DNA from: Peptococcaceae bacterium CEB3
Lineage (GTDB): Bacteria; Bacillota; Desulfitobacteriia; Desulfitobacteriales; Desulfitobacteriaceae
Length of the DNA stretch: 54,682 nt
NCBI GenBank assembly: GCA_001029295.1
Contig: LDXJ01000037.1
Coordinates: forward strand, 263-54,944
Direction of reading: 5' to 3'
The position numbers and the translations under genes were made by a program. The notes beneath the pieces were generated by a model. It was given only the letters and a program-made list of their open reading frames with translations. It was not told the DNA's origin and searched no databases. Shown one piece after another: positions 1-54,682 of the stretch. Numbering within the stretch: position 1 is the stretch's first letter; each line of letters begins with the position of its first letter.

Positions 1-859
1 CCCGCCCGATTTTGTTGTCAAGGCAATGCTGCAAAATCAAGTGACCGGCTTTGCTCAGGTAGTCGCGCATGAAGTTTTCCCGGTTGTAGGCGATCAACGC
101 CAGTTTATTGGTTTCGCCCTTGATCCCTTGCAGGTCTTTCATTGATTGGAGTCTGGAACGTTCCTTGTTATACCATTGATTGGCTGATTTCAGCCGCTTT
201 CCGTCGATCAAAAACGCGGTTCCGGCGGTACTAACACCGGCTGCCAGGGTATTTACCCCTAGATCCAGAGCTAAAGTTTCCGGCTCCCATACAGGTTGGG
301 CCTTATCCGCTGTTTTATACACAAACTCCGCTTCCAAGAAGCGGGCATGGTGAAGGGGGTTTAGGCGTACCTCACGGAGAGGTTGGTTAGCTATACGATC
401 CGGCACACGAATTTTGATGGCTAAGCCTGGATGCTCCTTCATGAATCGATTGGACATGGGTATCTGAAAATAGCCGTCGTGAACAGTGATCGCATTGGTC
501 GAACAAAGAAGTTGAGAATAGCCGTCCTTGGGTAGATACTTGGGAATCTTGACTTTCTCCGCTGGATATTGCCCCAATGCCGCTTTTGTGCTGAGTGCCA
601 GAAACGATTTCATATTTCCATGCGCACTCTTTAGGATCTGCTGACTGACTCCGGCTTGGAGCAAGTGGTAGTTCTCATTTGTTTTACACTGATGGTAGAG
701 CTTATTGAAGCTCAGCAGTCTTCCCGTCGCAAAGAAGTGTTGGCGCAGGGCGTAGAGAGCGACATTGTAGAGGTTTTTGGCATACCGATGGATCAGACAC
801 AGAATCTCATATTCTGCTTGCGTAAGCCCTTTGATTCGGACTTTTTGGGCAGCAAACAT
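1..859 (-). CDS. tnpB: IS200/IS605-family TnpB nuclease, C-terminus beyond window edge
   Basis: I translated the minus strand from the ATG at 859 and the frame stays open to the window edge, about 286 residues. The N-terminal part has the KVRIKGLTQAEYEIL stretch of TnpB/OrfB, and ALDLGVNTLA near the edge is the first RuvC-like motif with its catalytic Asp. TnpB is an RNA-guided DNA endonuclease that helps IS200/IS605 elements persist. The later RuvC residues, the zinc ribbon, the omega-RNA and the right end would lie outside the window. A truncated tnpA lies 18 bp upstream in the same orientation. Family assignment is firm; whether the whole gene is intact cannot be seen. Confidence 0.9.
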   Translation of the reverse strand, partial: MFAAQKVRIKGLTQAEYEILCLIHRYAKNLYNVALYALRQHFFATGRLLSFNKLYHQCKTNENYHLLQAGVSQQILKSAHGNMKSFLALSTKAALGQYPAEKVKIPKYLPKDGYSQLLCSTNAITVHDGYFQIPMSNRFMKEHPGLAIKIRVPDRIANQPLREVRLNPLHHARFLEAEFVYKTADKAQPVWEPETLALDLGVNTLAAGVSTAGTAFLIDGKRLKSANQWYNKERSRLQSMKDLQGIKGETNKLALIAYNRENFMRDYLSKAGHLILQHCLDNKIGR

Positions 860-877
860 TTCATTTTCACCCCCTCA

Positions 878-1159
878 CTAGTGATCTTGGCATTCTTCGA
901 TGTAATGCCGGATGGTTTCTGCCGAAACATTCCCGGCGGTACCCACGTAATAGCTTGGCGCCCACAAGGTTCCCCGGCCCGTCTTTTGTGCCAGATTTGG
1001 AAACGCCATGAGTACACGCCTTGCCGACCAGCCTTTAAATGCTTTTACGATTTCAGCCGGTGCATATTTAGGCGGCGCAGATACAAACAAGTGAACATGA
1101 TCCGGCATCACTTCCAACGCAATGATTTCCCACTCCTTTTCCAGCCCAAAAGAGTTCAC
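878..1159 (-). pseudogene. tnpA: IS200/IS605 TnpA (Y1 transposase), N-terminally truncated
   Basis: The 93-residue frame has the HUH motif (PDHVHLFV, residues 19-26) and the C-terminal helix with the likely catalytic Tyr (TIRHYIEEC), which mark a Y1 single-strand transposase. Family members are usually 130-150 residues. The first 40 or so residues are missing: upstream of the GTG at 1159 the sequence passes straight into an unrelated hairpin (1163-1200). It is therefore a 5'-truncated remnant, probably inactive, and tnpB could move only with TnpA supplied elsewhere. Confidence 0.85.
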
Positions 1160-1162
1160 AAC

Positions 1163-1200
1163 GTAGGTGAAGGCAACCCGAAGGAGTTGCCTTCACCTAC
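1163..1200 (-). terminator. Perfect 15-bp inverted repeat downstream of the CMD gene
   Basis: GTAGGTGAAGGCAAC and its exact complement flank an 8-base loop. It lies 46 bp past the stop of the minus-strand CMD gene. A different but similarly placed hairpin (6681-6710) follows the second CMD copy, so I read both as transcript ends. There is no U-tract, so it may be an RNA-stabilising hairpin or an IS-end hairpin instead. Confidence 0.45.
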
Positions 1201-1245
1201 CCGGAATCCCCGTGAAAATCGTAAATACTATGCCTAGCGTAAATG

Positions 1246-1623
1246 CTATGGTTGAGGAAAGATGCGAAGCCCAGTGTTGACTCGGTTCATGCCTGTTGAA
1301 GCATCGATGACGGCTATCATTTCGAGGAGTTCTTCCTCGCTGACCCCCATGTTTTTCAGCTGTTGGGTGTGCGAAGTGATGCACATGTCGGAGCCGTTGT
1401 TGATGGAGGTTGTGAGAGCGATGAAGAATTTTGTCTTAGCGTCCAGTTTGCCAGGCGCCATGACAACCTGCATTTTTTCCAGGGTGGCTTTCATATAAGC
1501 CGGGAAATTTGCCAGAGCGCGGAAAGTCGGTGGGACCATTCCTTTGTCTTGTTCGAGGTGCTTGAACATTCCTTGAACTTCAGGTGATGCTTCCTGATCT
1601 TGAATGAGTTTGACCGTTGGCAT
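1246..1623 (-). CDS. Carboxymuconolactone decarboxylase (AhpD-like) family protein, copy 1
   Basis: A 125-residue protein of the CMD/AhpD-like fold. I start it at MPTVKLIQ because GGGAGGAT lies just upstream; the longer open frame has no such site. In AhpD the active site is CxxCxxxH. Here it reads GSDMCITSH, so the second Cys and the His remain but the first Cys is Ser. AhpD-type disulfide chemistry is therefore unlikely, and a one-Cys peroxidase or other role is possible. A diverged, 5'-truncated paralogue sits at 6727-7069. Substrate unknown. Confidence 0.85.
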   Translation of the reverse strand: MPTVKLIQDQEASPEVQGMFKHLEQDKGMVPPTFRALANFPAYMKATLEKMQVVMAPGKLDAKTKFFIALTTSINNGSDMCITSHTQQLKNMGVSEEELLEMIAVIDASTGMNRVNTGLRIFPQP

Positions 1624-1714
1624 GTCAAAAATCCTCCCTTTGTGTGGATAGTTTGCCCTCGAAACAGAGAGAAGGTCCATCCACGAATTAGAATATGATT
1701 ATATTCCCATAGAT

Positions 1715-1743
1715 ATTGTACACCTAAAAATTACTTGTTACAA
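1715..1743 (-). promoter_or_regulatory. Sigma-A-type promoter for the CMD gene
   Basis: On the minus strand TTGTAA (1738-1743) and TACAAT (1715-1720) are 17 bp apart, about 90 bp before the CMD start. An 11-nt dyad, CTTGTTACAAG, overlaps the -35 box and could be an operator. Confidence 0.5.
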
Positions 1744-1899
1744 GGACCAAAAGAAAAAAAGGTTCAATTGGATCATGGTTTAGTTGGGGACCTAAAGTGA
1801 AAGTGATAGGGGGAAAGAGATAGGGTATGAGGGATAGAGTAATGAGCTGAAACGTGGTATGATAATATTAGAAAGAAAAAATTAGGGGAGTGGTCCGCT

Positions 1900-2001
1900 G
1901 TGAAAGTCAAAATCCTGGGATCCGGTTGTTCCACCTGTGCCAAATTGGAAAAGGTGGTTCGCTAAGCTATCGAGGACTTGGGGGTTGAAATTGAGGTATA
2001 A
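1900..2001 (+). pseudogene. Remnant of a small thioredoxin-like (CSTC) redox protein
   Basis: A GTG start with a good RBS (TAGGGGAG) opens VKVKILGSGCSTCAKLEKVV, the N-terminus of the 75-80 residue glutaredoxin-like redox-active disulfide family. The frame hits TAA at 1963, continues as AIEDLGVEIEV, and hits a second TAA at 1999 before merging into the leader of the DGC gene. Both stops lie where the family usually has a charged residue. Trx-like/DGC neighbours are common in metal- or sulfur-related operons, so this looks like a decayed first gene of a two-gene operon. Confidence 0.75.
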
Positions 2002-2019
2002 ATTCAAGGTGGAGTAGGA

Positions 2020-2379
2020 ATGGGGGTAGTTATGAATATTGGGATTTTCCCTTGCCAAGGCCGTTGTAATGTTAGTATGATGACAAAAACTGTGGCTGAG
2101 TTTTTCGTTGACGACGAAATAATTCGCGTACTGCCGAATTTGAGTTTACCTCTTGATAACGAAAGTGGTGTTAGCGAAAAGTATATTGCCTTAAATGGCT
2201 GTCCGGCTAAATGTGCTTCTAAGGAATTTGAGCTTGCTGGAATAAAACCGGATGAAGAAGTAGTCATTACCAAGGATTTTGATCCGAAAAATAACGAGAA
2301 ATATGAAGTGTTATTAAATATTGATGAAGAGGTAAACTTAGTACAGGAAACAATCGGTAGATTATTAGATGGACATTGA
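2020..2379 (+). CDS. DGC-domain putative zinc-binding protein
   Basis: 119 residues (or 115 from the ATG at 2032). The pattern is that of pfam08859: a first Cys pair in FPCQGRCN and a second set in LNGCPAKCASK, which takes the place of the family's DGC triad (Asn for Asp). The family is thought to bind metal; its biochemical role is not established. GGTGGAG precedes the first ATG. It follows a dead thioredoxin-like gene. Three more DGC proteins occur in the 17-19 kb cluster, so this organism uses the fold repeatedly. Confidence 0.8.
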   Translation: MGVVMNIGIFPCQGRCNVSMMTKTVAEFFVDDEIIRVLPNLSLPLDNESGVSEKYIALNGCPAKCASKEFELAGIKPDEEVVITKDFDPKNNEKYEVLLNIDEEVNLVQETIGRLLDGH

Positions 2380-2430
2380 TGGACATGATATCTTTTAATT
2401 GTTCCCGCCTATTCAACGGGTACGAAAAAA

Positions 2431-2495
2431 TTGTCAGCCCAATGTTCCAGCGTGCGCCGGGGAAAATGTACTTATTGATCCAGGAATTCGTGTCT
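2431..2495 (-). pseudogene. 65-bp fossil of a cfa-like gene with an internal deletion
   Basis: Bases 2431-2456 match 9391-9416 and bases 2457-2495 match 9511-9549 inside the intact cfa gene, in the same orientation, with the 94 bp in between missing. No reading frame survives. It marks a lost paralogue or a recombination scrap in the intergenic space before the Uma2 gene. Confidence 0.8.
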
Positions 2496-2560
2496 TAGAC
2501 TCTGAGATGAAATTCAAGCAAATTTCTGGTATAATCTGAGAGTAAGGGAGGGCTGGACTT

Positions 2561-3139
2561 ATGCCATTAGCACAAGAAAAAGGTAACTATTCTTACGCCG
2601 ATTATCTCACGTGGCCGGAAGATGAACGATGGGAGATCATTGACGGCATAGCCTATCTGCAAGCTGCTCCGTCTTCTACTCACCAAGAGATATTAGGAGG
2701 ACTTTTTGCCCAGTTTCATCATTATCTTTCGGGCAAACCCTGCAAAGTCTATCCTGGGCCGTTTTGCGTAAGGTTAACGCAGGATGACGTAAAGATAAAT
2801 GAAGACATTAAAAAGGTTGTTGAGCCGGATATTACGATAGTGTGTGACATATCTAAAATTGATGAAAGAGGATGCAAGGGTGCTCCTGATATAATCGTTG
2901 AAATCATCTCACCATCCTCGATTAAAATGGACAGGTTTATAAAGTTTAACAGTTATGAAAAAGCAGGGGTTAGAGAGTATTGGATTGTTGAACCTGAGGG
3001 CAAGATTGTAAATGTATTCCTATTGCAAGATGACCAAAGATATGGACGGCCAGAAACATATATAGAGGATGACGAAATAAAGGTATCTATTCTTACCGAT
3101 CTCAGGATAGATTTAAAACCAGTGTTTCAAGGCATTTGA
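2561..3139 (+). CDS. Uma2-family (DUF820) PD-(D/E)XK endonuclease-like protein
   Basis: 192 residues, the usual Uma2 length. The N-terminus (YSYADYLTWPEDERWEIIDG) carries the family Glu/Asp, and the nuclease-like core is VVEPDITIVCD followed by GAPDIIVEIISPSS, giving D...ExI. The end has YWIVEPE. These proteins have a restriction-endonuclease fold and are abundant in cyanobacteria, Chloroflexota and some Clostridia; their biological role is unresolved. GGAGGG lies upstream of the ATG. It is a lone gene, convergent with the CDF exporter. Confidence 0.88.
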   Translation: MPLAQEKGNYSYADYLTWPEDERWEIIDGIAYLQAAPSSTHQEILGGLFAQFHHYLSGKPCKVYPGPFCVRLTQDDVKINEDIKKVVEPDITIVCDISKIDERGCKGAPDIIVEIISPSSIKMDRFIKFNSYEKAGVREYWIVEPEGKIVNVFLLQDDQRYGRPETYIEDDEIKVSILTDLRIDLKPVFQGI

Positions 3140-3244
3140 CGCTCACGCTCAGAATGAGTGAGCGGCTGTCAACGAAGGATGTCGTACGCCCTAGGCCCAA
3201 GGTTGGGAATTGGGATAACCGTCTTTCTGATTAGCTCAGAAAGC

Positions 3245-4426
3245 TTAAACATCGGATTTAGGAGGTTGAGTCTCATGATCGTCCAGTGACCTTTGCCAGA
3301 GCGCATCCTGGCAGAGCAGAGACGTACAGGGACATTGGGCGGTTTCCAACTCGATTGTGGCATGGGAAATATTAAAGGTTTGATGGAGATAGGATTTTAT
3401 TTGCCCGATTAACTGTAAGCCCGAGGAGAGAGAACTACGGGGTTCAATGACCAGGTGGCAGCTAAGGGCTATCCGTTCGGGTGTGACGCTCCAGACGTGA
3501 AGGTCATGCAGACTACAGACTCCCGGCAAAGTCTTGACGTATTCCAAAAGTGGCTCGGCCTGGAAATCAACCGGTGTTCCCTCCATAAGAATGTGGAGGG
3601 TTTCTTTGACGATCTTCCAGGCTCCCCAGGCGACGAGAAAAGCGATGAGCACGGATATGATGGGGTCGATAATGTACCAATGCGTAAACTGCATGATCAC
3701 GCCGCCAAGGATAACCCCGGCTGAGGCGGCGGCATCCCCCAAGACATGCAACAGGGCAGAGCGGACGTTCAGGTTGCCCTCACCCCCGCGGAACCCCAAG
3801 GCAATACCCAAATTGACCAGTATGCCGACGCCGGCGCTGATGTACATGATCGTGCTTTGCACGGGTTCAGGATGCTGCAGGCGCTGGAATGCTTCAACCA
3901 GAATGATGAGGGCAATGACGATCAAGGTTACGGCATTGGCCAGAGCAGCCAGGATGCCCGTGCGGTGATAGCCGAAGGTGTGCTCCAGGGTGGGTGATTT
4001 CTGCGCTTGAACCGCTGCGAACCAGGCGAGGCCTAAGGCTGCGACATCCGTGAGGACATGGCCGGCATCGCTGAGAAGGGCCAAGCTATTGGCCAGGCTG
4101 CCGCCGACAACCTCTACGGCCAGAATGACCAGGGTGGCCCAAAAGGCCCATTTTAGCCGTTCTCCACTTGCGTGAACATGCCCGCCGAGTCCCCCGTGAT
4201 TGTGGCTGTGGTTATGGTCGTGATCGTGGTCGTGGTTATGATCGTGGTCGTGGTTATGATCGTGGTCGTGGTTATGATCGTGGTCGTGGTTATGATCGTG
4301 GTCGTGGTCGTGGTCGTGGTCGTGATCGTGATCGTGGTCGTGATCGCGGTCGTGGTTATGATCATGATCATGGATGTTGGCATTTTGGTTATGAGTTGGA
4401 AACGGAATCGGTTTCTTTTCAGACAT
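3245..4426 (-). CDS. Cation diffusion facilitator (zinc/cobalt exporter) with long His/Asp-rich N-tail
   Basis: 393 residues. After residue 85 it is a standard CDF protein: about six membrane helices with HxxxD metal-site motifs (LLSDAGHVLTDVAALG and LHVLGDAAASAG), then a cytoplasmic domain (LLEYVKTLPGVCSLHDLHVW). These proteins export Zn2+, Co2+ or Cd2+ by proton antiport. Residues 18-80 are almost pure His/Asp/Asn, coded by a tandem repeat, far longer than the usual His loop, and probably buffer zinc. It ends with a Cys motif (CPCTSLLC). The RBS GAGGGGTG supports this start. Confidence 0.93.
   Translation of the reverse strand: MSEKKPIPFPTHNQNANIHDHDHNHDRDHDHDHDHDHDHDHDHDHNHDHDHNHDHDHNHDHDHNHDHDHDHNHSHNHGGLGGHVHASGERLKWAFWATLVILAVEVVGGSLANSLALLSDAGHVLTDVAALGLAWFAAVQAQKSPTLEHTFGYHRTGILAALANAVTLIVIALIILVEAFQRLQHPEPVQSTIMYISAGVGILVNLGIALGFRGGEGNLNVRSALLHVLGDAAASAGVILGGVIMQFTHWYIIDPIISVLIAFLVAWGAWKIVKETLHILMEGTPVDFQAEPLLEYVKTLPGVCSLHDLHVWSVTPERIALSCHLVIEPRSSLSSGLQLIGQIKSYLHQTFNISHATIELETAQCPCTSLLCQDALWQRSLDDHETQPPKSDV
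4198..4372 (-). repeat. Short tandem repeat encoding the His/Asp tail of the CDF exporter
   Basis: A nearly uninterrupted array of GTGGTC/GATCGT hexamers in which an 18-bp higher-order unit (GATCGTGGTCGTGGTTAT) recurs at least four times. The unit is three times six bases, so copy changes keep frame and should vary tail length between strains. It also opens spurious Gly/Arg-rich and Val-rich frames on the other strand. Confidence 0.95.
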
Positions 4427-4441
4427 TTTAAAGCACCCCTC

Positions 4442-5395
4442 TCAGTTCATTTCCCATTTTGGACAGCGACCGCCCCAGCGGCCGACGACTTCTGCGCCCA
4501 TTCGGATTTCAACAATTTCGCAGTTGTTAGAGCAACCAGAGCAATCAAAACTTTTACCATGAAAGATCTCCTCAGCAACCCCGAAGCCCTTAAACTTGGT
4601 GGAACCGGTGTGGGCAACTTGTTCTTTGGCTAGGAGGGCGGCTCCAACTGCTCCCATCACATTGAAATACTTCGGGACGATGGCCTCGGTAGCCAGCGCG
4701 TTTTCGAAAGCTTTTTTGATTCCAAGGTTGGCGGCAACGCCGCCCTGGAAAACAACCGTCGCTAGAATTTCCTTGCCTTTGCCGACATTATTTAAATAAT
4801 TACGTACCAATGCCTCACATAAACCTCGGATGATGTCTTCTTTAGAGTGTCCCATCTGCTGTTTGTGAATCATGTCAGACTCGGCAAATACGGTGCACCG
4901 TCCCGCAATGCGCACTTGAGTCTTGGATTGAAGGGCAAGGCCTCCGAACTGCTCGATGGGTATCATTAAACGAGATGCCTGCTGATCAAGAAAGGAGCCT
5001 GTCCCGGCGGCACAAACCGAGTTCATGGCGAAATCTGTAACGATGCCATCACGCAGCAAAATAATTTTAGAATCCTGACCCCCGATTTCCAAGATCGTGC
5101 GGACTCCGGGAACCATGGTTAAAGCGGCGACAGCGTGCGCCGTAATTTCATTTTTAACGGTGTCTGCTCCCAGAACTGCACCGGCTAATTGACGGCCACT
5201 GCCAGTAGCGCCGACTCCGAGAATCTGAATATCTTGGGGCAGATCGTTGATGATGATCTGCATTCCGTCCTGGATAGCTTTAATGGGCTGCCCGTTGGTG
5301 CGTAAATAGAGGCTGGCCTGAACCTCATTGGCTTGATCGAGTACAACAAGATTTGTACTCACACTGCCGACATCAATCCCCAGATACCCTTGCAT
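4442..5395 (-). CDS. 2-hydroxyacyl-CoA dehydratase activase (BadF/HgdC-type ATPase)
   Basis: 317 residues of the actin/Hsp70-fold activases that use ATP to push an electron from a 4Fe-4S cluster into a CoA-ester dehydratase. Seen are the phosphate-1 loop (YLGIDVGSVSTNLVV), the cluster-binding region with CAAGTGSFLDQQA and IAGRCTVFAESDMIH, and the adenosine motif VVFQGGVAANLGI. An extra C-terminal tail has CSGCSNNC and GGRC, which could hold a second metal site. Its start overlaps the 3' end of the dehydratase frame by 23 bp, so the two were coupled. That partner is now broken. Confidence 0.9.
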   Translation of the reverse strand: MQGYLGIDVGSVSTNLVVLDQANEVQASLYLRTNGQPIKAIQDGMQIIINDLPQDIQILGVGATGSGRQLAGAVLGADTVKNEITAHAVAALTMVPGVRTILEIGGQDSKIILLRDGIVTDFAMNSVCAAGTGSFLDQQASRLMIPIEQFGGLALQSKTQVRIAGRCTVFAESDMIHKQQMGHSKEDIIRGLCEALVRNYLNNVGKGKEILATVVFQGGVAANLGIKKAFENALATEAIVPKYFNVMGAVGAALLAKEQVAHTGSTKFKGFGVAEEIFHGKSFDCSGCSNNCEIVEIRMGAEVVGRWGGRCPKWEMN

Positions 5396-6418
5396 AGTTT
5401 ACTCCTTCCTCAAGTGCGATTTGGCACTTGTTTTTTCGTTCCACCATATCGACAAATGCTTCCAAACGTGTTTGAACTCCGGCTTTAGCGGTTTGTTCGT
5501 CTAAAAAGAAGGTAAGGACCGGAATTCCCGTGTCATGGGTGATGCGGGGCATGATTGCTTTGCTCACGATTTCGGGAATGCAGGCAAACGGGGCTAACTG
5601 AATAATTCCATCAAATCCTTGTTCAGCATACATTACCGTATGGCCGATGCTTTCCTGAGCATGCCCTCCGATTTCCACTCCCAGATAGGGTCTAGCATAG
5701 TTTCAGAAATTATCTTTGTGACCAAAGGTATTTGCTCGCGTCCAGCCTGTGAGATAGATCGAGCGGTCCACCTCTACGCCAAGATTTCCGAGCATTTCTT
5801 CAATTTCCAAGTTGATAGCCGGTTCCAAAACGACATAAATCTCACCGACAATGCCCACGCGTACTACCTTCCGCCCGGCGTCTTGGGGAACGTTTTCTAG
5901 GACCAGCAGCCCTTCTCGCTCTGCCTCGACTACCCCGGACAGTGTTTCGGCTTTTCTAATCCATTCTATTCCTTGTTGGAAAGCCTTGGTTGTGTCATCA
6001 CGTTTCAATTCGCGCGGGCGCACTTTGTGGCTGAGGCGCTCTAAGTTGTCGAGGGCTTGTAACTTGCGCCAGTAAAAACGCACCAGCTGAATGATGGACA
6101 AGGGGGATAGCCGAGCTGAATTAACGCGGTTAACTTTTTTAATGAAGTCAATTGGCTTTTGGTAAATCGAATCAAAAACAATCACTTCAATGTCTTTGCC
6201 GATACTGCGCATAATTCGTTCCGAGAGTTCTCCATAGTGGCCTGCCCGACAGGGCCCGTTTCCGCCTGATGTTACCACCACCTCAGCTCCGCGCTCTGCG
6301 GCTTCCAGATAGGAGCCAAGCAAGACTTTGAACCTAGTGCTTCAAAAAAAGTTCGCCAGGCCGGATAATAAATGTAGTAGAAAAAGGCTCGGGGTATGCC
6401 AATGCGCTGTTTATCCAT
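5373..6418 (-). pseudogene. 2-hydroxyacyl-CoA dehydratase subunit (HgdB-like), decayed
   Basis: Three pieces align to one gene. MDKQRIGIPRAFFYYIYYPA (from 6418) is the typical N-terminus but runs off frame and stops at 6272. The next frame resumes at VLLGSYLEAAERGAEV with SGGNGPCRAGHYGE, so roughly 40 residues, including a usual Cys region, were deleted with a frameshift. The frame reaches an in-frame TGA at 5703-5705 and continues unchanged as NYARPYLGVEIGGHAQESIG to 5373. Such proteins hold a 4Fe-4S cluster for dehydration or a related reduction. The TGA is at a variable position, so nonsense is more likely than selenocysteine. Confidence 0.8.
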
Positions 6419-6540
6419 AGAAAAGCCTCCATAAGCTAACAATTAAGCTAACAATTAAGTGAACGTTTGAATGTATGATTAAAAAATGAACTATCCGGTG
6501 CTGTCGGAGTCTGAACGGAGGTGGGCACTGTGCTGTAGGA

Positions 6541-6648
6541 TTATTTAATAAGTATGTATGCTAATATTATAATAGTCGCACCGACGGCAATGCTGGAGAG
6601 AATGTATTTCTTCCCGGTAGGGGATGCTTGCAGGGTTTGATTGGACAT
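6541..6648 (-). CDS. 35-residue single-pass membrane microprotein
   Basis: The frame runs ATG to TAA with an excellent RBS (TAAGGAGGA, 8 bp before the ATG). It has a short polar N-terminus (MSNQTLQASPTGKK) and one hydrophobic helix (YILSSIAVGATIIILAYILI) ending in Lys. I do not recognise a family. It lies between the second CMD copy and the dead dehydratase on the same strand, so it may have been part of their operon. The RBS and clean TM composition are the main evidence that it is real. Confidence 0.6.
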   Translation of the reverse strand: MSNQTLQASPTGKKYILSSIAVGATIIILAYILIK

Positions 6649-6680
6649 GGCAAATTTCCTCCTTATACGCCCGAGGGCAG

Positions 6681-6710
6681 GCGTAGGCAACTCAATAGAG
6701 TTGCCTACGC
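6681..6710 (-). terminator. Perfect 13-bp hairpin downstream of CMD copy 2
   Basis: GCGTAGGCAACTC pairs with its exact complement across a 4-base loop, 16 bp after the CMD stop. No U-tract follows. Position relative to the gene mirrors the hairpin after CMD copy 1, although the stem sequence differs. Confidence 0.5.
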
Positions 6711-6726
6711 TGTCTGGGATGATGGA

Positions 6727-7069
6727 TTACTCTTGCGGGAAGAGTCGCAGGCCGGTGTTGACCCGGTTCATCCCGCTGGAAGCAGCGATGACGGCAATCA
6801 TCTCCAGGAGTTCTTCATCGGTGACTCCCATGCTCTTCAGTTGTTTGGTGTGTGAGGCGACGCACATGTCTGAGCCGTTGTTCACGGAGGTAGTCAAGGC
6901 GATCAAGAATTTGGTCTTAGCATCCAGCTTGCCGGGAGCCATGGCGACATGCATTTGTTCTAGGGTAGCTTTCATGTAGTCCGGGGAAATGGCTAGGGCC
7001 CGGAAAGTTGGTGGAACCATTCCTTTGTCTTGTTCGAGATGTTTGAACATTCCTTGGACTTCGGGGGAA
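6727..7069 (-). pseudogene. CMD family protein, copy 2, 5'-truncated at a deletion junction
   Basis: From MFKHLEQDKGMVPPTFRALA to the end it is colinear and highly similar to copy 1, including a one-Cys active site (GSDMCVASH). Upstream only LASPEVQG of the N-terminal segment survives; then the sequence becomes the antisense of a molybdopterin oxidoreductase tail. The native start and RBS are gone. An internal ATG (7050) could still give a 107-residue product. Confidence 0.75.
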
Positions 7070-7467
7070 GCGAGTTTAATTTCATTTATGGAAAAACGCC
7101 GACGGTTTCCTATGCTTCAACCAACTCAAATAACCCCATTCTTATGGCCCTTTCAATGGCCAAGGAAGAGGAATACATGGGTCTTTGGCTCCATCCGCAG
7201 AAAGCAACGCTTCTCAATATTAAGACCGGAGATGACGTGACGCTGGAAAACTGCCAGAGTGGTCAGAAGGCCGGGATTAAAGCGTTTGTCACCGAAATGG
7301 TTCGTCCGGATACCGTATTTATGTCGTCCTCTTTTGGCACGGAGAATCCGCTCTTGAAAAACAGCGCGGGCAGAGGCACTGCCCTCAACAAAATTGTTCC
7401 CTATGCGGTGGAACCGATGGTAAGCGGTTTTCGTTCCCAGGAATTCACCGTTAGGGTTACAAAATAG
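7070..7467 (+). pseudogene. C-terminal fragment of a molybdopterin oxidoreductase (PsrA/PhsA type)
   Basis: From about 7070 the frame reads FNFIYGKTPTVSYASTNSNN, then LWLHPQKATLLNIKTGDDV and VRPDTVFMSSSFG. This is the molybdopterin-dinucleotide-binding C-terminal domain of polysulfide/thiosulfate/arsenate-type reductases, ending in a normal stop. The 600 or so residues with the signal peptide, 4Fe-4S site and molybdenum ligand are absent. The left edge abuts the truncated CMD copy. The following Fe-S gene confirms a former PsrABC-like operon. Confidence 0.8.
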
Positions 7468-7479
7468 GGAGGAAAGCAG

Positions 7480-8091
7480 ATGGCACGCTATGGGATGCTG
7501 ATTGATTTGCGTTCTTGCACAGGTTGTCAGGCTTGCAGTGCAGCCTGTGCCTTGGAAAATCAAACGCCCTATTGGGCTGACAAATGGCGGACCCGAGTTT
7601 TGGATGTGCAAATGGGTGAGTACCCGAACACGGGGCGACATTTCATACCCACGATCTGCATGCATTGTGAGGAGCCTGCATGTATGGACGTTTGTCCGTC
7701 CAAAGCCACTTTCAAAACCGATGAGGGGTTTGTTCTGGTTAATTATGATACCTGTTTGGGTTGTAAGGCGTGTATGGCTGCCTGTCTTTACGGGGCACGT
7801 TATGTCTACGCGCGGCAGGATGCACACAAAGCCTATCTGGAACACGCCCATAATGGCCCGCTCGAAGCGAAAGAAGGTTTGCAGCGCATGCTCAGAAAGT
7901 ACCGTTTTATCCTTCTCTATGTCGTAGGGGGGCTGGCCCTACCGTTAGGCATCAGCGCCTATCTCTTTTTTAGCGGTGCGTTTTATGCCTGGGTGCTGCC
8001 TGTCACCGCCGTCCTTCTTATTCTCGGTGGATTTTCCCTGCGCAATTGCCTTCTGAAAAATGCAGTTCAGACCTATCCCTGGCCTTACTGA
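7480..8091 (+). pseudogene. PsrB/DmsB-like ferredoxin subunit fused to an NrfD-like membrane tail
   Basis: 203 residues in one frame. Residues 1-115 are a DmsB/PsrB-type electron-transfer subunit with CTGCQACSAAC, CMHCEEPACMDVCP and CLGCKACMAACLYGARY. The expected last cluster motifs and C-terminus are missing. From about residue 140 the chain becomes two hydrophobic helices (FILLYVVGGLALPLG and WVLPVTAVLLILGGFSLR) resembling the end of an NrfD/PsrC anchor. I infer an in-frame deletion that joined psrB and psrC. The RBS GGGAGG is intact, so a chimeric protein may be made. Confidence 0.7.
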
Positions 8092-8106
8092 ACGTTGAGA
8101 GAGAAG

Positions 8107-8151
8107 ACGAGGAACTCTTTCCCCCCTAGCGGCAGTGAAAGAGTTCCTCGT
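8107..8151 (+). terminator. 15-bp perfect hairpin at the end of the Psr-like remnant
   Basis: ACGAGGAACTCTTTC pairs exactly with GAAAGAGTTCCTCGT around a 15-base loop, 16 bp after the stop. It lies between two convergent remnants and could end transcripts from either side, although neither strand has a long U-run. Confidence 0.6.
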
Positions 8152-8156
8152 TGAGG

Positions 8157-8652
8157 TTATGGGCAGACGATCATCCCCCTGGACCAGAGGCAGTCGGAGC
8201 AGGAGGGACTATTGCCCCAGCAGTCCATTTGATTATTGTCAGGATAGCTGCATCCCTCCAAAAATTTACAATCTGTACAGGAGGGAAAGCGATAGTCGCG
8301 AACAAGAGAATCGAATATCGTTATACTCTGTTTCATCCGGGCCATCTAGCGAAATAAACAATTTGTCCAGCCCCAGCCGAATAAGTTCGTCGATGCGCTG
8401 ATCGTTTAGGAGGGAGCCGTTGGAGATCAACTCAACTTGGAGGTTCAACTTCTTAAGAGACTCGATGAAAGAAAAAATATGGGGATGACTGAGAGGTTCG
8501 CCAAAGCCCCCGAGATGTACGCACTTCAAATTAGGATCATTTTTCATTATTTCCAATATGCTTTCAATTGTTTTTTTGAAGCCGGACCCGCAAGCAATCT
8601 TTTTATCTTTTAAAGCATGCTTTGTATAGACGATTTTCCATCGACTATTCAT
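8157..8652 (-). pseudogene. Chimera: Txe/YoeB toxin N-terminus joined to a radical SAM/SPASM (AOR cofactor-type) gene
   Basis: The frame starts MNSRWKIVYTKHALKDKKI...ILEIMKNDP, the N-terminal half of a Txe/YoeB mRNA interferase, overlapping the antitoxin stop. It then switches in frame to LKCVHLGGFGEPLSHP...LISNGSLLNDQR...LFISLDGPDE, a radical SAM core lacking its CxxxCxxC. After a frameshift near 8300 the other frame gives RDYRFPSCTDCKFLEGC and DCWGNSPSCSDCLWSRG, the SPASM tail typical of tungsten aldehyde-oxidoreductase cofactor proteins. At least two deletions are needed. Neither parent activity can survive. Confidence 0.8.
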
Positions 8653-8887
8653 CGTTGTCTTCCACGCATTCATTAAGTGGAGTTCCCATTCCGGCTAGTA
8701 GCTTCTCCCTCATTTTTGAATTAGAGCAAAGATAAAAGGTTTCTTGCATAGAACGGTAATCTTCTTCCGACATAACCACTACATTACCATTCTTTCCGGT
8801 GACAAATATCGGCTCATGAACGGTTAAAGCTTCTTCCATCAGCTTAAAAAAATTATTTCTTGCGGTTGTTGCATTCACAATTGACAT
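8645..8887 (-). CDS. Phd/YefM-family antitoxin
   Basis: 80 residues. N-terminal MSIVNATTARNNFFKLMEEA and VVMSEEDYRSMQETFYL are the DNA-binding fold and the start of the toxin-wrapping tail of YefM antitoxins. They repress their own promoter and neutralise a YoeB/Txe RNase. It overlaps the toxin start by 8 bp, the classical arrangement, but the toxin is truncated and fused to another gene. This is an orphan antitoxin that might still protect against related toxins. GGAGGTGCAGG precedes the ATG. Confidence 0.9.
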   Translation of the reverse strand: MSIVNATTARNNFFKLMEEALTVHEPIFVTGKNGNVVVMSEEDYRSMQETFYLCSNSKMREKLLAGMGTPLNECVEDNDE

Positions 8888-9009
8888 ATTCCTGCACCTC
8901 CTGTACGTACATTATACTGTACATATTATATGACTTGTGCATGTTTTTTGTCATGTAGCTAGCGCTACGATACAGAACTGAAGCATTTCATAACATTGTT
9001 CTCCCTTTG

Positions 9010-9216
9010 TGGTAAAATATACTTAGCTCTTTGAAAAACTGAAACTATGCGGTTCTCGGCAGAAAGGCTTGCCGAGGTAAAAGTTTCAAGCATTAAAGAA
9101 CAAGTAAAGCGGCGGCCTAACGGCGACCGCATAGAGGCCACTGGTACGGCCCGCCAAGCTCCGTAAGGAGACTTGGGAATCCTCGCGTTTCAACGCGGGG
9201 AGGAAATCAATGATAT
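9010..9216 (+). mobile_element. Solo IS200/IS605-type right end with omega-RNA-like sequence, copy A
   Basis: About 205 bp, repeated in inverted orientation at 39504-39707. It ends with the hairpin GAATCCTCGCGTTTCAACGC followed by GGGGAGGAAATCAA, the characteristic right end of TnpB-bearing elements. No tnpB precedes it. The preceding part (internal hairpin TTCTCGGCAGAAAGGCTTGCCGAG) would correspond to the omega-RNA scaffold if it derives from such an element (inference). The right edge supplies the stop codon of the cfa gene. Confidence 0.7.
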
Positions 9217-10382
9217 AGGTAATCTCGAGTCCAGGACAACCGGTTATTGGGGCCTTTACTGAATAGCAATTGATGCAGATCAATATTCCCGCTGTTAAAC
9301 GAAGCGGCGGCAGAGTTAAGATAGAGGCGCCACATCCGGATGAAGGTCTCATCTTTGCCCTTCCGGATCTGCGGCAAGGCCTGTTCAAAGTTGTCAGCCC
9401 AATGTTCCAGCGTGCGGGTATAATGATTTCTCAGGCTTTCGGCATCGTAGAGATAAAGCCCGCAAGCTTCCATATGCCTGATCAGTTCGGAAACAGTCGG
9501 AATATAGCCGCCGGGGAAAATGTACTTATTGATCCAGGAATTCGTGTCTCGTTCATCTCTGCCGGTAATCGTGTGCAGCAGGGAAATCCCCTTGCTTTCG
9601 AGCAAGTGCTCAACGGTGGTAAAGTACTCTCCCAGATGTTCTTTGCCTACATGCTCAAGCATCCCGACACTGACCACCCGGTCAAACGTCTGTCCTTTTA
9701 GTTCACGGTAATCCAGCAAGTGGACGTCGACCAAATCCTTCAGGTTCTCCAGATCGATTCGGCTTTGGACTTTGTCATACTGTTCCTCACTGAGCGTGAT
9801 TCCCGTCGCCTTAACCCGGTATTTTTGGGCCGCTGTCAGGATCAACTCACCCCAGCCGCAGCCGATATCCAGCAAGCGCTGCCCTTCCTCCAAGTTGAGC
9901 TTGCGCAGGATATGTTCGATTTTGTTTTTCTGTGCCTGAATCAAGGAATCCTCCGGGGATTTAAAATAGGCGCAAGAATAGGTCATGGTTTCATCAAGCC
10001 ATAAACGGTAAAAATCATTCCCGATGTCATAGTGATGTTGGGCATTTTCCCTGCTCTTCTTAACCCCATTGGTCACAAATTTGGCAAGCCTTAGATATGG
10101 CGGGTTTTGATGCAAGAAGCTATCATGGTTGTTATATAGGGATTCGATTACATCCCGGACGCTTCCTTCAATCTCAATCGTGCCAGCCATGTACGCTTCC
10201 CCAAAAGCTAGGGAAGAATCCCGGATGATCTCTGACTTAGGGATGGGCTGATGCAAGATAATGCTAAACTTAGCCTCACCTTCCCCATACTGCTCCACGT
10301 CCCCATCCCAGAACTCCACTAGGCAAGGATCTATAAACAGGTTTTTGAACAGATTCTTGTAAAATGCCTTGTCGATATCCAT
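9207..10382 (-). CDS. cfa: Cyclopropane-fatty-acyl-phospholipid synthase
   Basis: 391 residues, normal length. It moves the SAM methyl group as a methylene onto cis double bonds of membrane phospholipids, often at stationary phase or under acid stress. Motifs: N-terminal substrate domain (AFGEAYMAGTIEIEGSVRDV), the YDIGNDFYRLWLDETMTYSCAYF signature, SAM loop LLDIGCGWGEL, and GMLEHVGKEHL. It is monocistronic. Its stop codon is provided by the edge of the IS605-type end (9010-9216), so the last residue or two may differ from the ancestral protein. A fossil of a related gene lies at 2431. Confidence 0.96.
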   Translation of the reverse strand: MDIDKAFYKNLFKNLFIDPCLVEFWDGDVEQYGEGEAKFSIILHQPIPKSEIIRDSSLAFGEAYMAGTIEIEGSVRDVIESLYNNHDSFLHQNPPYLRLAKFVTNGVKKSRENAQHHYDIGNDFYRLWLDETMTYSCAYFKSPEDSLIQAQKNKIEHILRKLNLEEGQRLLDIGCGWGELILTAAQKYRVKATGITLSEEQYDKVQSRIDLENLKDLVDVHLLDYRELKGQTFDRVVSVGMLEHVGKEHLGEYFTTVEHLLESKGISLLHTITGRDERDTNSWINKYIFPGGYIPTVSELIRHMEACGLYLYDAESLRNHYTRTLEHWADNFEQALPQIRKGKDETFIRMWRLYLNSAAASFNSGNIDLHQLLFSKGPNNRLSWTRDYLYH

Positions 10383-10487
10383 GGCACTTTCCGCCTTTCC
10401 AATAACTCAGTTAGGAGTTTTGAGACAACTCCCTTGCGCCTTGCAGTTGCTTTGTCGCCCAGCGGCTGGCAAACATCAAGTTCTCGC

Positions 10488-11654
10488 TCAAGCCACCGTC
10501 GATCTTGGGGTTCTCTCAATGATGACCTTAAACATGTTGCCTTCACGATCATCAATTAAATCGAGCGCCGGATAGGCCTTGAGTGCCCGTCGAATTCCAC
10601 TGCCAAGTCCTCGGTAAGGCAATAATCTTGTGGCAAATGAGGCCAAAATGGGATTCCGGATGTTGGAGATTCCTTTCTTGATATTCTCCACCGTGAGATT
10701 GTTGGGCAGATGACCTGGACTGATAATTTCGATGCGATCGGCAAAGACAAAAACCCGGATAGGAGCTGACACAAAGTAGTCGCGATGGATCAAAGCGTTG
10801 GCCACTATTTCTTCAAACACGATTTTGGGAATTTCCGGTTCACCCAGCGAATTGATGTCTTGGTGATGCTGGACGTAAGAAATGTTGCGCAGGAGAAAGC
10901 TAAGCGTGGACTGGAAAAGATCGGACAATTTGCCCTTCAAATCAATGCTTTCGATGTAATAAGAGACATCAATTTCATGGCCAGGATAGGAAACAGCCTT
11001 GACGACGAATACCGGAAGCTTTAAAAAGGGCGCCTTAGCGAAAAGCAAAGCTGAGGCGTGGTTAAGTTCCCCATTACTTGCCAAACTCATGTTTTCTAAC
11101 AACTTGAGGAGAGGAATATTCTCATCTTCTAAAGTTTCACCATACTCTTGGTTGAAAAATGCCCGGAAATATTCAAGATCCAAGTCCCCGATTGTCATTC
11201 CCTTGACAGGTACTGCATCACCATGGATCAGGCCGGAAGTTTGAAACATGCGCTGAAGTTCTTCCCGCGAGGTCACTTTGCGTTTATCGGCACCGCTTTT
11301 AACCCAGAAGGCTCCTGAGTTGTCTTGATAAGGCTTATTCAGCCCGGGGTCAACGTTCATAACGAGGACAAGACCCTCTTTAAGGGCGATGTTTTCCGTA
11401 TAGGGATTAATAGGCGGATGAATATGTTGAGATGCTGCATTGGAAATAATTTGGTTAATCCGGCTAATGTCTTCACGAGTCAACCCGGTCACTGTTCCGT
11501 CATTGTTGATACCGATGAATATCTGCCCGCCTCCTGAATTGCTGAAGGCTACCATCTCTGCCGCCAGGGCGTTGGCATTCGTGACGTTTGCTTTAAATTG
11601 ATGCCTGCTGTCCTCATCTCTGGCAATGATGTTTTGGAGCTCTTCGCTATCCAT
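10488..11654 (-). CDS. AlbA_2/RecG-like ATP-binding protein (putative transcriptional regulator)
   Basis: 388 residues. The N-terminus is an AlbA_2 domain (Schlafen-like): HQFKANVTNANALAAEMVAF, then GGGQIFIGINNDGTVTGL. The C-terminal half is the HATPase_c_4 region (IVANALIHRDYFVSAPIRVFVF, IEIISPGHLPNN, YRGLGSGIRRAL). Proteins of this layout are annotated as regulators or DNA-binding proteins near RecG; function is poorly known. It is divergent from the ArsR gene. A 125-bp fossil of a paralogue is at 20035-20159. Confidence 0.88.
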   Translation of the reverse strand: MDSEELQNIIARDEDSRHQFKANVTNANALAAEMVAFSNSGGGQIFIGINNDGTVTGLTREDISRINQIISNAASQHIHPPINPYTENIALKEGLVLVMNVDPGLNKPYQDNSGAFWVKSGADKRKVTSREELQRMFQTSGLIHGDAVPVKGMTIGDLDLEYFRAFFNQEYGETLEDENIPLLKLLENMSLASNGELNHASALLFAKAPFLKLPVFVVKAVSYPGHEIDVSYYIESIDLKGKLSDLFQSTLSFLLRNISYVQHHQDINSLGEPEIPKIVFEEIVANALIHRDYFVSAPIRVFVFADRIEIISPGHLPNNLTVENIKKGISNIRNPILASFATRLLPYRGLGSGIRRALKAYPALDLIDDREGNMFKVIIERTPRSTVA

Positions 11655-11911
11655 CAGCTTGCAAATCTCCTTTCAAAAAGGGGTACAGGCTTCCAACTGC
11701 CTCCAATTACTGGATAATACCATCATAGCAGGTTGGAGTCATATTCTCAAGCTTTTTAGGAGGACAACTCGTCCATCTGGCTGTCTCCGTGGAGCAGGCG
11801 AAAGGTTTTCTTGCACTTTACCGTCATGTATAATAATATAATTATAAAAACAGTCCGGGTTACCATAGAGCGGTTTAATTAAGGGAATTCCGAAAAAGAA
11901 GGTGAGTGTGC

Positions 11912-12253
11912 GTGGTACAAAGATCGGGTCTGGAGGACTTGAGTGAAGACTTCAAGGTGCTTTCAGACAAGACTCGTTTGCGAATCATCGGCCTGCTGCG
12001 GCAAAGGGAGCTGTGCGTGTGTGACTTGACGGAGGTGCTGGGGATCAGTCAGCCGGGAGTTTCCCAACACATGAGACGGCTAAACCAGGTCGGGTTTGTT
12101 CAAGAACGCAAAGGAGGGCAATGGGTGTACTACTCTTTAAATGCGGAACACCCTCTGCTCAGCTTGCTTTTGCCGCAATGGCCTGTCGTTCCTGAGGATG
12201 AGGAACGCTTAACCCGAGCAAAAGGGTGTCGGGCGTCCCGGCCACCGGGGTGA
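11912..12253 (+). CDS. ArsR/SmtB-family metal-sensing repressor
   Basis: About 113 residues of winged-helix DNA-binding protein. DFKVLSDKTRLRIIGLLRQR is helix 1-2, ELCVCDLTEVLGISQPGVSQHMRRL holds both the ELCVC metal motif (As(III)/Cd(II)-type) and the recognition helix, and GGQWVYYSLN is the wing. I use the GTG at 11912 because AAGGTGAG is well placed for it; a GTG at 11906 is possible. No ars or cad genes adjoin, so targets are unknown. A hairpin follows the stop at once. Confidence 0.88.
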   Translation: MVQRSGLEDLSEDFKVLSDKTRLRIIGLLRQRELCVCDLTEVLGISQPGVSQHMRRLNQVGFVQERKGGQWVYYSLNAEHPLLSLLLPQWPVVPEDEERLTRAKGCRASRPPG

Positions 12254-12257
12254 ACTA

Positions 12258-12288
12258 CCCCCGCTTACGCTGCAGTAAGAAGCGGGGG
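12258..12288 (+). terminator. GC-rich hairpin after arsR, resembling an IS200/IS605-type end
   Basis: CCCCCGCTT...AAGCGGGGG with an inner extension, followed by CTTCTTACT. The context GGTGAACTACCCCCGCT recurs on the minus strand at about 48005-48026. This word is typical of the ends of IS200/IS605-like elements, so it may be an IS remnant that now ends the arsR transcript. Confidence 0.5.
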
Positions 12289-12425
12289 CTTCTTACTGGG
12301 CCAAAACAGCCATATTCAGCCATATTTCCGGTATAGGACTCGATCCCTGAGCACCGGTCTTTCCGTGCGGAAACCTTGCTTACCAAGTTGAACTCAGGGG
12401 TTTTCTACGGATTGGATTTATAAGC

Positions 12426-12466
12426 AAGGAGTTGGGGATGCCCTTTTAGGCATTTCCCAACTCCTT
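12426..12466 (-). terminator. Long hairpin downstream of gdhA
   Basis: AAGGAGTTGGG and CCCAACTCCTT form the stem, extended by GATGCC/GGCAT with one mismatch around a short loop. It lies about 90 bp beyond the gdhA stop on the minus strand. No U-run, so terminator strength is uncertain. Confidence 0.55.
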
Positions 12467-12484
12467 GGCGTTTTGGAGATCGTT

Positions 12485-12561
12485 GCGGGTATGTCTGCCG
12501 GCTTTAGACATGCGGGTATATTGTCGCCTTTAGACATGCAGGTAATTGCCGGCTTTAGACA
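12485..12561. repeat. Three imperfect tandem repeats around GCCGGCTTTAGAC
   Basis: Units of 25-33 bp sharing CCGGCTTTAGACATGC-GGTA appear three times. The last unit overlaps the gdhA stop codon (TAA in GTCTAAAG on the minus strand), so the array begins inside the gene's end and spreads into its 3' UTR. Confidence 0.8.
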
Positions 12562-13823
12562 AAAATTCCTCGCAGTGATACAGCCTTTTCCACCCTTTCC
12601 AAGGCGATCATATAGGCCGCGGTGCGCAGGGATACGTGCTCCCGCCCGGCCAGTTCATAAACATCCCGGAAACTGCTGACCATGCGTTGGCGCAGCTGGT
12701 TGTTGACCTCATCCTGCGACCAGAAAAAGTGCTGAATTCCCTGCACCCACTCAAAATAGGAAACAACCACACCGCCGGCATTAGCCAAAATGTCAGGAAT
12801 GACGAGGATTCCCTTTTCGTAGAGGGTCTCGTCTGCATCGGCACTGATGGGACCATTGGCGGCTTCCGCTATGATTTTGGCCCGGATGTCGCCGGCGTTG
12901 GCAGCGGTGATTTGGTTTTCCAAAGCGGCAGGAACGAGGATGTCGCATGCCAAGCTGAGTAACTCCTCCTGCGTAAGGGGTGTGGCCTCGGGATAGCCTG
13001 CGACTGTTCCAGTGCGGGTTTTAAACTCCTTAACGGCGGTCAAATTGAGTCCGTTCTCATTCAAGATCCCCCCGCGGGAGTCGCTGACGGCAATCACCCG
13101 GCAGCCCAGGTCTTCTAAATAAGTCGCGGCAACGGAACCGGCGTTGCCGAATCCCTGCACTGCTACTGTGGCTTGTTTGAGATCGAGGCCTGTGCGCGCG
13201 GCCGCTTCCTCAATGGTATAGACGCACCCCCTGCCGGTGGCCTCATTGCGCCCCAGGGAGCCACCGAGTTCAATGGGTTTGCCCGTCACCACGGCGGGAA
13301 CCGAATAACCGAGTTGCATACTGTAAGTATCCATGATCCAGGCCATGACTTGAGGGTTTGTATTGACATCCGGGGCCGGGATGTCTTTTTCCGGTCCAAT
13401 GATCAGACTGATCTCCATGGTGTAGCGCCTGGTCAGGCGTTCAAGCTCAGCGAGTGATAATTCCTTAGGATTGCAAACAATGGCCCCTTTGGCTCCGCCA
13501 TACGGAATATTGACAACGGCGCATTTCCAGGTCATCAAGGCGGAAAGAGCAATCACTTCCTCCAGGGTCGCGTCCTGATGAAAACGGATCCCGCCTTTGG
13601 CCGGCCCTCTGGCTACATTGTGCTGGACGCGGAAACCCTGGAAAATATCGAGGGTACCGTTGTCCCGGCGAATAGGGATTGACACGGTCAGACAGCGTTT
13701 GGGCTCTTGCAGAAGTTTAAGCATGCCGGGATCCAAACCCATACGGGCGGCTGCGCGCTCCACCTGCATAAGAGTTGAGTTTAATAACGGGTTGCTTTTC
13801 TGAGAACGGTTTTCCTCGCTCAT
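12555..13823 (-). CDS. gdhA: Glutamate dehydrogenase
   Basis: 422 residues of the hexameric Glu/Leu/Phe/Val dehydrogenase family, interconverting glutamate and 2-oxoglutarate plus ammonia with NAD(P). The catalytic stretch GPAKGGIRFHQD contains the active Lys, and PYGGAKGAIVCNP is next. The Rossmann loop is VQGFGNAGSVAATYL. I start at MSEENRSQK because AAGGAG lies 10 bp before that ATG; upstream TTG codons are inside the spacer. The gene stands alone. Cofactor preference cannot be told from what I see. Confidence 0.95.
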   Translation of the reverse strand: MSEENRSQKSNPLLNSTLMQVERAAARMGLDPGMLKLLQEPKRCLTVSIPIRRDNGTLDIFQGFRVQHNVARGPAKGGIRFHQDATLEEVIALSALMTWKCAVVNIPYGGAKGAIVCNPKELSLAELERLTRRYTMEISLIIGPEKDIPAPDVNTNPQVMAWIMDTYSMQLGYSVPAVVTGKPIELGGSLGRNEATGRGCVYTIEEAAARTGLDLKQATVAVQGFGNAGSVAATYLEDLGCRVIAVSDSRGGILNENGLNLTAVKEFKTRTGTVAGYPEATPLTQEELLSLACDILVPAALENQITAANAGDIRAKIIAEAANGPISADADETLYEKGILVIPDILANAGGVVVSYFEWVQGIQHFFWSQDEVNNQLRQRMVSSFRDVYELAGREHVSLRTAAYMIALERVEKAVSLRGIFV

Positions 13824-13929
13824 CAACAAGACTCCTTCTCTTTTTGGTCTGCAAAGACAGAGACCTATCTTTTGTATACATTATACAGTCAAGAAGAAAA
13901 GGATTCCAGTGTATTGGCACTATTTCTAA

Positions 13930-14299
13930 TATTTATAACGAACGGAGCTGAGAGCAGTCGTTAACATGTGCCAGTGCCTCCAGTTCGCTCATGGCCTCAG
14001 TGAAATTGATATTGGCATTCGTGCGATTGAGGGCGAGAGTGAGGAAATCGGGGTTTTACTTTTGCCCATAATTTTATGGCGGATGTAGGTGAATTATGAT
14101 ATGATTATATAAGAAATGGTTCAGATCGAACCACGCCATACCACACCACAGCGCGTTACAGCGCAGCACGCCACAACACATCAGACCGAACAGCCCTTGC
14201 TGGTTTCGGACTAAGGCCGGATAGAGGCAGGATGCCGGTACTTTAAGTTCTGCACAGTGTTCGGTTGTTTCGGGGGACAAAGGGAGGGGTTTACGGCTT
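13930..14299. other. Gap with no confident gene; possible promoter for the DUF3343 gene
   Basis: No coding region is convincing. A short minus-strand open stretch around 13960-14060 (TLALNRTNANINFTEAMSEL) may be a relic, but I do not recognise it. AT-rich words TATGAT and TATATAAG near 14097-14113 could be a -10 region for the downstream operon. ACCACGCCATACCACACCAC-type low-complexity sequence fills 14133-14185. Confidence 0.4.
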
Positions 14300-14566
14300 A
14301 TGCTTTATGGCAAACTCAAGGACTTTCGGGTTCTGCTCACTTTTCCTTCATTAACAGAGGCTCTGGGAGCTGAAAGGCTTCTCGATCATTCTGGTTGTCC
14401 GTTTGCGTCCATTCCGACCCCTCGCAGTCTGCGTTCCGGCTGCAACACCTCTTTATGTCTGCCGCTGGAGCACAGAGCAATCATTGATGACTTAATTGAC
14501 GACGGGGTCGTGTTTACTGGCGTCTACGAGGCGCTGGAAGATGGATTCGCGCCCTTGGTCTGGTAA
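14300..14566 (+). CDS. DUF3343 (putative Se/S carrier-like) protein
   Basis: 88 residues. FRVLLTFPSLTEALGAERLL, IPTPRSLRSGCNTSLCLPLE and the C-terminal GVYEALEDGF fit DUF3343 (pfam11823), a small ferredoxin-like-fold family with a conserved Cys that often sits beside TIGR01977 cysteine desulfurases and selD. GGGAGGGG precedes the ATG. The next gene is exactly such a desulfurase, so it may carry persulfide or selenide (inference from neighbourhood). Confidence 0.85.
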   Translation: MLYGKLKDFRVLLTFPSLTEALGAERLLDHSGCPFASIPTPRSLRSGCNTSLCLPLEHRAIIDDLIDDGVVFTGVYEALEDGFAPLVW

Positions 14567-14679
14567 AAACAAGGAGGATGAAAATTCCTAGATAAGCACA
14601 AAGTGTCTTGATCCCGCGGTTGAAGCCGAGGGCCTCGGCTGTTTCTGCAGGGGTTTAGGCAAGGGGAGGAGTGTACCGT

Positions 14680-15828
14680 ATGATTTATCTGGACAATGCC
14701 GCGACGACCTGGCCCAAACCTGAGGCTGTGGCAGGGGCGGTCCAAGAGGCTCTCCTGCATAAAGGGGGGAATGCCGGCCGGGGCGGACATGGTGCGGCCA
14801 TGCAGATGGCCAGACTTATCCATCAGACGCGGGTGGATTTATGCACTTTGTTCGGAATGGATGATCCGAGCCGGGTGGTCTTTACTCAGAATGCGACACA
14901 TGCCCTCAATATGGCCCTCTTCGGACTGTTACATCCCGGCGACCATGTGATCACCTCTTCGCTTGAGCATAACGCGGTGGCCAGGCCTTTATATGCTTTG
15001 AGACAGAGGGGTGTGAAAGTGAGCGAAGTGCCGGGAACCCCGGGGGCCGAATTCGATTTTGCCTTTTACCGCAAGGCTTTTCGACCCAAGACAAAGTTGG
15101 TGGTTACCCTGCATGCCTCCAACGTTACCGGCACCACACTGCCTATCCGCGAGATCGGTCAAATGGCTCACGAGCACGGTGTCCGTTATCTCCTGGATGC
15201 CGCGCAGACGGCCGGGGTTTTCCCCATTGATCTGAAAAACCTTCCGGTCGATCTGTTGGCTTTTCCCGGACACAAAGGCCTCTTGGGACCGCAGGGAACC
15301 GGAGGGCTCATTATTAAGGCCGATGTGAGAGTTGAACCCCTAATCTATGGGGGGACGGGGAGTCTCTCTGAGGAAGTCCGCCAGCCGGATTTCCTGCCGG
15401 ATGCTTTGGAAAGCGGAACGCTCAACGGAGTCGGACTTGCCGGTTTGGGTGCGGGAGTGCGCTACATCTTGGCGGAAGGGGTTGATCAAATTCGCGTCAG
15501 GGAGCAGGAGCTTTGCCGGAAATTATGGAGCGGGTTAAAAGGGATCGCGGGTGTAAAACTATACGGAAGCGAAGAGGGGGAAAGGCGCGCCGCCATCATC
15601 GCCTTTAACCTGGGTGAGATGGACTCGGTTGAACTGAGCTACATCCTGGAAGAGAGGGCGGGGATCATTGCCAGGGCAGGCTTGCACTGCGCGGCCCAGG
15701 CCCACAGGATGCTTGGAACCCTGGATCAGGGAGTCGTACGTTTCAGCCCATCGCATTATACGAGCGTGGCAGAGATCGAGAAGGCACTTCAGACTGTGAA
15801 AGAAGTGGCGGCAGAGATGGGCTATTGA
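14680..15828 (+). CDS. Cysteine desulfurase family protein (TIGR01977 type)
   Basis: 382 residues of the PLP class-V fold that takes sulfur (or selenium) from cysteine to an active-site persulfide. IYLDNAATTWPKPE opens it; SLEHNAVARPL, LLDAAQTAGVFPIDL and the PLP Lys in FPGHKGLLGPQGTGG follow; the catalytic Cys is in ARAGLHCAAQAH. I start at the ATG at 14680 (RBS AGGGGAGGAG) rather than the in-frame GTG at 14671. DUF3343 lies upstream and a HesB-like selenoprotein candidate downstream, suggesting a role in Se or Fe-S supply. The window has a second desulfurase, IscS at 36.7 kb. Confidence 0.93.
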   Translation: MIYLDNAATTWPKPEAVAGAVQEALLHKGGNAGRGGHGAAMQMARLIHQTRVDLCTLFGMDDPSRVVFTQNATHALNMALFGLLHPGDHVITSSLEHNAVARPLYALRQRGVKVSEVPGTPGAEFDFAFYRKAFRPKTKLVVTLHASNVTGTTLPIREIGQMAHEHGVRYLLDAAQTAGVFPIDLKNLPVDLLAFPGHKGLLGPQGTGGLIIKADVRVEPLIYGGTGSLSEEVRQPDFLPDALESGTLNGVGLAGLGAGVRYILAEGVDQIRVREQELCRKLWSGLKGIAGVKLYGSEEGERRAAIIAFNLGEMDSVELSYILEERAGIIARAGLHCAAQAHRMLGTLDQGVVRFSPSHYTSVAEIEKALQTVKEVAAEMGY

Positions 15829-15884
15829 TCGGACCTGAGTCAGGGAAGGATCAAGTTTCGGGTGGCTTTTCAGAAAAAAATAGG

Positions 15885-15913
15885 TTTACATCGTCGAATA
15901 AGTATATTATAAT
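15885..15913 (+). promoter_or_regulatory. Sigma-A promoter of the HesB/HdrA-N/DGC cluster
   Basis: TTTACA (15885-15890), a 17-bp spacer and TATAAT (15908-15913). It lies about 205 bp upstream of the HesB-like start, giving a long repeat-rich leader, and could drive the cluster through the lipoate ligase. Confidence 0.65.
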
Positions 15914-15949
15914 AATGACATGGATTGATTTCCTAGCAGCAGTGTATCA

Positions 15950-16015
15950 GGTGTGAAAGAAGACTCAAAGTATGGAAGAAGATTCAGAGTGTGAGAGAAG
16001 ATTGACTTGGGTATG
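15950..16015 (+). repeat. Three 19-20-bp tandem repeats in the leader of the HesB-like gene
   Basis: Units GTGTGAAAGAAGACTCAAA, GTATGGAAGAAGATTCAGA and GTGTGAGAGAAGATTGACT follow one another in the transcribed leader. No reading frame is evident. They could be protein binding sites or simple slippage products. Confidence 0.8.
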
Positions 16016-16118
16016 CTAAAAAAGGCTTACGTTGGGAAGTAGATGTGATCGTGTGTGAAGGTACGTACTTTCACCGGAAGATTCTCACTACTCGGCACAA
16101 GAAAGAGGAGGCACTGAA

Positions 16119-16445
16119 ATGGTAAGTATCACGGAGACAGCCGCGGGGAAAGTGAAAGAGGTTTTGCACCAGCAAAATCTTGATTCAGGCTATCTGAGAG
16201 TCTACATCGCGGGCTTTGGCTGAGGGGGGCCGAATTTCGGCTTGACTCTGGATGAGTCTGCAAAAGAAAATGATACGGTTGATGAGGAAAACGGGGTGAA
16301 AATTCTGTCCGCCGATAACATGGCGCCTTATTTGGAAGGAGCGCTGATTGACTTCATAGAATCCGGCAGCGGCGGCGGTTTTCAGATCAAGACGGCGTCA
16401 ACGGGTGACGGTTGCGGCGGCGACGGCTGTAGCAGCTGCGGCTAG
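16119..16445 (+). CDS. HesB/IscA-like protein with in-frame UGA (probable selenoprotein)
   Basis: Reading through TGA at 16221-16223 gives 108 residues: MVSITETAAGKVKEVLHQQN, then LRVYIAGFG-U-GGPNFGLTLDES, ending DGCGGDGCSSCG before TAG. In ordinary HesB/IscA-like proteins the UGA position is the first conserved Cys (GCSGP or GCGGP). HesB-like selenoproteins are an established bacterial family. RBS GAGGAGG precedes the ATG; the frame is clean on both sides, and a SECIS-like hairpin sits at the right distance. The alternative is a nonsense mutation, less likely because it hits exactly the Sec-tolerant position. It would bind Fe-S or act in redox or Se chemistry. Confidence 0.85.
16244..16258 (+). 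promoter_or_regulatory. Candidate bacterial SECIS hairpin
   Basis: GACTC-TGGAT-GAGTC forms a 5-bp stem with a 5-nt loop. The stem starts 21 nt after the UGA and the loop has G as its second base, as the bacterial SECIS model expects. A nearer stem (GCCGA-ATT-TCGGC, 16229-16241) could stack below or compete. Confidence 0.55.
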
Positions 16446-16703
16446 CTAGGTTGAAAAGAGACTTCGGAAGCCTGTGAGGGGCAGCGAGACGGTCCGTGGG
16501 CTGGGTGCCTCGGGCTCCAAGACTGGGACCTGAGGTCTCGAGCCTGGGGACTGGGGTCTTCCCAGCCCGGGGTCTTGGGTTTCGGGCGTTAACCTGCGCC
16601 GCGTGTTCGTATTTTCGTATTAAGGAGAAAGTTATGCGAGAGCCTCTGTGAACGAGGAGGACGGGCTCCCGCAGCCTGCGCTTGGATAAAGGAGGAGAAA
16701 GTT
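16446..16703 (+). repeat. Degenerate GGGTCTTGGG-like low-complexity spacer
   Basis: Words such as CTGGGACCTGAGGTCT, CTGGGGACTGGGGTCTT and CCCGGGGTCTTGGG recur irregularly between the HesB-like and HdrA-N-like genes. No gene is seen. Near-repeat GGAGAAAGTTATG occurs at 16623-16635 and 16692-16704; the second carries the HdrA-N start, the first a dead-end copy of the translation start. Confidence 0.65.
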
Positions 16704-17087
16704 ATGGCGGAGAAACCTGGGTTTATCATGTGTGTCTGCACCGGAAAATGTCCGGGCTTTGAACAGATGGACATTTGGGATTTTATTAATCAGGTGCGGG
16801 TGGAGCTACCGGTGGAATATGGCTTTATTCATCCCCAACTCTGTGAGGAGGACGGAGACCGATTTTTGGCCGACTACCTGAAGGCCGGGAGGCCCGTCGT
16901 GATCGGAGCTTGTTCTCCCAACATGCAGCACAAGATGTTCAAACAGGCGTTTGCCGATGCCGGACTTGATGTCAAGAAAGACTTGGTGGCCATTGACATC
17001 AGGGATATGACGACGGAGAAGGCGGTCGAGACCGTAAGTGAAGCATTGGAAGGTATGGAGCGCCGGGAGGGGACGAAAGATGAGTGA
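16704..17087 (+). CDS. Stand-alone HdrA N-terminal-domain-like protein
   Basis: 127 residues. FIMCVCTGKCPGFEQMDIWD at the start, GFIHPQLCEEDGDRFLADYL, then VVIGACSPNMQHKMFKQAFADAGL and DLVAIDIRD match the N-terminal domain of heterodisulfide reductase subunit A (the CxCG...C...ACSPRTHE region) without the FAD domain. In HdrA this part binds a cluster and contacts partner subunits. The Cys residues at 10, 12, 16, the middle Cys and ACSP remain. The RBS GGAGGAGAAAG is strong. It overlaps the ferredoxin gene by 8 bp, so the two products are likely partners. Confidence 0.75.
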   Translation: MAEKPGFIMCVCTGKCPGFEQMDIWDFINQVRVELPVEYGFIHPQLCEEDGDRFLADYLKAGRPVVIGACSPNMQHKMFKQAFADAGLDVKKDLVAIDIRDMTTEKAVETVSEALEGMERREGTKDE

Positions 17088-17361
17088 AAGCACATTCATG
17101 GGGGTGCCGAGAGCCAAGATTTCCTGGGCTCCCGTGATTGACTACGCCAAGTGCACTTTTTGCCTGGAATGTGACAAATTTTGCCCCCACAAGGTCTACG
17201 AGGTGAACCGAGAAGAACGACGCCTTATCGTCGCCCATCCTGAGCACTGTGTCGTCTTTTGCCGGGCCTGCTCCAAAACCTGTGGTCCGGATGCTTTGAG
17301 TTTCCCGAACAAGGCGGAAGTCACGGAACGGATCAAAGCGCTGCGCAAGGAGGGAGCATGA
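17080..17361 (+). CDS. Two-cluster ferredoxin
   Basis: 93 residues with CTFCLECDKFCP and CVVFCRACSKTCGP, each able to hold a 4Fe-4S cluster, joined by VYEVNREERRLIVAHPEH. The second motif has an extra residue between its first two Cys (CxxxC). Its start overlaps the HdrA-N-like gene and its stop overlaps the DGC-GcvH start. It probably passes electrons to or from that complex. Such a fold resembles small HdrC-type or FixX-type ferredoxins. Confidence 0.9.
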   Translation: MSESTFMGVPRAKISWAPVIDYAKCTFCLECDKFCPHKVYEVNREERRLIVAHPEHCVVFCRACSKTCGPDALSFPNKAEVTERIKALRKEGA

Positions 17362-18257
17362 TGAAACATTGGGGAATTCTTCCCTGCAACGGTTTGGACA
17401 AGCCGGTCGGGCAGCTGGCGCGGGAGATCGCCCTTAACTTGGCGCAAGATCAGTCCAAAACCTTAGCCTGTCCGGTTCTCCTTCACAGCGCACCTTCCGT
17501 CTACGCCAAGACCAAAGAAGAGACGCAGTGGGTTGTGCTGGACGGCTGCAATACTCGCTGCGCCAGTAAACTGGCGGCGGAGATGGGCTTCAGCGTCGGG
17601 AAAAAGATCAATGTGACCAAGTTGGTGGAGAAAGAAAATCTGAACTTGGGTCATTCGCTGCGTTTGGGACCGGAAGAGTTGGCCTTGGCCCAACGGAGTG
17701 CTGCCGAATTAGCGGCGGCTTTGCCCTCCACCCGGACGGAAGGGGAAGAGGAAGCCGCGGTTGTTCGGGATGAGAAGGCAGCGGGGGAGACAGATCTCGA
17801 CTTTCCCGCTTCGCTCACTTACACGGAGTTCCGGCAGGACAAATTCCGCTTCCGTGTTCCCGAGGGGGAGTTCTTCTTCAACGAGAACGATTGCTGGGTA
17901 TGGGTTCGGGGAACACGGGCCAGAGTCGGTGTGAGCGATTACGTGCAGCAGAGCCTCTCGGATATCTTGTTCTTTTCGCCGCCGGAGGTCGGAGCCGAGG
18001 TGGAACAATTCGGCGTATTAGGCACTTTGGAGTCCTCCAAAGCCGTATTTGAAGTCATTGCTCCCGTGGCCGGCAGGGTCCTTAGGGTCAATGAAGAGCT
18101 GGAAGGATCACCGGAGCGGGTGAACGAAAACCCCTATGAGCAGGGCTGGATTGCCGAGGTGGAGCTGACGGATTGGGAAGCGGACCGGGAGTTGCTGCTC
18201 GATGCGCAGCAGTATCTCACATATCTCAAAAATAAGGTGGCGGATTTTCATGTCTGA
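17361..18257 (+). CDS. DGC domain fused to GcvH-like lipoyl carrier
   Basis: 298 residues. Residues 1-120 are a DGC domain (HWGILPCNGLDKPVGQLARE and VVLDGCNTRCASKLAAEMG). A charged linker follows (EGEEEAAVVRDEKAAGE). Residues 160-298 are GcvH-like: WVWVRGTRARVGVSDYVQQS, VEQFGVLGTLESSKAVFEVI, APVAGRVLRVNEEL, with the lipoylatable Lys in SSKA. No other glycine-cleavage gene is present, so the arm probably carries another substrate, as LbpA does in the sHdr sulfur-oxidation system (by analogy). I take the second of two adjacent ATGs (RBS AAGGAGGG 6 bp away). Confidence 0.88.
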   Translation: MKHWGILPCNGLDKPVGQLAREIALNLAQDQSKTLACPVLLHSAPSVYAKTKEETQWVVLDGCNTRCASKLAAEMGFSVGKKINVTKLVEKENLNLGHSLRLGPEELALAQRSAAELAAALPSTRTEGEEEAAVVRDEKAAGETDLDFPASLTYTEFRQDKFRFRVPEGEFFFNENDCWVWVRGTRARVGVSDYVQQSLSDILFFSPPEVGAEVEQFGVLGTLESSKAVFEVIAPVAGRVLRVNEELEGSPERVNENPYEQGWIAEVELTDWEADRELLLDAQQYLTYLKNKVADFHV

Positions 18258-18675
18258 GAAAAACGAAAGAAAGGTCATGCTCGTTCCCTGCAGCGGGATT
18301 GGCAAGGTTCACGGCTTAATCGGCCGGGAGGCCGTATTTAGAGTGGCCGGCGAACTGCGCCCGCAAGACACTGAGCTGGCCTGTCTGGCAGAAATTGTCA
18401 CTCAGGATAAAGAGATCAGGGAGCGGATGAACGGTCGCTTGACTATTACGGTTGACGGTTGCCCGAAAATGTGCGCGGAGAAAAATGTACGCTTGGTTGG
18501 CGGCGAAATTTTCACTTCCCTGCGCGTTGTGGATGCTTTCCGTACCCATCGCGGGGCGCAGGCCGGGAGTGCGACGGAACTCACTTCAGACGGTTGGCAG
18601 ATCAGTGATGAGCTGGCGGACCGGCTTGCTCTGAAAGTGGATGAGGCTCGGCAGGGAGGGAATAAAGATGCTTGA
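18250..18675 (+). CDS. DGC-domain protein, second of cluster
   Basis: 141 residues. VMLVPCSGIGKVHGLIGREA, then ELACLAEIVTQDKEIRERM, then ITVDGCPKMCAEKNVRLVGG, a complete DGC triad with the following Cys. The C-terminus is helical and charged. It overlaps the preceding stop by 8 bp and the next start by 8 bp, so translation is coupled. Role unknown: the family is thought to bind zinc or another metal, and three versions in one operon suggest a hetero-oligomer or serial transfer of a thiol group. Confidence 0.85.
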   Translation: MSEKNERKVMLVPCSGIGKVHGLIGREAVFRVAGELRPQDTELACLAEIVTQDKEIRERMNGRLTITVDGCPKMCAEKNVRLVGGEIFTSLRVVDAFRTHRGAQAGSATELTSDGWQISDELADRLALKVDEARQGGNKDA

Positions 18676-19135
18676 GGTCAAAAAAGTCGGCATTATTTCT
18701 TGCAGCGGCGAAGAGTGTGCCGGAGGCGGCATTTCTCGGCTGGCGGCCCGACACGTTTTGGAAAGCACCCGGCCGGGCCGCACGGTCACAATTTGTCTGC
18801 CGCTTTTCCTGGCCGGGGGTGAGGAGGAGCGCTATTTTGCCCGGACCTTTCCCACGATTACCGTCGACGGTTGTGAAAAACGCTGTGCGTTCCGGGCTAC
18901 GGAGAAACTGAGCGGGCACGTGACGAAGGCCTTGACGGTCTCCGACATCCTCGGTGCAGAGAGCGCCGCGGCACCCTCTTTTTCCCAGCGCCAGCTCAAC
19001 CCGGAACTGGAGCGGAAAATTGATACTGTTAGCACCGCGCTGACGGAAGCGGTAGACGAGATTATGGGCAAACCGGCGGCCGCAGAACACCTTCTCAAGC
19101 CTACGGTACCACCGGCGGGGATGCGACTCCTCTAG
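18668..19135 (+). CDS. DGC-domain protein, third of cluster
   Basis: 155 residues. KVGIISCSGEECAGGGISRL is followed by an AAR helix, VTICLPLFLAGGEEERYFA, and ITVDGCEKRCAFRATEKLSG with the DGC triad. The N-terminal Cys pair (SCSGEEC) differs from the PCSG of its neighbour, so the two are not a recent duplication. RBS GGGAGGG precedes the ATG. The stop is followed by a repeat-rich 143-bp gap before the lipoate ligase. Confidence 0.85.
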   Translation: MLEVKKVGIISCSGEECAGGGISRLAARHVLESTRPGRTVTICLPLFLAGGEEERYFARTFPTITVDGCEKRCAFRATEKLSGHVTKALTVSDILGAESAAAPSFSQRQLNPELERKIDTVSTALTEAVDEIMGKPAAAEHLLKPTVPPAGMRLL

Positions 19136-19278
19136 CCTGGTGACCGCGGCAGGCTGTGACTCGCGACTAAAAAGCTTAGCCGCCTGCCGCTGGCTTTAAC
19201 CGGCTTTAGCCATGGGGTGATTCAGCGCAGTTTTGGCCATGGGCTTATCCAGCGAGGTATAAAGAGGTATAAAACAGG

Positions 19279-20025
19279 ATGAATACGGAAAGGGAAAAAG
19301 TCATTTGGCTGCCCCGGCAGAGAGTTGATCTTTCTTTGGCAGCGGAGGCAGTTTGGATGGAAAAGGTGCGGGAGAGTGGTCAAGCGAGACTCTTGCTCTG
19401 GCAAGCAGGCTTGTCCGCCATTGTTCTCGGCCGATCCCAGGTGGCAGAGAAAGAAGTCTATGAGGAGGAATGCCGTGCTCGCGGCGTTCCTCTTTTGCGG
19501 CGAGTGAGCGGGGGCGGGGCAGTTTTGCAGATGCCCGGGGTTTTTAATTATTCCTTGATTCTGCCGGAACAGAGCAGACTGAGTATCAAGGGCGGATTCC
19601 GGCTGGGAACAGGGCTTATCCAAGATACATTAAGCCGATTGGGCATAGAGAGTACGGTGCAAGGCGTGTCCGATGTCACGGTCAGGGGACGTAAAATTTC
19701 GGGCAATGCTGTGGCCCAGGTCAGCCGGGTTCTCCTCGTCCATGGCACTTTACTGGCCGAAGTGGATATGTTTTTATTGGAGGCTTGCCTGCGCCACCCC
19801 AGTCGTGAACCGGATTATAGGGGAGGTCGCAGTCACCGCGAGTTTTTAACGACATTGGCTGATTTGTGCGGCTGGGGGCCAGCCTCACGGATAAGTGCGG
19901 TCCCACATTCACGCAAGTGTGCCGTCCTGCATTCACGGGAGTGTACCGCCGCGCATGAGGTGCTCTCTGACGCGTTAACAGCTGCGGGGGACGATCTGAT
20001 CCAGCAGTTGGGGAAGAGTCGTTAA
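19279..20025 (+). CDS. Lipoate-protein ligase A family protein
   Basis: 248 residues of the biotin/lipoate ligase fold. RRVSGGGAVLQMPGVFNYSL matches the lipoate-binding RRxSGGGAVxH loop, except that Leu-Gln replaces Tyr-His. GRKISGNAVAQVSRVLLVHG is the catalytic Lys motif. The C-terminal accessory domain of E. coli LplA is absent, as in many LplA/LipL-type enzymes. It lies directly after the DGC-GcvH cluster and most likely lipoylates that carrier. Near the end, 24-bp repeats encode CAVPHSRK/CAVLHSRE-like eight-residue units (about 19896-19957). Confidence 0.88.
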   Translation: MNTEREKVIWLPRQRVDLSLAAEAVWMEKVRESGQARLLLWQAGLSAIVLGRSQVAEKEVYEEECRARGVPLLRRVSGGGAVLQMPGVFNYSLILPEQSRLSIKGGFRLGTGLIQDTLSRLGIESTVQGVSDVTVRGRKISGNAVAQVSRVLLVHGTLLAEVDMFLLEACLRHPSREPDYRGGRSHREFLTTLADLCGWGPASRISAVPHSRKCAVLHSRECTAAHEVLSDALTAAGDDLIQQLGKSR

Positions 20026-20034
20026 GTGACCTCA

Positions 20035-20159
20035 TTGTTAGGCAGATGGCCCGGGCTGATAATTTCGAGCGATCGGCTAAGACAAAAACCCGGATAGGAG
20101 CTGAGACAAAATAGTCCCGGTGGATCAAAGCGTTTGCGACAGTTTCTTCAAATACGACA
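20035..20159 (-). pseudogene. 125-bp fossil of an AlbA_2/RecG-like gene
   Basis: Nearly colinear with about 10698-10824 of the intact gene at 10488-11654, in the same orientation, with scattered substitutions and a 1-bp deletion that breaks the frame. Surviving peptide: IHRDYFVSAPIRVFVLADR. It starts 10 bp after the lipoate ligase stop, so a former neighbour has been deleted. Confidence 0.85.
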
Positions 20160-20344
20160 CTTCGACAGAATTTGCACGAAAAGTACTATAATATTGGTTC
20201 AATCAGCATGAAGATTAACTTTTGGCGGCGCGCGCATTTTTGAAGCTCGAAGATCCATTATTGATGGAGTCTTCAGAATTCCGGTGTTTCAAACGGGAGA
20301 CTGGCACTTTAAGAAATATGAAGTTGAGGGAGGATGCAGATGAG

Positions 20345-20562
20345 AAAAGGAGGGCCCGAAACCGTTTAATATAGATTTTAACATCAAGGAGCGATCAGAA
20401 AAAAAGAAGAAGAACATTGTCTATGTTAACATGGTTTATTCAGTTACTATAAAAGACTCAAAAAATACGATGGTAGGTGGCTCGAAGGACATTCCAATAA
20501 CATTCACTGTTCAAACCGGACCTAGTGGTTGGTACATAACCCAGGTACAAGAAGAGCCTTGA
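20345..20562 (+). pseudogene. C-terminal fragment of an unrecognised protein
   Basis: An open stretch without a start reads PKPFNIDFNIKERSEKKKKN, then VYVNMVYSVTIKDSKN and DIPITFTVQTGPSGWYITQV, ending in TGA. The alternating hydrophobic pattern with a terminal GWYITQV strand looks like the last strands of an NTF2-like or similar beta-rich domain of a secreted protein. Base composition is more AT-rich than its surroundings. I cannot name the family. Confidence 0.4.
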
Positions 20563-20743
20563 GTGTGGTGACGCACGGTATTTGACGGACGCTAGCGGAT
20601 TACCGCCGAAGTTGGAGATTCCACGTGTATAATATTTCTGCTCTCCGCATATCCAAGGGATTGACGGCGTAAAATGCCTAGTGTGACGGTTCACGCTTTT
20701 TAGCGCTAAGTTAATCATCGTCAACAGCACGTGGTAACCGTAG

Positions 20744-20817
20744 ATACCGAAAGTGCCCCAAACCCTTACGTCAATGGCATCTGGGTTTCAGGCACTTGTG
20801 GTGTATCGGTATTTTTA
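20744..20817 (+). terminator. Long interrupted hairpin with U-tract
   Basis: ATACCGA/TCGGTAT, AAGTGCC/GGCACTT and AAACCC/GGGTTT pair in order around a 17-base loop, followed by ATTTTTA. It ends a region (20563-20880) where I see no gene. It could end a small transcript from the left or be a relic structured RNA; the TDT gene converges from the right. Confidence 0.55.
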
Positions 20818-20880
20818 TAAATGTTTATAGAAATTCCCAGCGTAATGCCAGTTAAGCGATTACCGACGATGCGGTGGTGC

Positions 20881-21990
20881 TTAAGGTTCTCCTTGTGACT
20901 GGAAAAGCTGGGCTTTGAGCTCAGGTTGGGGCTGAAAGAGCTTTCCCGTCAAAGCGCCGCCCGAGGAACGGACGAAGGTAATTAACCACAGGAAGGCCAG
21001 CAGGAGGGTAAGCAAAGCGGCATAGACCAGGATCAGAGCGGAAGAGAAATAGGCGGCTATTTTTTGACTGGCCATAGTGTAGGCCACTAAAGGGAAGATG
21101 AAGGCCCACCAGGAGAGGGAAAAAGGAATACCCCCTCGCTTTAGGTAACGCCAGGAGAGAGTGAGGGCAATGCCCAGACCCCAGAAGCCAAAGCCCCAGA
21201 AGATAGCGGCCAGGAGATAGGCGGTATCGGCAGAAGGCAAGAGGCCCAAAGATTTGGCTGTGTCGGCCAGCCCCATTAGGGTGACGGTCCCGACGCCGAT
21301 CGGGCCCAAGGTGATCCAGAAGGTGGGGGCCATAGCAGCCGGGGGCAGGGAATGGCGGACAAGGCGGCTAAGCACCATGGCACCGATGAAGAGAAAGAGA
21401 AAGAAACCGATGCCGTAAAAGCTCAAATTCAGCAGCAGTACGGTCTTAGCGGCACCCGACCCGGCTTGTTTCAGCATTCCGACCAGAGGATTGCCGATTA
21501 AAGGGACGCCGATGTTGGCTACGGGGGTGATCAGCCAGGCAAAGTTGAGAGCCTGGGGTGGGGTTTGTTCGCTGCTTAGGGAGCGGTAGGCGACATAAAC
21601 TGAGAGGAGCAAAGCCCCGATGATGCCGATGAGCCAGGCGATCCAGGCGGCAATGAAGACAAATTGCGGGCCCAGAAAGTGCCCTCCCATTAAGGCGGCA
21701 TTGGTAGCCACGATTACGATGCCGATAGGCATTGTCACAAAGAAGTTCCCCATAACCGGATGATTGAGGTCTTGTTTGAGTTGGTCAAAATGAGTGAACC
21801 AGCGCAGTATCCAGGGGATTAGAAAAAGGATCAAGAGGAGAGCATTGAGCCAGGCCAAAATGAGGCCGAGAGCTTTGCTCGGGGGCCAGAGATTGCCCCA
21901 AAGATAGAGGATGTTGGCGAAACCGCCTGTACCCATGATGGCAGCGAACCAGGCCGGGGAAAAATGACGCACCCACATGTTCTTGGACAT
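20881..21990 (-). CDS. TDT-family (TehA/Mae1/Ssu1-type) membrane transporter
   Basis: About 369 residues with roughly ten membrane helices. VRHFSPAWFAAIMGTGGFAN, NHPVMGNFFVTMPIGIVIVA and ALNFAWLITPVANIGVPLIG fit pfam03595, anion channels or exporters for C4-dicarboxylates, tellurite or sulfite. In a window rich in sulfur genes, sulfite export is attractive but is inference. I start at MSKNMWVRH, since GGTGG lies before it. Its promoter carries a dyad (22037-22055). Confidence 0.9.
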   Translation of the reverse strand: MSKNMWVRHFSPAWFAAIMGTGGFANILYLWGNLWPPSKALGLILAWLNALLLILFLIPWILRWFTHFDQLKQDLNHPVMGNFFVTMPIGIVIVATNAALMGGHFLGPQFVFIAAWIAWLIGIIGALLLSVYVAYRSLSSEQTPPQALNFAWLITPVANIGVPLIGNPLVGMLKQAGSGAAKTVLLLNLSFYGIGFFLFLFIGAMVLSRLVRHSLPPAAMAPTFWITLGPIGVGTVTLMGLADTAKSLGLLPSADTAYLLAAIFWGFGFWGLGIALTLSWRYLKRGGIPFSLSWWAFIFPLVAYTMASQKIAAYFSSALILVYAALLTLLLAFLWLITFVRSSGGALTGKLFQPQPELKAQLFQSQGEP

Positions 21991-22034
21991 TTCAATACAC
22001 CACCCAATCATCATATAATGGTAAACTCATATAG

Positions 22035-22062
22035 AGTATACCCTACAGTGGTATATTTTCAA
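22035..22062 (-). promoter_or_regulatory. Promoter with operator-like dyad for the TDT transporter
   Basis: On the minus strand TTGAAA (22057-22062), 16 bp, TATACT (22035-22040). A perfect 6-bp dyad TATACC-N7-GGTATA (22037-22055) fills the spacer and touches the -10 box, as expected for a repressor or LysR-type site. Confidence 0.6.
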
Positions 22063-22169
22063 GGGGGTAAGCTGAAAAAATTGCCAACGTTATGGCAAGA
22101 TGGCAAAATAGCAGCTTTTCCCCCTAGGCATGGACTATGATTTATGTTATATTCTAATTAGACAATTAA

Positions 22170-22345
22170 ATATGTGGAATGAGTGATTCTTCCCCGAGGG
22201 GAAGGATTGAAAAGGGAAGCCAGTATAAGCTGGCGCGGTGCCCGCCACTGTGGAAGGGAGTCAACTCACAGGGTGTCACTGGGTGTATACCTGGGAAGAC
22301 GTGCGTTGATGATGAACTTGAGTCAGGAGACCTGCTTGTTCCAAA
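22170..22345 (+). ncRNA. Cobalamin (AdoCbl) riboswitch
   Basis: Conserved elements appear in order: GGGAAGCCAGTATAAGCTGG, GCGCGGTGCCCGCCACTGT (the B12 box), GGGAGTC, GTCACTGG, CTGGGAAGACGTGC and AGTCAGGAGACCTGC. An intrinsic terminator (22428-22453) and the CbiM start follow. When cobalamin is plentiful, cobalt uptake should be shut off. Boundaries are approximate. Confidence 0.93.
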
Positions 22346-22427
22346 TGCCGAGAAACCTACGGGATGTTAGGGAGGGGAGGCCTGTGTTCATGGTACTGAT
22401 ACTGAATACCGGTTAGAACTTTTACTG

Positions 22428-22453
22428 ACCCTTCTGTTGGAGAAGGGTTTTTT
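22428..22453 (+). terminator. Intrinsic terminator of the cobalamin riboswitch
   Basis: ACCCTTCT-GTTGG-AGAAGGGT followed by a run of T, 59 bp before the cbiM start. It is the likely expression platform that ends the leader in the ligand-bound state. Confidence 0.9.
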
Positions 22454-22511
22454 AAGTTGTTCGGGCGACAATTATCCTATACTTTTCTAGATTTTTATGG
22501 GAGGCGTTTTA

Positions 22512-23207
22512 ATGCACATAGAAGACGGTATTCTTTCACCCCAGGCGTGGGGGGCTTGGTACGGAGTGACGGCTCTGTTCGTAATTCCCGGCATCCGTGA
22601 GATCAAAAAAAGGGTGAAGGAAAACCTGGCCTACAAGCCGTTTTTGGCGATGACGGGAGTGGCGGTCTTTGTTATTTCCGCTATGCACCTGCCGGTACCG
22701 GTCACCGGCTCTTGTTCCCATCCCTGCGGTACGCCCTTGGCGGCGATTATTGTGGGGCCTTTTGCGACAGCGGTGATTTCAGCCATTGTGCTCTTTTTTC
22801 AGGCGATCTTCCTGGGGCACGGTGGCATCACGACGATTGGGGCCAACGATTTTTCCATGGGGATCATGGGTGCGATTTCAGGGTACTTAAGCTGGAAGCT
22901 GTTGCGGGGCCTGCGCAGCCCCATCTGGCTGGCGGCCGGAGTCGCCGGTTTTGTCGGGGATTTGATGACGTATTTGACAAGTTCCTTTGAGCTGGCGCTG
23001 AGCCTGCACGGGCACGTACCATTGCTTAAACAGTGGATGATCTTCTTCATGGGTTACGGACCGACCCAGTTCCCCCTGGCTATTGCCGAAGCGGTCTTCA
23101 CCGCGGCGGTCTTGCAGGTCATGGTCAATCGCCGGCCCGATTTACTGCCGGGCGTCTTAAGAAAAGAAAGCCGTAAGGAGGAAAAAAGCGATGCCGTCCG
23201 CGTCTAA
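22512..23207 (+). CDS. cbiM: Cobalt ECF transporter substrate-binding membrane subunit CbiM
   Basis: 231 residues. The mature N-terminal metal site is MHIEDGILSPQAWG, with His2 close to the N-terminus as the cobalt ligand. AMHLPVPVTGSCSHPCGTPL and GHGGITTIGANDFSMGIMG are family signatures. About seven helices. RBS GGGAGGCG supports the ATG at 22512. The gene follows the cobalamin riboswitch and starts the M-N-Q-O operon; its end overlaps the CbiN-like gene by 17 bp. Confidence 0.95.
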   Translation: MHIEDGILSPQAWGAWYGVTALFVIPGIREIKKRVKENLAYKPFLAMTGVAVFVISAMHLPVPVTGSCSHPCGTPLAAIIVGPFATAVISAIVLFFQAIFLGHGGITTIGANDFSMGIMGAISGYLSWKLLRGLRSPIWLAAGVAGFVGDLMTYLTSSFELALSLHGHVPLLKQWMIFFMGYGPTQFPLAIAEAVFTAAVLQVMVNRRPDLLPGVLRKESRKEEKSDAVRV

Positions 23208-23655
23208 CCCGCCCAATCCCGGGATGACCCCGCCAGGGGTTCACCATCCGGGTTCTGAGATACATCCGAGTTCCAAGACCAATCCAGGTTCCCAGACCAA
23301 TCCGGGTTCCGAGATCCATCAGGGTTTCCGGATCAATCCCGATCCCCAGATCAAATGGTTCGATTCTTTTACCAAAGCCATGCTCACCGTCATGTTTGTC
23401 CTTTTGCTCTTTATCTTTGGAGCGGGCAAATATATGGACAGCCATAAAATGTCCGGGGGCGGAACGGACGATGTGGTCAACAATTTGGCTTCCGCCGTTT
23501 CACATACTCAGCATCATCCCTTTGTCGACCTGCCCGGGGATGCTCAGGTCGGGGCTTTTTCCGTGGCCAACTTTTTTGCCGGGCTGATCGTCGGCCACCA
23601 CTGGGAGAAGCTGTTCGGGAAGTCCAAGCGTGACGAAGACGAGGCAGAGGTGTAG
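23191..23655 (+). CDS. CbiN-like/PDGLE-type accessory subunit with hexapeptide repeat tail
   Basis: 154 residues in the cbiN position. Residues 10-52 are an unusual hydrophilic tail built of six-residue units (HPGSEI, HPSSKT, NPGSQT, NPGSEI, HQGFRI, NPDPQI). Then comes one clear helix (AMLTVMFVLLLFIFGAGKYM) and a second, weaker one (FSVANFFAGLIVGHHWEKLF), with HPFVDLPGDAQVG between them. CbiN normally has two helices and no such tail. It should help CbiM take up cobalt. Homology to CbiN is by position and topology, not clear sequence. Confidence 0.7.
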   Translation: MPSASNPPNPGMTPPGVHHPGSEIHPSSKTNPGSQTNPGSEIHQGFRINPDPQIKWFDSFTKAMLTVMFVLLLFIFGAGKYMDSHKMSGGGTDDVVNNLASAVSHTQHHPFVDLPGDAQVGAFSVANFFAGLIVGHHWEKLFGKSKRDEDEAEV

Positions 23656-23660
23656 TGACA

Positions 23661-24443
23661 ATGGAATTGGCGGTTTTGGATAAGATTGCTTCTGCCGACA
23701 GTCCCATGCACCGCTGGGACGGCAGGGTAAAGACGGTCTTGTACCTCCTGGCCATCATCGTGGCGACGGTTCTCACGCGCTGGTATCTGGTGGCGGGTCT
23801 CTGGCTCATGGCTTTGGCTTCTTACCGCAGCCTCAACCTGCCTTGGCGGCATCTTCTCCTCCGCCTCTCTCTGCCCTTCGGAATCGCCTGGCTGGTTTTT
23901 TTCAGCTTGATTTTTACGAACGGCAGCCACGCTTTATTTGCCGTTTCTCTGGGACCGTTGACTCTGACAGCGTACAGGGAGGGCCTGGCGCTGGGTTTTC
24001 TCATCCTGCTCCGGATCATGACAGCCGTCACGCTGGGCAGTGTCCTGTCACTAGGCACTCCTATGATTGAAATTCTGGAAACCCTGCGATTGTGCAAGGT
24101 TCCGAACTTAATGGTTGACCTGGCCGCCATGATGTACCGCTACATTTTTATCATCGCGGAGACCGGGCAGAGCATGCGCAGGGCACAGGTGAGCCGGATG
24201 GGTGACAGCGGTTCCTGGTGGCAGCGAGCCCGGGACGTGGGCAAAGTGGCCGCCTATGTCTTGACAAAATCACTGGATCGCAGTATTCGCATCTACAAGG
24301 CCATGCTCTGCCGGGGCTATGAAGAGAACAGCAAAGGGGCGGATTTTTTCACGGCTCCGGTTCCCGCCGGCGATTTGCGGGCCGGTCTTGTGGGCGGCGG
24401 ATTGCTGGTGCTGTTGGTGGGCCTGAATCTGGCGTTGGCCTGA
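23661..24443 (+). CDS. cbiQ: Cobalt ECF transporter transmembrane subunit CbiQ
   Basis: 260 residues. SPMHRWDGRVKTVLYLLAII at the N-terminus, LLLRLSLPFGIAWLVFFSL and the coupling-helix region MYRYIFIIAETGQSMRRAQ are typical of EcfT/CbiQ; the Ala-Arg-Gly-like motif near the end is MLCRGYEENS. I prefer the ATG at 23661 (AGAGGT 8 bp upstream) to a GTG that overlaps the previous stop. It couples ATP hydrolysis by CbiO to CbiM. Confidence 0.93.
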   Translation: MELAVLDKIASADSPMHRWDGRVKTVLYLLAIIVATVLTRWYLVAGLWLMALASYRSLNLPWRHLLLRLSLPFGIAWLVFFSLIFTNGSHALFAVSLGPLTLTAYREGLALGFLILLRIMTAVTLGSVLSLGTPMIEILETLRLCKVPNLMVDLAAMMYRYIFIIAETGQSMRRAQVSRMGDSGSWWQRARDVGKVAAYVLTKSLDRSIRIYKAMLCRGYEENSKGADFFTAPVPAGDLRAGLVGGGLLVLLVGLNLALA

Positions 24444-24481
24444 TCCCGGCGGGAAAGCCGGAAGAGAAAGGAATTGTATTC

Positions 24482-25330
24482 ATGGCTCTTATTGAGGTAG
24501 CGAGAGTCGACTATATCTATGCAGACGGACAGCGGGCGCTGAAAAATGTCAGCCTGAAGATTGAACGGGGGGAGCGGGTGGCTGTTCTGGGCCCCAACGG
24601 GGCGGGTAAATCTACCCTCTTTCAGTTGTTCAACGGCCTCCTGAGTCCAAGCAGCGGCGACGTTCAGGTTAAAGGCCTGCCGGTACGGAGGGAGAATTGG
24701 GCGGAAATCCGCCGCAGGGTAGGGATGGTCTTTCAGGACCCGGATGATCAACTCTTCAATTCCACCGTTCGGCAGGAGATCGCCTATGGCCTGTTGAACA
24801 TGCGGGTGTCGGGGGAAGCTTTGGAAGATGCCGTGAGTTGGGCGCTGGAGGTGGTCGGCCTCAATGGCTATGGCAGCAAAAGCCCCCACAATTTGAGCGG
24901 GGGCGAGAAGAAAAGAGTCGCTTTGGCCAGTGTCCTGGCCATGCGGCCCGAGGTTTTGGTACTCGACGAGCCTACGGCCGCTCTGGATCCCAGGGGAGTG
25001 GCCAGGCTCATCCGGCTTCTCAATTCTATCAATCGTGAGCTGGGAATCACCCTCATTTTTGCCACTCATGACGTGGACATCGTTCCTCTCCTAGCAGATC
25101 GAATTTATCTCTTGAGTCAGGGAGAAATCCTCCTGGGAGGAACGACGGCAGAAGTCTTCCGCCGGAAAGAACTAATCCGGCAGGTGGACCTGCGCTTGCC
25201 CCGAGTGGCCCATCTGGTGGAATTGCTGGAACGCGACGGGGTGTGCGCTTCCGCGGACCTCCCGCTCACGATTGGCCGGGCGAAAGGGCTTTTGGCAGGG
25301 CAGCTGCGGGGAAGCCGGAGTCAGCCCTAG
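24482..25330 (+). CDS. cbiO: Cobalt ECF transporter ATPase CbiO
   Basis: 282 residues of an ECF-type ABC ATPase: Walker A GPNGAGKST, Q-loop MVFQDPDDQLFNSTV, signature NLSGGEKKRVALA, Walker B VLVLDEPTAALD and H-loop IFATHDVDIV. The DPDDQLF stretch is typical of EcfA/CbiO. AGAAAGGA lies before the ATG. The stop overlaps the convergent rarA stop by four bases, so there is no room for separate terminators. Confidence 0.95.
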   Translation: MALIEVARVDYIYADGQRALKNVSLKIERGERVAVLGPNGAGKSTLFQLFNGLLSPSSGDVQVKGLPVRRENWAEIRRRVGMVFQDPDDQLFNSTVRQEIAYGLLNMRVSGEALEDAVSWALEVVGLNGYGSKSPHNLSGGEKKRVALASVLAMRPEVLVLDEPTAALDPRGVARLIRLLNSINRELGITLIFATHDVDIVPLLADRIYLLSQGEILLGGTTAEVFRRKELIRQVDLRLPRVAHLVELLERDGVCASADLPLTIGRAKGLLAGQLRGSRSQP

Positions 25331-26643
25331 TACTCTTTTTCAGAGTACGGCTTTTTTCCGGGGTGCAGAAAGGTATCTTGACCGATGCCCGAGGGTGTGA
25401 AGAAAGTCGCGTTGTCCGCTTGGGTGGGCAGGTAAGTCTGGCTCACCCAGTGTCCGGGGTAGGAATGGGGATAGAGATATCCCTCTCCGTGCCCCATTTT
25501 TTTAGCTCCGGGATACTGGGCATCGCGCAGATGAGGAGGAACATTTCCGGTGGGATGGGTTTTCACATAAGCCAAAGCCTTATCTATAGAGGCGACGACA
25601 CTGTTGCTCTTGGGAGAGGTGGCGATGGCCAGCACGGCTTGGGCCATGGGAATGCGCGCTTCGGGCAGACCCACCCATTCGAGAGCGTTGGCGGCCGCCT
25701 GGGCTTGCAGCATGGCCATGGGGTTGGCTAAACCGACATCTTCCGAGGCGTGGATGATGATCCTGCGCATGAGAAAACGTGGATCCTCTCCGGCCGTAAG
25801 CAGTACGGCAAACCAGTAGAGAGCCGCATCGGGGTCGGAGCCGCGCATGCTTTTGATAAGGGCAGAGATCAAGTCATAATGATTGTCTCCCGCCTTGTCG
25901 TAGCGGACGGCCCTTTGTTGGATCGAGTCTTCGGCGATTTGAAAATCGATCAGGCGGACCCCGTTTGTGGGCGGGGTGGTGAGAACCGACAGTTCCAGAG
26001 CGTTTAACGCCCGCCGCAGATCCCCGTTGGCATAATTAAGCCAGTGTTCCCAGGCTGGGGGTTGAACATCCACCTGAAAGTGGCCCAGACCGCGTTCCGG
26101 ATCTCTCAGAGCTCTTTCTAAACCCAGACGAATTTCGGCATCCGTTAAGGTCTCCAGCTTGAAAAGACCTGAACGGCTGAGCAGGGCCGAATTTATCTCG
26201 AAAAAGGGGTTTTCGGTGGTGGCTCCGATAAAAGTGATGATGCCGTTTTCCACGGCGGGCAGGAGCGCGTCTTGTTGACCCTTATTGAAGCGGTGAACCT
26301 CATCACAGAAGACCAAAGTGCGCCGGCCGTAGAGGTGCAGCTGCTCCGCGGCTTGTTGAATGATCTCTCTAATCTCTTTGATCCCGGCCGCCACGGCATT
26401 GAGACGGACAAAATCCGCTTGGGTCGTATTGGCAATGACCTGGGCCAAAGAGGTTTTCCCGCTGCCGGGAGGTCCGTAGAGGATGAGGGAGGAGACGCGG
26501 TCCGCTTCGATAGCCCGGCGGAGAAGTTTGCCCGGAGCGAGGATATGGCTTTGTCCCAGATACTCGGCCAGCGTCCGGGGGCGCATACGCTCGGCTAGGG
26601 GGGCGACCTGATTCTGATCGAAAGCGGCAGAAAAGAGATCCAT
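25327..26643 (-). CDS. rarA: Replication-associated recombination protein RarA (MgsA), full-length copy
   Basis: 438 residues, the usual length. AAA+ clamp-loader-like ATPase: LAEYLGQSHILAPGKLLRRA, Walker A LYGPPGSGKTSLA, Walker B LVFCDEVHRFNKGQQDALLP, sensor IGATTENPFFEIN, and the C-terminal tetramer domain ending HLRDAQYPGAKKMGHGEGYL. It acts at stalled forks. Residues 1-362 are repeated almost exactly at 32628-33722. This copy alone has the complete C-terminus. Confidence 0.96.
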   Translation of the reverse strand: MDLFSAAFDQNQVAPLAERMRPRTLAEYLGQSHILAPGKLLRRAIEADRVSSLILYGPPGSGKTSLAQVIANTTQADFVRLNAVAAGIKEIREIIQQAAEQLHLYGRRTLVFCDEVHRFNKGQQDALLPAVENGIITFIGATTENPFFEINSALLSRSGLFKLETLTDAEIRLGLERALRDPERGLGHFQVDVQPPAWEHWLNYANGDLRRALNALELSVLTTPPTNGVRLIDFQIAEDSIQQRAVRYDKAGDNHYDLISALIKSMRGSDPDAALYWFAVLLTAGEDPRFLMRRIIIHASEDVGLANPMAMLQAQAAANALEWVGLPEARIPMAQAVLAIATSPKSNSVVASIDKALAYVKTHPTGNVPPHLRDAQYPGAKKMGHGEGYLYPHSYPGHWVSQTYLPTQADNATFFTPSGIGQDTFLHPGKKPYSEKEY

Positions 26644-26659
26644 GGCGTGATAGCTCCTT
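25556..26659 (-). repeat. Direct repeat A (rarA, 1.1 kb)
   Basis: About 1,100 bp matching 32636-33738 in the same orientation with only a handful of differences that I can see (for example TATAGAGGC versus TATGGCAGC, and AAGTGGCC versus AAGCGGCC). The match starts at GGGTTTTCACATAAGCC inside the gene and stops about 16 bp upstream of the start codon. Weaker similarity (CAAGTATAGCTTTCCCGG) resumes near 26780. Confidence 0.95.
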
Positions 26660-26991
26660 ACCTTTGTATAAGTTTCTGTTATATAGATTGATGTAGGCCG
26701 TTGACACGGGCCATATTAGACATACACCACACATAGGAAATGTAAATGTAAATGGTGGTTTAGATTTTGTGCCTCGTGCCAAGTATAGCTTTCCCGGTGT
26801 CCGGACGCAAGCCAGATTGGCGATGAGATGTCGGTTTACCCAGTCGTGAGATTCCCACTTCTACAAGCTTCTACACCAATTTCTTTTCGATTGTTGCAGG
26901 AAGCAGCAAGAACAGCGTCGAAAGCCAATAACAGCGTCTAACAGTGTCGAAAGCATGAGAAAGAGGTTTCGCGGGAGAGGAGAGGAACCCT
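26660..26991. other. Gap between divergent rarA and the HTH-TPR regulator
   Basis: No gene seen. It contains three direct repeats of AACAGCGTC(GAAAGC) at 26911-26925, 26930-26938 and 26940-26954, just upstream of the regulator; they could be autoregulatory sites. The rarA-side part shares words with the region upstream of the second rarA. Confidence 0.5.
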
Positions 26992-28302
26992 GTGAAAGGC
27001 ACGGCTCTAAAGGCTTACCTGGAAAAGAAAAATATTCGCCCGTCAACGTTGGCGAAAGAGTGCCAAATAGACAAGAGCTACCTGAGCAGACTTCTCAGTG
27101 GTCAACGTTCCAATCCCCGTTTGCGGGTATTGCGGCGTCTGGCGGCTAAACTGGGTTTATCTGCGGCTGTGGTGCAGGAGCTCCTCGAAACCGGCTATGA
27201 GGCTTATGTGTCGGAGAACTTCCCAGAGGTGTTGGCGGAACGGGCTTCTCAAGAACGGTTTTTCAACTGCTTGCAACAAGTGCTGGATGCTTCGGACGAC
27301 AGTGAGATTGCCAAGGTGGCGGATCTCACGGAGATTATCCGTGAGGGGGTCCTTGACAGCTTTCCCATGAAGAAATGTTTTCTACGCTGGTACGAGGCCT
27401 ATGCTTTGACATTCCAAGACCAATTTGCCACCGCCATTCCGCTATTCATTGAAGCGGCGGGATTCAGTCCCAGGTATGATGTTGAGAGGCGCTTTAAAGC
27501 GAAGGTGCTCTTAGGTTTAGGTACAGCTTATCTGGCCAGAGGGGAGTACCGCCAAAGTGTTCGGTTTTTTCGGGAGAGCTTGCTTTTTTGGAACAAGGGG
27601 TTTCAAGTAGGTCGGGTGTATATGAATCTGGGTACACTTTACAGAAGGTGTGGCAGCTACGAACGTTCTGTCGACGCATATGAGAGAGCCTATGAATGTG
27701 GCGCCGCTGTCATTAAGCTATATACCATTTCCGGGCTAATTCAAGTTTCCCTCGACAAAAAGGACTATAATGTCGCCAGAAAGTGGGTTATGAGAGGATA
27801 TAGCCAAGCGAAAAGGACGGGCGCCCCACGAGGCAAGAGCGACCTCTACTGCAATATTGCCGAGTATTATCTGGCAAGCGAAAAATTGCACCGGGCAGAC
27901 TTTTTTTTCCGAAAGGCAATTTTCTTTGCGGACAATTCCGGCAGCATCAGAACAAAACAATGGGCTGAGGTGGAGCTCGCTGTACTCCTTTTAAGAAGAG
28001 GTTTAGTAATGGAATTTCAGGACATGGTCCGGAAGCTGGAGTCCGAACTATCAGGCCGAGAGGATGTCCTACTGATTGGGAAGCATTTGAATGCCAAGGG
28101 CAGGCGCTGTCTCGAACGACGCGAGTACGCGAGCGCGGCTGGCATAGCTCAAAAAGCCTATGCGCTTGTAAATTCCAGCGCTTCTTCGGAAGCCAAAGAG
28201 TGCTGCACAATACTTTACAAAGCGTACAAGGCCCTACGTGAACCTGGAGCGGCGGCCTTTTACTTAAAAGAAATCAAAAAACATGAAGGGGTGGAAAGCT
28301 AG
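26992..28302 (+). CDS. HTH-TPR regulator, RRNPP/NprR-like
   Basis: 436 residues. Residues 1-60 are an Xre-type helix-turn-helix (TLAKECQIDKSYLSRLLSGQ RSNP region). From about residue 100 on there are repeated TPR-like helical pairs (FKAKVLLGLGTAYLARGEYR, RVYMNLGTLYRRCGSYERS, YCNIAEYYLASEKLHRADFF). The length and layout fit NprR-class regulators, which bind secreted peptides after re-import. A small exported peptide gene follows in the same orientation, the classic receptor-propeptide arrangement. GAGAGGAGAGG precedes the GTG start. It probably controls the downstream secretion genes. Confidence 0.8.
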   Translation: MKGTALKAYLEKKNIRPSTLAKECQIDKSYLSRLLSGQRSNPRLRVLRRLAAKLGLSAAVVQELLETGYEAYVSENFPEVLAERASQERFFNCLQQVLDASDDSEIAKVADLTEIIREGVLDSFPMKKCFLRWYEAYALTFQDQFATAIPLFIEAAGFSPRYDVERRFKAKVLLGLGTAYLARGEYRQSVRFFRESLLFWNKGFQVGRVYMNLGTLYRRCGSYERSVDAYERAYECGAAVIKLYTISGLIQVSLDKKDYNVARKWVMRGYSQAKRTGAPRGKSDLYCNIAEYYLASEKLHRADFFFRKAIFFADNSGSIRTKQWAEVELAVLLLRRGLVMEFQDMVRKLESELSGREDVLLIGKHLNAKGRRCLERREYASAAGIAQKAYALVNSSASSEAKECCTILYKAYKALREPGAAAFYLKEIKKHEGVES

Positions 28303-28325
28303 TGGGGTATGGAAAACAATGGTAC

Positions 28326-28353
28326 TTTTGTCGACTAGACAACGCCGACAAAA
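28326..28353 (+). promoter_or_regulatory. 8-bp dyad upstream of the peptide gene
   Basis: TTTTGTCG-N12-CGACAAAA is a perfect inverted repeat between the regulator stop and the peptide gene. A possible promoter, TTACAC-N18-TATGAT (28371-28400), lies just downstream, so the dyad is well placed for an activator site. Confidence 0.5.
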
Positions 28354-28454
28354 TACGACATTTATACACGTTACACAATACTCGGACTTTTTGATATGAT
28401 CCGTTTAGAGTTAGATCAAGGAGAAAATCTTACAAGGAAGGAGGGTGAGGTAGC

Positions 28455-28613
28455 GTGAGAAAGGTATTGTGGAGTGCGTTATTAGCAGGAATTCTTCTGA
28501 CCATTACCTTCCGGGTTAATCCAAATCTAAATCCGATGCATTCTGCGACCTCCGTAATCAATATGGCACAAGGTACGGTCCCCAGCCCCAATATTGATCC
28601 GATCGAAGCCTAA
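28455..28613 (+). CDS. 52-residue exported peptide, candidate signalling propeptide
   Basis: GTG start with GGAGG upstream. MRKVLWSALLAGILLTITF is a signal-like segment (positively charged, then hydrophobic); the remainder (NPNLNPMHSATSVINMAQGT then VPSPNIDPIEA) is polar with a possible AQG cleavage region. Size, export signal and position directly after an HTH-TPR gene match Phr/NprX/PapR propeptides, whose C-terminal 5-8 residues are the signal. A role as a small toxin or bacteriocin cannot be excluded. No family assignment is possible by eye. Confidence 0.6.
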   Translation: MRKVLWSALLAGILLTITFRVNPNLNPMHSATSVINMAQGTVPSPNIDPIEA

Positions 28614-28866
28614 AACATTGGGGCTTTATAGATTTGAACGTCCACAGGTGTTGGCGGCTCCCACAAGCTGGCTTGAAAAGGAGGGTAGACGTGGAGAATG
28701 CTACCAGGCGCATGAAGATGGAGCCGCATCCCACGAGAGCGGATCCTTGCCGCAGCGTCGCTTACTGAAGCGTCTTAATCAAGGATCCCATCCATGTCAG
28801 ATCTATCCAAGCCATTCTTCTCGGTTGCGAAGTTTTCGCAGATGACATGATTAATATCACTGACGA
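28614..28866 (+). other. Leader/spacer with nested inverted repeat
   Basis: No gene is convincing here. GGATCCTTG (28741-28749) and CAAGGATCC (28780-28788) pair around an inner CGCTT-ACTG-AAGCG hairpin. There is no U-run. It may end the peptide transcript or be a regulatory RNA structure. Confidence 0.45.
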
Positions 28867-28895
28867 TTGAAAAGCTGGCCAGCTTTCAATATAAT
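28867..28895 (+). promoter_or_regulatory. Consensus promoter with palindromic operator in the spacer
   Basis: TTGAAA (28867-28872), exactly 17 bp, TATAAT (28890-28895). The -35 box and the whole spacer form a near-perfect palindrome, TTGAAA(A)GCTGG/CCAGCTTTCAA (28867-28889). A protein bound there would directly control the secreted-protein gene that begins 26 bp downstream; the HTH-TPR regulator is the obvious candidate. Confidence 0.75.
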
Positions 28896-28920
28896 ATGTT
28901 TAAGAAGTGAGGTAGTGGAA

Positions 28921-29310
28921 ATGAAGACCTTGCGTAGGAAATTGTTGGTTGGCGTCCTAGGTGTTTGTCTGCCAATGTTAATGGCAAGCACCGCTCTAGC
29001 CATCGGTGACACTAGTTTCAGTGTAAGCGTCCCTGGACATGGAAATTGGACAAACATTCCTGCACTTACAGGAACAGTATCACATCAGGGATATGCTCAG
29101 GTTACTTCTAGTCCAGCAAGCAGTGAGCCTTTTAATTTCTCGTTATGGACACAAGGGGGGGTAAAGTTGGTTGACTGGCTTACATTAAACCCCGGCTATG
29201 GGTATCAATGGTCAAACGTTCCCGACACCAACGGTGATAATGTCGTCTTCAAGGTAGGCACTGGGGTTTTGTATGGTCCTGGGACAGCATCCGGAGATGG
29301 GTGGTTCTGA
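28921..29310 (+). CDS. Secreted 129-residue protein, bacteriocin-like or DUF2712-like cargo
   Basis: N-terminal MKTLRRKLLVGVLGVCLPML then MASTALA is a clear Sec signal peptide with an AxA site, giving a mature chain of about 102 residues. This part has no Cys, is rich in Gly, Ser, Thr, Trp and Asn (VSVPGHGNWTNIPALTGTVS; LNPGYGYQWSNVPDTNGDN) and looks all-beta. The gene sits before an ABC operon, as seen for DUF2712 proteins and some bacteriocins, but I do not recognise its family. RBS GTGAGGTAG precedes the ATG. Its promoter has an operator-like palindrome. Confidence 0.75.
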   Translation: MKTLRRKLLVGVLGVCLPMLMASTALAIGDTSFSVSVPGHGNWTNIPALTGTVSHQGYAQVTSSPASSEPFNFSLWTQGGVKLVDWLTLNPGYGYQWSNVPDTNGDNVVFKVGTGVLYGPGTASGDGWF

Positions 29311-29329
29311 GTTCTAAGCCCGATGTTTT

Positions 29330-29353
29330 AGAGGGGGGCGGCCGCCCCCCTCT
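29330..29353 (+). terminator. Perfect 24-nt GC palindrome between cargo and ABC genes
   Basis: AGAGGGGGGCGG and its complement directly adjoin, flanked by TTTT and GAAAA. No U-run follows on the plus strand. It probably attenuates read-through or protects the 3' end, so that the secreted protein is made in excess over the transporter. Confidence 0.6.
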
Positions 29354-29370
29354 GAAAAGCATATTGTGAA

Positions 29371-30276
29371 ATGGTATGGAGGAGTGTGACGGAGTTGCTG
29401 AGATCTGAATTGTATCGTGCCTTCCATAGGAAGTGGACTTTAATTGCCTTTGCTCTCGGGTTACTGGTAGTCGTGATTGGTTACATAGCTGTCCAAGTGG
29501 GTCCTCTGTCCTTCGGCGTTAGTCTGCATGAGTATAATGCGTGGTATGTTTTCCTGCAAGTCTTTGGAATGAATTTCAATTCAATTTGGGGATTGACCGT
29601 GCCCCTCTTGGCGGCGTTGCCGTTCGGAGACACTCTTATTTACGATATGAATCATGGCTTTGAAGTGCCACTGCTGATGCGCATCGGAAAGAGACGATAT
29701 TTCTTGACGAAGTGGTTGGCAAATATCATCGTGATTGCGTGTGTTTTTGGTGCGGTGCTATCATGCTCTTTGCTCCTGGCTCTCCTCTGGAGACGGGATA
29801 CGGTACTGCCAGTGGTATTGCCTCCCCTGATTGGTGATCACATTCCATCCGGACTTAAGCCGGGTATTGGCGTGTTCGCTTCAAGCTATCAGCCGCATGT
29901 TTTAAGTGGTCTGTTCTGGGCACATCCTGGTCTGTATTCCCTGCTGGCCCTACTCATTGGCATTCTGGTTACAATATCTATTGGCAGTCTTACCATAGGG
30001 GCGTCCTTCTGGTTTAAAAATAGGTATTTGATATTGAGCACTCCTTTTATATTCTACATGGTGTTAAACGTGGTACTCCAATTTCTGGGCCTCTATCTTT
30101 GGGTACCGTTCCTTATGGCAGCTGGATATCTCAACGCGCATAATTCGATTGGGTCAACGGTTGCCTATTGGAGCGTCATACTCTTGTTTTCGTTAATCTT
30201 GGTACCCCTTGGAGCCACGAGATACGGTAAATCTGAGTTCACTGCTAAGGTTTCCATCGATGAAAAAGAAGGATAA
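29371..30276 (+). CDS. ABC-2-type permease of the peptide-export module
   Basis: 301 residues with about six membrane helices (TLIAFALGLLVVVIGYIAVQ, LANIIVIACVFGAVLSCSLL, LYSLLALLIGILVTISIGSL). RTGKRRYF-like loop MRIGKRRYFLTKWLAN after helix 2 is usual in ABC-2 permeases of bacteriocin-immunity type. The ATG at 29371 lacks an RBS; GGAGG lies close before a GTG at 29386, so the start is uncertain. It begins a four-gene transporter operon. Confidence 0.8.
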   Translation: MVWRSVTELLRSELYRAFHRKWTLIAFALGLLVVVIGYIAVQVGPLSFGVSLHEYNAWYVFLQVFGMNFNSIWGLTVPLLAALPFGDTLIYDMNHGFEVPLLMRIGKRRYFLTKWLANIIVIACVFGAVLSCSLLLALLWRRDTVLPVVLPPLIGDHIPSGLKPGIGVFASSYQPHVLSGLFWAHPGLYSLLALLIGILVTISIGSLTIGASFWFKNRYLILSTPFIFYMVLNVVLQFLGLYLWVPFLMAAGYLNAHNSIGSTVAYWSVILLFSLILVPLGATRYGKSEFTAKVSIDEKEG

Positions 30277-30308
30277 GGTAAGAAGAATAAGGGACGGAGG
30301 TTACTGGT

Positions 30309-30989
30309 ATGAGGGCGGTAGAACTAAGCGACCTGCACAAATCGATCAAAAAGAATAAGGTGCTAAAGGGTGTGAATTTACTAGCGAATACGTCCGAGGT
30401 CATCGGAATCATGGGAACCAACGGCTGTGGCAAGACGACGCTATTGCGAATCATCTGCGGATTGACCTCGATCGATCGAGGTGTTGTCAACGTCTTGGGG
30501 CAGAACATTGGACCAACATCCACTCTTCCAGAGGGCATTGGGGTCGTATTTGATCCCCCCGGATTATTGGCGGACTTGACCGGATTGCAGAATCTAATAG
30601 TAATCGCGAAGATCCGAAATATCATGAAAACATCCGCCCTGAGGCAACTCCTGGTCAAAGTGGGCTTGAATCCGGACGACAAACGCAGCGTCTCAAAATA
30701 CTCTCAGGGGATGAGAAAACGATTGGGGCTGGCGATCTCCATGATGGAGGATCCGCGTCTTGTTTTGATGGACGAACCAACGAATGGTCTGGATCGAAGT
30801 GGGATTGCGGAACTTCGAGGGTGGATTTCGGAATTAAAATCAAGTGGTACTTGTGTAGTGATTGTCGGACACTATATAGAAGAAATGACTGCGGTCTGTG
30901 ATAGGATCTACACGATGGATGACGGTAGACTCAGCCAAAGTTCCGGCGCATCCTCCCGTACGGAACCTGCCAGCCCTACGATTCGTTAG
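30309..30989 (+). CDS. ABC transporter ATPase of the peptide-export module
   Basis: 226 residues. Walker A GTNGCGKTT, signature KYSQGMRKRLGLA, Walker B LVLMDEPTNGLD, H-loop VIVGHYIEE. The Q-loop reads VVFDPPGLL with Asp in place of Gln, as in lantibiotic-type and bacitracin-type exporters where acidic residues occur (family knowledge). The last 15 residues are polar (SQSSGASSRTEP). It is the only ATPase in the operon and must serve all three permeases. GGGACGGAGG lies before the ATG. Confidence 0.92.
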   Translation: MRAVELSDLHKSIKKNKVLKGVNLLANTSEVIGIMGTNGCGKTTLLRIICGLTSIDRGVVNVLGQNIGPTSTLPEGIGVVFDPPGLLADLTGLQNLIVIAKIRNIMKTSALRQLLVKVGLNPDDKRSVSKYSQGMRKRLGLAISMMEDPRLVLMDEPTNGLDRSGIAELRGWISELKSSGTCVVIVGHYIEEMTAVCDRIYTMDDGRLSQSSGASSRTEPASPTIR

Positions 30990-31064
30990 AATATGATGGG
31001 CTAATTTGCCTTTGGGAAGTCGTGTCTTGGCAACAAGGGGAAGGCGGGAGGAGTTTGAATTATT

Positions 31065-31799
31065 ATGCTTCTGGAACTCGTACTGTGGAATATTGCAAGA
31101 ACTGTAAAGCGGTGGCGGTGGATCGTCGGCTTAATCATCATCTTAGTTTCTGTCAGTACTGTTTTTTCTAGTGCTACCCTGGGTGTTTACGCACTTGGAC
31201 TTGTTAACACGCTCACGCTCACACAGGTCATCATGCTCTTTATAGCGCAGAGAGAAGTATACGTCCGGGGTGCCGTCCACGTCTTTCTCCGAGTGAGGGC
31301 AAGGCGCCTCTTTTGGTTGGCGCGAGTCTTGAGTACCTGCGTCGTTTCCTATGGCACTGTGTTTTTATTCCTGCTTGGATATATGGTTATTATATCCGCA
31401 TCCCATGGAGCGGTTTTTCCGTCCGGCGCGGACCCGGCCCTGAGTATACTTAATGCCCACAGAATACAGAGCCTATCGTTGATATATAATCTGCTCTCAT
31501 TGGGGTTTGCCTCTGTTCTAGTACTCTTGGACGTTGTGCAATTGTTGCTTGGAAGCGCATTTCTGTCCTACGTGTTCTTCCTTGCCGTGATTTTCCTGTC
31601 AGGAACATCATATGTACTCCCGACTGAACCCCTATCCCATCTTGTTTTCCTGTCCTCCCCTTTCCTAAGGATGTCATTGTTTGTCAACCTGCATTACCAT
31701 GTATCTCCCGCTGCCTCCCTCCTATTTTTCTTTATACTTTTATGTTTGGGCACATTCATAGGTGATTACCTTTTTCTACGAAAGGATTTGGCTCAATAA
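31065..31799 (+). CDS. Membrane permease of the export module, second
   Basis: 244 residues, about six helices (IVGLIIILVSVSTVFSSATL, LSTCVVSYGTVFLFLLGYMV, AASLLFFFILLCLGTFIGDY). It resembles ABC-2 half-transporters but has no named motif. The loop AQREVYVRGAVHVFLRVRAR parallels the charged loop after helix 2 in the first permease. It is directly followed, without a gap, by the next permease. Confidence 0.75.
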   Translation: MLLELVLWNIARTVKRWRWIVGLIIILVSVSTVFSSATLGVYALGLVNTLTLTQVIMLFIAQREVYVRGAVHVFLRVRARRLFWLARVLSTCVVSYGTVFLFLLGYMVIISASHGAVFPSGADPALSILNAHRIQSLSLIYNLLSLGFASVLVLLDVVQLLLGSAFLSYVFFLAVIFLSGTSYVLPTEPLSHLVFLSSPFLRMSLFVNLHYHVSPAASLLFFFILLCLGTFIGDYLFLRKDLAQ

Positions 31800-32522
31800 A
31801 TGTTAAAGATAGTTTGTACAATGTGGCACTATATTGCCAGGAAAAGGCATAGGCTTCCCGTTGTACTCGTACTGATTCTGGGCGTTGCTATGAACAAGTT
31901 CATAAAAGAAGCCCCTTTCTGGATTCCACTGTTAGGCACTCCTTTAAATGACACGAAGGAGAACATATTCTATTTTTCGCCAATCGTCTGGATCTGCGTG
32001 AATGCCATCCTTTTGTACGCGGCCGTGGACTGTCTCTGGACAGCATGGAAACACATGTTTACGTACGTGAGACTGAAAGGCTTTAGCTTTCGCAAGGCAT
32101 ACACGGCTCTGTTCCTTTTTAATATGTCTATTTCCGTAACACTTGTATTGACCTTGCTCATTCTCTCCTTCATCCTATCCTTGGCGGTAGGCAACGCTAT
32201 CCCTTGGTCTCGTTCGGAAATTCCCAGTTTAGCCGCAATGCTAGTACTTTGGCTTTTGGGTACAAGCTTTTCCTTCTGGCTGGCTTGGCTCATTTCAGTC
32301 GTTGCGAAGAATGTTTACATCGGATTAATAAGCGCCTTTGCTTTGCTCATAGCCTCCGGATATACCTTGCCGAACGGCTTGTGGCTGCCGGGAACACAGT
32401 GGATTTATGGGGCCCATATTATGTCGGGTGGACCTTCTTTTATGGAGTCGACGATATATTTGGCCATCCTAATCATTGCCGAGTTTCTGGGTGGCTACAG
32501 GTTTATAGAACGTGCGCGGTAA
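31800..32522 (+). CDS. Membrane permease of the export module, third
   Basis: 240 residues, about six helices (PIVWICVNAILLYAAVDCLW, LVLTLLILSFILSLAVG, YLAILIIAEFLGGYRFIERA). YVRLKGFSFRKAYTALFLFN is the charged loop. Its ATG follows the previous TAA directly, so the two are translated together and may form a heterodimer. No motif identifies the substrate. Confidence 0.75.
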   Translation: MLKIVCTMWHYIARKRHRLPVVLVLILGVAMNKFIKEAPFWIPLLGTPLNDTKENIFYFSPIVWICVNAILLYAAVDCLWTAWKHMFTYVRLKGFSFRKAYTALFLFNMSISVTLVLTLLILSFILSLAVGNAIPWSRSEIPSLAAMLVLWLLGTSFSFWLAWLISVVAKNVYIGLISAFALLIASGYTLPNGLWLPGTQWIYGAHIMSGGPSFMESTIYLAILIIAEFLGGYRFIERAR

Positions 32523-32585
32523 AACCTCGGAATTCGATTCTGGGGATAAGGGCGCTTATCAGCTTGCTAAAAAAGGGGGATTAAC

Positions 32586-32636
32586 TTGAAAAAAACCTAG
32601 ATAATCGTCCTTGGATTTATAAGCTTATTACTTTTG
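32586..32636 (+). pseudogene. Start of a further secreted protein, cut off by the second rarA
   Basis: GGGGGA precedes TTG AAA AAA ACC, then TAG, then IIVLGFISLLLLG. Apart from the amber codon this is a textbook signal-peptide N-terminus in the right place for the next operon gene. It runs directly into the end of the rarA repeat at 32636. I infer that the duplication replaced the rest of this gene. Confidence 0.5.
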
Positions 32637-33722
32637 GGTTTTCACATAAGCCAAGGCCTTATCTATGGCAGCGACGACACTGTTGCTCTTGGGGGAGGTG
32701 GCAATGGCCAGCACGGCTTGGGCCATGGGAATGCGCGCTTCGGGCAGACCCACCCATTCGAGAGCGTTGGCGGCCGCCTGGGCTTGCAGCATGGCCATGG
32801 GGTTGGCTAAACCGACATCTTCCGAGGCGTGGATGATGATCCTGCGCATGAGAAAACGTGGATCCTCTCCGGCCGTAAGCAGTACGGCAAACCAGTAGAG
32901 AGCCGCATCGGGGTCGGAGCCGCGCATGCTTTTGATAAGGGCAGAGATCAAGTCATAATGATTGTCTCCCGCCTTGTCGTAGCGGACGGCCCTTTGTTGG
33001 ATCGAGTCTTCGGCGATTTGAAAATCGATCAGGCGGACCCCGTTTGTGGGCGGGGTGGTGAGAACCGACAGTTCCAGAGCGTTTAACGCCCGCCGCAGAT
33101 CCCCGTTGGCATAATTAAGCCAGTGTTCCCAGGCTGGGGGTTGAACATCCACCTGAAAGCGGCCCAGACCGCGTTCCGGATCTCTCAGAGCTCTTTCTAA
33201 ACCCAGACGAATTTCGGCATCCGTTAAGGTCTCCAGCTTGAAAAGACCTGAACGGCTGAGCAGGGCCGAATTTATCTCGAAAAAGGGGTTTTCGGTGGTG
33301 GCTCCGATAAAAGTGATGATGCCGTTTTCCACGGCGGGCAGGAGCGCGTCTTGTTGACCCTTATTGAAGCGGTGAACCTCATCACAGAAGACCAAAGTGC
33401 GCCGGCCGTAGAGGTGCAGCTGCTCCGCGGCTTGTTGAATGATCTCTCTAATCTCTTTGATCCCGGCCGCCACGGCATTGAGACGGACAAAATCCGCTTG
33501 GGTCGTATTGGCAATGACCTGGGCCAAAGAGGTTTTCCCGCTGCCGGGAGGTCCGTAGAGGATGAGGGAGGAGACGCGGTCCGCTTCGATAGCCCGGCGG
33601 AGAAGTTTGCCCGGAGCGAGGATATGGCTTTGTCCCAGATACTCGGCCAGCGTCCGGGGGCGCATACGCTCGGCTAGGGGGGCGACCTGATTCTGATCGA
33701 AAGCGGCAGAAAAGAGATCCAT
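32628..33722 (-). pseudogene. RarA, second copy, C-terminally truncated
   Basis: 364 residues; residues 1-362 are almost identical to the copy at 25327-26643, with the Walker motifs intact. The last 75 residues, part of the tetramerisation domain, are replaced by QK and a stop that comes from the flanking sequence. It may fold but is probably defective or dominant-negative as an oligomer. The presence of both copies offers an obvious route for recombination. Confidence 0.85.
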
Positions 33723-33738
33723 GGCGTGATAGCTCCTT
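32636..33738 (-). repeat. Direct repeat B (rarA, 1.1 kb)
   Basis: Partner of 25556-26659. The two copies lie about 6 kb apart edge to edge, in the same orientation. Recombination between them would delete the regulator-peptide-ABC module and restore a single rarA. Confidence 0.95.
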
Positions 33739-33739
33739 A

Positions 33740-34076
33740 TCGTTCTGTAGGCTTGTATTGCATGGATTGACCAGGCTAGGCCATAAATTTTCCGGTTCAG
33801 AGGGAGATTTTGTTGCTTGTGGCAAGTATAACTTTCCCGGACACTGGACGGGGAGAAAGTGACAATCAGGGAACGGGGAAGTCAGGGGGGACACTCACTC
33901 TGATAGAAACCAAAGTTGTCGAGTTAATGTCTCGGCTGACGCATGGCGAGCATCGAGGAAGAACGGCCTAATAATTAATTCTTGGCTAAGTCATAGAGTC
34001 TCTCACGGTAGTGCCATCTGTACAGAGGCATTACCGGGTGAAGTGAAGGTTGTAGTTTGCTCCGTCATGGATTGCA
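33740..34076. other. Gap without a gene
   Basis: Upstream of rarA copy B. Parts (CAAGTATAACTTTCCCGG near 33820) resemble the region upstream of copy A, showing older shared ancestry beyond the near-identical core. Nothing else is recognised. Confidence 0.5.
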
Positions 34077-34694
34077 CTATTTCCAGATAGAGATCCATAG
34101 CCCAGTATGATCTTGTGTTATTTTAAATTCAGGTATTTTTGCATCTTCTAATACCTTTTGAAAGATTTGGACAGATTTTTCTCCGGTAACGTCCTTAACC
34201 TTTTCCGCCCAATCCTTGTCTATTTCGATCATTTTTGCGGTAATTTGTTTTTGTAGTTCAGCGGTACCAAAACCTGTGCCGATGTAGGCTACTCCTCCCG
34301 GTGAGAGCACCCGGTAGATTTCTTGAAAGGCGCCTTGACGGTTTTCCCATAAGAACATGGAACCTCTGCTTACGACAAGGTTTAGGGCTTGATTCGCTAA
34401 GGGAATTTCATGTACGTCGCCCAGTAAGGTTCGGACTCTTTTACCCAAACCATGGGCATCCACGTTTTTCTGAGCTATTTTCAACATTTCTGCATTCTTG
34501 TCAAGTAAATAGATATCGAGATCAGTAATTTCAGCCAAAGCGATGCTAAGATACCCCCCACCACATCCGATATCTAAGCATGATCCCCCTGTGATGCCTG
34601 ATTTTTCTTTGATTTGCGCCGCTATCACTGGATAAGTTGGTGCAAATACCTCACGGGCAAATTTATCGAATTCGGTAACGTTGAGCATCCTCAT
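34077..34694 (-). CDS. SAM-dependent methyltransferase (class I)
   Basis: 205 residues. SAM loop CLDIGCGGGYLSIALAEITD, acidic strand DIYLLDKNAEML, LGDVHEIPLANQALNLVVSR and VLSPGGVAYIGTGFG form a Methyltransf_11-type fold. The C-terminal part (residues 150-205) is unlike named families and would carry substrate specificity. The gene adjoins the DUF438 gene on the same strand with a 49-bp gap. Substrate unknown. Confidence 0.88.
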   Translation of the reverse strand: MRMLNVTEFDKFAREVFAPTYPVIAAQIKEKSGITGGSCLDIGCGGGYLSIALAEITDLDIYLLDKNAEMLKIAQKNVDAHGLGKRVRTLLGDVHEIPLANQALNLVVSRGSMFLWENRQGAFQEIYRVLSPGGVAYIGTGFGTAELQKQITAKMIEIDKDWAEKVKDVTGEKSVQIFQKVLEDAKIPEFKITQDHTGLWISIWK

Positions 34695-34743
34695 TCACAC
34701 CCCCGTAGTTTGCTCTGTTCTGCCATAACCGTAAGTTTCTACT

Positions 34744-35976
34744 TTACGTGTCAGCCATCAGCCGTTTTTCACCCGAGATTTCCTGGATAGGGCGAATATC
34801 CTGGGACACCTCCATCGTGCCCAGATACTCGCCTTGTGCATTTCTGACGGCAAAGTAGCGAATGTAGACATACTGGTTTCCCATGTTTAGCCAGAAATCC
34901 TCGTGATCCTTTTTTCCGGATTTTAGGTCTTCAACGATTTTCTCCACGATACGTACACTTGCCGGGGGATGACAGTTCTCAACCAGCCTGCCGATAATGG
35001 TTTTGGGTCGCGCGAAAATCCGTTCTTTGCCCTGGGTAAAGTACTTTACGGTATTGTTCTTGTCGACGAACGTGATATCTACGGGTAATGTATTGAGTAT
35101 CGCATTTATCTCTTCCGGCAAGAGAAGCCCGGCATCAAAGTGAACATAGGTTGTCTGGGGAGTCTCTTCCCCAAACTCCGGCTCATGATCCACGTACACA
35201 GACTTGGAAGCCGGCTCCTGCATCGGTGGGTCGATCAAGCAGTAGCCGGTTTCGGGGCTTGCCTGGGCGATCTTCGTCCACTCCGAGTCTGTCAAAGAGT
35301 CCAAAGCCATAGGAAAAAGGATGTTCTCTTCTTTGAAAATCATCTCATTCAGCCGGGTTGCAGCCTGAGAAGCCTTTTCAATGACGGTGGCCGCATTTCC
35401 GGGGACATCAGCCAGGAGTTTTCGTGTCTCTTTGATAAGAATTCGAATTTCATCATCAACCCCCCACATGACCTTGGGAGGAGCGGTGATGTTATGTTTT
35501 TCCATATAGGGGAAGAGTAAATTTTCTTTGCGGGAGTAGTGCTTATCAATTTCCCACAACAGCGTAAAATCGGCGGCAAGTTCTTTCCGTTTCGCCACAC
35601 TGTCTGCCGTCTTCAGTTTTTCCAAATGCGGCAGGATATGCTCCTTGAGCAATTTCTCCAGTTCTCTGTTTTCCAATTTAAAGGAGTAGACCGGGTGAGC
35701 GGGATTTTCCTCATGAGGCCGGGGCCCGTGAATTTCTTCGATGGATCCCTTAAATACCGACGCGTGTACATCACAAAGTCGTTGGACCTCCTCAACGGGC
35801 ATCCCTTCCAGGATTAAGGCTTGTTCCATTTCCGCTATCTCTGACGCCGAAACGCCTTCGATCAAGGCGGCAAAGCGGCTCTTAACCTCCTCAACACGGC
35901 TGCCCTGATGCAGGTCTGTAATTAATTCCTTGAGTACTTTTTGCCGATAGACCCGGTTATTGATGACTTCACTCAT
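34744..35976 (-). CDS. DUF438 - hemerythrin-like - PAS domain protein
   Basis: 410 residues. DUF438 comes first (VLKELITDLHQGSRVEEVKS ... GMPVEEVQRLCDVHASVFKG). A hemerythrin-like HHE domain follows with DKHYSRKENLLFPYMEKH and FKEENILFPMAL, giving His/Glu ligands for a di-iron site. A C-terminal PAS domain has LPVDITFVDKNNTVKYFTQG and the PETIIGR-like PKTIIGRLVENCHPP. Such proteins are thought to sense or bind O2 or NO; function is inferred. I start at MSEVINN (GAGGGAG upstream) rather than the GTG inside that RBS. Confidence 0.9.
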   Translation of the reverse strand: MSEVINNRVYRQKVLKELITDLHQGSRVEEVKSRFAALIEGVSASEIAEMEQALILEGMPVEEVQRLCDVHASVFKGSIEEIHGPRPHEENPAHPVYSFKLENRELEKLLKEHILPHLEKLKTADSVAKRKELAADFTLLWEIDKHYSRKENLLFPYMEKHNITAPPKVMWGVDDEIRILIKETRKLLADVPGNAATVIEKASQAATRLNEMIFKEENILFPMALDSLTDSEWTKIAQASPETGYCLIDPPMQEPASKSVYVDHEPEFGEETPQTTYVHFDAGLLLPEEINAILNTLPVDITFVDKNNTVKYFTQGKERIFARPKTIIGRLVENCHPPASVRIVEKIVEDLKSGKKDHEDFWLNMGNQYVYIRYFAVRNAQGEYLGTMEVSQDIRPIQEISGEKRLMADT

Positions 35977-36160
35977 ACGGTTCACTCCCTCTACAGTCTA
36001 ATCCTTCGTCCTTACGGGGATCAGCCGCTTTCCCTTTTAGACTTGGTTGAATCAGATTCGATTATACCACCTTATCTTTTGCTTGTTAAGGAAATGCCCC
36101 CAGCTGTGGCGGTCATGATCAACTGGGGAAAATGATGTGCAGGCTTAATAAGATTCTCTC

Positions 36161-36189
36161 TTGACAAATCCCGAGTGTTTTGATAAGAT
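36161..36189 (+). promoter_or_regulatory. Sigma-A promoter of the isc operon
   Basis: TTGACA (36161-36166), 17 bp, TAAGAT (36184-36189). It lies 21 bp before the IscR-like start. The short leader implies that a repressor binding at or downstream of the promoter, likely IscR itself, controls the operon. Confidence 0.85.
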
Positions 36190-36209
36190 TTGTGCAAGAG
36201 GTGGTAGGT

Positions 36210-36662
36210 TTGAAACTCTCAACAAGGGGTCGTTACGGGCTTAAGGCGATGTTCGATTTGGCGGTTCACATGGGTGAAGGGCCTGTGTCCCTGAAGAGTA
36301 TTGCCGAAAGGCAGGATATTTCCGAACACTATCTGGAGCAGCTGATTGCGGGTCTGCGCAAAGCCGGCTTGGTGAAGAGTGTGCGCGGAGCTCAAGGAGG
36401 ATACGTTTTGGGGCGCGAACCCGCCAAGATTCGAGTGGGGGATGTCATACGCGTCCTGGAAGGACCCATTGCCCCGGTGGATTGTGTTTCTGAAGAAGAT
36501 CCGGAATGTTGCGCGAAAGCGGAGCACTGTGTGACCCGCACGATCTGGGAAAAAGTCCGGGATTCGATTTCGGAAGTGCTCGATTCCATCACCCTGGAAG
36601 ACATGGTTAAAGACGCCGAAAAAATGGACAAGGAACGGAAATACTATATGTACTACATTTAA
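36210..36662 (+). CDS. iscR: Rrf2-family Fe-S-responsive regulator (IscR-like)
   Basis: 150 residues. KLSTRGRYGLKAMFDLAVH and the winged helix (SLKSIAERQDISEHYLEQLI ... VRGAQGGYVLGREP) are Rrf2 hallmarks. The effector loop VDCVSEEDPECCAKAEHC has the Cys residues that bind 2Fe-2S in IscR. I start at the TTG at 36210 because GAGGTGG precedes it and an upstream in-frame ATG falls inside the promoter. It is followed by iscS, iscU and mnmA and should repress them when clusters are abundant. Confidence 0.9.
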   Translation: MKLSTRGRYGLKAMFDLAVHMGEGPVSLKSIAERQDISEHYLEQLIAGLRKAGLVKSVRGAQGGYVLGREPAKIRVGDVIRVLEGPIAPVDCVSEEDPECCAKAEHCVTRTIWEKVRDSISEVLDSITLEDMVKDAEKMDKERKYYMYYI

Positions 36663-36682
36663 GTCTGCAAGGAGGAATTTAC

Positions 36683-37870
36683 ATGCGCAAGGTATATATG
36701 GATCACAGTGCGACCACTCCGGTTGATCCGGAAGTCGCGTCTTTAATGATGACGTATTACACGGAGAAATACGGGAACCCGTCCAGTATCCATAGTTTTG
36801 GCCAAGAGGCCAGAGAAGCTTTAGAGAAGGCCAGGGAACAAGTGGCGGGTTTTATCGGGGCCCAGCCGGCGGAGATCACGTTTACCAGCGGCGGGACGGA
36901 AGCTGACAATCTGGCTGTCCTCGGGGCGGCTGAGGCTTACAGGAAAAAAGGCAAACACCTGATCACGACGGCTGTTGAGCACCACGCGGTGTTGGAAACC
37001 TTTGAGTTTTTGGCGAAGAACGGGTTTGAATTGACCATCCTGCCTGTTGACGAATATGGGTTGCTTTCAGTCGAAGAAGTCAGGAAGGCTATCCGACCCG
37101 ACACGATTCTCCTCAGCGTCATGCAAGCCAACAATGAGGTGGGAACGATTCAACCCATTGCGGAAATCGGCAAACTGGCCAAGGAGCGAGGAGTTCTTTT
37201 TCATGTCGACGCGGTTCAGTCTTTAGGAAAAATACCGGTGAATGTTGATGATTTGAATGTGGACATGTTGACCATCTCCAGTCACAAGATCTATGGCCCC
37301 AAAGGGGTGGGAGCTCTCTATGTGCGCAAAGGGATCCGCCTGATTCCTTTGGTTCACGGCGGCGGGCAGGAGAAAAAACGCCGTTCAGGGACGGAGAATA
37401 CACCCGGGATCATTGGCTTTGGTAAGGCCTGTGAGCTGGCTCAAGCGAGGATGGAAGAGGAAGCGGAGAGGCTGACTGAGCTCAGGGATAGATTATTAGA
37501 CGGCATCCTGGAGCGGATTGACTATGTCAAAGTCAATGGGCCGCGCGGTGCCAGGCGCTTGCCTAATAATGTCAACGTCAGCATTCAGTTCGTCGAGGGC
37601 GAGTCTCTCCTTTTGAGCCTGGACATGGTGGGGATTGCCGCTTCCAGCGGTTCGGCCTGCACTTCCGGTTCGCTTGATCCCTCACACGTCTTGCTGGCGA
37701 TGGGCTTGCCCCATGAGATAGCCCACGGTTCCTTGCGTTTTTCCCTGGGACGGCAGAACACCGAGGAAGATGTGGACTATGTACTGGAACAGTTGCCGAA
37801 GATCGTGGAGAGATTGCGCCAGATGTCCCCCTTGTTCGATCAGATGCAACGAGAAGCCGGGGCAAAATAA
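36683..37870 (+). CDS. iscS: Cysteine desulfurase IscS/NifS
   Basis: 395 residues. VYMDHSATTPVDPEVASLMM, the PLP Lys in ISSHKIYGPKGVGALYV, and the persulfide Cys in SSGSACTSGSLDPSH. It supplies sulfur for Fe-S assembly on IscU and for tRNA thiolation by MnmA, both downstream. AAGGAGG precedes the ATG. It is a group I (NifS/IscS) enzyme, distinct from the TIGR01977 desulfurase at 14.7 kb. Confidence 0.96.
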   Translation: MRKVYMDHSATTPVDPEVASLMMTYYTEKYGNPSSIHSFGQEAREALEKAREQVAGFIGAQPAEITFTSGGTEADNLAVLGAAEAYRKKGKHLITTAVEHHAVLETFEFLAKNGFELTILPVDEYGLLSVEEVRKAIRPDTILLSVMQANNEVGTIQPIAEIGKLAKERGVLFHVDAVQSLGKIPVNVDDLNVDMLTISSHKIYGPKGVGALYVRKGIRLIPLVHGGGQEKKRRSGTENTPGIIGFGKACELAQARMEEEAERLTELRDRLLDGILERIDYVKVNGPRGARRLPNNVNVSIQFVEGESLLLSLDMVGIAASSGSACTSGSLDPSHVLLAMGLPHEIAHGSLRFSLGRQNTEEDVDYVLEQLPKIVERLRQMSPLFDQMQREAGAK

Positions 37871-37920
37871 TCGCTATCGGGAAGACCGGGTTAAAATTAG
37901 TGCAGAAGGAGTGATATAAG

Positions 37921-38301
37921 ATGTATACGGAAAAAGTGATGGATCACTTTACAAACCCGCGCAATGTCGGAGAAATTCCGGATGCGGACGGGGTTGGTGA
38001 GGTCGGAAACCCCAAATGTGGCGACATTATGCGCATCTATTTGGATATTGAGGGCGACATTATTAAGGATGTTAAGTTCAAGACTTTCGGCTGCGGAGCG
38101 GCCGTGGCCACCAGCAGCATGGTGACGGAAATGGTGAAAGGTAAGACGATCCCCGAAGCCTTGGATATTTCCAACGCGGCGGTGGCGGAAGCCTTGGGCG
38201 GGCTGCCGCCCAACAAGCTGCACTGTTCCAATTTGGCGGCGGATGCACTCCATGCGGCGATCAAGGATTATTATGACAAACAAGAAAAGGCTAAGGGATG
38301 A
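37921..38301 (+). CDS. iscU: Fe-S cluster assembly scaffold IscU/NifU N-terminal type
   Basis: 126 residues. The three ligand Cys are in GNPKCGDIM, KTFGCGAAVATSS and KLHCSNLAADAL. The second motif reads CGAAVATSSM where E. coli has CGSAIASSSL. It builds clusters with sulfur from IscS. AAGGAGTG precedes the ATG, and the stop lies three bases before the mnmA start. Confidence 0.95.
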   Translation: MYTEKVMDHFTNPRNVGEIPDADGVGEVGNPKCGDIMRIYLDIEGDIIKDVKFKTFGCGAAVATSSMVTEMVKGKTIPEALDISNAAVAEALGGLPPNKLHCSNLAADALHAAIKDYYDKQEKAKG

Positions 38302-38304
38302 TCC

Positions 38305-39423
38305 ATGGCTCAAGGTAACAAGACCAAAGTTATTGTCGGAATGAGCGGCGGTGTGGATAGCTCCATGGCCGCCGCTTTGCTCCTGGACGCAGGGTATGAG
38401 GTGATCGGGGTAACGCTCCAGATTTGGCCTTCCGGCGGTCCGGAAACGGAGAATAGCTGCTGTTCCGTCAGCGCGATTGACGACGCCCGCCTAGTGGCCT
38501 ATCTATTGGGTATTCCCCATTATGTCCTCAATTTCCGCGCGGTTTTTGAGGAAAAAGTTGTGGCTTATTTTGCCGAAGCGTATTTCCGGGGCGAGACGCC
38601 CAACCCGTGTCTGGCTTGCAACCGCGAAATAAAGTTTGGCGAACTCTTGCGTAAAGCGCGGGGTTTGGGAGCCGAGTTTATCGCCACAGGTCATTATGCC
38701 AGAGTGCGGCGGGATGCGGGAAGCGGGCGTTTCCTTTTGCTCACAGGAGCCGACGGGCAAAAAGACCAGAGTTATGCTCTCTATGGTCTGAGCCAGGAGC
38801 AACTTCGCCACACGCTTTTTCCCTTAGGTGAGTATCGCAAGCCCCAGATTCGGGAAATGGCCAAAGAGCGGGGATTGGCTCGGGTGGCGGCCAAACCGGA
38901 CAGCCAGGAAATCTGTTTCGTGCCGGATGATGACTACGCTGAGTTTTTGCGTCAAAGGGCACCGGAAAAGGTGGTACCGGGACTGTTTGTGGACAGGGAA
39001 GGCCGCCCTCTTGGCCAACACCGGGGGATCGTCCACTATACGGTGGGACAGCGCAAAGGGTTGGGTGGAACTTTCGGCCGGCCGATGTTTGTGCTCGGCT
39101 TCAATCCGGAGCGCAACGAGGTGGTACTGGGAGAAGATGCTGACGTCTACACCCCGGTTCTCTGGGCTGAGGAACTCAACTGGATTGCTTGGCCTCAGTT
39201 GCGCGAACGCGAACCGGTCCGGGTCAAGGCCAAAATTCGTTATAAGGCCGAGCCGGCCCCGGCTTGGGTTATACCGGAGAACGACGGAGTCAGGGTGGAA
39301 TTCGACCAGCCGCAAAGGGCGGTGACCCCGGGACAGGCCGTCGTTTTTTATCAGGAGAGTCTTGTTCTGGGCGGCGGAACTATTGTCTCGGATCCCCGGG
39401 GGCTGCGTCGCCGCTCGACCTAA
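38305..39423 (+). CDS. mnmA: tRNA-specific 2-thiouridylase MnmA
   Basis: 372 residues. PP-loop GMSGGVDSSMAAALL, catalytic Cys in NPCLACNREIKF and the second in DSQEICFVPDDDY, plus GQRKGLGG typical of the C-terminal half. It makes s2U34 in Lys, Glu and Gln tRNAs with sulfur relayed from IscS. It closes the isc operon. Confidence 0.96.
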   Translation: MAQGNKTKVIVGMSGGVDSSMAAALLLDAGYEVIGVTLQIWPSGGPETENSCCSVSAIDDARLVAYLLGIPHYVLNFRAVFEEKVVAYFAEAYFRGETPNPCLACNREIKFGELLRKARGLGAEFIATGHYARVRRDAGSGRFLLLTGADGQKDQSYALYGLSQEQLRHTLFPLGEYRKPQIREMAKERGLARVAAKPDSQEICFVPDDDYAEFLRQRAPEKVVPGLFVDREGRPLGQHRGIVHYTVGQRKGLGGTFGRPMFVLGFNPERNEVVLGEDADVYTPVLWAEELNWIAWPQLREREPVRVKAKIRYKAEPAPAWVIPENDGVRVEFDQPQRAVTPGQAVVFYQESLVLGGGTIVSDPRGLRRRST

Positions 39424-39503
39424 GGCCGAATATTTATTTTGGTTTCTGACCAAATTTTCGGGTTCAAAGGCTTGTCCTTCCCGAGAAATTGCCTTAGTAT
39501 GAT

Positions 39504-39707
39504 ATTGACTTCCTCCCCGCGTTGAAGCGCGAGGATTCCCAAGTCGCCCGAAGGAGCTTGGCAGGCCGTACAAGTGGCCTCTATGCAGTCGCCGTTAGGC
39601 CGCCGCTTTACTTGTGCCTTAATGCTTGAAACTTTTACCCCGGCAAGCCTTTCTGCCGAGAACCGTATAGTTTCAGTTTTCAAAGAGCTAAGTATATTTT
39701 ACTACAA
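39504..39707 (-). mobile_element. Solo IS200/IS605-type right end with omega-RNA-like sequence, copy B
   Basis: Inverted copy of 9010-9216, about 90 percent identical by eye, reading on the minus strand to GGGGAGGAAGTCAAT. Differences are spread evenly, so the two were not copied recently. There is no transposase next to it. The bases beyond the end (ATCATACTAAGG) would be the guide if it were transcribed as an omega-RNA (inference). Confidence 0.7.
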
Positions 39708-39868
39708 ACATTGACAATGTGCATGGATCTTTTGCGGGAAGCGCTCTCATCCCCGGAATCTAATTCCGAGGTTTTCCCGCGCACGTTCTATAATTAGATG
39801 CATGAATTCAAAACGGTTTGGGCAATATACGATTAAGACTGAGGCTGAGAATGGAAGGGAAGGCCAGC
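39708..39868 (+). other. Leader of the PRC-barrel gene with hairpin
   Basis: GCGGGAA (39734-39740) pairs with TTCCCGC (39774-39780) around a CGGAAT-CTA-ATTCCG inner stem. A TATAAT box lies just after it (39789-39794) with a poor -35. Possibly a terminator for the region upstream. Confidence 0.45.
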
Positions 39869-40360
39869 ATGAGGCGTGTACGCGAGATTGCCGGCTTGCC
39901 GGTTCTGGATTTGAAGAGCGGGAATCAGATTGGCTGGGTACAGGATGTCGTTTTTGATACCCAGACAGATTCGGTTTCCGGGATTCTGTTGGAAGGAGGG
40001 CATTTCTTCCATTCCTCCAAAGGTCTGCCGCGCCACGCTCTGGCGAAGATCGCTAAGGACGCCGTTATGGTGCGGGACGCAAAACTGCAGGATGTGCGGG
40101 GGAGGCTTTGGTCAGAGAAGCTGGGCAGCCCGGTGTATACAGAAGGTGGAGAAACGAGGGGTAAGATCGAAGATGTCTTCTTGGATGACACAGGAGACCG
40201 CATTCTAGGGTATGAAGTTTCGGATGGTTTCTTTGCCGATTTGCTCCAAGGACGGGGGACTATTCTACAGCAGCATGTTGTGGCCGACGGAGAAGACATT
40301 GTGGTCGTCGATGACCAGGCAAGGCCCTGGGGTGAAAATGGAGGGGGTTCAGGATCATGA
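39869..40360 (+). CDS. PRC-barrel domain protein
   Basis: 163 residues. Two PRC-barrel units: LPVLDLKSGNQIGWVQDVVF DT-type, and LGSPVYTEGGETRGKIEDVF followed by DRILGYEVSDGFF. PRC barrels are small RNA- or membrane-associated modules; in Clostridia such proteins often precede AI-2E permease and alaS genes. GGAAGG precedes the ATG at 39869. It overlaps the next gene by four bases. Confidence 0.85.
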   Translation: MRRVREIAGLPVLDLKSGNQIGWVQDVVFDTQTDSVSGILLEGGHFFHSSKGLPRHALAKIAKDAVMVRDAKLQDVRGRLWSEKLGSPVYTEGGETRGKIEDVFLDDTGDRILGYEVSDGFFADLLQGRGTILQQHVVADGEDIVVVDDQARPWGENGGGSGS

Positions 40361-40572
40361 ACTGTCCAGTGTGCGGAGGTCGGACTATCGGAAAAGTCGG
40401 TGTGGGTCAGTTTTATTGCTGGGACTGCTGTGTAGAATTTACCACCCAAGACGATAAGGTCGTTATTTACGATTTGGCGGAGGACGGCTCCTTGGTGGCT
40501 TGGGAAGACCCTATTGTTGGCGGACCTTCTGAAGAGACCCTAGATCAAAATCCTGAGGCGGTCGTCGAATAA
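40357..40572 (+). CDS. Small zinc-ribbon-like protein
   Basis: 71 residues. MNCPVCGGRT and FYCWDCCVEF supply the two Cys pairs of a zinc ribbon, followed by an acidic tail. The start overlaps the PRC-barrel stop (ATGA). It may bind RNA or DNA, but function is unknown. Confidence 0.85.
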   Translation: MNCPVCGGRTIGKVGVGQFYCWDCCVEFTTQDDKVVIYDLAEDGSLVAWEDPIVGGPSEETLDQNPEAVVE

Positions 40573-40610
40573 GTCTATTGCGAATAAGTCTTTTGAAGGA
40601 GGAGTAGCGT

Positions 40611-40757
40611 ATGTCAAGACGTTGGGTCAGCGGTTTGGTGGCCGGAGGTGTGGCCGGGGCAGCCTTAGGATTGCTCGTGCTGCCGCGACGGACCAGAAAT
40701 TCCTGGACGCGTCAGGGCAGACGCGCCTGGACGAGGGGAAGAAAAATCTGGGGCTAG
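40611..40757 (+). CDS. 48-residue basic membrane-anchored small protein
   Basis: GAAGGAGGAG precedes ATG. MSRRWVSGLVAGGVAGAALG LL VLPRR is a Gly/Ala-rich helix like that of YtxH proteins, and the tail is strongly basic (TRQGRRAWTRGRK). It ends before a strong terminator and closes the PRC operon. Too short for the usual gene callers but convincingly framed. Confidence 0.8.
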   Translation: MSRRWVSGLVAGGVAGAALGLLVLPRRTRNSWTRQGRRAWTRGRKIWG

Positions 40758-40770
40758 GAAGTCAAGATGA

Positions 40771-40796
40771 AAAAAGCGCGCGTTGGCGCGCTTTTT
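40771..40796 (+). terminator. Intrinsic terminator of the PRC-barrel operon
   Basis: AAAAAGCGCGC-GTTG-GCGCGC followed by TTTTT. The flanking A and T runs let it work on both strands, so it may also stop transcripts from the minus-strand relic. Confidence 0.93.
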
Positions 40797-40800
40797 CGAT

Positions 40801-41042
40801 TCACGGCGCAACCAGACATCCCTGAATGAGGGTCCTGGCTTCGTCCAAAGAAGGGACTAAGAAAATCCCAGGCGTAAGCTGATTGAGAACATCCACGTTA
40901 GTTAGGCCCCGCACGATGTTTTGCAAGGAGTGAGATTCAGCACCGAAACGAGCTTCTAGAAACTGGCAAATGTCTTCTGCTCTTCCTTCTGCCCATCCTT
41001 CTGCCCTTCCTTGGTTTCTCTCCGATTTTATCCTTGTGACCC
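40801..41042 (-). pseudogene. C-terminal relic of an Rpn/DUF4351-like protein
   Basis: On the minus strand a frame without a start reads GRAEGWAEGRAE, then QFLEARFGAESHSLQNIVR and LDEARTLIQG before TGA at 40801. The GRAEG repeats and the FLEARFG tail are the end of Rpn-type (PD-(D/E)XK nuclease family transposase) proteins. A stop lies just upstream and no nuclease domain remains. Confidence 0.7.
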
Positions 41043-41117
41043 TTCAGCCGAAGCTCGAATACGTGGGAGGAGTAAGTAAAAACATGGGGTTTGGGAGAGG
41101 ATAGAGGGAAAGGGGGA

Positions 41118-42158
41118 ATGCTGGTGTTGCGTCGGGAACAAGGGCGATGGGTCTTCTTGACGGGAATTATCTTGGGTGGCGCTGCACTTCTCATTTCTGT
41201 TCGGGCCGTGATCGGCCCTTTCCTGCTGGGGTTTGCCTTGGCTTATCTTCTGAACCCGCTGGTGGAAGGCCTGGAAAGAAAGGGGGTCGGCCGCTACTGG
41301 GCCATCGCCGTTGTCTTTGTCACCATTATCGGCGGCCTTATCTTGGCCGTTGTCCTCAGCTTACCGGTCTTGTACACCGAACTGGCGAAAATTGCAGCCG
41401 TCTTACCGCGTACGATGCAAAGCATCGACACGTATATCCTAAATCTCAGAGGAAATCTGCGGACTTCGGGCTTGCCGGAACGAATTGCTTTGACGGTTGA
41501 CGAGCATTTGGCCCAAGGAGAGGGGTTCCTTTTGGGCAAACTGAGTTGGACTTTAGGCGCTTTGCCCGATATTGTGGCATCTCTCAGTCTCTATATCCTG
41601 GCTCCGATTCTGGCCATCTATTTTTTGGCGGATTGGCACCGTCTCAGAGATGGGTTTGCCTGGGTGGTTCCTCAGCGTCGGCGAGCGGAATGGTTAAGGC
41701 TCTGGCGGGATATTAATCACGTCATCCGCCGCTTCATTCGAGGAAACCTGGTCGTTGCGGCGATAGTTGGGGTTCTGATTGGCTTGGGAAGCAAAGTGGT
41801 GGGCATGGATTATGCCTTGCTCATCGGCCTGATCTCAGGGATATCGGATCTTATTCCCTATTTTGGGCCCTTCATCGGCGCCGTGCCTGTCCTCCTGCTG
41901 GCTTTGACAAAATCCCCCCTGATGGCGGGTAAGGTGGCCTTGGTCATTATCGTGGTCCAGCAGCTGGAAGGGAATTTCATTTCGCCCAAACTGATGGGGG
42001 ATAGCGTGCGCCTGCATCCTATCTGGATCGTGTTTGTCCTCCTGGCCGGCGGGGAACTGGCCGGTTTCTGGGGGCTTCTCCTGGCGGTTCCGCTGGCGGC
42101 CGTGCTGAAGGTCGTCCTGCGCTATGTCTATCTGCGCCTCGTTTCCCCTATCATCTGA
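41118..42158 (+). CDS. AI-2E family transporter (UPF0118 permease)
   Basis: 346 residues with about eight membrane helices. GFALAYLLNPLVEGLERKGV near the N-terminus, NHVIRRFIRGNLVVAAIVGV, GLISGISDLIPYFGPFIGAV and QQLEGNFISPKLMG are the family core. Members export diverse small molecules, and the AI-2 link is not general. AAAGGGGGA precedes the ATG at 41118. It lies upstream of alaS, its usual place in Clostridia. Confidence 0.92.
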   Translation: MLVLRREQGRWVFLTGIILGGAALLISVRAVIGPFLLGFALAYLLNPLVEGLERKGVGRYWAIAVVFVTIIGGLILAVVLSLPVLYTELAKIAAVLPRTMQSIDTYILNLRGNLRTSGLPERIALTVDEHLAQGEGFLLGKLSWTLGALPDIVASLSLYILAPILAIYFLADWHRLRDGFAWVVPQRRRAEWLRLWRDINHVIRRFIRGNLVVAAIVGVLIGLGSKVVGMDYALLIGLISGISDLIPYFGPFIGAVPVLLLALTKSPLMAGKVALVIIVVQQLEGNFISPKLMGDSVRLHPIWIVFVLLAGGELAGFWGLLLAVPLAAVLKVVLRYVYLRLVSPII

Positions 42159-42176
42159 GTCGTCTAAGGGTGGCGA

Positions 42177-42205
42177 TTGACAGGCCCTGAGCTTTTCGTT
42201 ATACT
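42177..42205 (+). promoter_or_regulatory. Consensus promoter for alaS
   Basis: TTGACA (42177-42182), 17 bp, TATACT (42200-42205). It would give alaS a leader of about 300 nt. A second TATAAT lies near 42221-42226. Confidence 0.75.
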
Positions 42206-42248
42206 CAAAAACAATGGTTGTATAATAATCAAGTTGGCTGCCGGACGT

Positions 42249-42321
42249 GCAATATATTAGGTGCGGTATCCCGCGTAAGGTACGGTGTAGGGCATAAGGT
42301 GCAGTGTATTGCGGGTTTTTT
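42249..42321 (+). promoter_or_regulatory. Possible attenuator in the alaS leader
   Basis: GCAATATA pairs with TGTATTGC and CCCGC with GCGGG, in competing arrangements, followed by GGGTTTTTT. It sits downstream of the alaS promoter, so it could stop or release transcription. The full T-box sequence is not present. A second GC-rich hairpin (42388-42413) and TTCATC-rich sequence fill the rest of the leader. Confidence 0.35.
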
Positions 42322-42514
42322 CTATAATGGTCATAGATAATGGTCATAGATTTGTTGAAATCATAAGGGGTTCCGGCCTGGCGACATCCCGCTCCTGATG
42401 AGGGGCGGGATTTGATCTTCATCCTAATTCATCGTTCGTCATTCATCATTAATCATCATTCATTATTTACTTATTGTTCATCTTTCATCTTAATTATTGG
42501 GGGAGGATTTTCTC

Positions 42515-45142
42515 ATGTATAGTGGCAATCAGTTGCGGGAAATGTTTTTAAAGTATTTTGAAGCTAAAGGGCACCGGATTTTGCCGAGCGCTTCTCTCAT
42601 CCCGAAAGACGACCCGACCTTGTTGCTCACCGTGGCGGGGATGGTTCCTTTCAAGCCCTATTTTCAACGCCGGGTTGAACCTCCTTTTCCCAGAGCGACG
42701 ACAGCTCAGAAATGTGTGCGCACCCCGGATTTAGAGGAAGTCGGCAAGACGGCCAGACACCACACTTTCTTCGAAATGCTGGGAAACTTTTCTTTCGGCG
42801 ATTATTTTAAAGAAAACGCTATTCCCTGGGCCTGGGAATATGTGACCCAAGTGCTCAAGATTCCGGTGGAGAAGCTGTGGGTCACAATTCATCCCGAAGA
42901 CGAGGAAGCGCGGCAACTTTGGCTGGATAAAGCGGGGGTCACGCCGGAGCGCATAGCGATCGATGAGTCAAATTTCTGGGCCGCCGGACCGACCGGACCC
43001 TGCGGGCCCTGCTCTGAGATTTATGTGGATTTGGGGGAAGCCAGGGGTTGCGGCCGGCCGGAGTGCGCGGTCGGCTGCGAGTGTGATCGTTTCCTCGAGA
43101 TCTGGAACCTCGTCTTCATGCAATACAACCGGGACGAAGCGGGAAATCTCACTCCTCTTCCTAAACAAAATATTGACACCGGCATGGGTCTGGAGCGGAT
43201 TGCTTCGGTTATGCAAGGGGTGGAATCGAACTTTGACACCGACCTTTTTCGGCCTATCATTGATAAAGTGGCTGATCTGGCGGGCATTCGCTATAAGGAG
43301 GACCCCAAGAGCGATGTGGCCCTCAAAGTTGTGGCAGACCACATTCGAGCTGTTTCTTTCATGTTGAGCGACGGGATTCGCCCCGACAATGAGGGGCGGG
43401 GTTATGTCCTGCGCCGCATTCTGCGCCGGGCTGTACGTTTTGGCCGCCTGATCGGGATCGAGAAACCGTTTCTGGAACAGGTTTTCCTGGTGATTCAAAG
43501 GGATTATGCTCACCACTACCCCGAATTGCAGGAAAACGAGAATTTTATTCTCAACCATTTGCGTTTGGAGGAAAAGAACTTCCAAGCGACGCTGGAACAG
43601 GGCACCCAGATTCTCCAGGAGCGTATCCGTGCCCTCCAAACGGAAGGCAAGACCATGCTTCCGGGCAGGGAAGCTTTTTATCTCTACGAAACATACGGTT
43701 TTCCGGTGGAACTGACCGAGGAGATCTTGAGTGAGCAGAACCTCGGGGTGGATCGTGAGGCTTTCGAGCAGGCGGCGGAGGAGCACAGGCGCCGGGCTCG
43801 CGAGCAGTCCCAGCAGAGGCGCGCTCTACAGGAAAGCCCGATCGTGACGGAAAAAGCGAAACGGCTGGGAATTACCCCGTTTCTCGGTTACGAACGGACG
43901 AGTACGGAAGCGACAGTCGAGGCGCTTTTCCTGGCCGGGGAAGAGATTCAGGATGCCGGGGAAGGAGACGAAGTGATCTGCTTTCTTTCCCAAACCCCGT
44001 TTTACGCGGAAAGCGGCGGGCAGACAGCGGACCGGGGTGTCCTGGAGACAGCGCGGGCGGAAGCCGAAGTGCTGGAAGTCAAGAAGGGAGTCACGGGGAC
44101 GATTTACCACACGCTGCGGGTCAAGCGGGGGGTTGTACACCGGGGAGAAAAAGTCACGGCGGTGGTGGACGCCAAGGCGCGGGCCGCTACGGCTAGGCAT
44201 CACAGTGCTACCCATCTTCTGCAGGCTGCCTTGCGCAGTGTGCTGGGAGAGCATGTCCAACAGTCCGGCTCCTTGGTTACGCCGGAAAGGCTGCGCTTTG
44301 ATTTTACGCATTTTTCCGCTCTCACGCCCGCTCAGCTGACCCAGGTGGAGGAGAGGCTGAATGAGGCTGTGCTGTCCAATCTGCCGGTGAGCTCTGTGGA
44401 GATGCGTCTGGCGGATGCCAAGGCCGGCGGGGCGACCGCTCTGTTTGGGGAAAAATACGGTGAAGTGGTCCGGGTTGTGCAGATGGGCGATTTCAGCCGG
44501 GAGTTGTGCGGGGGTACGCATGTCCGAGCCACGGGAGAGATAGGCTTAGTTAAGATTCTGGCCGAAAGCGGAATCGGGGCCGGGTTGCGTCGGATCGAGG
44601 CAGTGGCGGGACTGAATTCCCTGGCTTATGTCAGGGGCTTGGAAGCCCAGGCTCAAGAGTTGGCTCAGATCTTGAAAACCCCGGTGCCAGAAGTACCCCG
44701 GCGTGTGGAAGGGCTTCTCGCCCAGATCAAAGACCTGGAACGGGAGACGCAACAGCTTCAGGCGAAAGTGGCGAGAGGAGAAGTCGCCGACCTTTTGGCT
44801 AAAATGCAAGATGTGGAAGGGATCGGGGTCCTGGCGGTCCAGGTTCAAGCTCCGGATATGGAAGGGCTGAGGCAAGTCAGTGACTTTCTGCGCGACAAAT
44901 TAAAGCAAGGGGTCATCGTCTTGGGCGCAGTGGCCGAGGGAAAAGTGAACTGGGTGGCCGCCGTGAAACCGGTAGGTTTAAGGGGACTCCATGCTGGGCA
45001 GATTATTAAGGAAGTGGCCAAAATCACGGGTGGTGGCGGGGGCGGCCGGCCGGATATGGCCCAGGCGGGCGGTAAAGATCCGGGGAAGGTCAGTGAAGCC
45101 CTGGGACGGGTGCCCCAGATTATCCGCAGTTTTCTTAGCTGA
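42515..45142 (+). CDS. alaS: Alanine-tRNA ligase
   Basis: 875 residues, full length. Class II core with RHHTFFEMLGNFSFGDYFK, the editing-domain zinc residues in ARHHSATHLLQAAL and LCGGTHVRATGEIG, and the C-Ala tail ending ITGGGGGGRPDMAQAGGKDP. It charges tRNA-Ala and clears mischarged Ser/Gly. I start at MYSGNQLREMF (RBS GGGGGAGG); the in-frame ATG at 42497 lies upstream of that RBS. Confidence 0.98.
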   Translation: MYSGNQLREMFLKYFEAKGHRILPSASLIPKDDPTLLLTVAGMVPFKPYFQRRVEPPFPRATTAQKCVRTPDLEEVGKTARHHTFFEMLGNFSFGDYFKENAIPWAWEYVTQVLKIPVEKLWVTIHPEDEEARQLWLDKAGVTPERIAIDESNFWAAGPTGPCGPCSEIYVDLGEARGCGRPECAVGCECDRFLEIWNLVFMQYNRDEAGNLTPLPKQNIDTGMGLERIASVMQGVESNFDTDLFRPIIDKVADLAGIRYKEDPKSDVALKVVADHIRAVSFMLSDGIRPDNEGRGYVLRRILRRAVRFGRLIGIEKPFLEQVFLVIQRDYAHHYPELQENENFILNHLRLEEKNFQATLEQGTQILQERIRALQTEGKTMLPGREAFYLYETYGFPVELTEEILSEQNLGVDREAFEQAAEEHRRRAREQSQQRRALQESPIVTEKAKRLGITPFLGYERTSTEATVEALFLAGEEIQDAGEGDEVICFLSQTPFYAESGGQTADRGVLETARAEAEVLEVKKGVTGTIYHTLRVKRGVVHRGEKVTAVVDAKARAATARHHSATHLLQAALRSVLGEHVQQSGSLVTPERLRFDFTHFSALTPAQLTQVEERLNEAVLSNLPVSSVEMRLADAKAGGATALFGEKYGEVVRVVQMGDFSRELCGGTHVRATGEIGLVKILAESGIGAGLRRIEAVAGLNSLAYVRGLEAQAQELAQILKTPVPEVPRRVEGLLAQIKDLERETQQLQAKVARGEVADLLAKMQDVEGIGVLAVQVQAPDMEGLRQVSDFLRDKLKQGVIVLGAVAEGKVNWVAAVKPVGLRGLHAGQIIKEVAKITGGGGGGRPDMAQAGGKDPGKVSEALGRVPQIIRSFLS

Positions 45143-45271
45143 GGGGAAAGCGGATCGGCCGATTCTTTCTAATAACTTCAGCGGCACGGAGGAAAAACAG
45201 TCTGGAAGGGAGAATTCCTTAAGTAACAGACAGTCTCTTCTGGGACGAGGATTGTGAAAGGGGAGAAGCTT

Positions 45272-45562
45272 ATGGACGGATTGGATCACACCATGATGTT
45301 TAAGGCACAAGGGGAGGACATCCAGGCGCGGGAAGTCCTGCAAAAGGTGTATGCCGCCCTGCAGGAGAAGGGATATGATCCCATCAACCAGTTGGTCGGG
45401 TATCTCATGTCCGGTGATCCCGTGTATATTACCAGCCACAATCAGGCTAGGGCTTTGATTCGCAAACTGGAACGCTACGAGCTTCTGGAAGAACTGGTGC
45501 GTTTCTACCTGGAGGACGGAAATCCGGCCACCGCGGGGGCGGACAAGGAGAAACCGGTCTGA
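45272..45562 (+). CDS. ireB: IreB family regulatory phosphoprotein (UPF0297/YrzL)
   Basis: 96 residues. [20 protein letters not shown] and [20 protein letters not shown] are nearly invariant in the family. In Enterococcus, IreB is a target of the PASTA kinase IreK and affects cephalosporin resistance. GGGGAG precedes the ATG at 45272. The alaS-ireB-ruvX order is conserved in Bacillota, here with an aldo/keto reductase inserted. Confidence 0.95.
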
Positions 45563-45693
45563 GGCGACAGGCGGCGGCCGAAAGGGAAGCCGTTGTTTGT
45601 AAGATGCGGTGCTTCTTATAAGACGCGGTGTTGATACAGGGCGGGTAGATGATCCGGAATTAGGAAGCGGAGCTTTGGAGGCGGGACGGGTTT

Positions 45694-46641
45694 ATGCGTC
45701 AGGTTCAGTTGGGCTGGCAAGGGCCGGAAGTGTCGGAAGTCTGTTTCGGCAGCTTGGCCATTTCCCCTCTCCAAGGTCGGGTGACAGCAGACCAAGGAAG
45801 CGATGTCTTTGAATATGCGGTTGAACGTGGGGTTAACTGGGTGGATACGGCCGAGATTTATGACAACTACGCCCAATTGCGGCCCGTGCTCAGGCGGCAT
45901 CCCGAGGTCCGGGTAGTGAGCAAGTCCTATGCGGTGAGCGGGGAAGAGATGAGGCAAAGCATTGAAAAAGCCCGTCGCGGCTTAGGACGCGATAGGCTCG
46001 ATTTCTTTCTTTTGCACGAACAGGAAGATGCGCTGACTCTGCTGGGTCACCGGGGAGCTTGGGAAGAACTGCTCAAGGCCAAGGCGGACGGACGGGTAGG
46101 CCGGATCGGGATCTCGACCCACGCTGTCGCCGGTGTCAGGGCGGGAGCCCTGCAGCCGGGGCTCGATGTCATTCATGCGATCATCAACCTGCAGGGCTTG
46201 GGGATTATCGACGGCTCCAGAGAAGATATGCTGGCGGCGATTTCCTTTGCCCACGACTTGAAGATCGGCATCTATGCCATGAAGGTTTTCGGCGGCGGGC
46301 ACTTGGGCGCTTCCCCGCAGGAAGCGCTCGCTTATGTGCGCACGATCCCCGGCGTTCAAGCTATGGCTTTAGGAATGTCCAGCCGGGCCGAGGTGGAGTA
46401 CAATCTGCGTTTTCTGGACGGGGACGAGATTGACCGGGAGTTGGCGCTCAAGGTGCGGCATGAGGAGCGCAAACTCTATATTGCCGATTGGTGTCAGGGC
46501 TGCGGCCGCTGTGTCGGGGCCTGCCCGCAGGGGGCGTTATCCCTGTCCGAATCGGGGCAGGCTCGGGTGAATGCGGGAGCCTGTGTTCTTTGCGGCTACT
46601 GCGGGCGCGTTTGCCCGCATTTTTGCCTGAAAATCGTGTGA
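45694..46641 (+). CDS. Aldo/keto reductase with C-terminal ferredoxin domain
   Basis: 315 residues. AKR barrel with VNWVDTAEIYDNYAQL (Asp and Tyr), VVSKSYAV (Lys) and FLLHEQED (His), the family's catalytic set. Residues 265-315 hold two 4Fe-4S motifs (CQGCGRCVGACP and CVLCGYCGRVCP). Such AKR-ferredoxin fusions are common in anaerobes, with unknown substrates. It interrupts the ireB-ruvX pair found elsewhere. Confidence 0.92.
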   Translation: MRQVQLGWQGPEVSEVCFGSLAISPLQGRVTADQGSDVFEYAVERGVNWVDTAEIYDNYAQLRPVLRRHPEVRVVSKSYAVSGEEMRQSIEKARRGLGRDRLDFFLLHEQEDALTLLGHRGAWEELLKAKADGRVGRIGISTHAVAGVRAGALQPGLDVIHAIINLQGLGIIDGSREDMLAAISFAHDLKIGIYAMKVFGGGHLGASPQEALAYVRTIPGVQAMALGMSSRAEVEYNLRFLDGDEIDRELALKVRHEERKLYIADWCQGCGRCVGACPQGALSLSESGQARVNAGACVLCGYCGRVCPHFCLKIV

Positions 46642-46679
46642 CAAACCTCGTGTGATGGATGGCCGGGATGGGGTGGACA

Positions 46680-46797
46680 GAAGACCGGAGGCGGACGAAG
46701 GAGCAAAGGCGGACTGAGGACCGGAGGTGGACCGAAGACCAAAGGTGGACCGAAGACCAAAGGTGGACCGAAGACTAAAGGTGACGGAGGACTAAGG
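46680..46797 (+). repeat. 18-bp minisatellite upstream of ruvX
   Basis: AGGTGGACCGAAGACCAA is repeated about three times exactly, with degenerate units on both sides (GGAGGCGGACGAAGGAGCAA and similar). The array fills the AKR-ruvX gap and reaches the ruvX RBS (GGAGG). No stable frame runs through it. Confidence 0.95.
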
Positions 46798-47214
46798 GTG
46801 GACGCCAGACGTATTATGGGCTTGGATCTCGGTGAGAGGACCATCGGAGTGGCGGTCAGCGACGAATTGTTATGGACAGGTCAGGGAGTGAAGACGATCC
46901 GGCGCTCAAAAGCGGAGATGGCGGAACTGGCCGATCTCATTCGGACCTATGACGTGGGGGAGATTGTCTTGGGCTATCCCAAGAACATGAATGGGAGTCT
47001 GGGTCCCCGGGCGCGCCTGACCGAGGAATTCGCGGAGAAACTGCGCCGCGAATTCGGGTTGCCGGTAGTTCTCTGGGATGAGCGTCTGACGACGGCCGCC
47101 GCCCAGCGGACCTTGCTGGAAGGGGATATTTCCCGGGCCAAAAGGAAAAAAGTGATCGACAAAATGGCCGCGGTCCTGATTTTGCAGGGCTATCTGGAGC
47201 GCAAACGGGGGTAA
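46798..47214 (+). CDS. ruvX: RuvX/YqgF Holliday-junction resolvase-like protein
   Basis: 138 residues. RNase H-like fold: [51 protein letters not shown] and a final Asp in [13 protein letters not shown]. It acts in 16S rRNA 5' processing and perhaps recombination. GTG start with GGAGG 9 bp upstream, the RBS being the edge of the tandem repeat. Confidence 0.95.
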
Positions 47215-47263
47215 TCCCGGCGAAAAAGGGTGATCCTGAATCTCTGAAATCTCGGCGTGATGT

Positions 47264-47292
47264 TTGACAATCATTACCTGGGAGAGTACAAT
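47264..47292 (+). promoter_or_regulatory. Near-perfect sigma-A promoter of the DUF1292 gene
   Basis: TTGACA (47264-47269), exactly 17 bp, TACAAT (47287-47292), 31 bp before the ATG. It gives this gene strong expression independent of ruvX. Confidence 0.85.
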
Positions 47293-47322
47293 AGCACTAT
47301 CTTTGAGTATGAGGTGAAGCTG

Positions 47323-47694
47323 ATGAGTGATAATCATCATCATGGTCAGGATCACGACCATGATCATAACCACGACCATGATCACAACCACGATCACGAC
47401 CATGACCTGGATCATGATGATATGGACGAAGAAGAATTTGATACTATCGTATTAACCGATGATGATGGGACAGACCACGAGTTTCTCCATCTGGACACAT
47501 TGGAAGTGGACGATAATACTTATTTCGTTCTTATGCCGGTGTCCGAAGAAGAAGAGGATGAGGAGTCCGACGAAGCGATCATCTTGAAACTGGGGCAGGA
47601 CGACGAAGGAAACGAAATGCTCCTGGATATCGAAGATGACGAGGAATGGGAAAAAGTAGCGGATGCCTGGGAAAGTCTGGAGGAAGAAGACTGA
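47323..47694 (+). CDS. DUF1292 (YrzB-like) protein with His/Asp-rich N-terminus
   Basis: 123 residues. Residues 35-123 are the DUF1292 core (FDTIVLTDDDGTDHEFLHLD, NTYFVLMPV, AIILKLGQDDEGNEMLLDIE). Residues 1-33 are MSDNHHHGQDHDHDHNHDHD and more of the same, unlike typical YrzB, and echo the tail of the CDF exporter at 4.4 kb. A metal-buffering role is suggested by composition only. GAGGTGAAG precedes the ATG. Confidence 0.9.
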   Translation: MSDNHHHGQDHDHDHNHDHDHNHDHDHDLDHDDMDEEEFDTIVLTDDDGTDHEFLHLDTLEVDDNTYFVLMPVSEEEEDEESDEAIILKLGQDDEGNEMLLDIEDDEEWEKVADAWESLEEED

Positions 47695-47812
47695 TCAAGG
47701 CGTGCCATCTTTTCGTGCCCCGGGTGTTTGGAAAGCCTCAGAGGTTTAAGCAGCCTCTTGTGTTTGAGAAGTCTCGGACGTTGAAGTAGTGTACATATGA
47801 TTTAATTCTAAC

Positions 47813-47860
47813 GGCTCGAATCTTTCTGCTTGGTTCAGAAGGATTACGGGCCTTTTTTTT
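47813..47860 (+). terminator. Intrinsic terminator after the DUF1292 gene
   Basis: AATCTTTCTG pairs with CAGAAGGATT around a 7-base loop, inside an outer GGC/GCC, followed by eight T. It separates the ruvX block from the VanW-like gene. Confidence 0.85.
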
Positions 47861-47984
47861 GCTGGAAATTTGGTTCAGGCTGTTTTTAAGTTTCGAAATA
47901 GCGGACAGAATACTGCAGGGGGTCGGATCTTCGGTCTGATCTTCCTGGCCTACCCGCGCTTTGGGTACGATCAGCGGTTTCGCA

Positions 47985-48026
47985 AGAGTGCCCCTCCCTG
48001 AGCGGAGCGGGGGTAGTTCACCGGGA
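47985..48026 (-). mobile_element. Short IS200/IS605-like end remnant
   Basis: On the minus strand CCCGGTGAACTACCCCCGCT, then CCGCTCAGGGAGGGGCACTC. The first part matches the word after arsR (12247-12266). The mate hairpin is imperfect and no transposase is near. Confidence 0.4.
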
Positions 48027-48061
48027 GTCTCGAGATTAGATACAGGCGGGGTGGAATCGTA

Positions 48062-49426
48062 TTGCAGGACAAAGTCAAGGAGCGTCGTATACCGAACGGT
48101 ACGTACGGTGCTGTAGCAAGCGCGGCCGGACCCTTTCGCAGGGAAGGGGCCGGACTTTTTCTCTTGGTGCTGTCGGTTTTCCTGCTCTTGTCGGGCTGCG
48201 GCCGGGCGGCAACGCCGCAGATCCAGGGAAATATTCCGGCCGGAACGAAAGTGGACAATTTGGATCTGAGCGGCTCAGAAACCAAGGCGGCTCAGGAGAA
48301 GCTGAAAGGTTGGGCCAAGGGCAAGCTGGCACAAAATCTTCGCCTGGTGTACAATGGGACGGAGGTGCCGGTTTCCATGCGGAGTCTAGGAGCCAACCTC
48401 GATCTCAATAAGACTTGGCAGGCGGTCAGTGCTCATCCGGGAGACGCAATCTCCAGTTATTGGACGGTCAACAAAGGGCAAGCGGAAAAAACGCTGAAAA
48501 AGAAGCTGAGTCGATTTGACCTACCGGCCCAGAATGCCTCCTACAAGATCGCTGCTGACAAGTTCATCGTCCAGCCGGGCGTTCCGGGAAGGACGGTGGA
48601 CACACAGGCTTTGATCGGTAGAATTAACGGACATACTTGGCAGGACATTGACAATAAGGAAATCGAGATTCCCATGACGACAGTGGCACCGAAGGTTTCG
48701 ACCGAGTCTGTGCAACGCTTGGCGTTCAATTCGGTTATCGGGGAGTTCACCACGAAATACGCGGTGGCTGAGAAAGACCGCTCGGGCAATTTGCAAAGGG
48801 CAGCCGCGGCTTTGGACAAGAAGATCGTCCTGCCCGGTCAAACGTTTTCTTTCAATGATACCGTGGGACCGCGGACCGAGTCGACGGGTTACAAAGACGC
48901 TTATGTGATCGTCGACAACAAGTATGTTGAGGGAGTCGGCGGGGGAGTTTGCCAGGTGTCCTCAACTCTGTACAATGCCGCGCTCCTGGCTGATTTGAAA
49001 ATAGCCGCCAGAACGCCGCACGCCATGGCTATTACCTATGTTCCGCTGGGGCAGGATGCGACGGTCGATTACAACAACAAGGTGGATTTCAAGTTTCAAA
49101 ATAACACCGACGGCTTGCTCTATATTCGCAGCCAGACGAAGCCCGGCTTGCTTACGATTCGCATCTATGGCAAGCAAACCGGCAAAACCGTGACTCTCAA
49201 ACATGAAATCGTCAAGGAAACGAACTTTCAAGTCGAGCGCCAGCCCGACCCCAGTCTTCCCTCCGGGGCGACAGCGCAGGAGCAGGCGGGGAACAAAGGC
49301 TATACGGTCAAAAGTTGGCGGGTGGTCAAGGATGCCCAGGGAAAAGTGACGGAGGAGTATTTGGGTCAGGATGTCTACGCTCCCACCAATCAAATCATCC
49401 GTTACGGTGTGAAGGGAATCAGATGA
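48062..49426 (+). CDS. VanW-family lipoprotein-like protein with peptidoglycan-binding and G5-like domains
   Basis: 454 residues. TTG start with GGCGGGGTGG upstream. A hydrophobic N-segment LFLLVLSVFLLLSGCGRAAT ends in a lipobox-like SGC. Peptidoglycan-binding type 4 repeats follow (LVYNGTEVPVSMRSLGANLD). The VanW domain is TFSFNDTVGPRTESTGY and GVGGGVCQVSSTLYNAAL; the end (YTVKSWRVVKDAQGK) is G5-like. Likely works at the cell wall; it need not relate to vancomycin resistance. Confidence 0.9.
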   Translation: MQDKVKERRIPNGTYGAVASAAGPFRREGAGLFLLVLSVFLLLSGCGRAATPQIQGNIPAGTKVDNLDLSGSETKAAQEKLKGWAKGKLAQNLRLVYNGTEVPVSMRSLGANLDLNKTWQAVSAHPGDAISSYWTVNKGQAEKTLKKKLSRFDLPAQNASYKIAADKFIVQPGVPGRTVDTQALIGRINGHTWQDIDNKEIEIPMTTVAPKVSTESVQRLAFNSVIGEFTTKYAVAEKDRSGNLQRAAAALDKKIVLPGQTFSFNDTVGPRTESTGYKDAYVIVDNKYVEGVGGGVCQVSSTLYNAALLADLKIAARTPHAMAITYVPLGQDATVDYNNKVDFKFQNNTDGLLYIRSQTKPGLLTIRIYGKQTGKTVTLKHEIVKETNFQVERQPDPSLPSGATAQEQAGNKGYTVKSWRVVKDAQGKVTEEYLGQDVYAPTNQIIRYGVKGIR

Positions 49427-49552
49427 GATGAGACCGGGGTTTTGAAGAGATGACGAGAAGGCATTGTTTGCGGCGTAGGGGAAACCCGTTCCGGAAGTCT
49501 TCTGTGCCCCGGAAGGTTTGCAGAGGTCGGCGGAGAAAGTGAGTGTGGAGTT

Positions 49553-50566
49553 GTGGGGAGGAGAAGTAAAAAGAACCGGGTCACTATTCCCGGCTTGATT
49601 CTCATCTTGGGCATTATAGGCGCTTTGGCTTGGTGGAATTGGGCTTCTGTTCCTTATGCCACATCGGCCTCGACAAAAGTGCTGGTGGTGGCGCCGGGGG
49701 CGACTGCGGATGAAGTGGGCCGAGAACTGGCCAGCCAGCATCTCATCCGCAGTGCCTGGGTTTTTTCCCGCCTGGCCGTAACCGAGAAGGTGGATGAAAA
49801 GCTGAAACCCGGAGAATACTATATTTCCGCCGCTCTCAGCCCCGAGGAGATCATAAGCCTCTTACTGAAAGGGCCCAACGTCGGCTTGGTTCGGGTCACG
49901 GTTCCGGAGGGATACACGACAAAACAAATCATATCCCTTTTGGCAGCAAGAGGCTTGGGAACCCAACAGAGTTTTGAAAGTGTGGTGGAGAAGGATCCTT
50001 TTCCGTACGCGTTTCTACAGGGAGCTCCCGCGGGACCTTTTCGCTTGGAGGGCTTTCTCTTTCCTGACACGTATTTATTTAAAAAAGGGACAAGCCCACA
50101 TGATATTATTAATACTTTCTTACAGCGCTTCAGCCGGGAATTGACGCCGTCGGCAGAAACGGAACTGCGGAAGGAAGGGCTTTCCGTGCACGATTGGGTG
50201 ACTCTCTCGTCCATTGTCGAGGCAGAAGCGCAGAAGGAGAAGGATCGCCCTCTGATCGCTTCCGTCTATTTTAACCGTCTGAAAAAGCATATGAAACTGG
50301 AAGCGGATGCCACGGTTCAATTTGCCCTGGGCAAACATAAACCGGTCCTCTACGACAAAGACCTTCTCACCCCCTCACCCTATAATACCTATCTTCATTA
50401 CGGTCTTCCTGTGGGGCCGATCTGCAATCCCGGCCACGCCTCCTTGGACGCGGTTCTCCACCCGGCCCAAACGGATTACCTGTTCTATGTCGCCAAGGGC
50501 GATGGCTACCATGTCTTTGCCCGGACCTTCGCCCAGCAGTTGCAAAACGAGAAGAAGTACCAGTAG
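49553..50566 (+). CDS. mltG: Endolytic murein transglycosylase MltG (YceG-like)
   Basis: 337 residues. One N-terminal helix (IPGLILILGIIGALAWWNWA), a LysM-like region (VRVTVPEGYTTKQIISLLAA), and the catalytic domain with the Glu in VTLSSIVEAEAQKEKDRPLI, then FYNR-like VYFNRLKKHMKLEADATVQF and YGLPVGPICNPGHASL. It cleaves nascent glycan strands. Start GTG at 49553 has only a weak RBS. Confidence 0.95.
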   Translation: MGRRSKKNRVTIPGLILILGIIGALAWWNWASVPYATSASTKVLVVAPGATADEVGRELASQHLIRSAWVFSRLAVTEKVDEKLKPGEYYISAALSPEEIISLLLKGPNVGLVRVTVPEGYTTKQIISLLAARGLGTQQSFESVVEKDPFPYAFLQGAPAGPFRLEGFLFPDTYLFKKGTSPHDIINTFLQRFSRELTPSAETELRKEGLSVHDWVTLSSIVEAEAQKEKDRPLIASVYFNRLKKHMKLEADATVQFALGKHKPVLYDKDLLTPSPYNTYLHYGLPVGPICNPGHASLDAVLHPAQTDYLFYVAKGDGYHVFARTFAQQLQNEKKYQ

Positions 50567-50609
50567 CGGGGGTCAGACCTTGCTTCCGGAATTCGGCAGG
50601 AGGGTTATT

Positions 50610-52112
50610 GTGCAGACTGACAAGAAGAAACCGGAGCTTCTCGCTCCGGCAGGCGATCTGGAAAAACTGCGTTATGCCCTGGCTTATGGGGCTGATGCCG
50701 TCTATATCGGTGGGACGTCTTTCGGTCTGAGGGCTTATGCCGGAAATTTTAGCCCGGAGGAAATGAAAGAAGCGGTTCTGCGGGTGCATGCTTTGGGCAA
50801 GAAACTCTATGTGACGGTGAATGTGTTTGCCCACGAAGCGGATTTCGATGAACTCCCGGACTATTTGAGCAACTTGGCCCGCTTGGGAGTGGACGCTTTG
50901 ATCGTCTCCGATCCTGGGGTTCTGGCCCTGGCGCGGGAGGTGGCTCCTGGGATTGCCCTCCACCTGAGCACCCAGGCGAACAGCACGAATTCTTATGCTG
51001 TTCGTTTTTGGCAGAGGCAGGGAGTAAAGAGGGCTGTTCTGGCCAGGGAACTAAGTCTAGCGGAGCTCAGCCTGGTACGACAGCGCGTGCCGGGGGAACT
51101 GGAAATGTTCGTCCATGGGGCCATGTGCATGTCCTATTCGGGCCGCTGCCTTTTGAGCAACTACCTGACCGGCCGGGACGCGAACCGGGGAGAGTGCGCT
51201 CAGCCTTGCCGCTGGGGTTACGGTTTGGTGGAAGAGAAACGGCCGGGGCAGGTTTTTCCTCTGGAGGAGGATGAGCGGGGGACGTATATTTTTAACTCCC
51301 ACGACCTTTGTCTTCTGCCCCACCTGCCCCTCTTGGCGCCGCTCGGGATCGAGAGTTATAAGATCGAAGGTCGCATGAAAAGTGTTCACTATGTGGCGAG
51401 TACGGTCAAGGTGTACCGAGAAGCTCTGGACGTTTTGTGGGAGCAAGGGGAGAAAGCTTTCGAGAGAAGGTTACCGGCTTGGCTGGACGAACTGGACAAA
51501 GTCAGCCACCGAGATTACTCCCCGGGTTTTCTCTTCGGCAAGCCCAGAGCGAAAGAAGAGGGTGGGACTTTGTCCCGCCGGAGGGCTGCGGGAGGAAGAG
51601 ATTACCCCGGAGAAAACATGGAGAGCTCGAACTATGTGCGGGAATACGACTTTGTCGGGGTGGGAGAAACCGAACCCGGTTGGGAGAGCATACAATGGGG
51701 ACGGGAGGAAAGGGAGCGGGATCGGAAACAGATGTACGGAAAAGAGCGGGCAGACGAGAAGCAGTTGGCAGACGGAGTGGCATGGTCAGGGGACCGGCCG
51801 CCGACAGGGGGAAAGGAACAGACGGCCGGAGACGAGCGGGCTGAGAGAGACGAGCAGGTTGAGCTGACCTCTGAGGAGTTGAGCGGTTGGGCTTGGGTGG
51901 AGCAGAGAAACCGTTTTCAAGTCGGTGACCGACTGGAAGTCTTGGCACCCATAGGTCCGGTTTGGTCATTTACGGTTACGGACATGCTTGACTCGGAGGG
52001 CAGACAAATCGAAGCGGCTCCCCATGCCCAGCAGAAGGTGCGGCTCAAAGTGCCCCGTCCTCTGCCACCATTTACCATTTTGCGACGGCCCAAGGCAGGA
52101 CTTTCGCACTGA
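50610..52112 (+). CDS. Peptidase U32 family protein with a hydrophilic insertion
   Basis: 500 residues. KPELLAPAGDLEKLRYALAY, VYIGGTSFGLRAYAGNFSPE, MFVHGAMCMSYSGRCLLSNY and GECAQPCRWGY are U32 signatures (Cys residues for an Fe-S centre in the RlhA/TrhP branch). The C-terminal barrel is split by an insertion of about 75 residues rich in Arg, Glu, Gly and Asp (roughly 375-450, RERDRKQMYGKERADE) between YDFVGVGE and WAWVEQRNRFQVGDRLEVL. Homologues act in tRNA or rRNA hydroxylation or are labelled collagenase-like. GTG start with AGGAGGG upstream. Confidence 0.93.
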   Translation: MQTDKKKPELLAPAGDLEKLRYALAYGADAVYIGGTSFGLRAYAGNFSPEEMKEAVLRVHALGKKLYVTVNVFAHEADFDELPDYLSNLARLGVDALIVSDPGVLALAREVAPGIALHLSTQANSTNSYAVRFWQRQGVKRAVLARELSLAELSLVRQRVPGELEMFVHGAMCMSYSGRCLLSNYLTGRDANRGECAQPCRWGYGLVEEKRPGQVFPLEEDERGTYIFNSHDLCLLPHLPLLAPLGIESYKIEGRMKSVHYVASTVKVYREALDVLWEQGEKAFERRLPAWLDELDKVSHRDYSPGFLFGKPRAKEEGGTLSRRRAAGGRDYPGENMESSNYVREYDFVGVGETEPGWESIQWGREERERDRKQMYGKERADEKQLADGVAWSGDRPPTGGKEQTAGDERAERDEQVELTSEELSGWAWVEQRNRFQVGDRLEVLAPIGPVWSFTVTDMLDSEGRQIEAAPHAQQKVRLKVPRPLPPFTILRRPKAGLSH

Positions 52113-52307
52113 ACTCAGGGCCCGCGGTTGAGCGGAGAGGGGCTTGCTTATTCCCGACACTGACGAGGACAAACTGACAGCGGCCATTTTGCCGGGTCTA
52201 GTGATCGACCCAAAACTCGTTTTTGCCGGCGTTTAGCGATCATCCGATCGCTTGACGCGAACGTGGCTTGAGGCCAGCGTCTTGAGCGAAATTTGGAGGC
52301 GGACGAC

Positions 52308-52658
52308 GTGACAGAAAACCACCTGACCGAGCGGAATAGGAAAACGGAAGGGAAATCTGCGGTACGGCATGAACCTTGGGCGGAGTCCGGACTTCAAGCG
52401 GAGTTCGGGCTTCAGGCGGAGTCTGAAGCTTACGCTCTTCGGGCAGCGGACAAATTAGTCAAGGCCCAGGTGCCCCGTCAAGACATCCAAATCCTCGCTA
52501 AGCTGGTGGAGGGTCTGGGGCATCTTGGCGTCGTGACCACTGTTGATAAAGCCGCGGGTGAAGTCTTAATTCAAACGACGGAAGACTGCTGGCCCGACCT
52601 ACGCCGGGCTCTGGAGCATATGCCTGTGGAACTGAGGTTTTTGACGGAAGAGACCTGA
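52308..52658 (+). CDS. DUF4911 domain protein with 18-bp-repeat tail
   Basis: 116 residues. The C-terminal part (VVTTVDKAAGEVLIQTTEDC ... LEHMPVELRFL) is DUF4911, a small family next to U32 genes. The N-terminal part has tandem six-residue units AESGLQ, AEFGLQ, AESEAY coded by an 18-bp repeat. I choose the GTG at 52308 because GGAGGCGG precedes it; a TTG at 52293 lies in that RBS. Confidence 0.8.
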   Translation: MTENHLTERNRKTEGKSAVRHEPWAESGLQAEFGLQAESEAYALRAADKLVKAQVPRQDIQILAKLVEGLGHLGVVTTVDKAAGEVLIQTTEDCWPDLRRALEHMPVELRFLTEET

Positions 52659-52692
52659 CTGGTACAAAAAACGATTACTGGAGGTGTTGCGC

Positions 52693-52905
52693 ATGACCCA
52701 AATTGAACAATGGCTGAGAGAAGAAGGTAGAGAAGAGGGCCGTGAAGAAGGCAGAGAAGAGGGAAGGCAAGAAGGCAGAGAAGAAGGAAAATTGGAGACG
52801 GCCCGAAATGCCCTAAAAAAGGGACTTTCATTGGCAGATGTAGCTGAGATAACGGGTCTGCCTCTGGAAAATGTGCGGAAGCTAAAAGCGAATTTGCTGA
52901 TCTGA
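52693..52905 (+). CDS. Short Rpn/DUF4351-tail-like protein
   Basis: 70 residues: MTQIEQWLREEGREEGREEG and further GREEG/GRQEG units, then LETARNALKKGLSLADVAEI and TGLPLENVRKLK. This is the C-terminal module of Rpn family nucleases without the nuclease. It has its own RBS (GGAGGT) and start, so it may be a free peptide; more likely it is a relic that kept a translation signal. Confidence 0.6.
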   Translation: MTQIEQWLREEGREEGREEGREEGRQEGREEGKLETARNALKKGLSLADVAEITGLPLENVRKLKANLLI

Positions 52906-52987
52906 GGTTAGGAGCCTCCCCTTGGCACCCGTTCCTCAACATGGCTGATCAGCTCCGCAGCGGAGCGGCCTTGTAGGATTCCAGAAG

Positions 52988-53021
52988 AAGTAGCTACTTT
53001 GCAAAGTGGGCTACTTTTTTT
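52988..53021 (+). terminator. Intrinsic terminator
   Basis: AAGTAGC pairs with GCTACTT around a 15-base loop holding its own short CTTTGCAAAG dyad; a run of seven T follows. It ends the U32-DUF4911 operon. Confidence 0.85.
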
Positions 53022-53425
53022 GCGTAATTTTTACGACTACCAAAGTTGAGAAAGTGATTACAAGATTTGCTCATTGGCCTTTGTATACGACTGGCTTTCA
53101 GACGGGTTGCCTGTGAAAGCAGGCTTTGGCTCGTTCAGACTCGGTCGATCCCAGCCTCGCGGTGCGAGAAAGTCCAGTGAACTGATTTCGGCTGTGCGCT
53201 GAAAATGCTTAAACAAAAAATAATCAACAAAAACCAAATTGTCGGTTCAAATTGACTTTCGGTCCTATTGACCAAGAGCTACATTTAGAGTAAAGTTAAC
53301 CCGGCATGGGACGGAGGGAGTAGGACCTTAGTGGGCAACTCCTTCCGAGTTCAAAGTTTGCCGGTGGGGTGCCGGCCCCGGATATTTTTAGATAACGGGG
53401 CCTGGAAAGAAAGGACGATGCGGGG
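53022..53425 (+). promoter_or_regulatory. Upstream region of the pilin gene
   Basis: No gene is seen. GCCTG-TGAAAG-CAGGC (about 53108-53124) and CTCGC-GGT-GCGAG (53156-53168) are neighbouring hairpins in a possible structured leader. A promoter TTGACC (53268-53273)-N17-TAAAGT (53291-53296) lies after them. I looked for a cyclic-di-GMP riboswitch and did not find its consensus. Confidence 0.45.
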
Positions 53426-53953
53426 ATGAAAAGACGAAAAAGGAAGGACGATGGCTTCACACTCATTGAACTGATGATTGTCATCGCGGTGATCGGGATT
53501 TTGGCGGTGGTGCTGGTGCCTAGGTTTGCGGGTGTGAAGACCTCGGCTAAATTGGTTGGTGTCACGACCAATGTGCATGAACTCGACGTCTACATCACGT
53601 CGCAGATTGGGAATTGGAATGCTCAAGCCGCAGCGAGTCAGGGGGGGGGCAGTGCACAGAACGGCGATGCTTTAGCCGCGGCGGCTATTAGCACGAATTA
53701 CGGAACTACGGTGACCAACCCCATTAATGGAAGTACGACAATACTGTCGCTCCTGTCGGGTGGGACCGATCCCGGAACAGATGCTGTGGTCATAAGTGAC
53801 TCGGCTCCGGACCCATCTGTTACACGTACGGGCGAAGTGTTTGTGACTCTCAATATGGATCCGACGAACCAGTATTTAATAGACTCAGTCAACATTCAGG
53901 GGTATGATAACTCAGGGAGCACATACGGGTCACAGGTAACGGTTACACCGTGA
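53426..53953 (+). CDS. Type IV pilin-like protein (class III signal, pseudopilin)
   Basis: 175 residues. KDDGFTLIELMIVIAVIGIL is the prepilin peptidase site (cut after Gly, Glu at +5) plus the hydrophobic alpha-1 helix. The rest (NWNAQAAASQGGGSAQNGDA ... TRTGEVFVTLNMDPTN) is a Gly/Ser/Thr-rich head without Cys. No pilus assembly genes adjoin. It may join a system coded elsewhere. A strong terminator follows. Confidence 0.93.
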   Translation: MKRRKRKDDGFTLIELMIVIAVIGILAVVLVPRFAGVKTSAKLVGVTTNVHELDVYITSQIGNWNAQAAASQGGGSAQNGDALAAAAISTNYGTTVTNPINGSTTILSLLSGGTDPGTDAVVISDSAPDPSVTRTGEVFVTLNMDPTNQYLIDSVNIQGYDNSGSTYGSQVTVTP

Positions 53954-54060
53954 GAGTGAGGGTAGTCTTCGTAGCTGACGCTCTTGGTGGGGTCAGGATG
54001 AAAGCCGTCGCTAGGCGTCTTTCCGGGCGACTCCCAGTGAGTCTGAGTGGTCTTGGGTTG

Positions 54061-54088
54061 AAGGGTGTTGAACGCGACACCCTTTTTT
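54061..54088 (+). terminator. Intrinsic terminator after the pilin gene
   Basis: AAGGGTGT-TGAACGCG-ACACCCTT with a run of T. It lies 108 bp past the stop and ends a monocistronic pilin transcript. Confidence 0.92.
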
Positions 54089-54179
54089 CCATATGTATAA
54101 ATCCGCCTTTCTGCGAAAGGCACCGATGGGGTTATGAAACCAAAACCCATCATCCTTTCACTCTTTTTGTGTTATCCTC

Positions 54180-54421
54180 CTCTTGTAGGCCACTGGTATA
54201 CTACAGAACCCGAGGAGATGAGTGGCGGGGCTGTATAGCGGCAACCCCGTATATGTATATGGTGTCGGTCATCCGTTAAGGCATCAATGAATGGCGCAAA
54301 ACAGTAGCCCGTAAACTTATCTCTTCCGAAGTTGACTCGATTTCGCCGGATGACCAGTCCCTGCCAGCCCTACAAGTATTTTTGCAGGAGGTACTTCTTT
54401 TGTTCAAAGTCTTTCGTAAAA
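54180..54421 (+). mobile_element. Probable left end of an IS110-family element
   Basis: Non-coding, just upstream of the transposase remnant. CGGGG and CCCCG (about 54226-54252) form a short stem with a large internal loop. IS110 elements encode a bridge RNA in this place, so it is a candidate; the structure is not confirmed and the boundary is a guess. Confidence 0.4.
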
Positions 54422-54682
54422 ATCTGCTGTGGACTTGATGTCCACAAAAACCTGGATCTATGCCTGCATCGGTATTACTGATACAAATGGCCGTACTGAG
54501 TATAAGCAAGCTCGCTTCTCTTCCTTTTCCAAGGGCCTTAGAGAGTTGGCTGATTGGCTTGCGAAATTCTCCCTGTATCGAAGTTTGTATGGAATCTGCC
54601 GGCAAGTTTTTGGATTCCCGTATTTCAACATCCTTGAAAGACCTGTTTTGTTACCCCTGGCACATCCCAAGTACACAAACCT
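54422..54682 (+). pseudogene. IS110-family transposase, 5' part, frameshifted, window edge
   Basis: CGLDVHK is the start of the DEDD domain in one frame; WIYACIGITDTNGRTEY and FSKGLRELADWLAKF follow in the next; VCMESAGKF and FNILE, LAHPKYT then need further frame changes. That is at least two frameshifts in 250 bp, so it is inactive unless the sequence has errors. The rest lies beyond the window. Confidence 0.75.

Follow-up and report, generated by a model that had tools for sequence, protein, structure and literature searches.

The window analysed here, i.e. the whole stretch of 54,682 nucleotides from Peptococcaceae bacterium CEB3, carries on its forward strand genes for a stand-alone HdrA N-terminal-domain protein (HdrA-N; 16704..17087, 127 aa), a two-cluster [4Fe-4S] ferredoxin (17080..17361, 93 aa), a DGC domain fused to a GcvH-like lipoyl carrier (DGC-GcvH; 17358 or 17361 to 18257, 298–299 aa, with the lipoyl Lys in ESSKA), two free DGC proteins (DGC2: 18250..18675, 141 aa; DGC3: 18668..19135, 155 aa) and a lipoate-protein ligase-type protein (19279..20025, 248 aa; its Pfam match covers the catalytic domain only). 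The initial annotation had described overlaps of 1–8 bp throughout, which holds for the five genes from HdrA-N through DGC3 (successive overlaps of 8, 4, 8 and 8 bp, the second being 1 bp should translation of the fusion begin from the second ATG), but not for the ligase, which begins 143 bp past the end of DGC3. Inspection by eye revealed a purine-rich stretch, a possible ribosome-binding site, before most of the starts. The coupled set of HdrA-N, ferredoxin, DGC-GcvH and two DGC genes is real, and is referred to below as the module. On the same strand lie genes for a further DGC protein (DGC4; 2020..2379), an ArsR-family regulator (11906..12253, 115 aa), a Se_S_carrier (DUF3343) protein identified by Pfam (14300..14566), a cysteine desulfurase-family enzyme (TIGR01977; 14671..15828) and an IscA/HesB-type protein (16119..16445). 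The last gene contains an in-frame TGA at 16221-16223, also present in its counterpart from the sister species, and probably encodes a selenoprotein; SelB was found in the window's genome. The desulfurase, DUF3343 and HesB neighbours could point to sulfur or selenium.

All three DGC proteins matched PF08859, a family for which we know of no function, above the Pfam cut-off (2.6e-18, 3.8e-12 and 9.1e-16), and Pfam matches were also obtained for the GcvH half of the fusion (GCV_H, PF01597, 4e-30), the ligase (LplA-B_cat, 1.6e-39) and the ferredoxin (Fer4_10, 4.8e-6). HdrA-N as a single sequence had no match in Pfam and a weak one in NCBIfam (HdrA, 4.6e-5), while a profile of 45 sequences matched the HdrA chain 7bkb_A in the PDB (1.6e-4); with its 127 aa it lacks the FAD domain and the C-terminal ferredoxin domains of HdrA. 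Its cysteines C10, C12, C16, C47 and C70 are invariant in 82/82 alignment rows, C16 being placed opposite a non-Cys residue in two aligned HdrA chains from the PDB. In the ferredoxin alignment, which comprises the module ferredoxins and further ferredoxin matches, seven of the eight cysteines are present in 98/98 rows and the eighth in 97/98. The fusion retains its lipoyl Lys and its four DGC cysteines in 83/83 loci, and both domains were matched in 62/62 fusions. DGC2 retains C41, C98 and C102 in 84/84 rows and C72 in 82/84; DGC3 retains C23, C54, C80 and C84 in 83/83, with the DGC domain matched in 56/56 proteins. The AlphaFold2 model of the fusion has a pLDDT of 91.7 and the model of DGC3 one of 88.1. 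The GcvH half exhibits the H-protein fold (1htp: Z 22.9, 0.9 Å, 131 residues aligned), and in each of the three DGC proteins the four conserved cysteines lie along one edge of a flavodoxin-like sheet. The DGC fold matched that of the LMW-PTP-type arsenate reductases (arsenate reductase 2l17, Z 6.7; YfkJ, E 0.024) with scores tied with those of unrelated alpha/beta folds.

Searches of other genomes showed that the DGC-GcvH fusion is not confined to the window. We compared 83 loci, i.e. 80 of 102 relatives found (loci of other genomes), the window itself and two loci from the window's order (L034 and L035); the 80 belong to Bacillota, Bacteroidota, Actinomycetota, Armatimonadota, single MAGs of other phyla and Asgard archaea. 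The order HdrAN-Fd-fusion-DGC-DGC is kept in 78/83, permuted in three and interrupted by contig ends in two. Because this order persists over two domains of life, the set can be regarded as more than a chance association, and the proposed tie of the carrier to the DGC Cys sites and the ferredoxin is supported. In L034 and L035 small lipoyl-type domains adjoin DGC genes and LplA, L034 also containing a second DGC pair.

The surroundings of the module point to arsenic. At least one of ArsR, ACR3, ArsC, ArsD, ArsA, ArsM and ArsG was identified in 76/83 loci and in 1/39 random 20-kb windows, a comparison in which the ars profiles derive from the same loci, the controls came from 7 genomes of one order, and the loci, from many phyla, are non-independent. 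Within the same comparison, ArsR occurs in 71/83 loci versus 1/39 controls (Fisher p 7e-20), the core ars genes (the other six) in 56/83 versus 1/39 (p 7e-13), and at least two types of these genes in 51/83 versus 1/39. The association extends over the Asgard archaea (7/7), the Bacteroidota clade (13/14), Actinomycetota (3/5), five other MAGs (5/5) and Bacillota together with unassigned genomes (48/52); seven loci, including L046 with its 20.9 kb, have neither ArsR nor a core ars gene. A CxC motif is present in the ArsR frame of 58 of the 71 ArsR-bearing loci, and in 32 of the 35 loci where ArsR lies at most 600 bp from a module gene or Lpd. One representative each of ACR3, ArsD, ArsA, ArsM, ArsG and Lpd scored over the NCBIfam cut-off, those of ArsC and the permease under it. 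Genome-level co-occurrence with ACR3 (8/9 vs 45/73, p 0.15) was not significant. Other recurrent neighbours are Lpd (42/83 loci vs 4/39 controls, p 1.6e-5; immediately preceding HdrA-N in 30), LplA (23/83 vs 0/39, p 9e-5) and DGC4-type proteins (14/83 vs 0/39).

In the window, the ArsR regulator (ELCVCDL motif; 4.2e-33 with our own ArsR profile) is the only ars gene near the module on its contig. The sole ACR3 match of the genome lies on another contig, and profile matches revealed an ArsR-ArsM-ArsD-ArsA-ACR3 cluster at the end of contig C43. The IS copy with which this contig terminates shares 99.6% identity over 510 bp with the window start and is the closest among the 16 other genomic matches, the remainder being at most 97% identical. 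Across the loci the type of pump is variable, while HdrA-N and the ferredoxin are constant, a pattern that suggests a chemical step ahead of efflux. On the basis of gene neighbourhood, we are highly confident that the module is linked to arsenic.

Our preferred, though tentative, reading combines this strong link with a more conjectural chemistry: the module may be an arsenic-responsive, ferredoxin-driven lipoyl relay of anaerobes, in which the DGC Cys sites and the dihydrolipoyl arm bind or reduce a species of trivalent arsenic. Rising As(III) would release the ArsR repressor and allow transcription of the operon, and the invariant Lys in the GcvH half of the fusion would be lipoylated by LplA or by a different cellular ligase. 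The three DGC proteins, with four conserved cysteines each, would bind arsenic species, and the swinging dihydrolipoyl arm would take arsenic up as a cyclic dithiol-arsenic adduct and ferry it between the DGC sites. Low-potential electrons of the ferredoxin would pass via the HdrA-N cluster protein to reduce the bound arsenic or reset the arm, joined in many Bacillota by NADH electrons supplied through the neighbouring dihydrolipoyl dehydrogenase. The product could then be handed on to the pump or methylase available in each genome (ACR3, ArsA/D, ArsG, ArsM, permeases). We favour, with some reserve, electron flow from the ferredoxin to the arm or arsenic; that the arm itself carries arsenic is plausible but somewhat less than an even prospect. 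The dihydrolipoyl-As adduct is very stable, hence its release would need an extra step.

Could the same machine act on another substrate, i.e. methylated or other organoarsenicals (by anaerobic demethylation or reduction), or antimony or tellurium, and not on inorganic As(III)? ArsM and ArsG, the latter named by NCBIfam for aromatic arsenical efflux, occur in 14 and 15 of the 83 loci and in 0/39 controls each, and CxC-motif ArsR regulators often answer several metalloids. However, genes of inorganic arsenic are equally or more frequent (ACR3 34, ArsC 24, ArsA 13 and ArsD 10 of 83), and a C-As lyase is not among the names in the scanned sample of neighbours, so we consider this alternative unlikely. 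Or perhaps the module serves protective redox repair, keeping dithiols reduced, stripping arsenic from poisoned lipoyl enzymes, or acting as a sacrificial sponge that leaves arsenic unconverted? Lipoyl enzymes are classic arsenite targets, and the frequency of Lpd, of thioredoxin-like genes (TrxR profile, 41/83) and of CcdA (25/83) would agree with such a role. Yet in the fusion-bearing genomes G040 and G045 neither LipA nor gcvP reached the cut-off (26 bits for gcvP, with best scores of 20.7 and 23.3), and the fusion was the sole GcvH at E <= 1e-5; these genomes may therefore have few lipoyl enzymes to protect. Moreover, the conservation of three distinct DGC proteins hints at successive steps. 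We regard repair as unlikely.

The initial annotation had proposed that the lipoyl arm carries a sulfur or selenium intermediate, by analogy with the lipoate-binding proteins of sHdr. One version of this idea would have sulfane sulfur or selenium pass between the DGC Cys sites in an LbpA-like manner, the arsenic neighbours reflecting joint handling of thiols and metalloids, e.g. sulfide for thioarsenic species. It is favoured by the cysteine desulfurase (19/83 loci vs 0/39 controls), DUF3343 (6/83, all in Acididesulfobacillus/Desulfosporosinus), the HesB selenoprotein gene just upstream in the window and the sister species, a rhodanese-like cluster in 9 loci (one member checked), and the combination of an HdrA-derived domain with a lipoyl carrier, as in sHdr. 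Nevertheless, the genes around the set are those of arsenic and not of sulfur oxidation, the HdrB CCG signature (a regular expression applied to frames of at least 180 aa) was found in 0/83 loci and 2/39 controls, and the module hosts, judged by their names, are largely fermenters, acetogens and sulfate reducers. The two Cys described as strictly conserved in LbpA and absent from GcvH, some archaeal LbpA excepted, in the available part of PMC6067878, are not conserved in the GcvH half of the fusion (best Cys column 60/83, next 11/83). A sulfur or selenium cargo is not supported and is quite unlikely, although the desulfurase loci leave it some probability. A role of the fusion as a glycine-cleavage or lipoyl-relay accessory, in which a variant H-protein serves one-carbon metabolism or passes lipoate to other enzymes, is extremely unlikely despite its full H-protein fold, as G040 and G045 lack gcvP over the cut-off, the gcvP of the window's genome lies on contig C60 beside another GcvH, and no gcvP-like family is prominent among the neighbour clusters. 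Beyond the window's genome, gcvP is present in G001, G024 and G029; in the window neither gcvP nor gcvT was found by eye, as first annotated, and the clusters do not depend on gcvP. The fusion is a conserved carrier outside glycine cleavage and is probably lipoylated, the modification being predicted with good confidence.

According to the available part of PMC6067878, the known roles of lipoate are few: it serves five carbon-metabolism complexes, and a sulfur-binding role is argued there. Our literature search found no description of this five-gene set, in agreement with the initial annotation, or of an arsenic use of lipoic acid, and an arsenic-linked use appears to be undescribed. In its most complete form the preferred arsenic relay would be a previously undescribed lipoate-dependent multienzyme system of bacteria and Asgard archaea, whose arm carries arsenic between three Cys-site proteins, where ferredoxin electrons reduce it via HdrA-N, and which provides a shared redox core for arsenic pumps and methylases that are otherwise unrelated; so complete a scheme remains doubtful. 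Arsenite toxicity is partly due to capture of dihydrolipoyl arms; if the relay exists, a dedicated arm among arsenic genes would turn this weakness into a tool, the anaerobic arsenic cycle would gain a ferredoxin-driven step, the DGC domain would acquire a role, and HdrAN-Fd-DGC/GcvH-DGC-DGC would become a marker set for metagenomes of paddies, mine drainage and aquifers. The arsenic claim is testable because the sister species, A. acetoxydans, is a cultured arsenate user, with arsenate as electron acceptor according to the available text of PMC8982180.

Among known systems, the glycine cleavage H protein shares the fold and the lipoyl-Lys motif with the C-terminal half of the fusion, but the module's carrier is fused to DGC and occurs in genomes without gcvP over the cut-off. 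The GcvH-L/LplA2/sirtuin-macrodomain operons of Gram-positive cocci likewise pair a GcvH-like carrier with a dedicated ligase and lie outside glycine cleavage; the GcvH-L structure 5a35 is the weakest H-type structure match to the GcvH half (Z 15.1 vs 22.9). The sHdr (Hdr-like) system of sulfur oxidation, with its LbpA proteins and dedicated lipoate ligases as presented in the available part of PMC6067878, shares with the module a GcvH-type carrier that has a conserved lipoyl Lys and works outside glycine cleavage, an HdrA-derived component and, at some loci, a neighbouring lipoate ligase, whereas in the module HdrA is cut down to its N-domain, the carrier is fused to DGC, the HdrB signature and the two Cys of LbpA are missing and the neighbours are arsenic genes. 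All three DGC proteins belong with PF08859, from which the module stands apart by the GcvH fusion and the fixed set with HdrA-N and ferredoxin. To our knowledge, no known ars gene uses lipoate, ferredoxin or HdrA-N, nor are the five core genes among the named ars genes; nonetheless, the module resides inside or beside clusters of ArsR, ACR3, ArsA/D, ArsC and ArsM, often near a CxC-motif ArsR.

The operon of the window comprises five overlapping genes on the forward strand (16704-19135), named here in their order. The first encodes the HdrA N-domain as a stand-alone protein of 127 aa (HdrA-N), and the second a ferredoxin with two clusters (93 aa). The product of the third, the fusion (298-299 aa), joins a DGC domain to a GcvH-type lipoyl carrier, and the last two genes each encode a free DGC protein (DGC2, 141 aa; DGC3, 155 aa). 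This gene content agrees with the initial annotation, as does the presence of a lipoate-ligase-type protein (19279-20025, 248 aa), except that the ligase gene does not overlap its neighbor but follows DGC3 after a gap of 143 bp. The Pfam match of the ligase is restricted to the catalytic domain, and the protein may depend on a partner or function as a transferase.

A search of the relatives of the window's genome revealed the fusion at full length in G001 (at 83% identity), G029, G024, G040 and G045. It is carried by 9 of the 82 genomes of the class and is therefore an accessory trait. Of 102 relatives from a species-level genome collection, 80 were retained; with the window and two further loci (L034 and L035) they constitute a set of 83 mutually related loci, many of them MAG contigs. 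Clostridia are well represented among the 80 (Desulfosporosinus, Clostridium, Caloramator, Acetobacterium, Eubacterium, Sedimentibacter), together with Bacteroidales MAGs, Actinomycetota, two Armatimonadota, seven Asgard archaea (Loki-, Heimdall- and Jordarchaeia) and single MAGs labelled Dehalococcoidales, Planctomycetaceae, Desulfovibrio and Alphaproteobacteria. The order HdrA-N, ferredoxin, fusion, DGC2, DGC3 is found in 78/83 loci, while three (L066, L074, L080) have DGC2-DGC3 in front of HdrA-N, ferredoxin and fusion, and in two (L098, L109) the module is interrupted by contig ends. Some genomes possess two copies of the module (D. metallidurans, Desulfosporosinus BRH_c37, Lucifera butyrica, E. 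callanderi). The unrooted fusion tree groups the sequences mostly by phylum; it places L071, labelled Alphaproteobacteria, with Bacteroidota, and this locus is probably misbinned. Plasmid carriage of the fusion was considered and dropped: a tblastn search of 72,556 plasmid records matched the GcvH part alone, on five Priestia plasmids (40-41% query coverage).

The lipoyl lysine, within an E[S/T]xK motif, and the four DGC cysteines are conserved in all 83 fusions, and the five cysteines of HdrA-N in 82 of 82 sequences; opposite C16, the two PDB HdrA chains compared have a residue other than Cys. Both Pfam domains (DGC and GCV_H) were identified in 62/62 fusion proteins scanned. The alignments comprise 62 of the 83 fusions (67 after thinning at 85% identity, then shortened by hand), 56 rows for DGC3 (85% thinning and a length filter) and 45 for HdrA-N (90% thinning and a length filter). 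The AlphaFold2 model of the fusion (pLDDT 91.7) exhibits the H-protein fold in its C-terminal half (1htp, Z 22.9, 0.9 Å over 131 residues). The DGC domain is modeled as an α/β fold, whose best matches, flavodoxin-like or hydrogenase-protease folds (Z ~7-8), are tied with unrelated folds. As read from secondary structure rather than from coordinates, the DGC cysteines in the models of both the fusion and DGC3 are situated at the ends of strands 1, 2 and 3 or immediately behind them, which suggests a location along a single sheet edge. The positions of the first Cys behind strand 1 and of the later Cys are reminiscent of the LMW-PTP/ArsC layout, but structure searches did not set a relationship of DGC to arsenate reductases apart from matches to other α/β folds. 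Sequence searches of DGC against the PDB gave no credible match (none at E ≤ 10 in one search, two with E 0.57 and 1.5 in another).

The proteins of the 83 loci were clustered, 20 of them, mostly cluster representatives, were run against NCBIfam, and cluster profiles were counted in the loci (for the window, in 7000-28300) and in 39 random 20-kb windows from seven related genomes. ArsR was found in 71 loci vs 1 control, ACR3 in 34 vs 1 and ArsC in 24 vs 1, while ArsM (14 loci), ArsA (13), ArsD (10) and ArsG (15) were found in no control; these counts are to be read with ars profiles derived from the same loci, and with controls all from one order set against loci that span many phyla. ArsR or a core ars gene accompanies the module in 76/83 loci (1/39 controls), in 49 of the 50 loci of at least 18 kb and in all seven Asgard loci; six of the seven loci with neither (L046, L052, L053, L086, L088, L104, L110) are shorter than 16 kb. 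The ArsR frame has a CxC motif in 58 of the 71 ArsR-bearing loci; this type of motif characterizes ArsR proteins that sense As(III), and some other metal sensors share it. At the genome level, co-occurrence of the fusion with ACR3 is enriched, not significantly (p 0.15). Dihydrolipoyl dehydrogenase (Lpd) was found in 42 loci vs 4 controls, immediately upstream of HdrA-N in 30, lipoate ligase (LplA) in 23 vs 0 and cysteine desulfurase in 19 vs 0. As 41 of the 42 Lpd loci belong to the Bacillota-and-unassigned set, Lpd is an add-on, in contrast to the constant HdrA-N and ferredoxin. Two other neighbors were recorded: an uncharacterised MFS transporter (14/83 loci vs 1/39 controls; e.g. L040, L054, L099) and W_rSAM_matur-like radical-SAM proteins (9/83 vs 3/39; e.g. 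L041 12679-13770, L034 18226-19614).

Upstream of its module the window has an ArsR gene with an ELCVCDL motif (11906-12253, forward strand), genes for a DUF3343 protein and a cysteine desulfurase, and an IscA/HesB-family gene (16119-16445, forward strand). The latter contains an in-frame TGA (GFG-TGA-GGP), found also in the sister species Acididesulfobacillus acetoxydans (L031, motif at 9014); SelB is present in the window's genome, and the gene probably encodes a HesB selenoprotein. We make no claim of a SECIS element, as the stem after the TGA has a fold z of only -1.15. Repeating the profile counts on the whole window added three matches only: a fourth DGC protein (2020-2379), a weak match to the ArsM profile (58 bits) at 34077-34694, which probably represents a general methyltransferase, and a further cysteine desulfurase (36683-37870); no arsenic pump was matched by the profiles in the whole window. 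The single ACR3 match of this genome is located on another contig, C43, where profile matches to ArsR, ArsM, ArsD, ArsA and ACR3 are followed by one small gene and an IS copy that reaches the contig end. This copy (10388-10897 of locus L157) matches window 1-510 at 99.6% identity over 510 bp and is by far the closest of the 17 genome matches of that segment (the window itself included), the other full-length copies showing 93-95%. By eye, window 1-510 is an IS200/OrfB-like transposase copy. The single-contig chromosome of A. acetoxydans (L031/L038) has ArsR-ArsM-ACR3 on the upstream side of the module, at a distance of ~4.5-7 kb. The near-identical IS copy and this sister layout suggest that C43, with its ars cluster, probably adjoins the window's contig. 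Both arsenate and selenate serve A. acetoxydans as electron acceptors (PMC8982180).

Two repeats were also observed in the window. A 1,105-bp repeat (25556-26660 and 32635-33739, 99.4% identity), a recent duplication or an assembly effect, covers most of an AAA ATPase-like gene and flanks a block of membrane and ABC-transporter-like genes (both by eye). Positions 1252-1581 and 6733-7062 are 82% identical and span minus-strand frames (1246-1680 and 6727-7050) whose products, judged by eye, resemble carboxymuconolactone-decarboxylase-type proteins.

The pumps differ by lineage, while HdrA-N, the ferredoxin, the lipoyl carrier and the three DGC proteins are constant, a pattern that suggests chemistry on an arsenic species before it is exported. 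As(III) is bound tightly by dithiols, of which dihydrolipoyl is the best-known example, and thus the simplest reading is a relay in which the lipoyl arm and the DGC cysteine sites would hand on a trivalent arsenic species. Ferredoxin acting through HdrA-N, or NADH acting through Lpd, would reduce the arsenic species or reset the arm. Gene content, gene order, conserved residues and arsenic linkage are established by comparison, on which the whole account is based, and from these we infer the ligand, the direction of electron flow and the product. The sulfur or selenium role originally proposed is a less likely alternative, which draws on the cysteine desulfurase and selenium genes near some copies of the module. 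Membership in the sHdr pathway was dropped on two defining features, the HdrB CCG signature being found in 0/83 loci and the two LbpA cysteines not being conserved. A role in glycine cleavage was dismissed because there are fusion-bearing genomes with no gcvP over the cut-off (G040 and G045, which also have no H protein other than the fusion at E ≤ 1e-5).

Lipoate is probably salvaged in the window's genome, G001, G040 and G045, as no LipA was found over the cut-off in any of the four; it is present in G024 (with one internal stop) and G029. Downstream of an additional DGC2-DGC3 pair, L034 encodes two small lipoyl/biotinyl-type domain proteins and LplA (15420-17880), and in L035 three small proteins of this type separate DGC3 from LplA (10018-11965). 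DGC genes are thus tied to two distinct families of lipoyl-type carriers.

Among the papers listed by searches of the open-licence PMC literature, none describes the gene set in its title or abstract opening, and passages of a nitrate study of A. acetoxydans (PMC10949509) make no mention of arsen-, lipo-, glycine cleavage, zinc-binding or HdrA. The novelty of the module would lie in its composition and arsenic linkage, its mechanism being a proposal. Another lipoyl carrier, LarG, and an ArsR-CCG-DUF318 arrangement in Pelobacter are described in PMC3543383, and both differ from the set of HdrA-N, ferredoxin, fusion and two DGC proteins.
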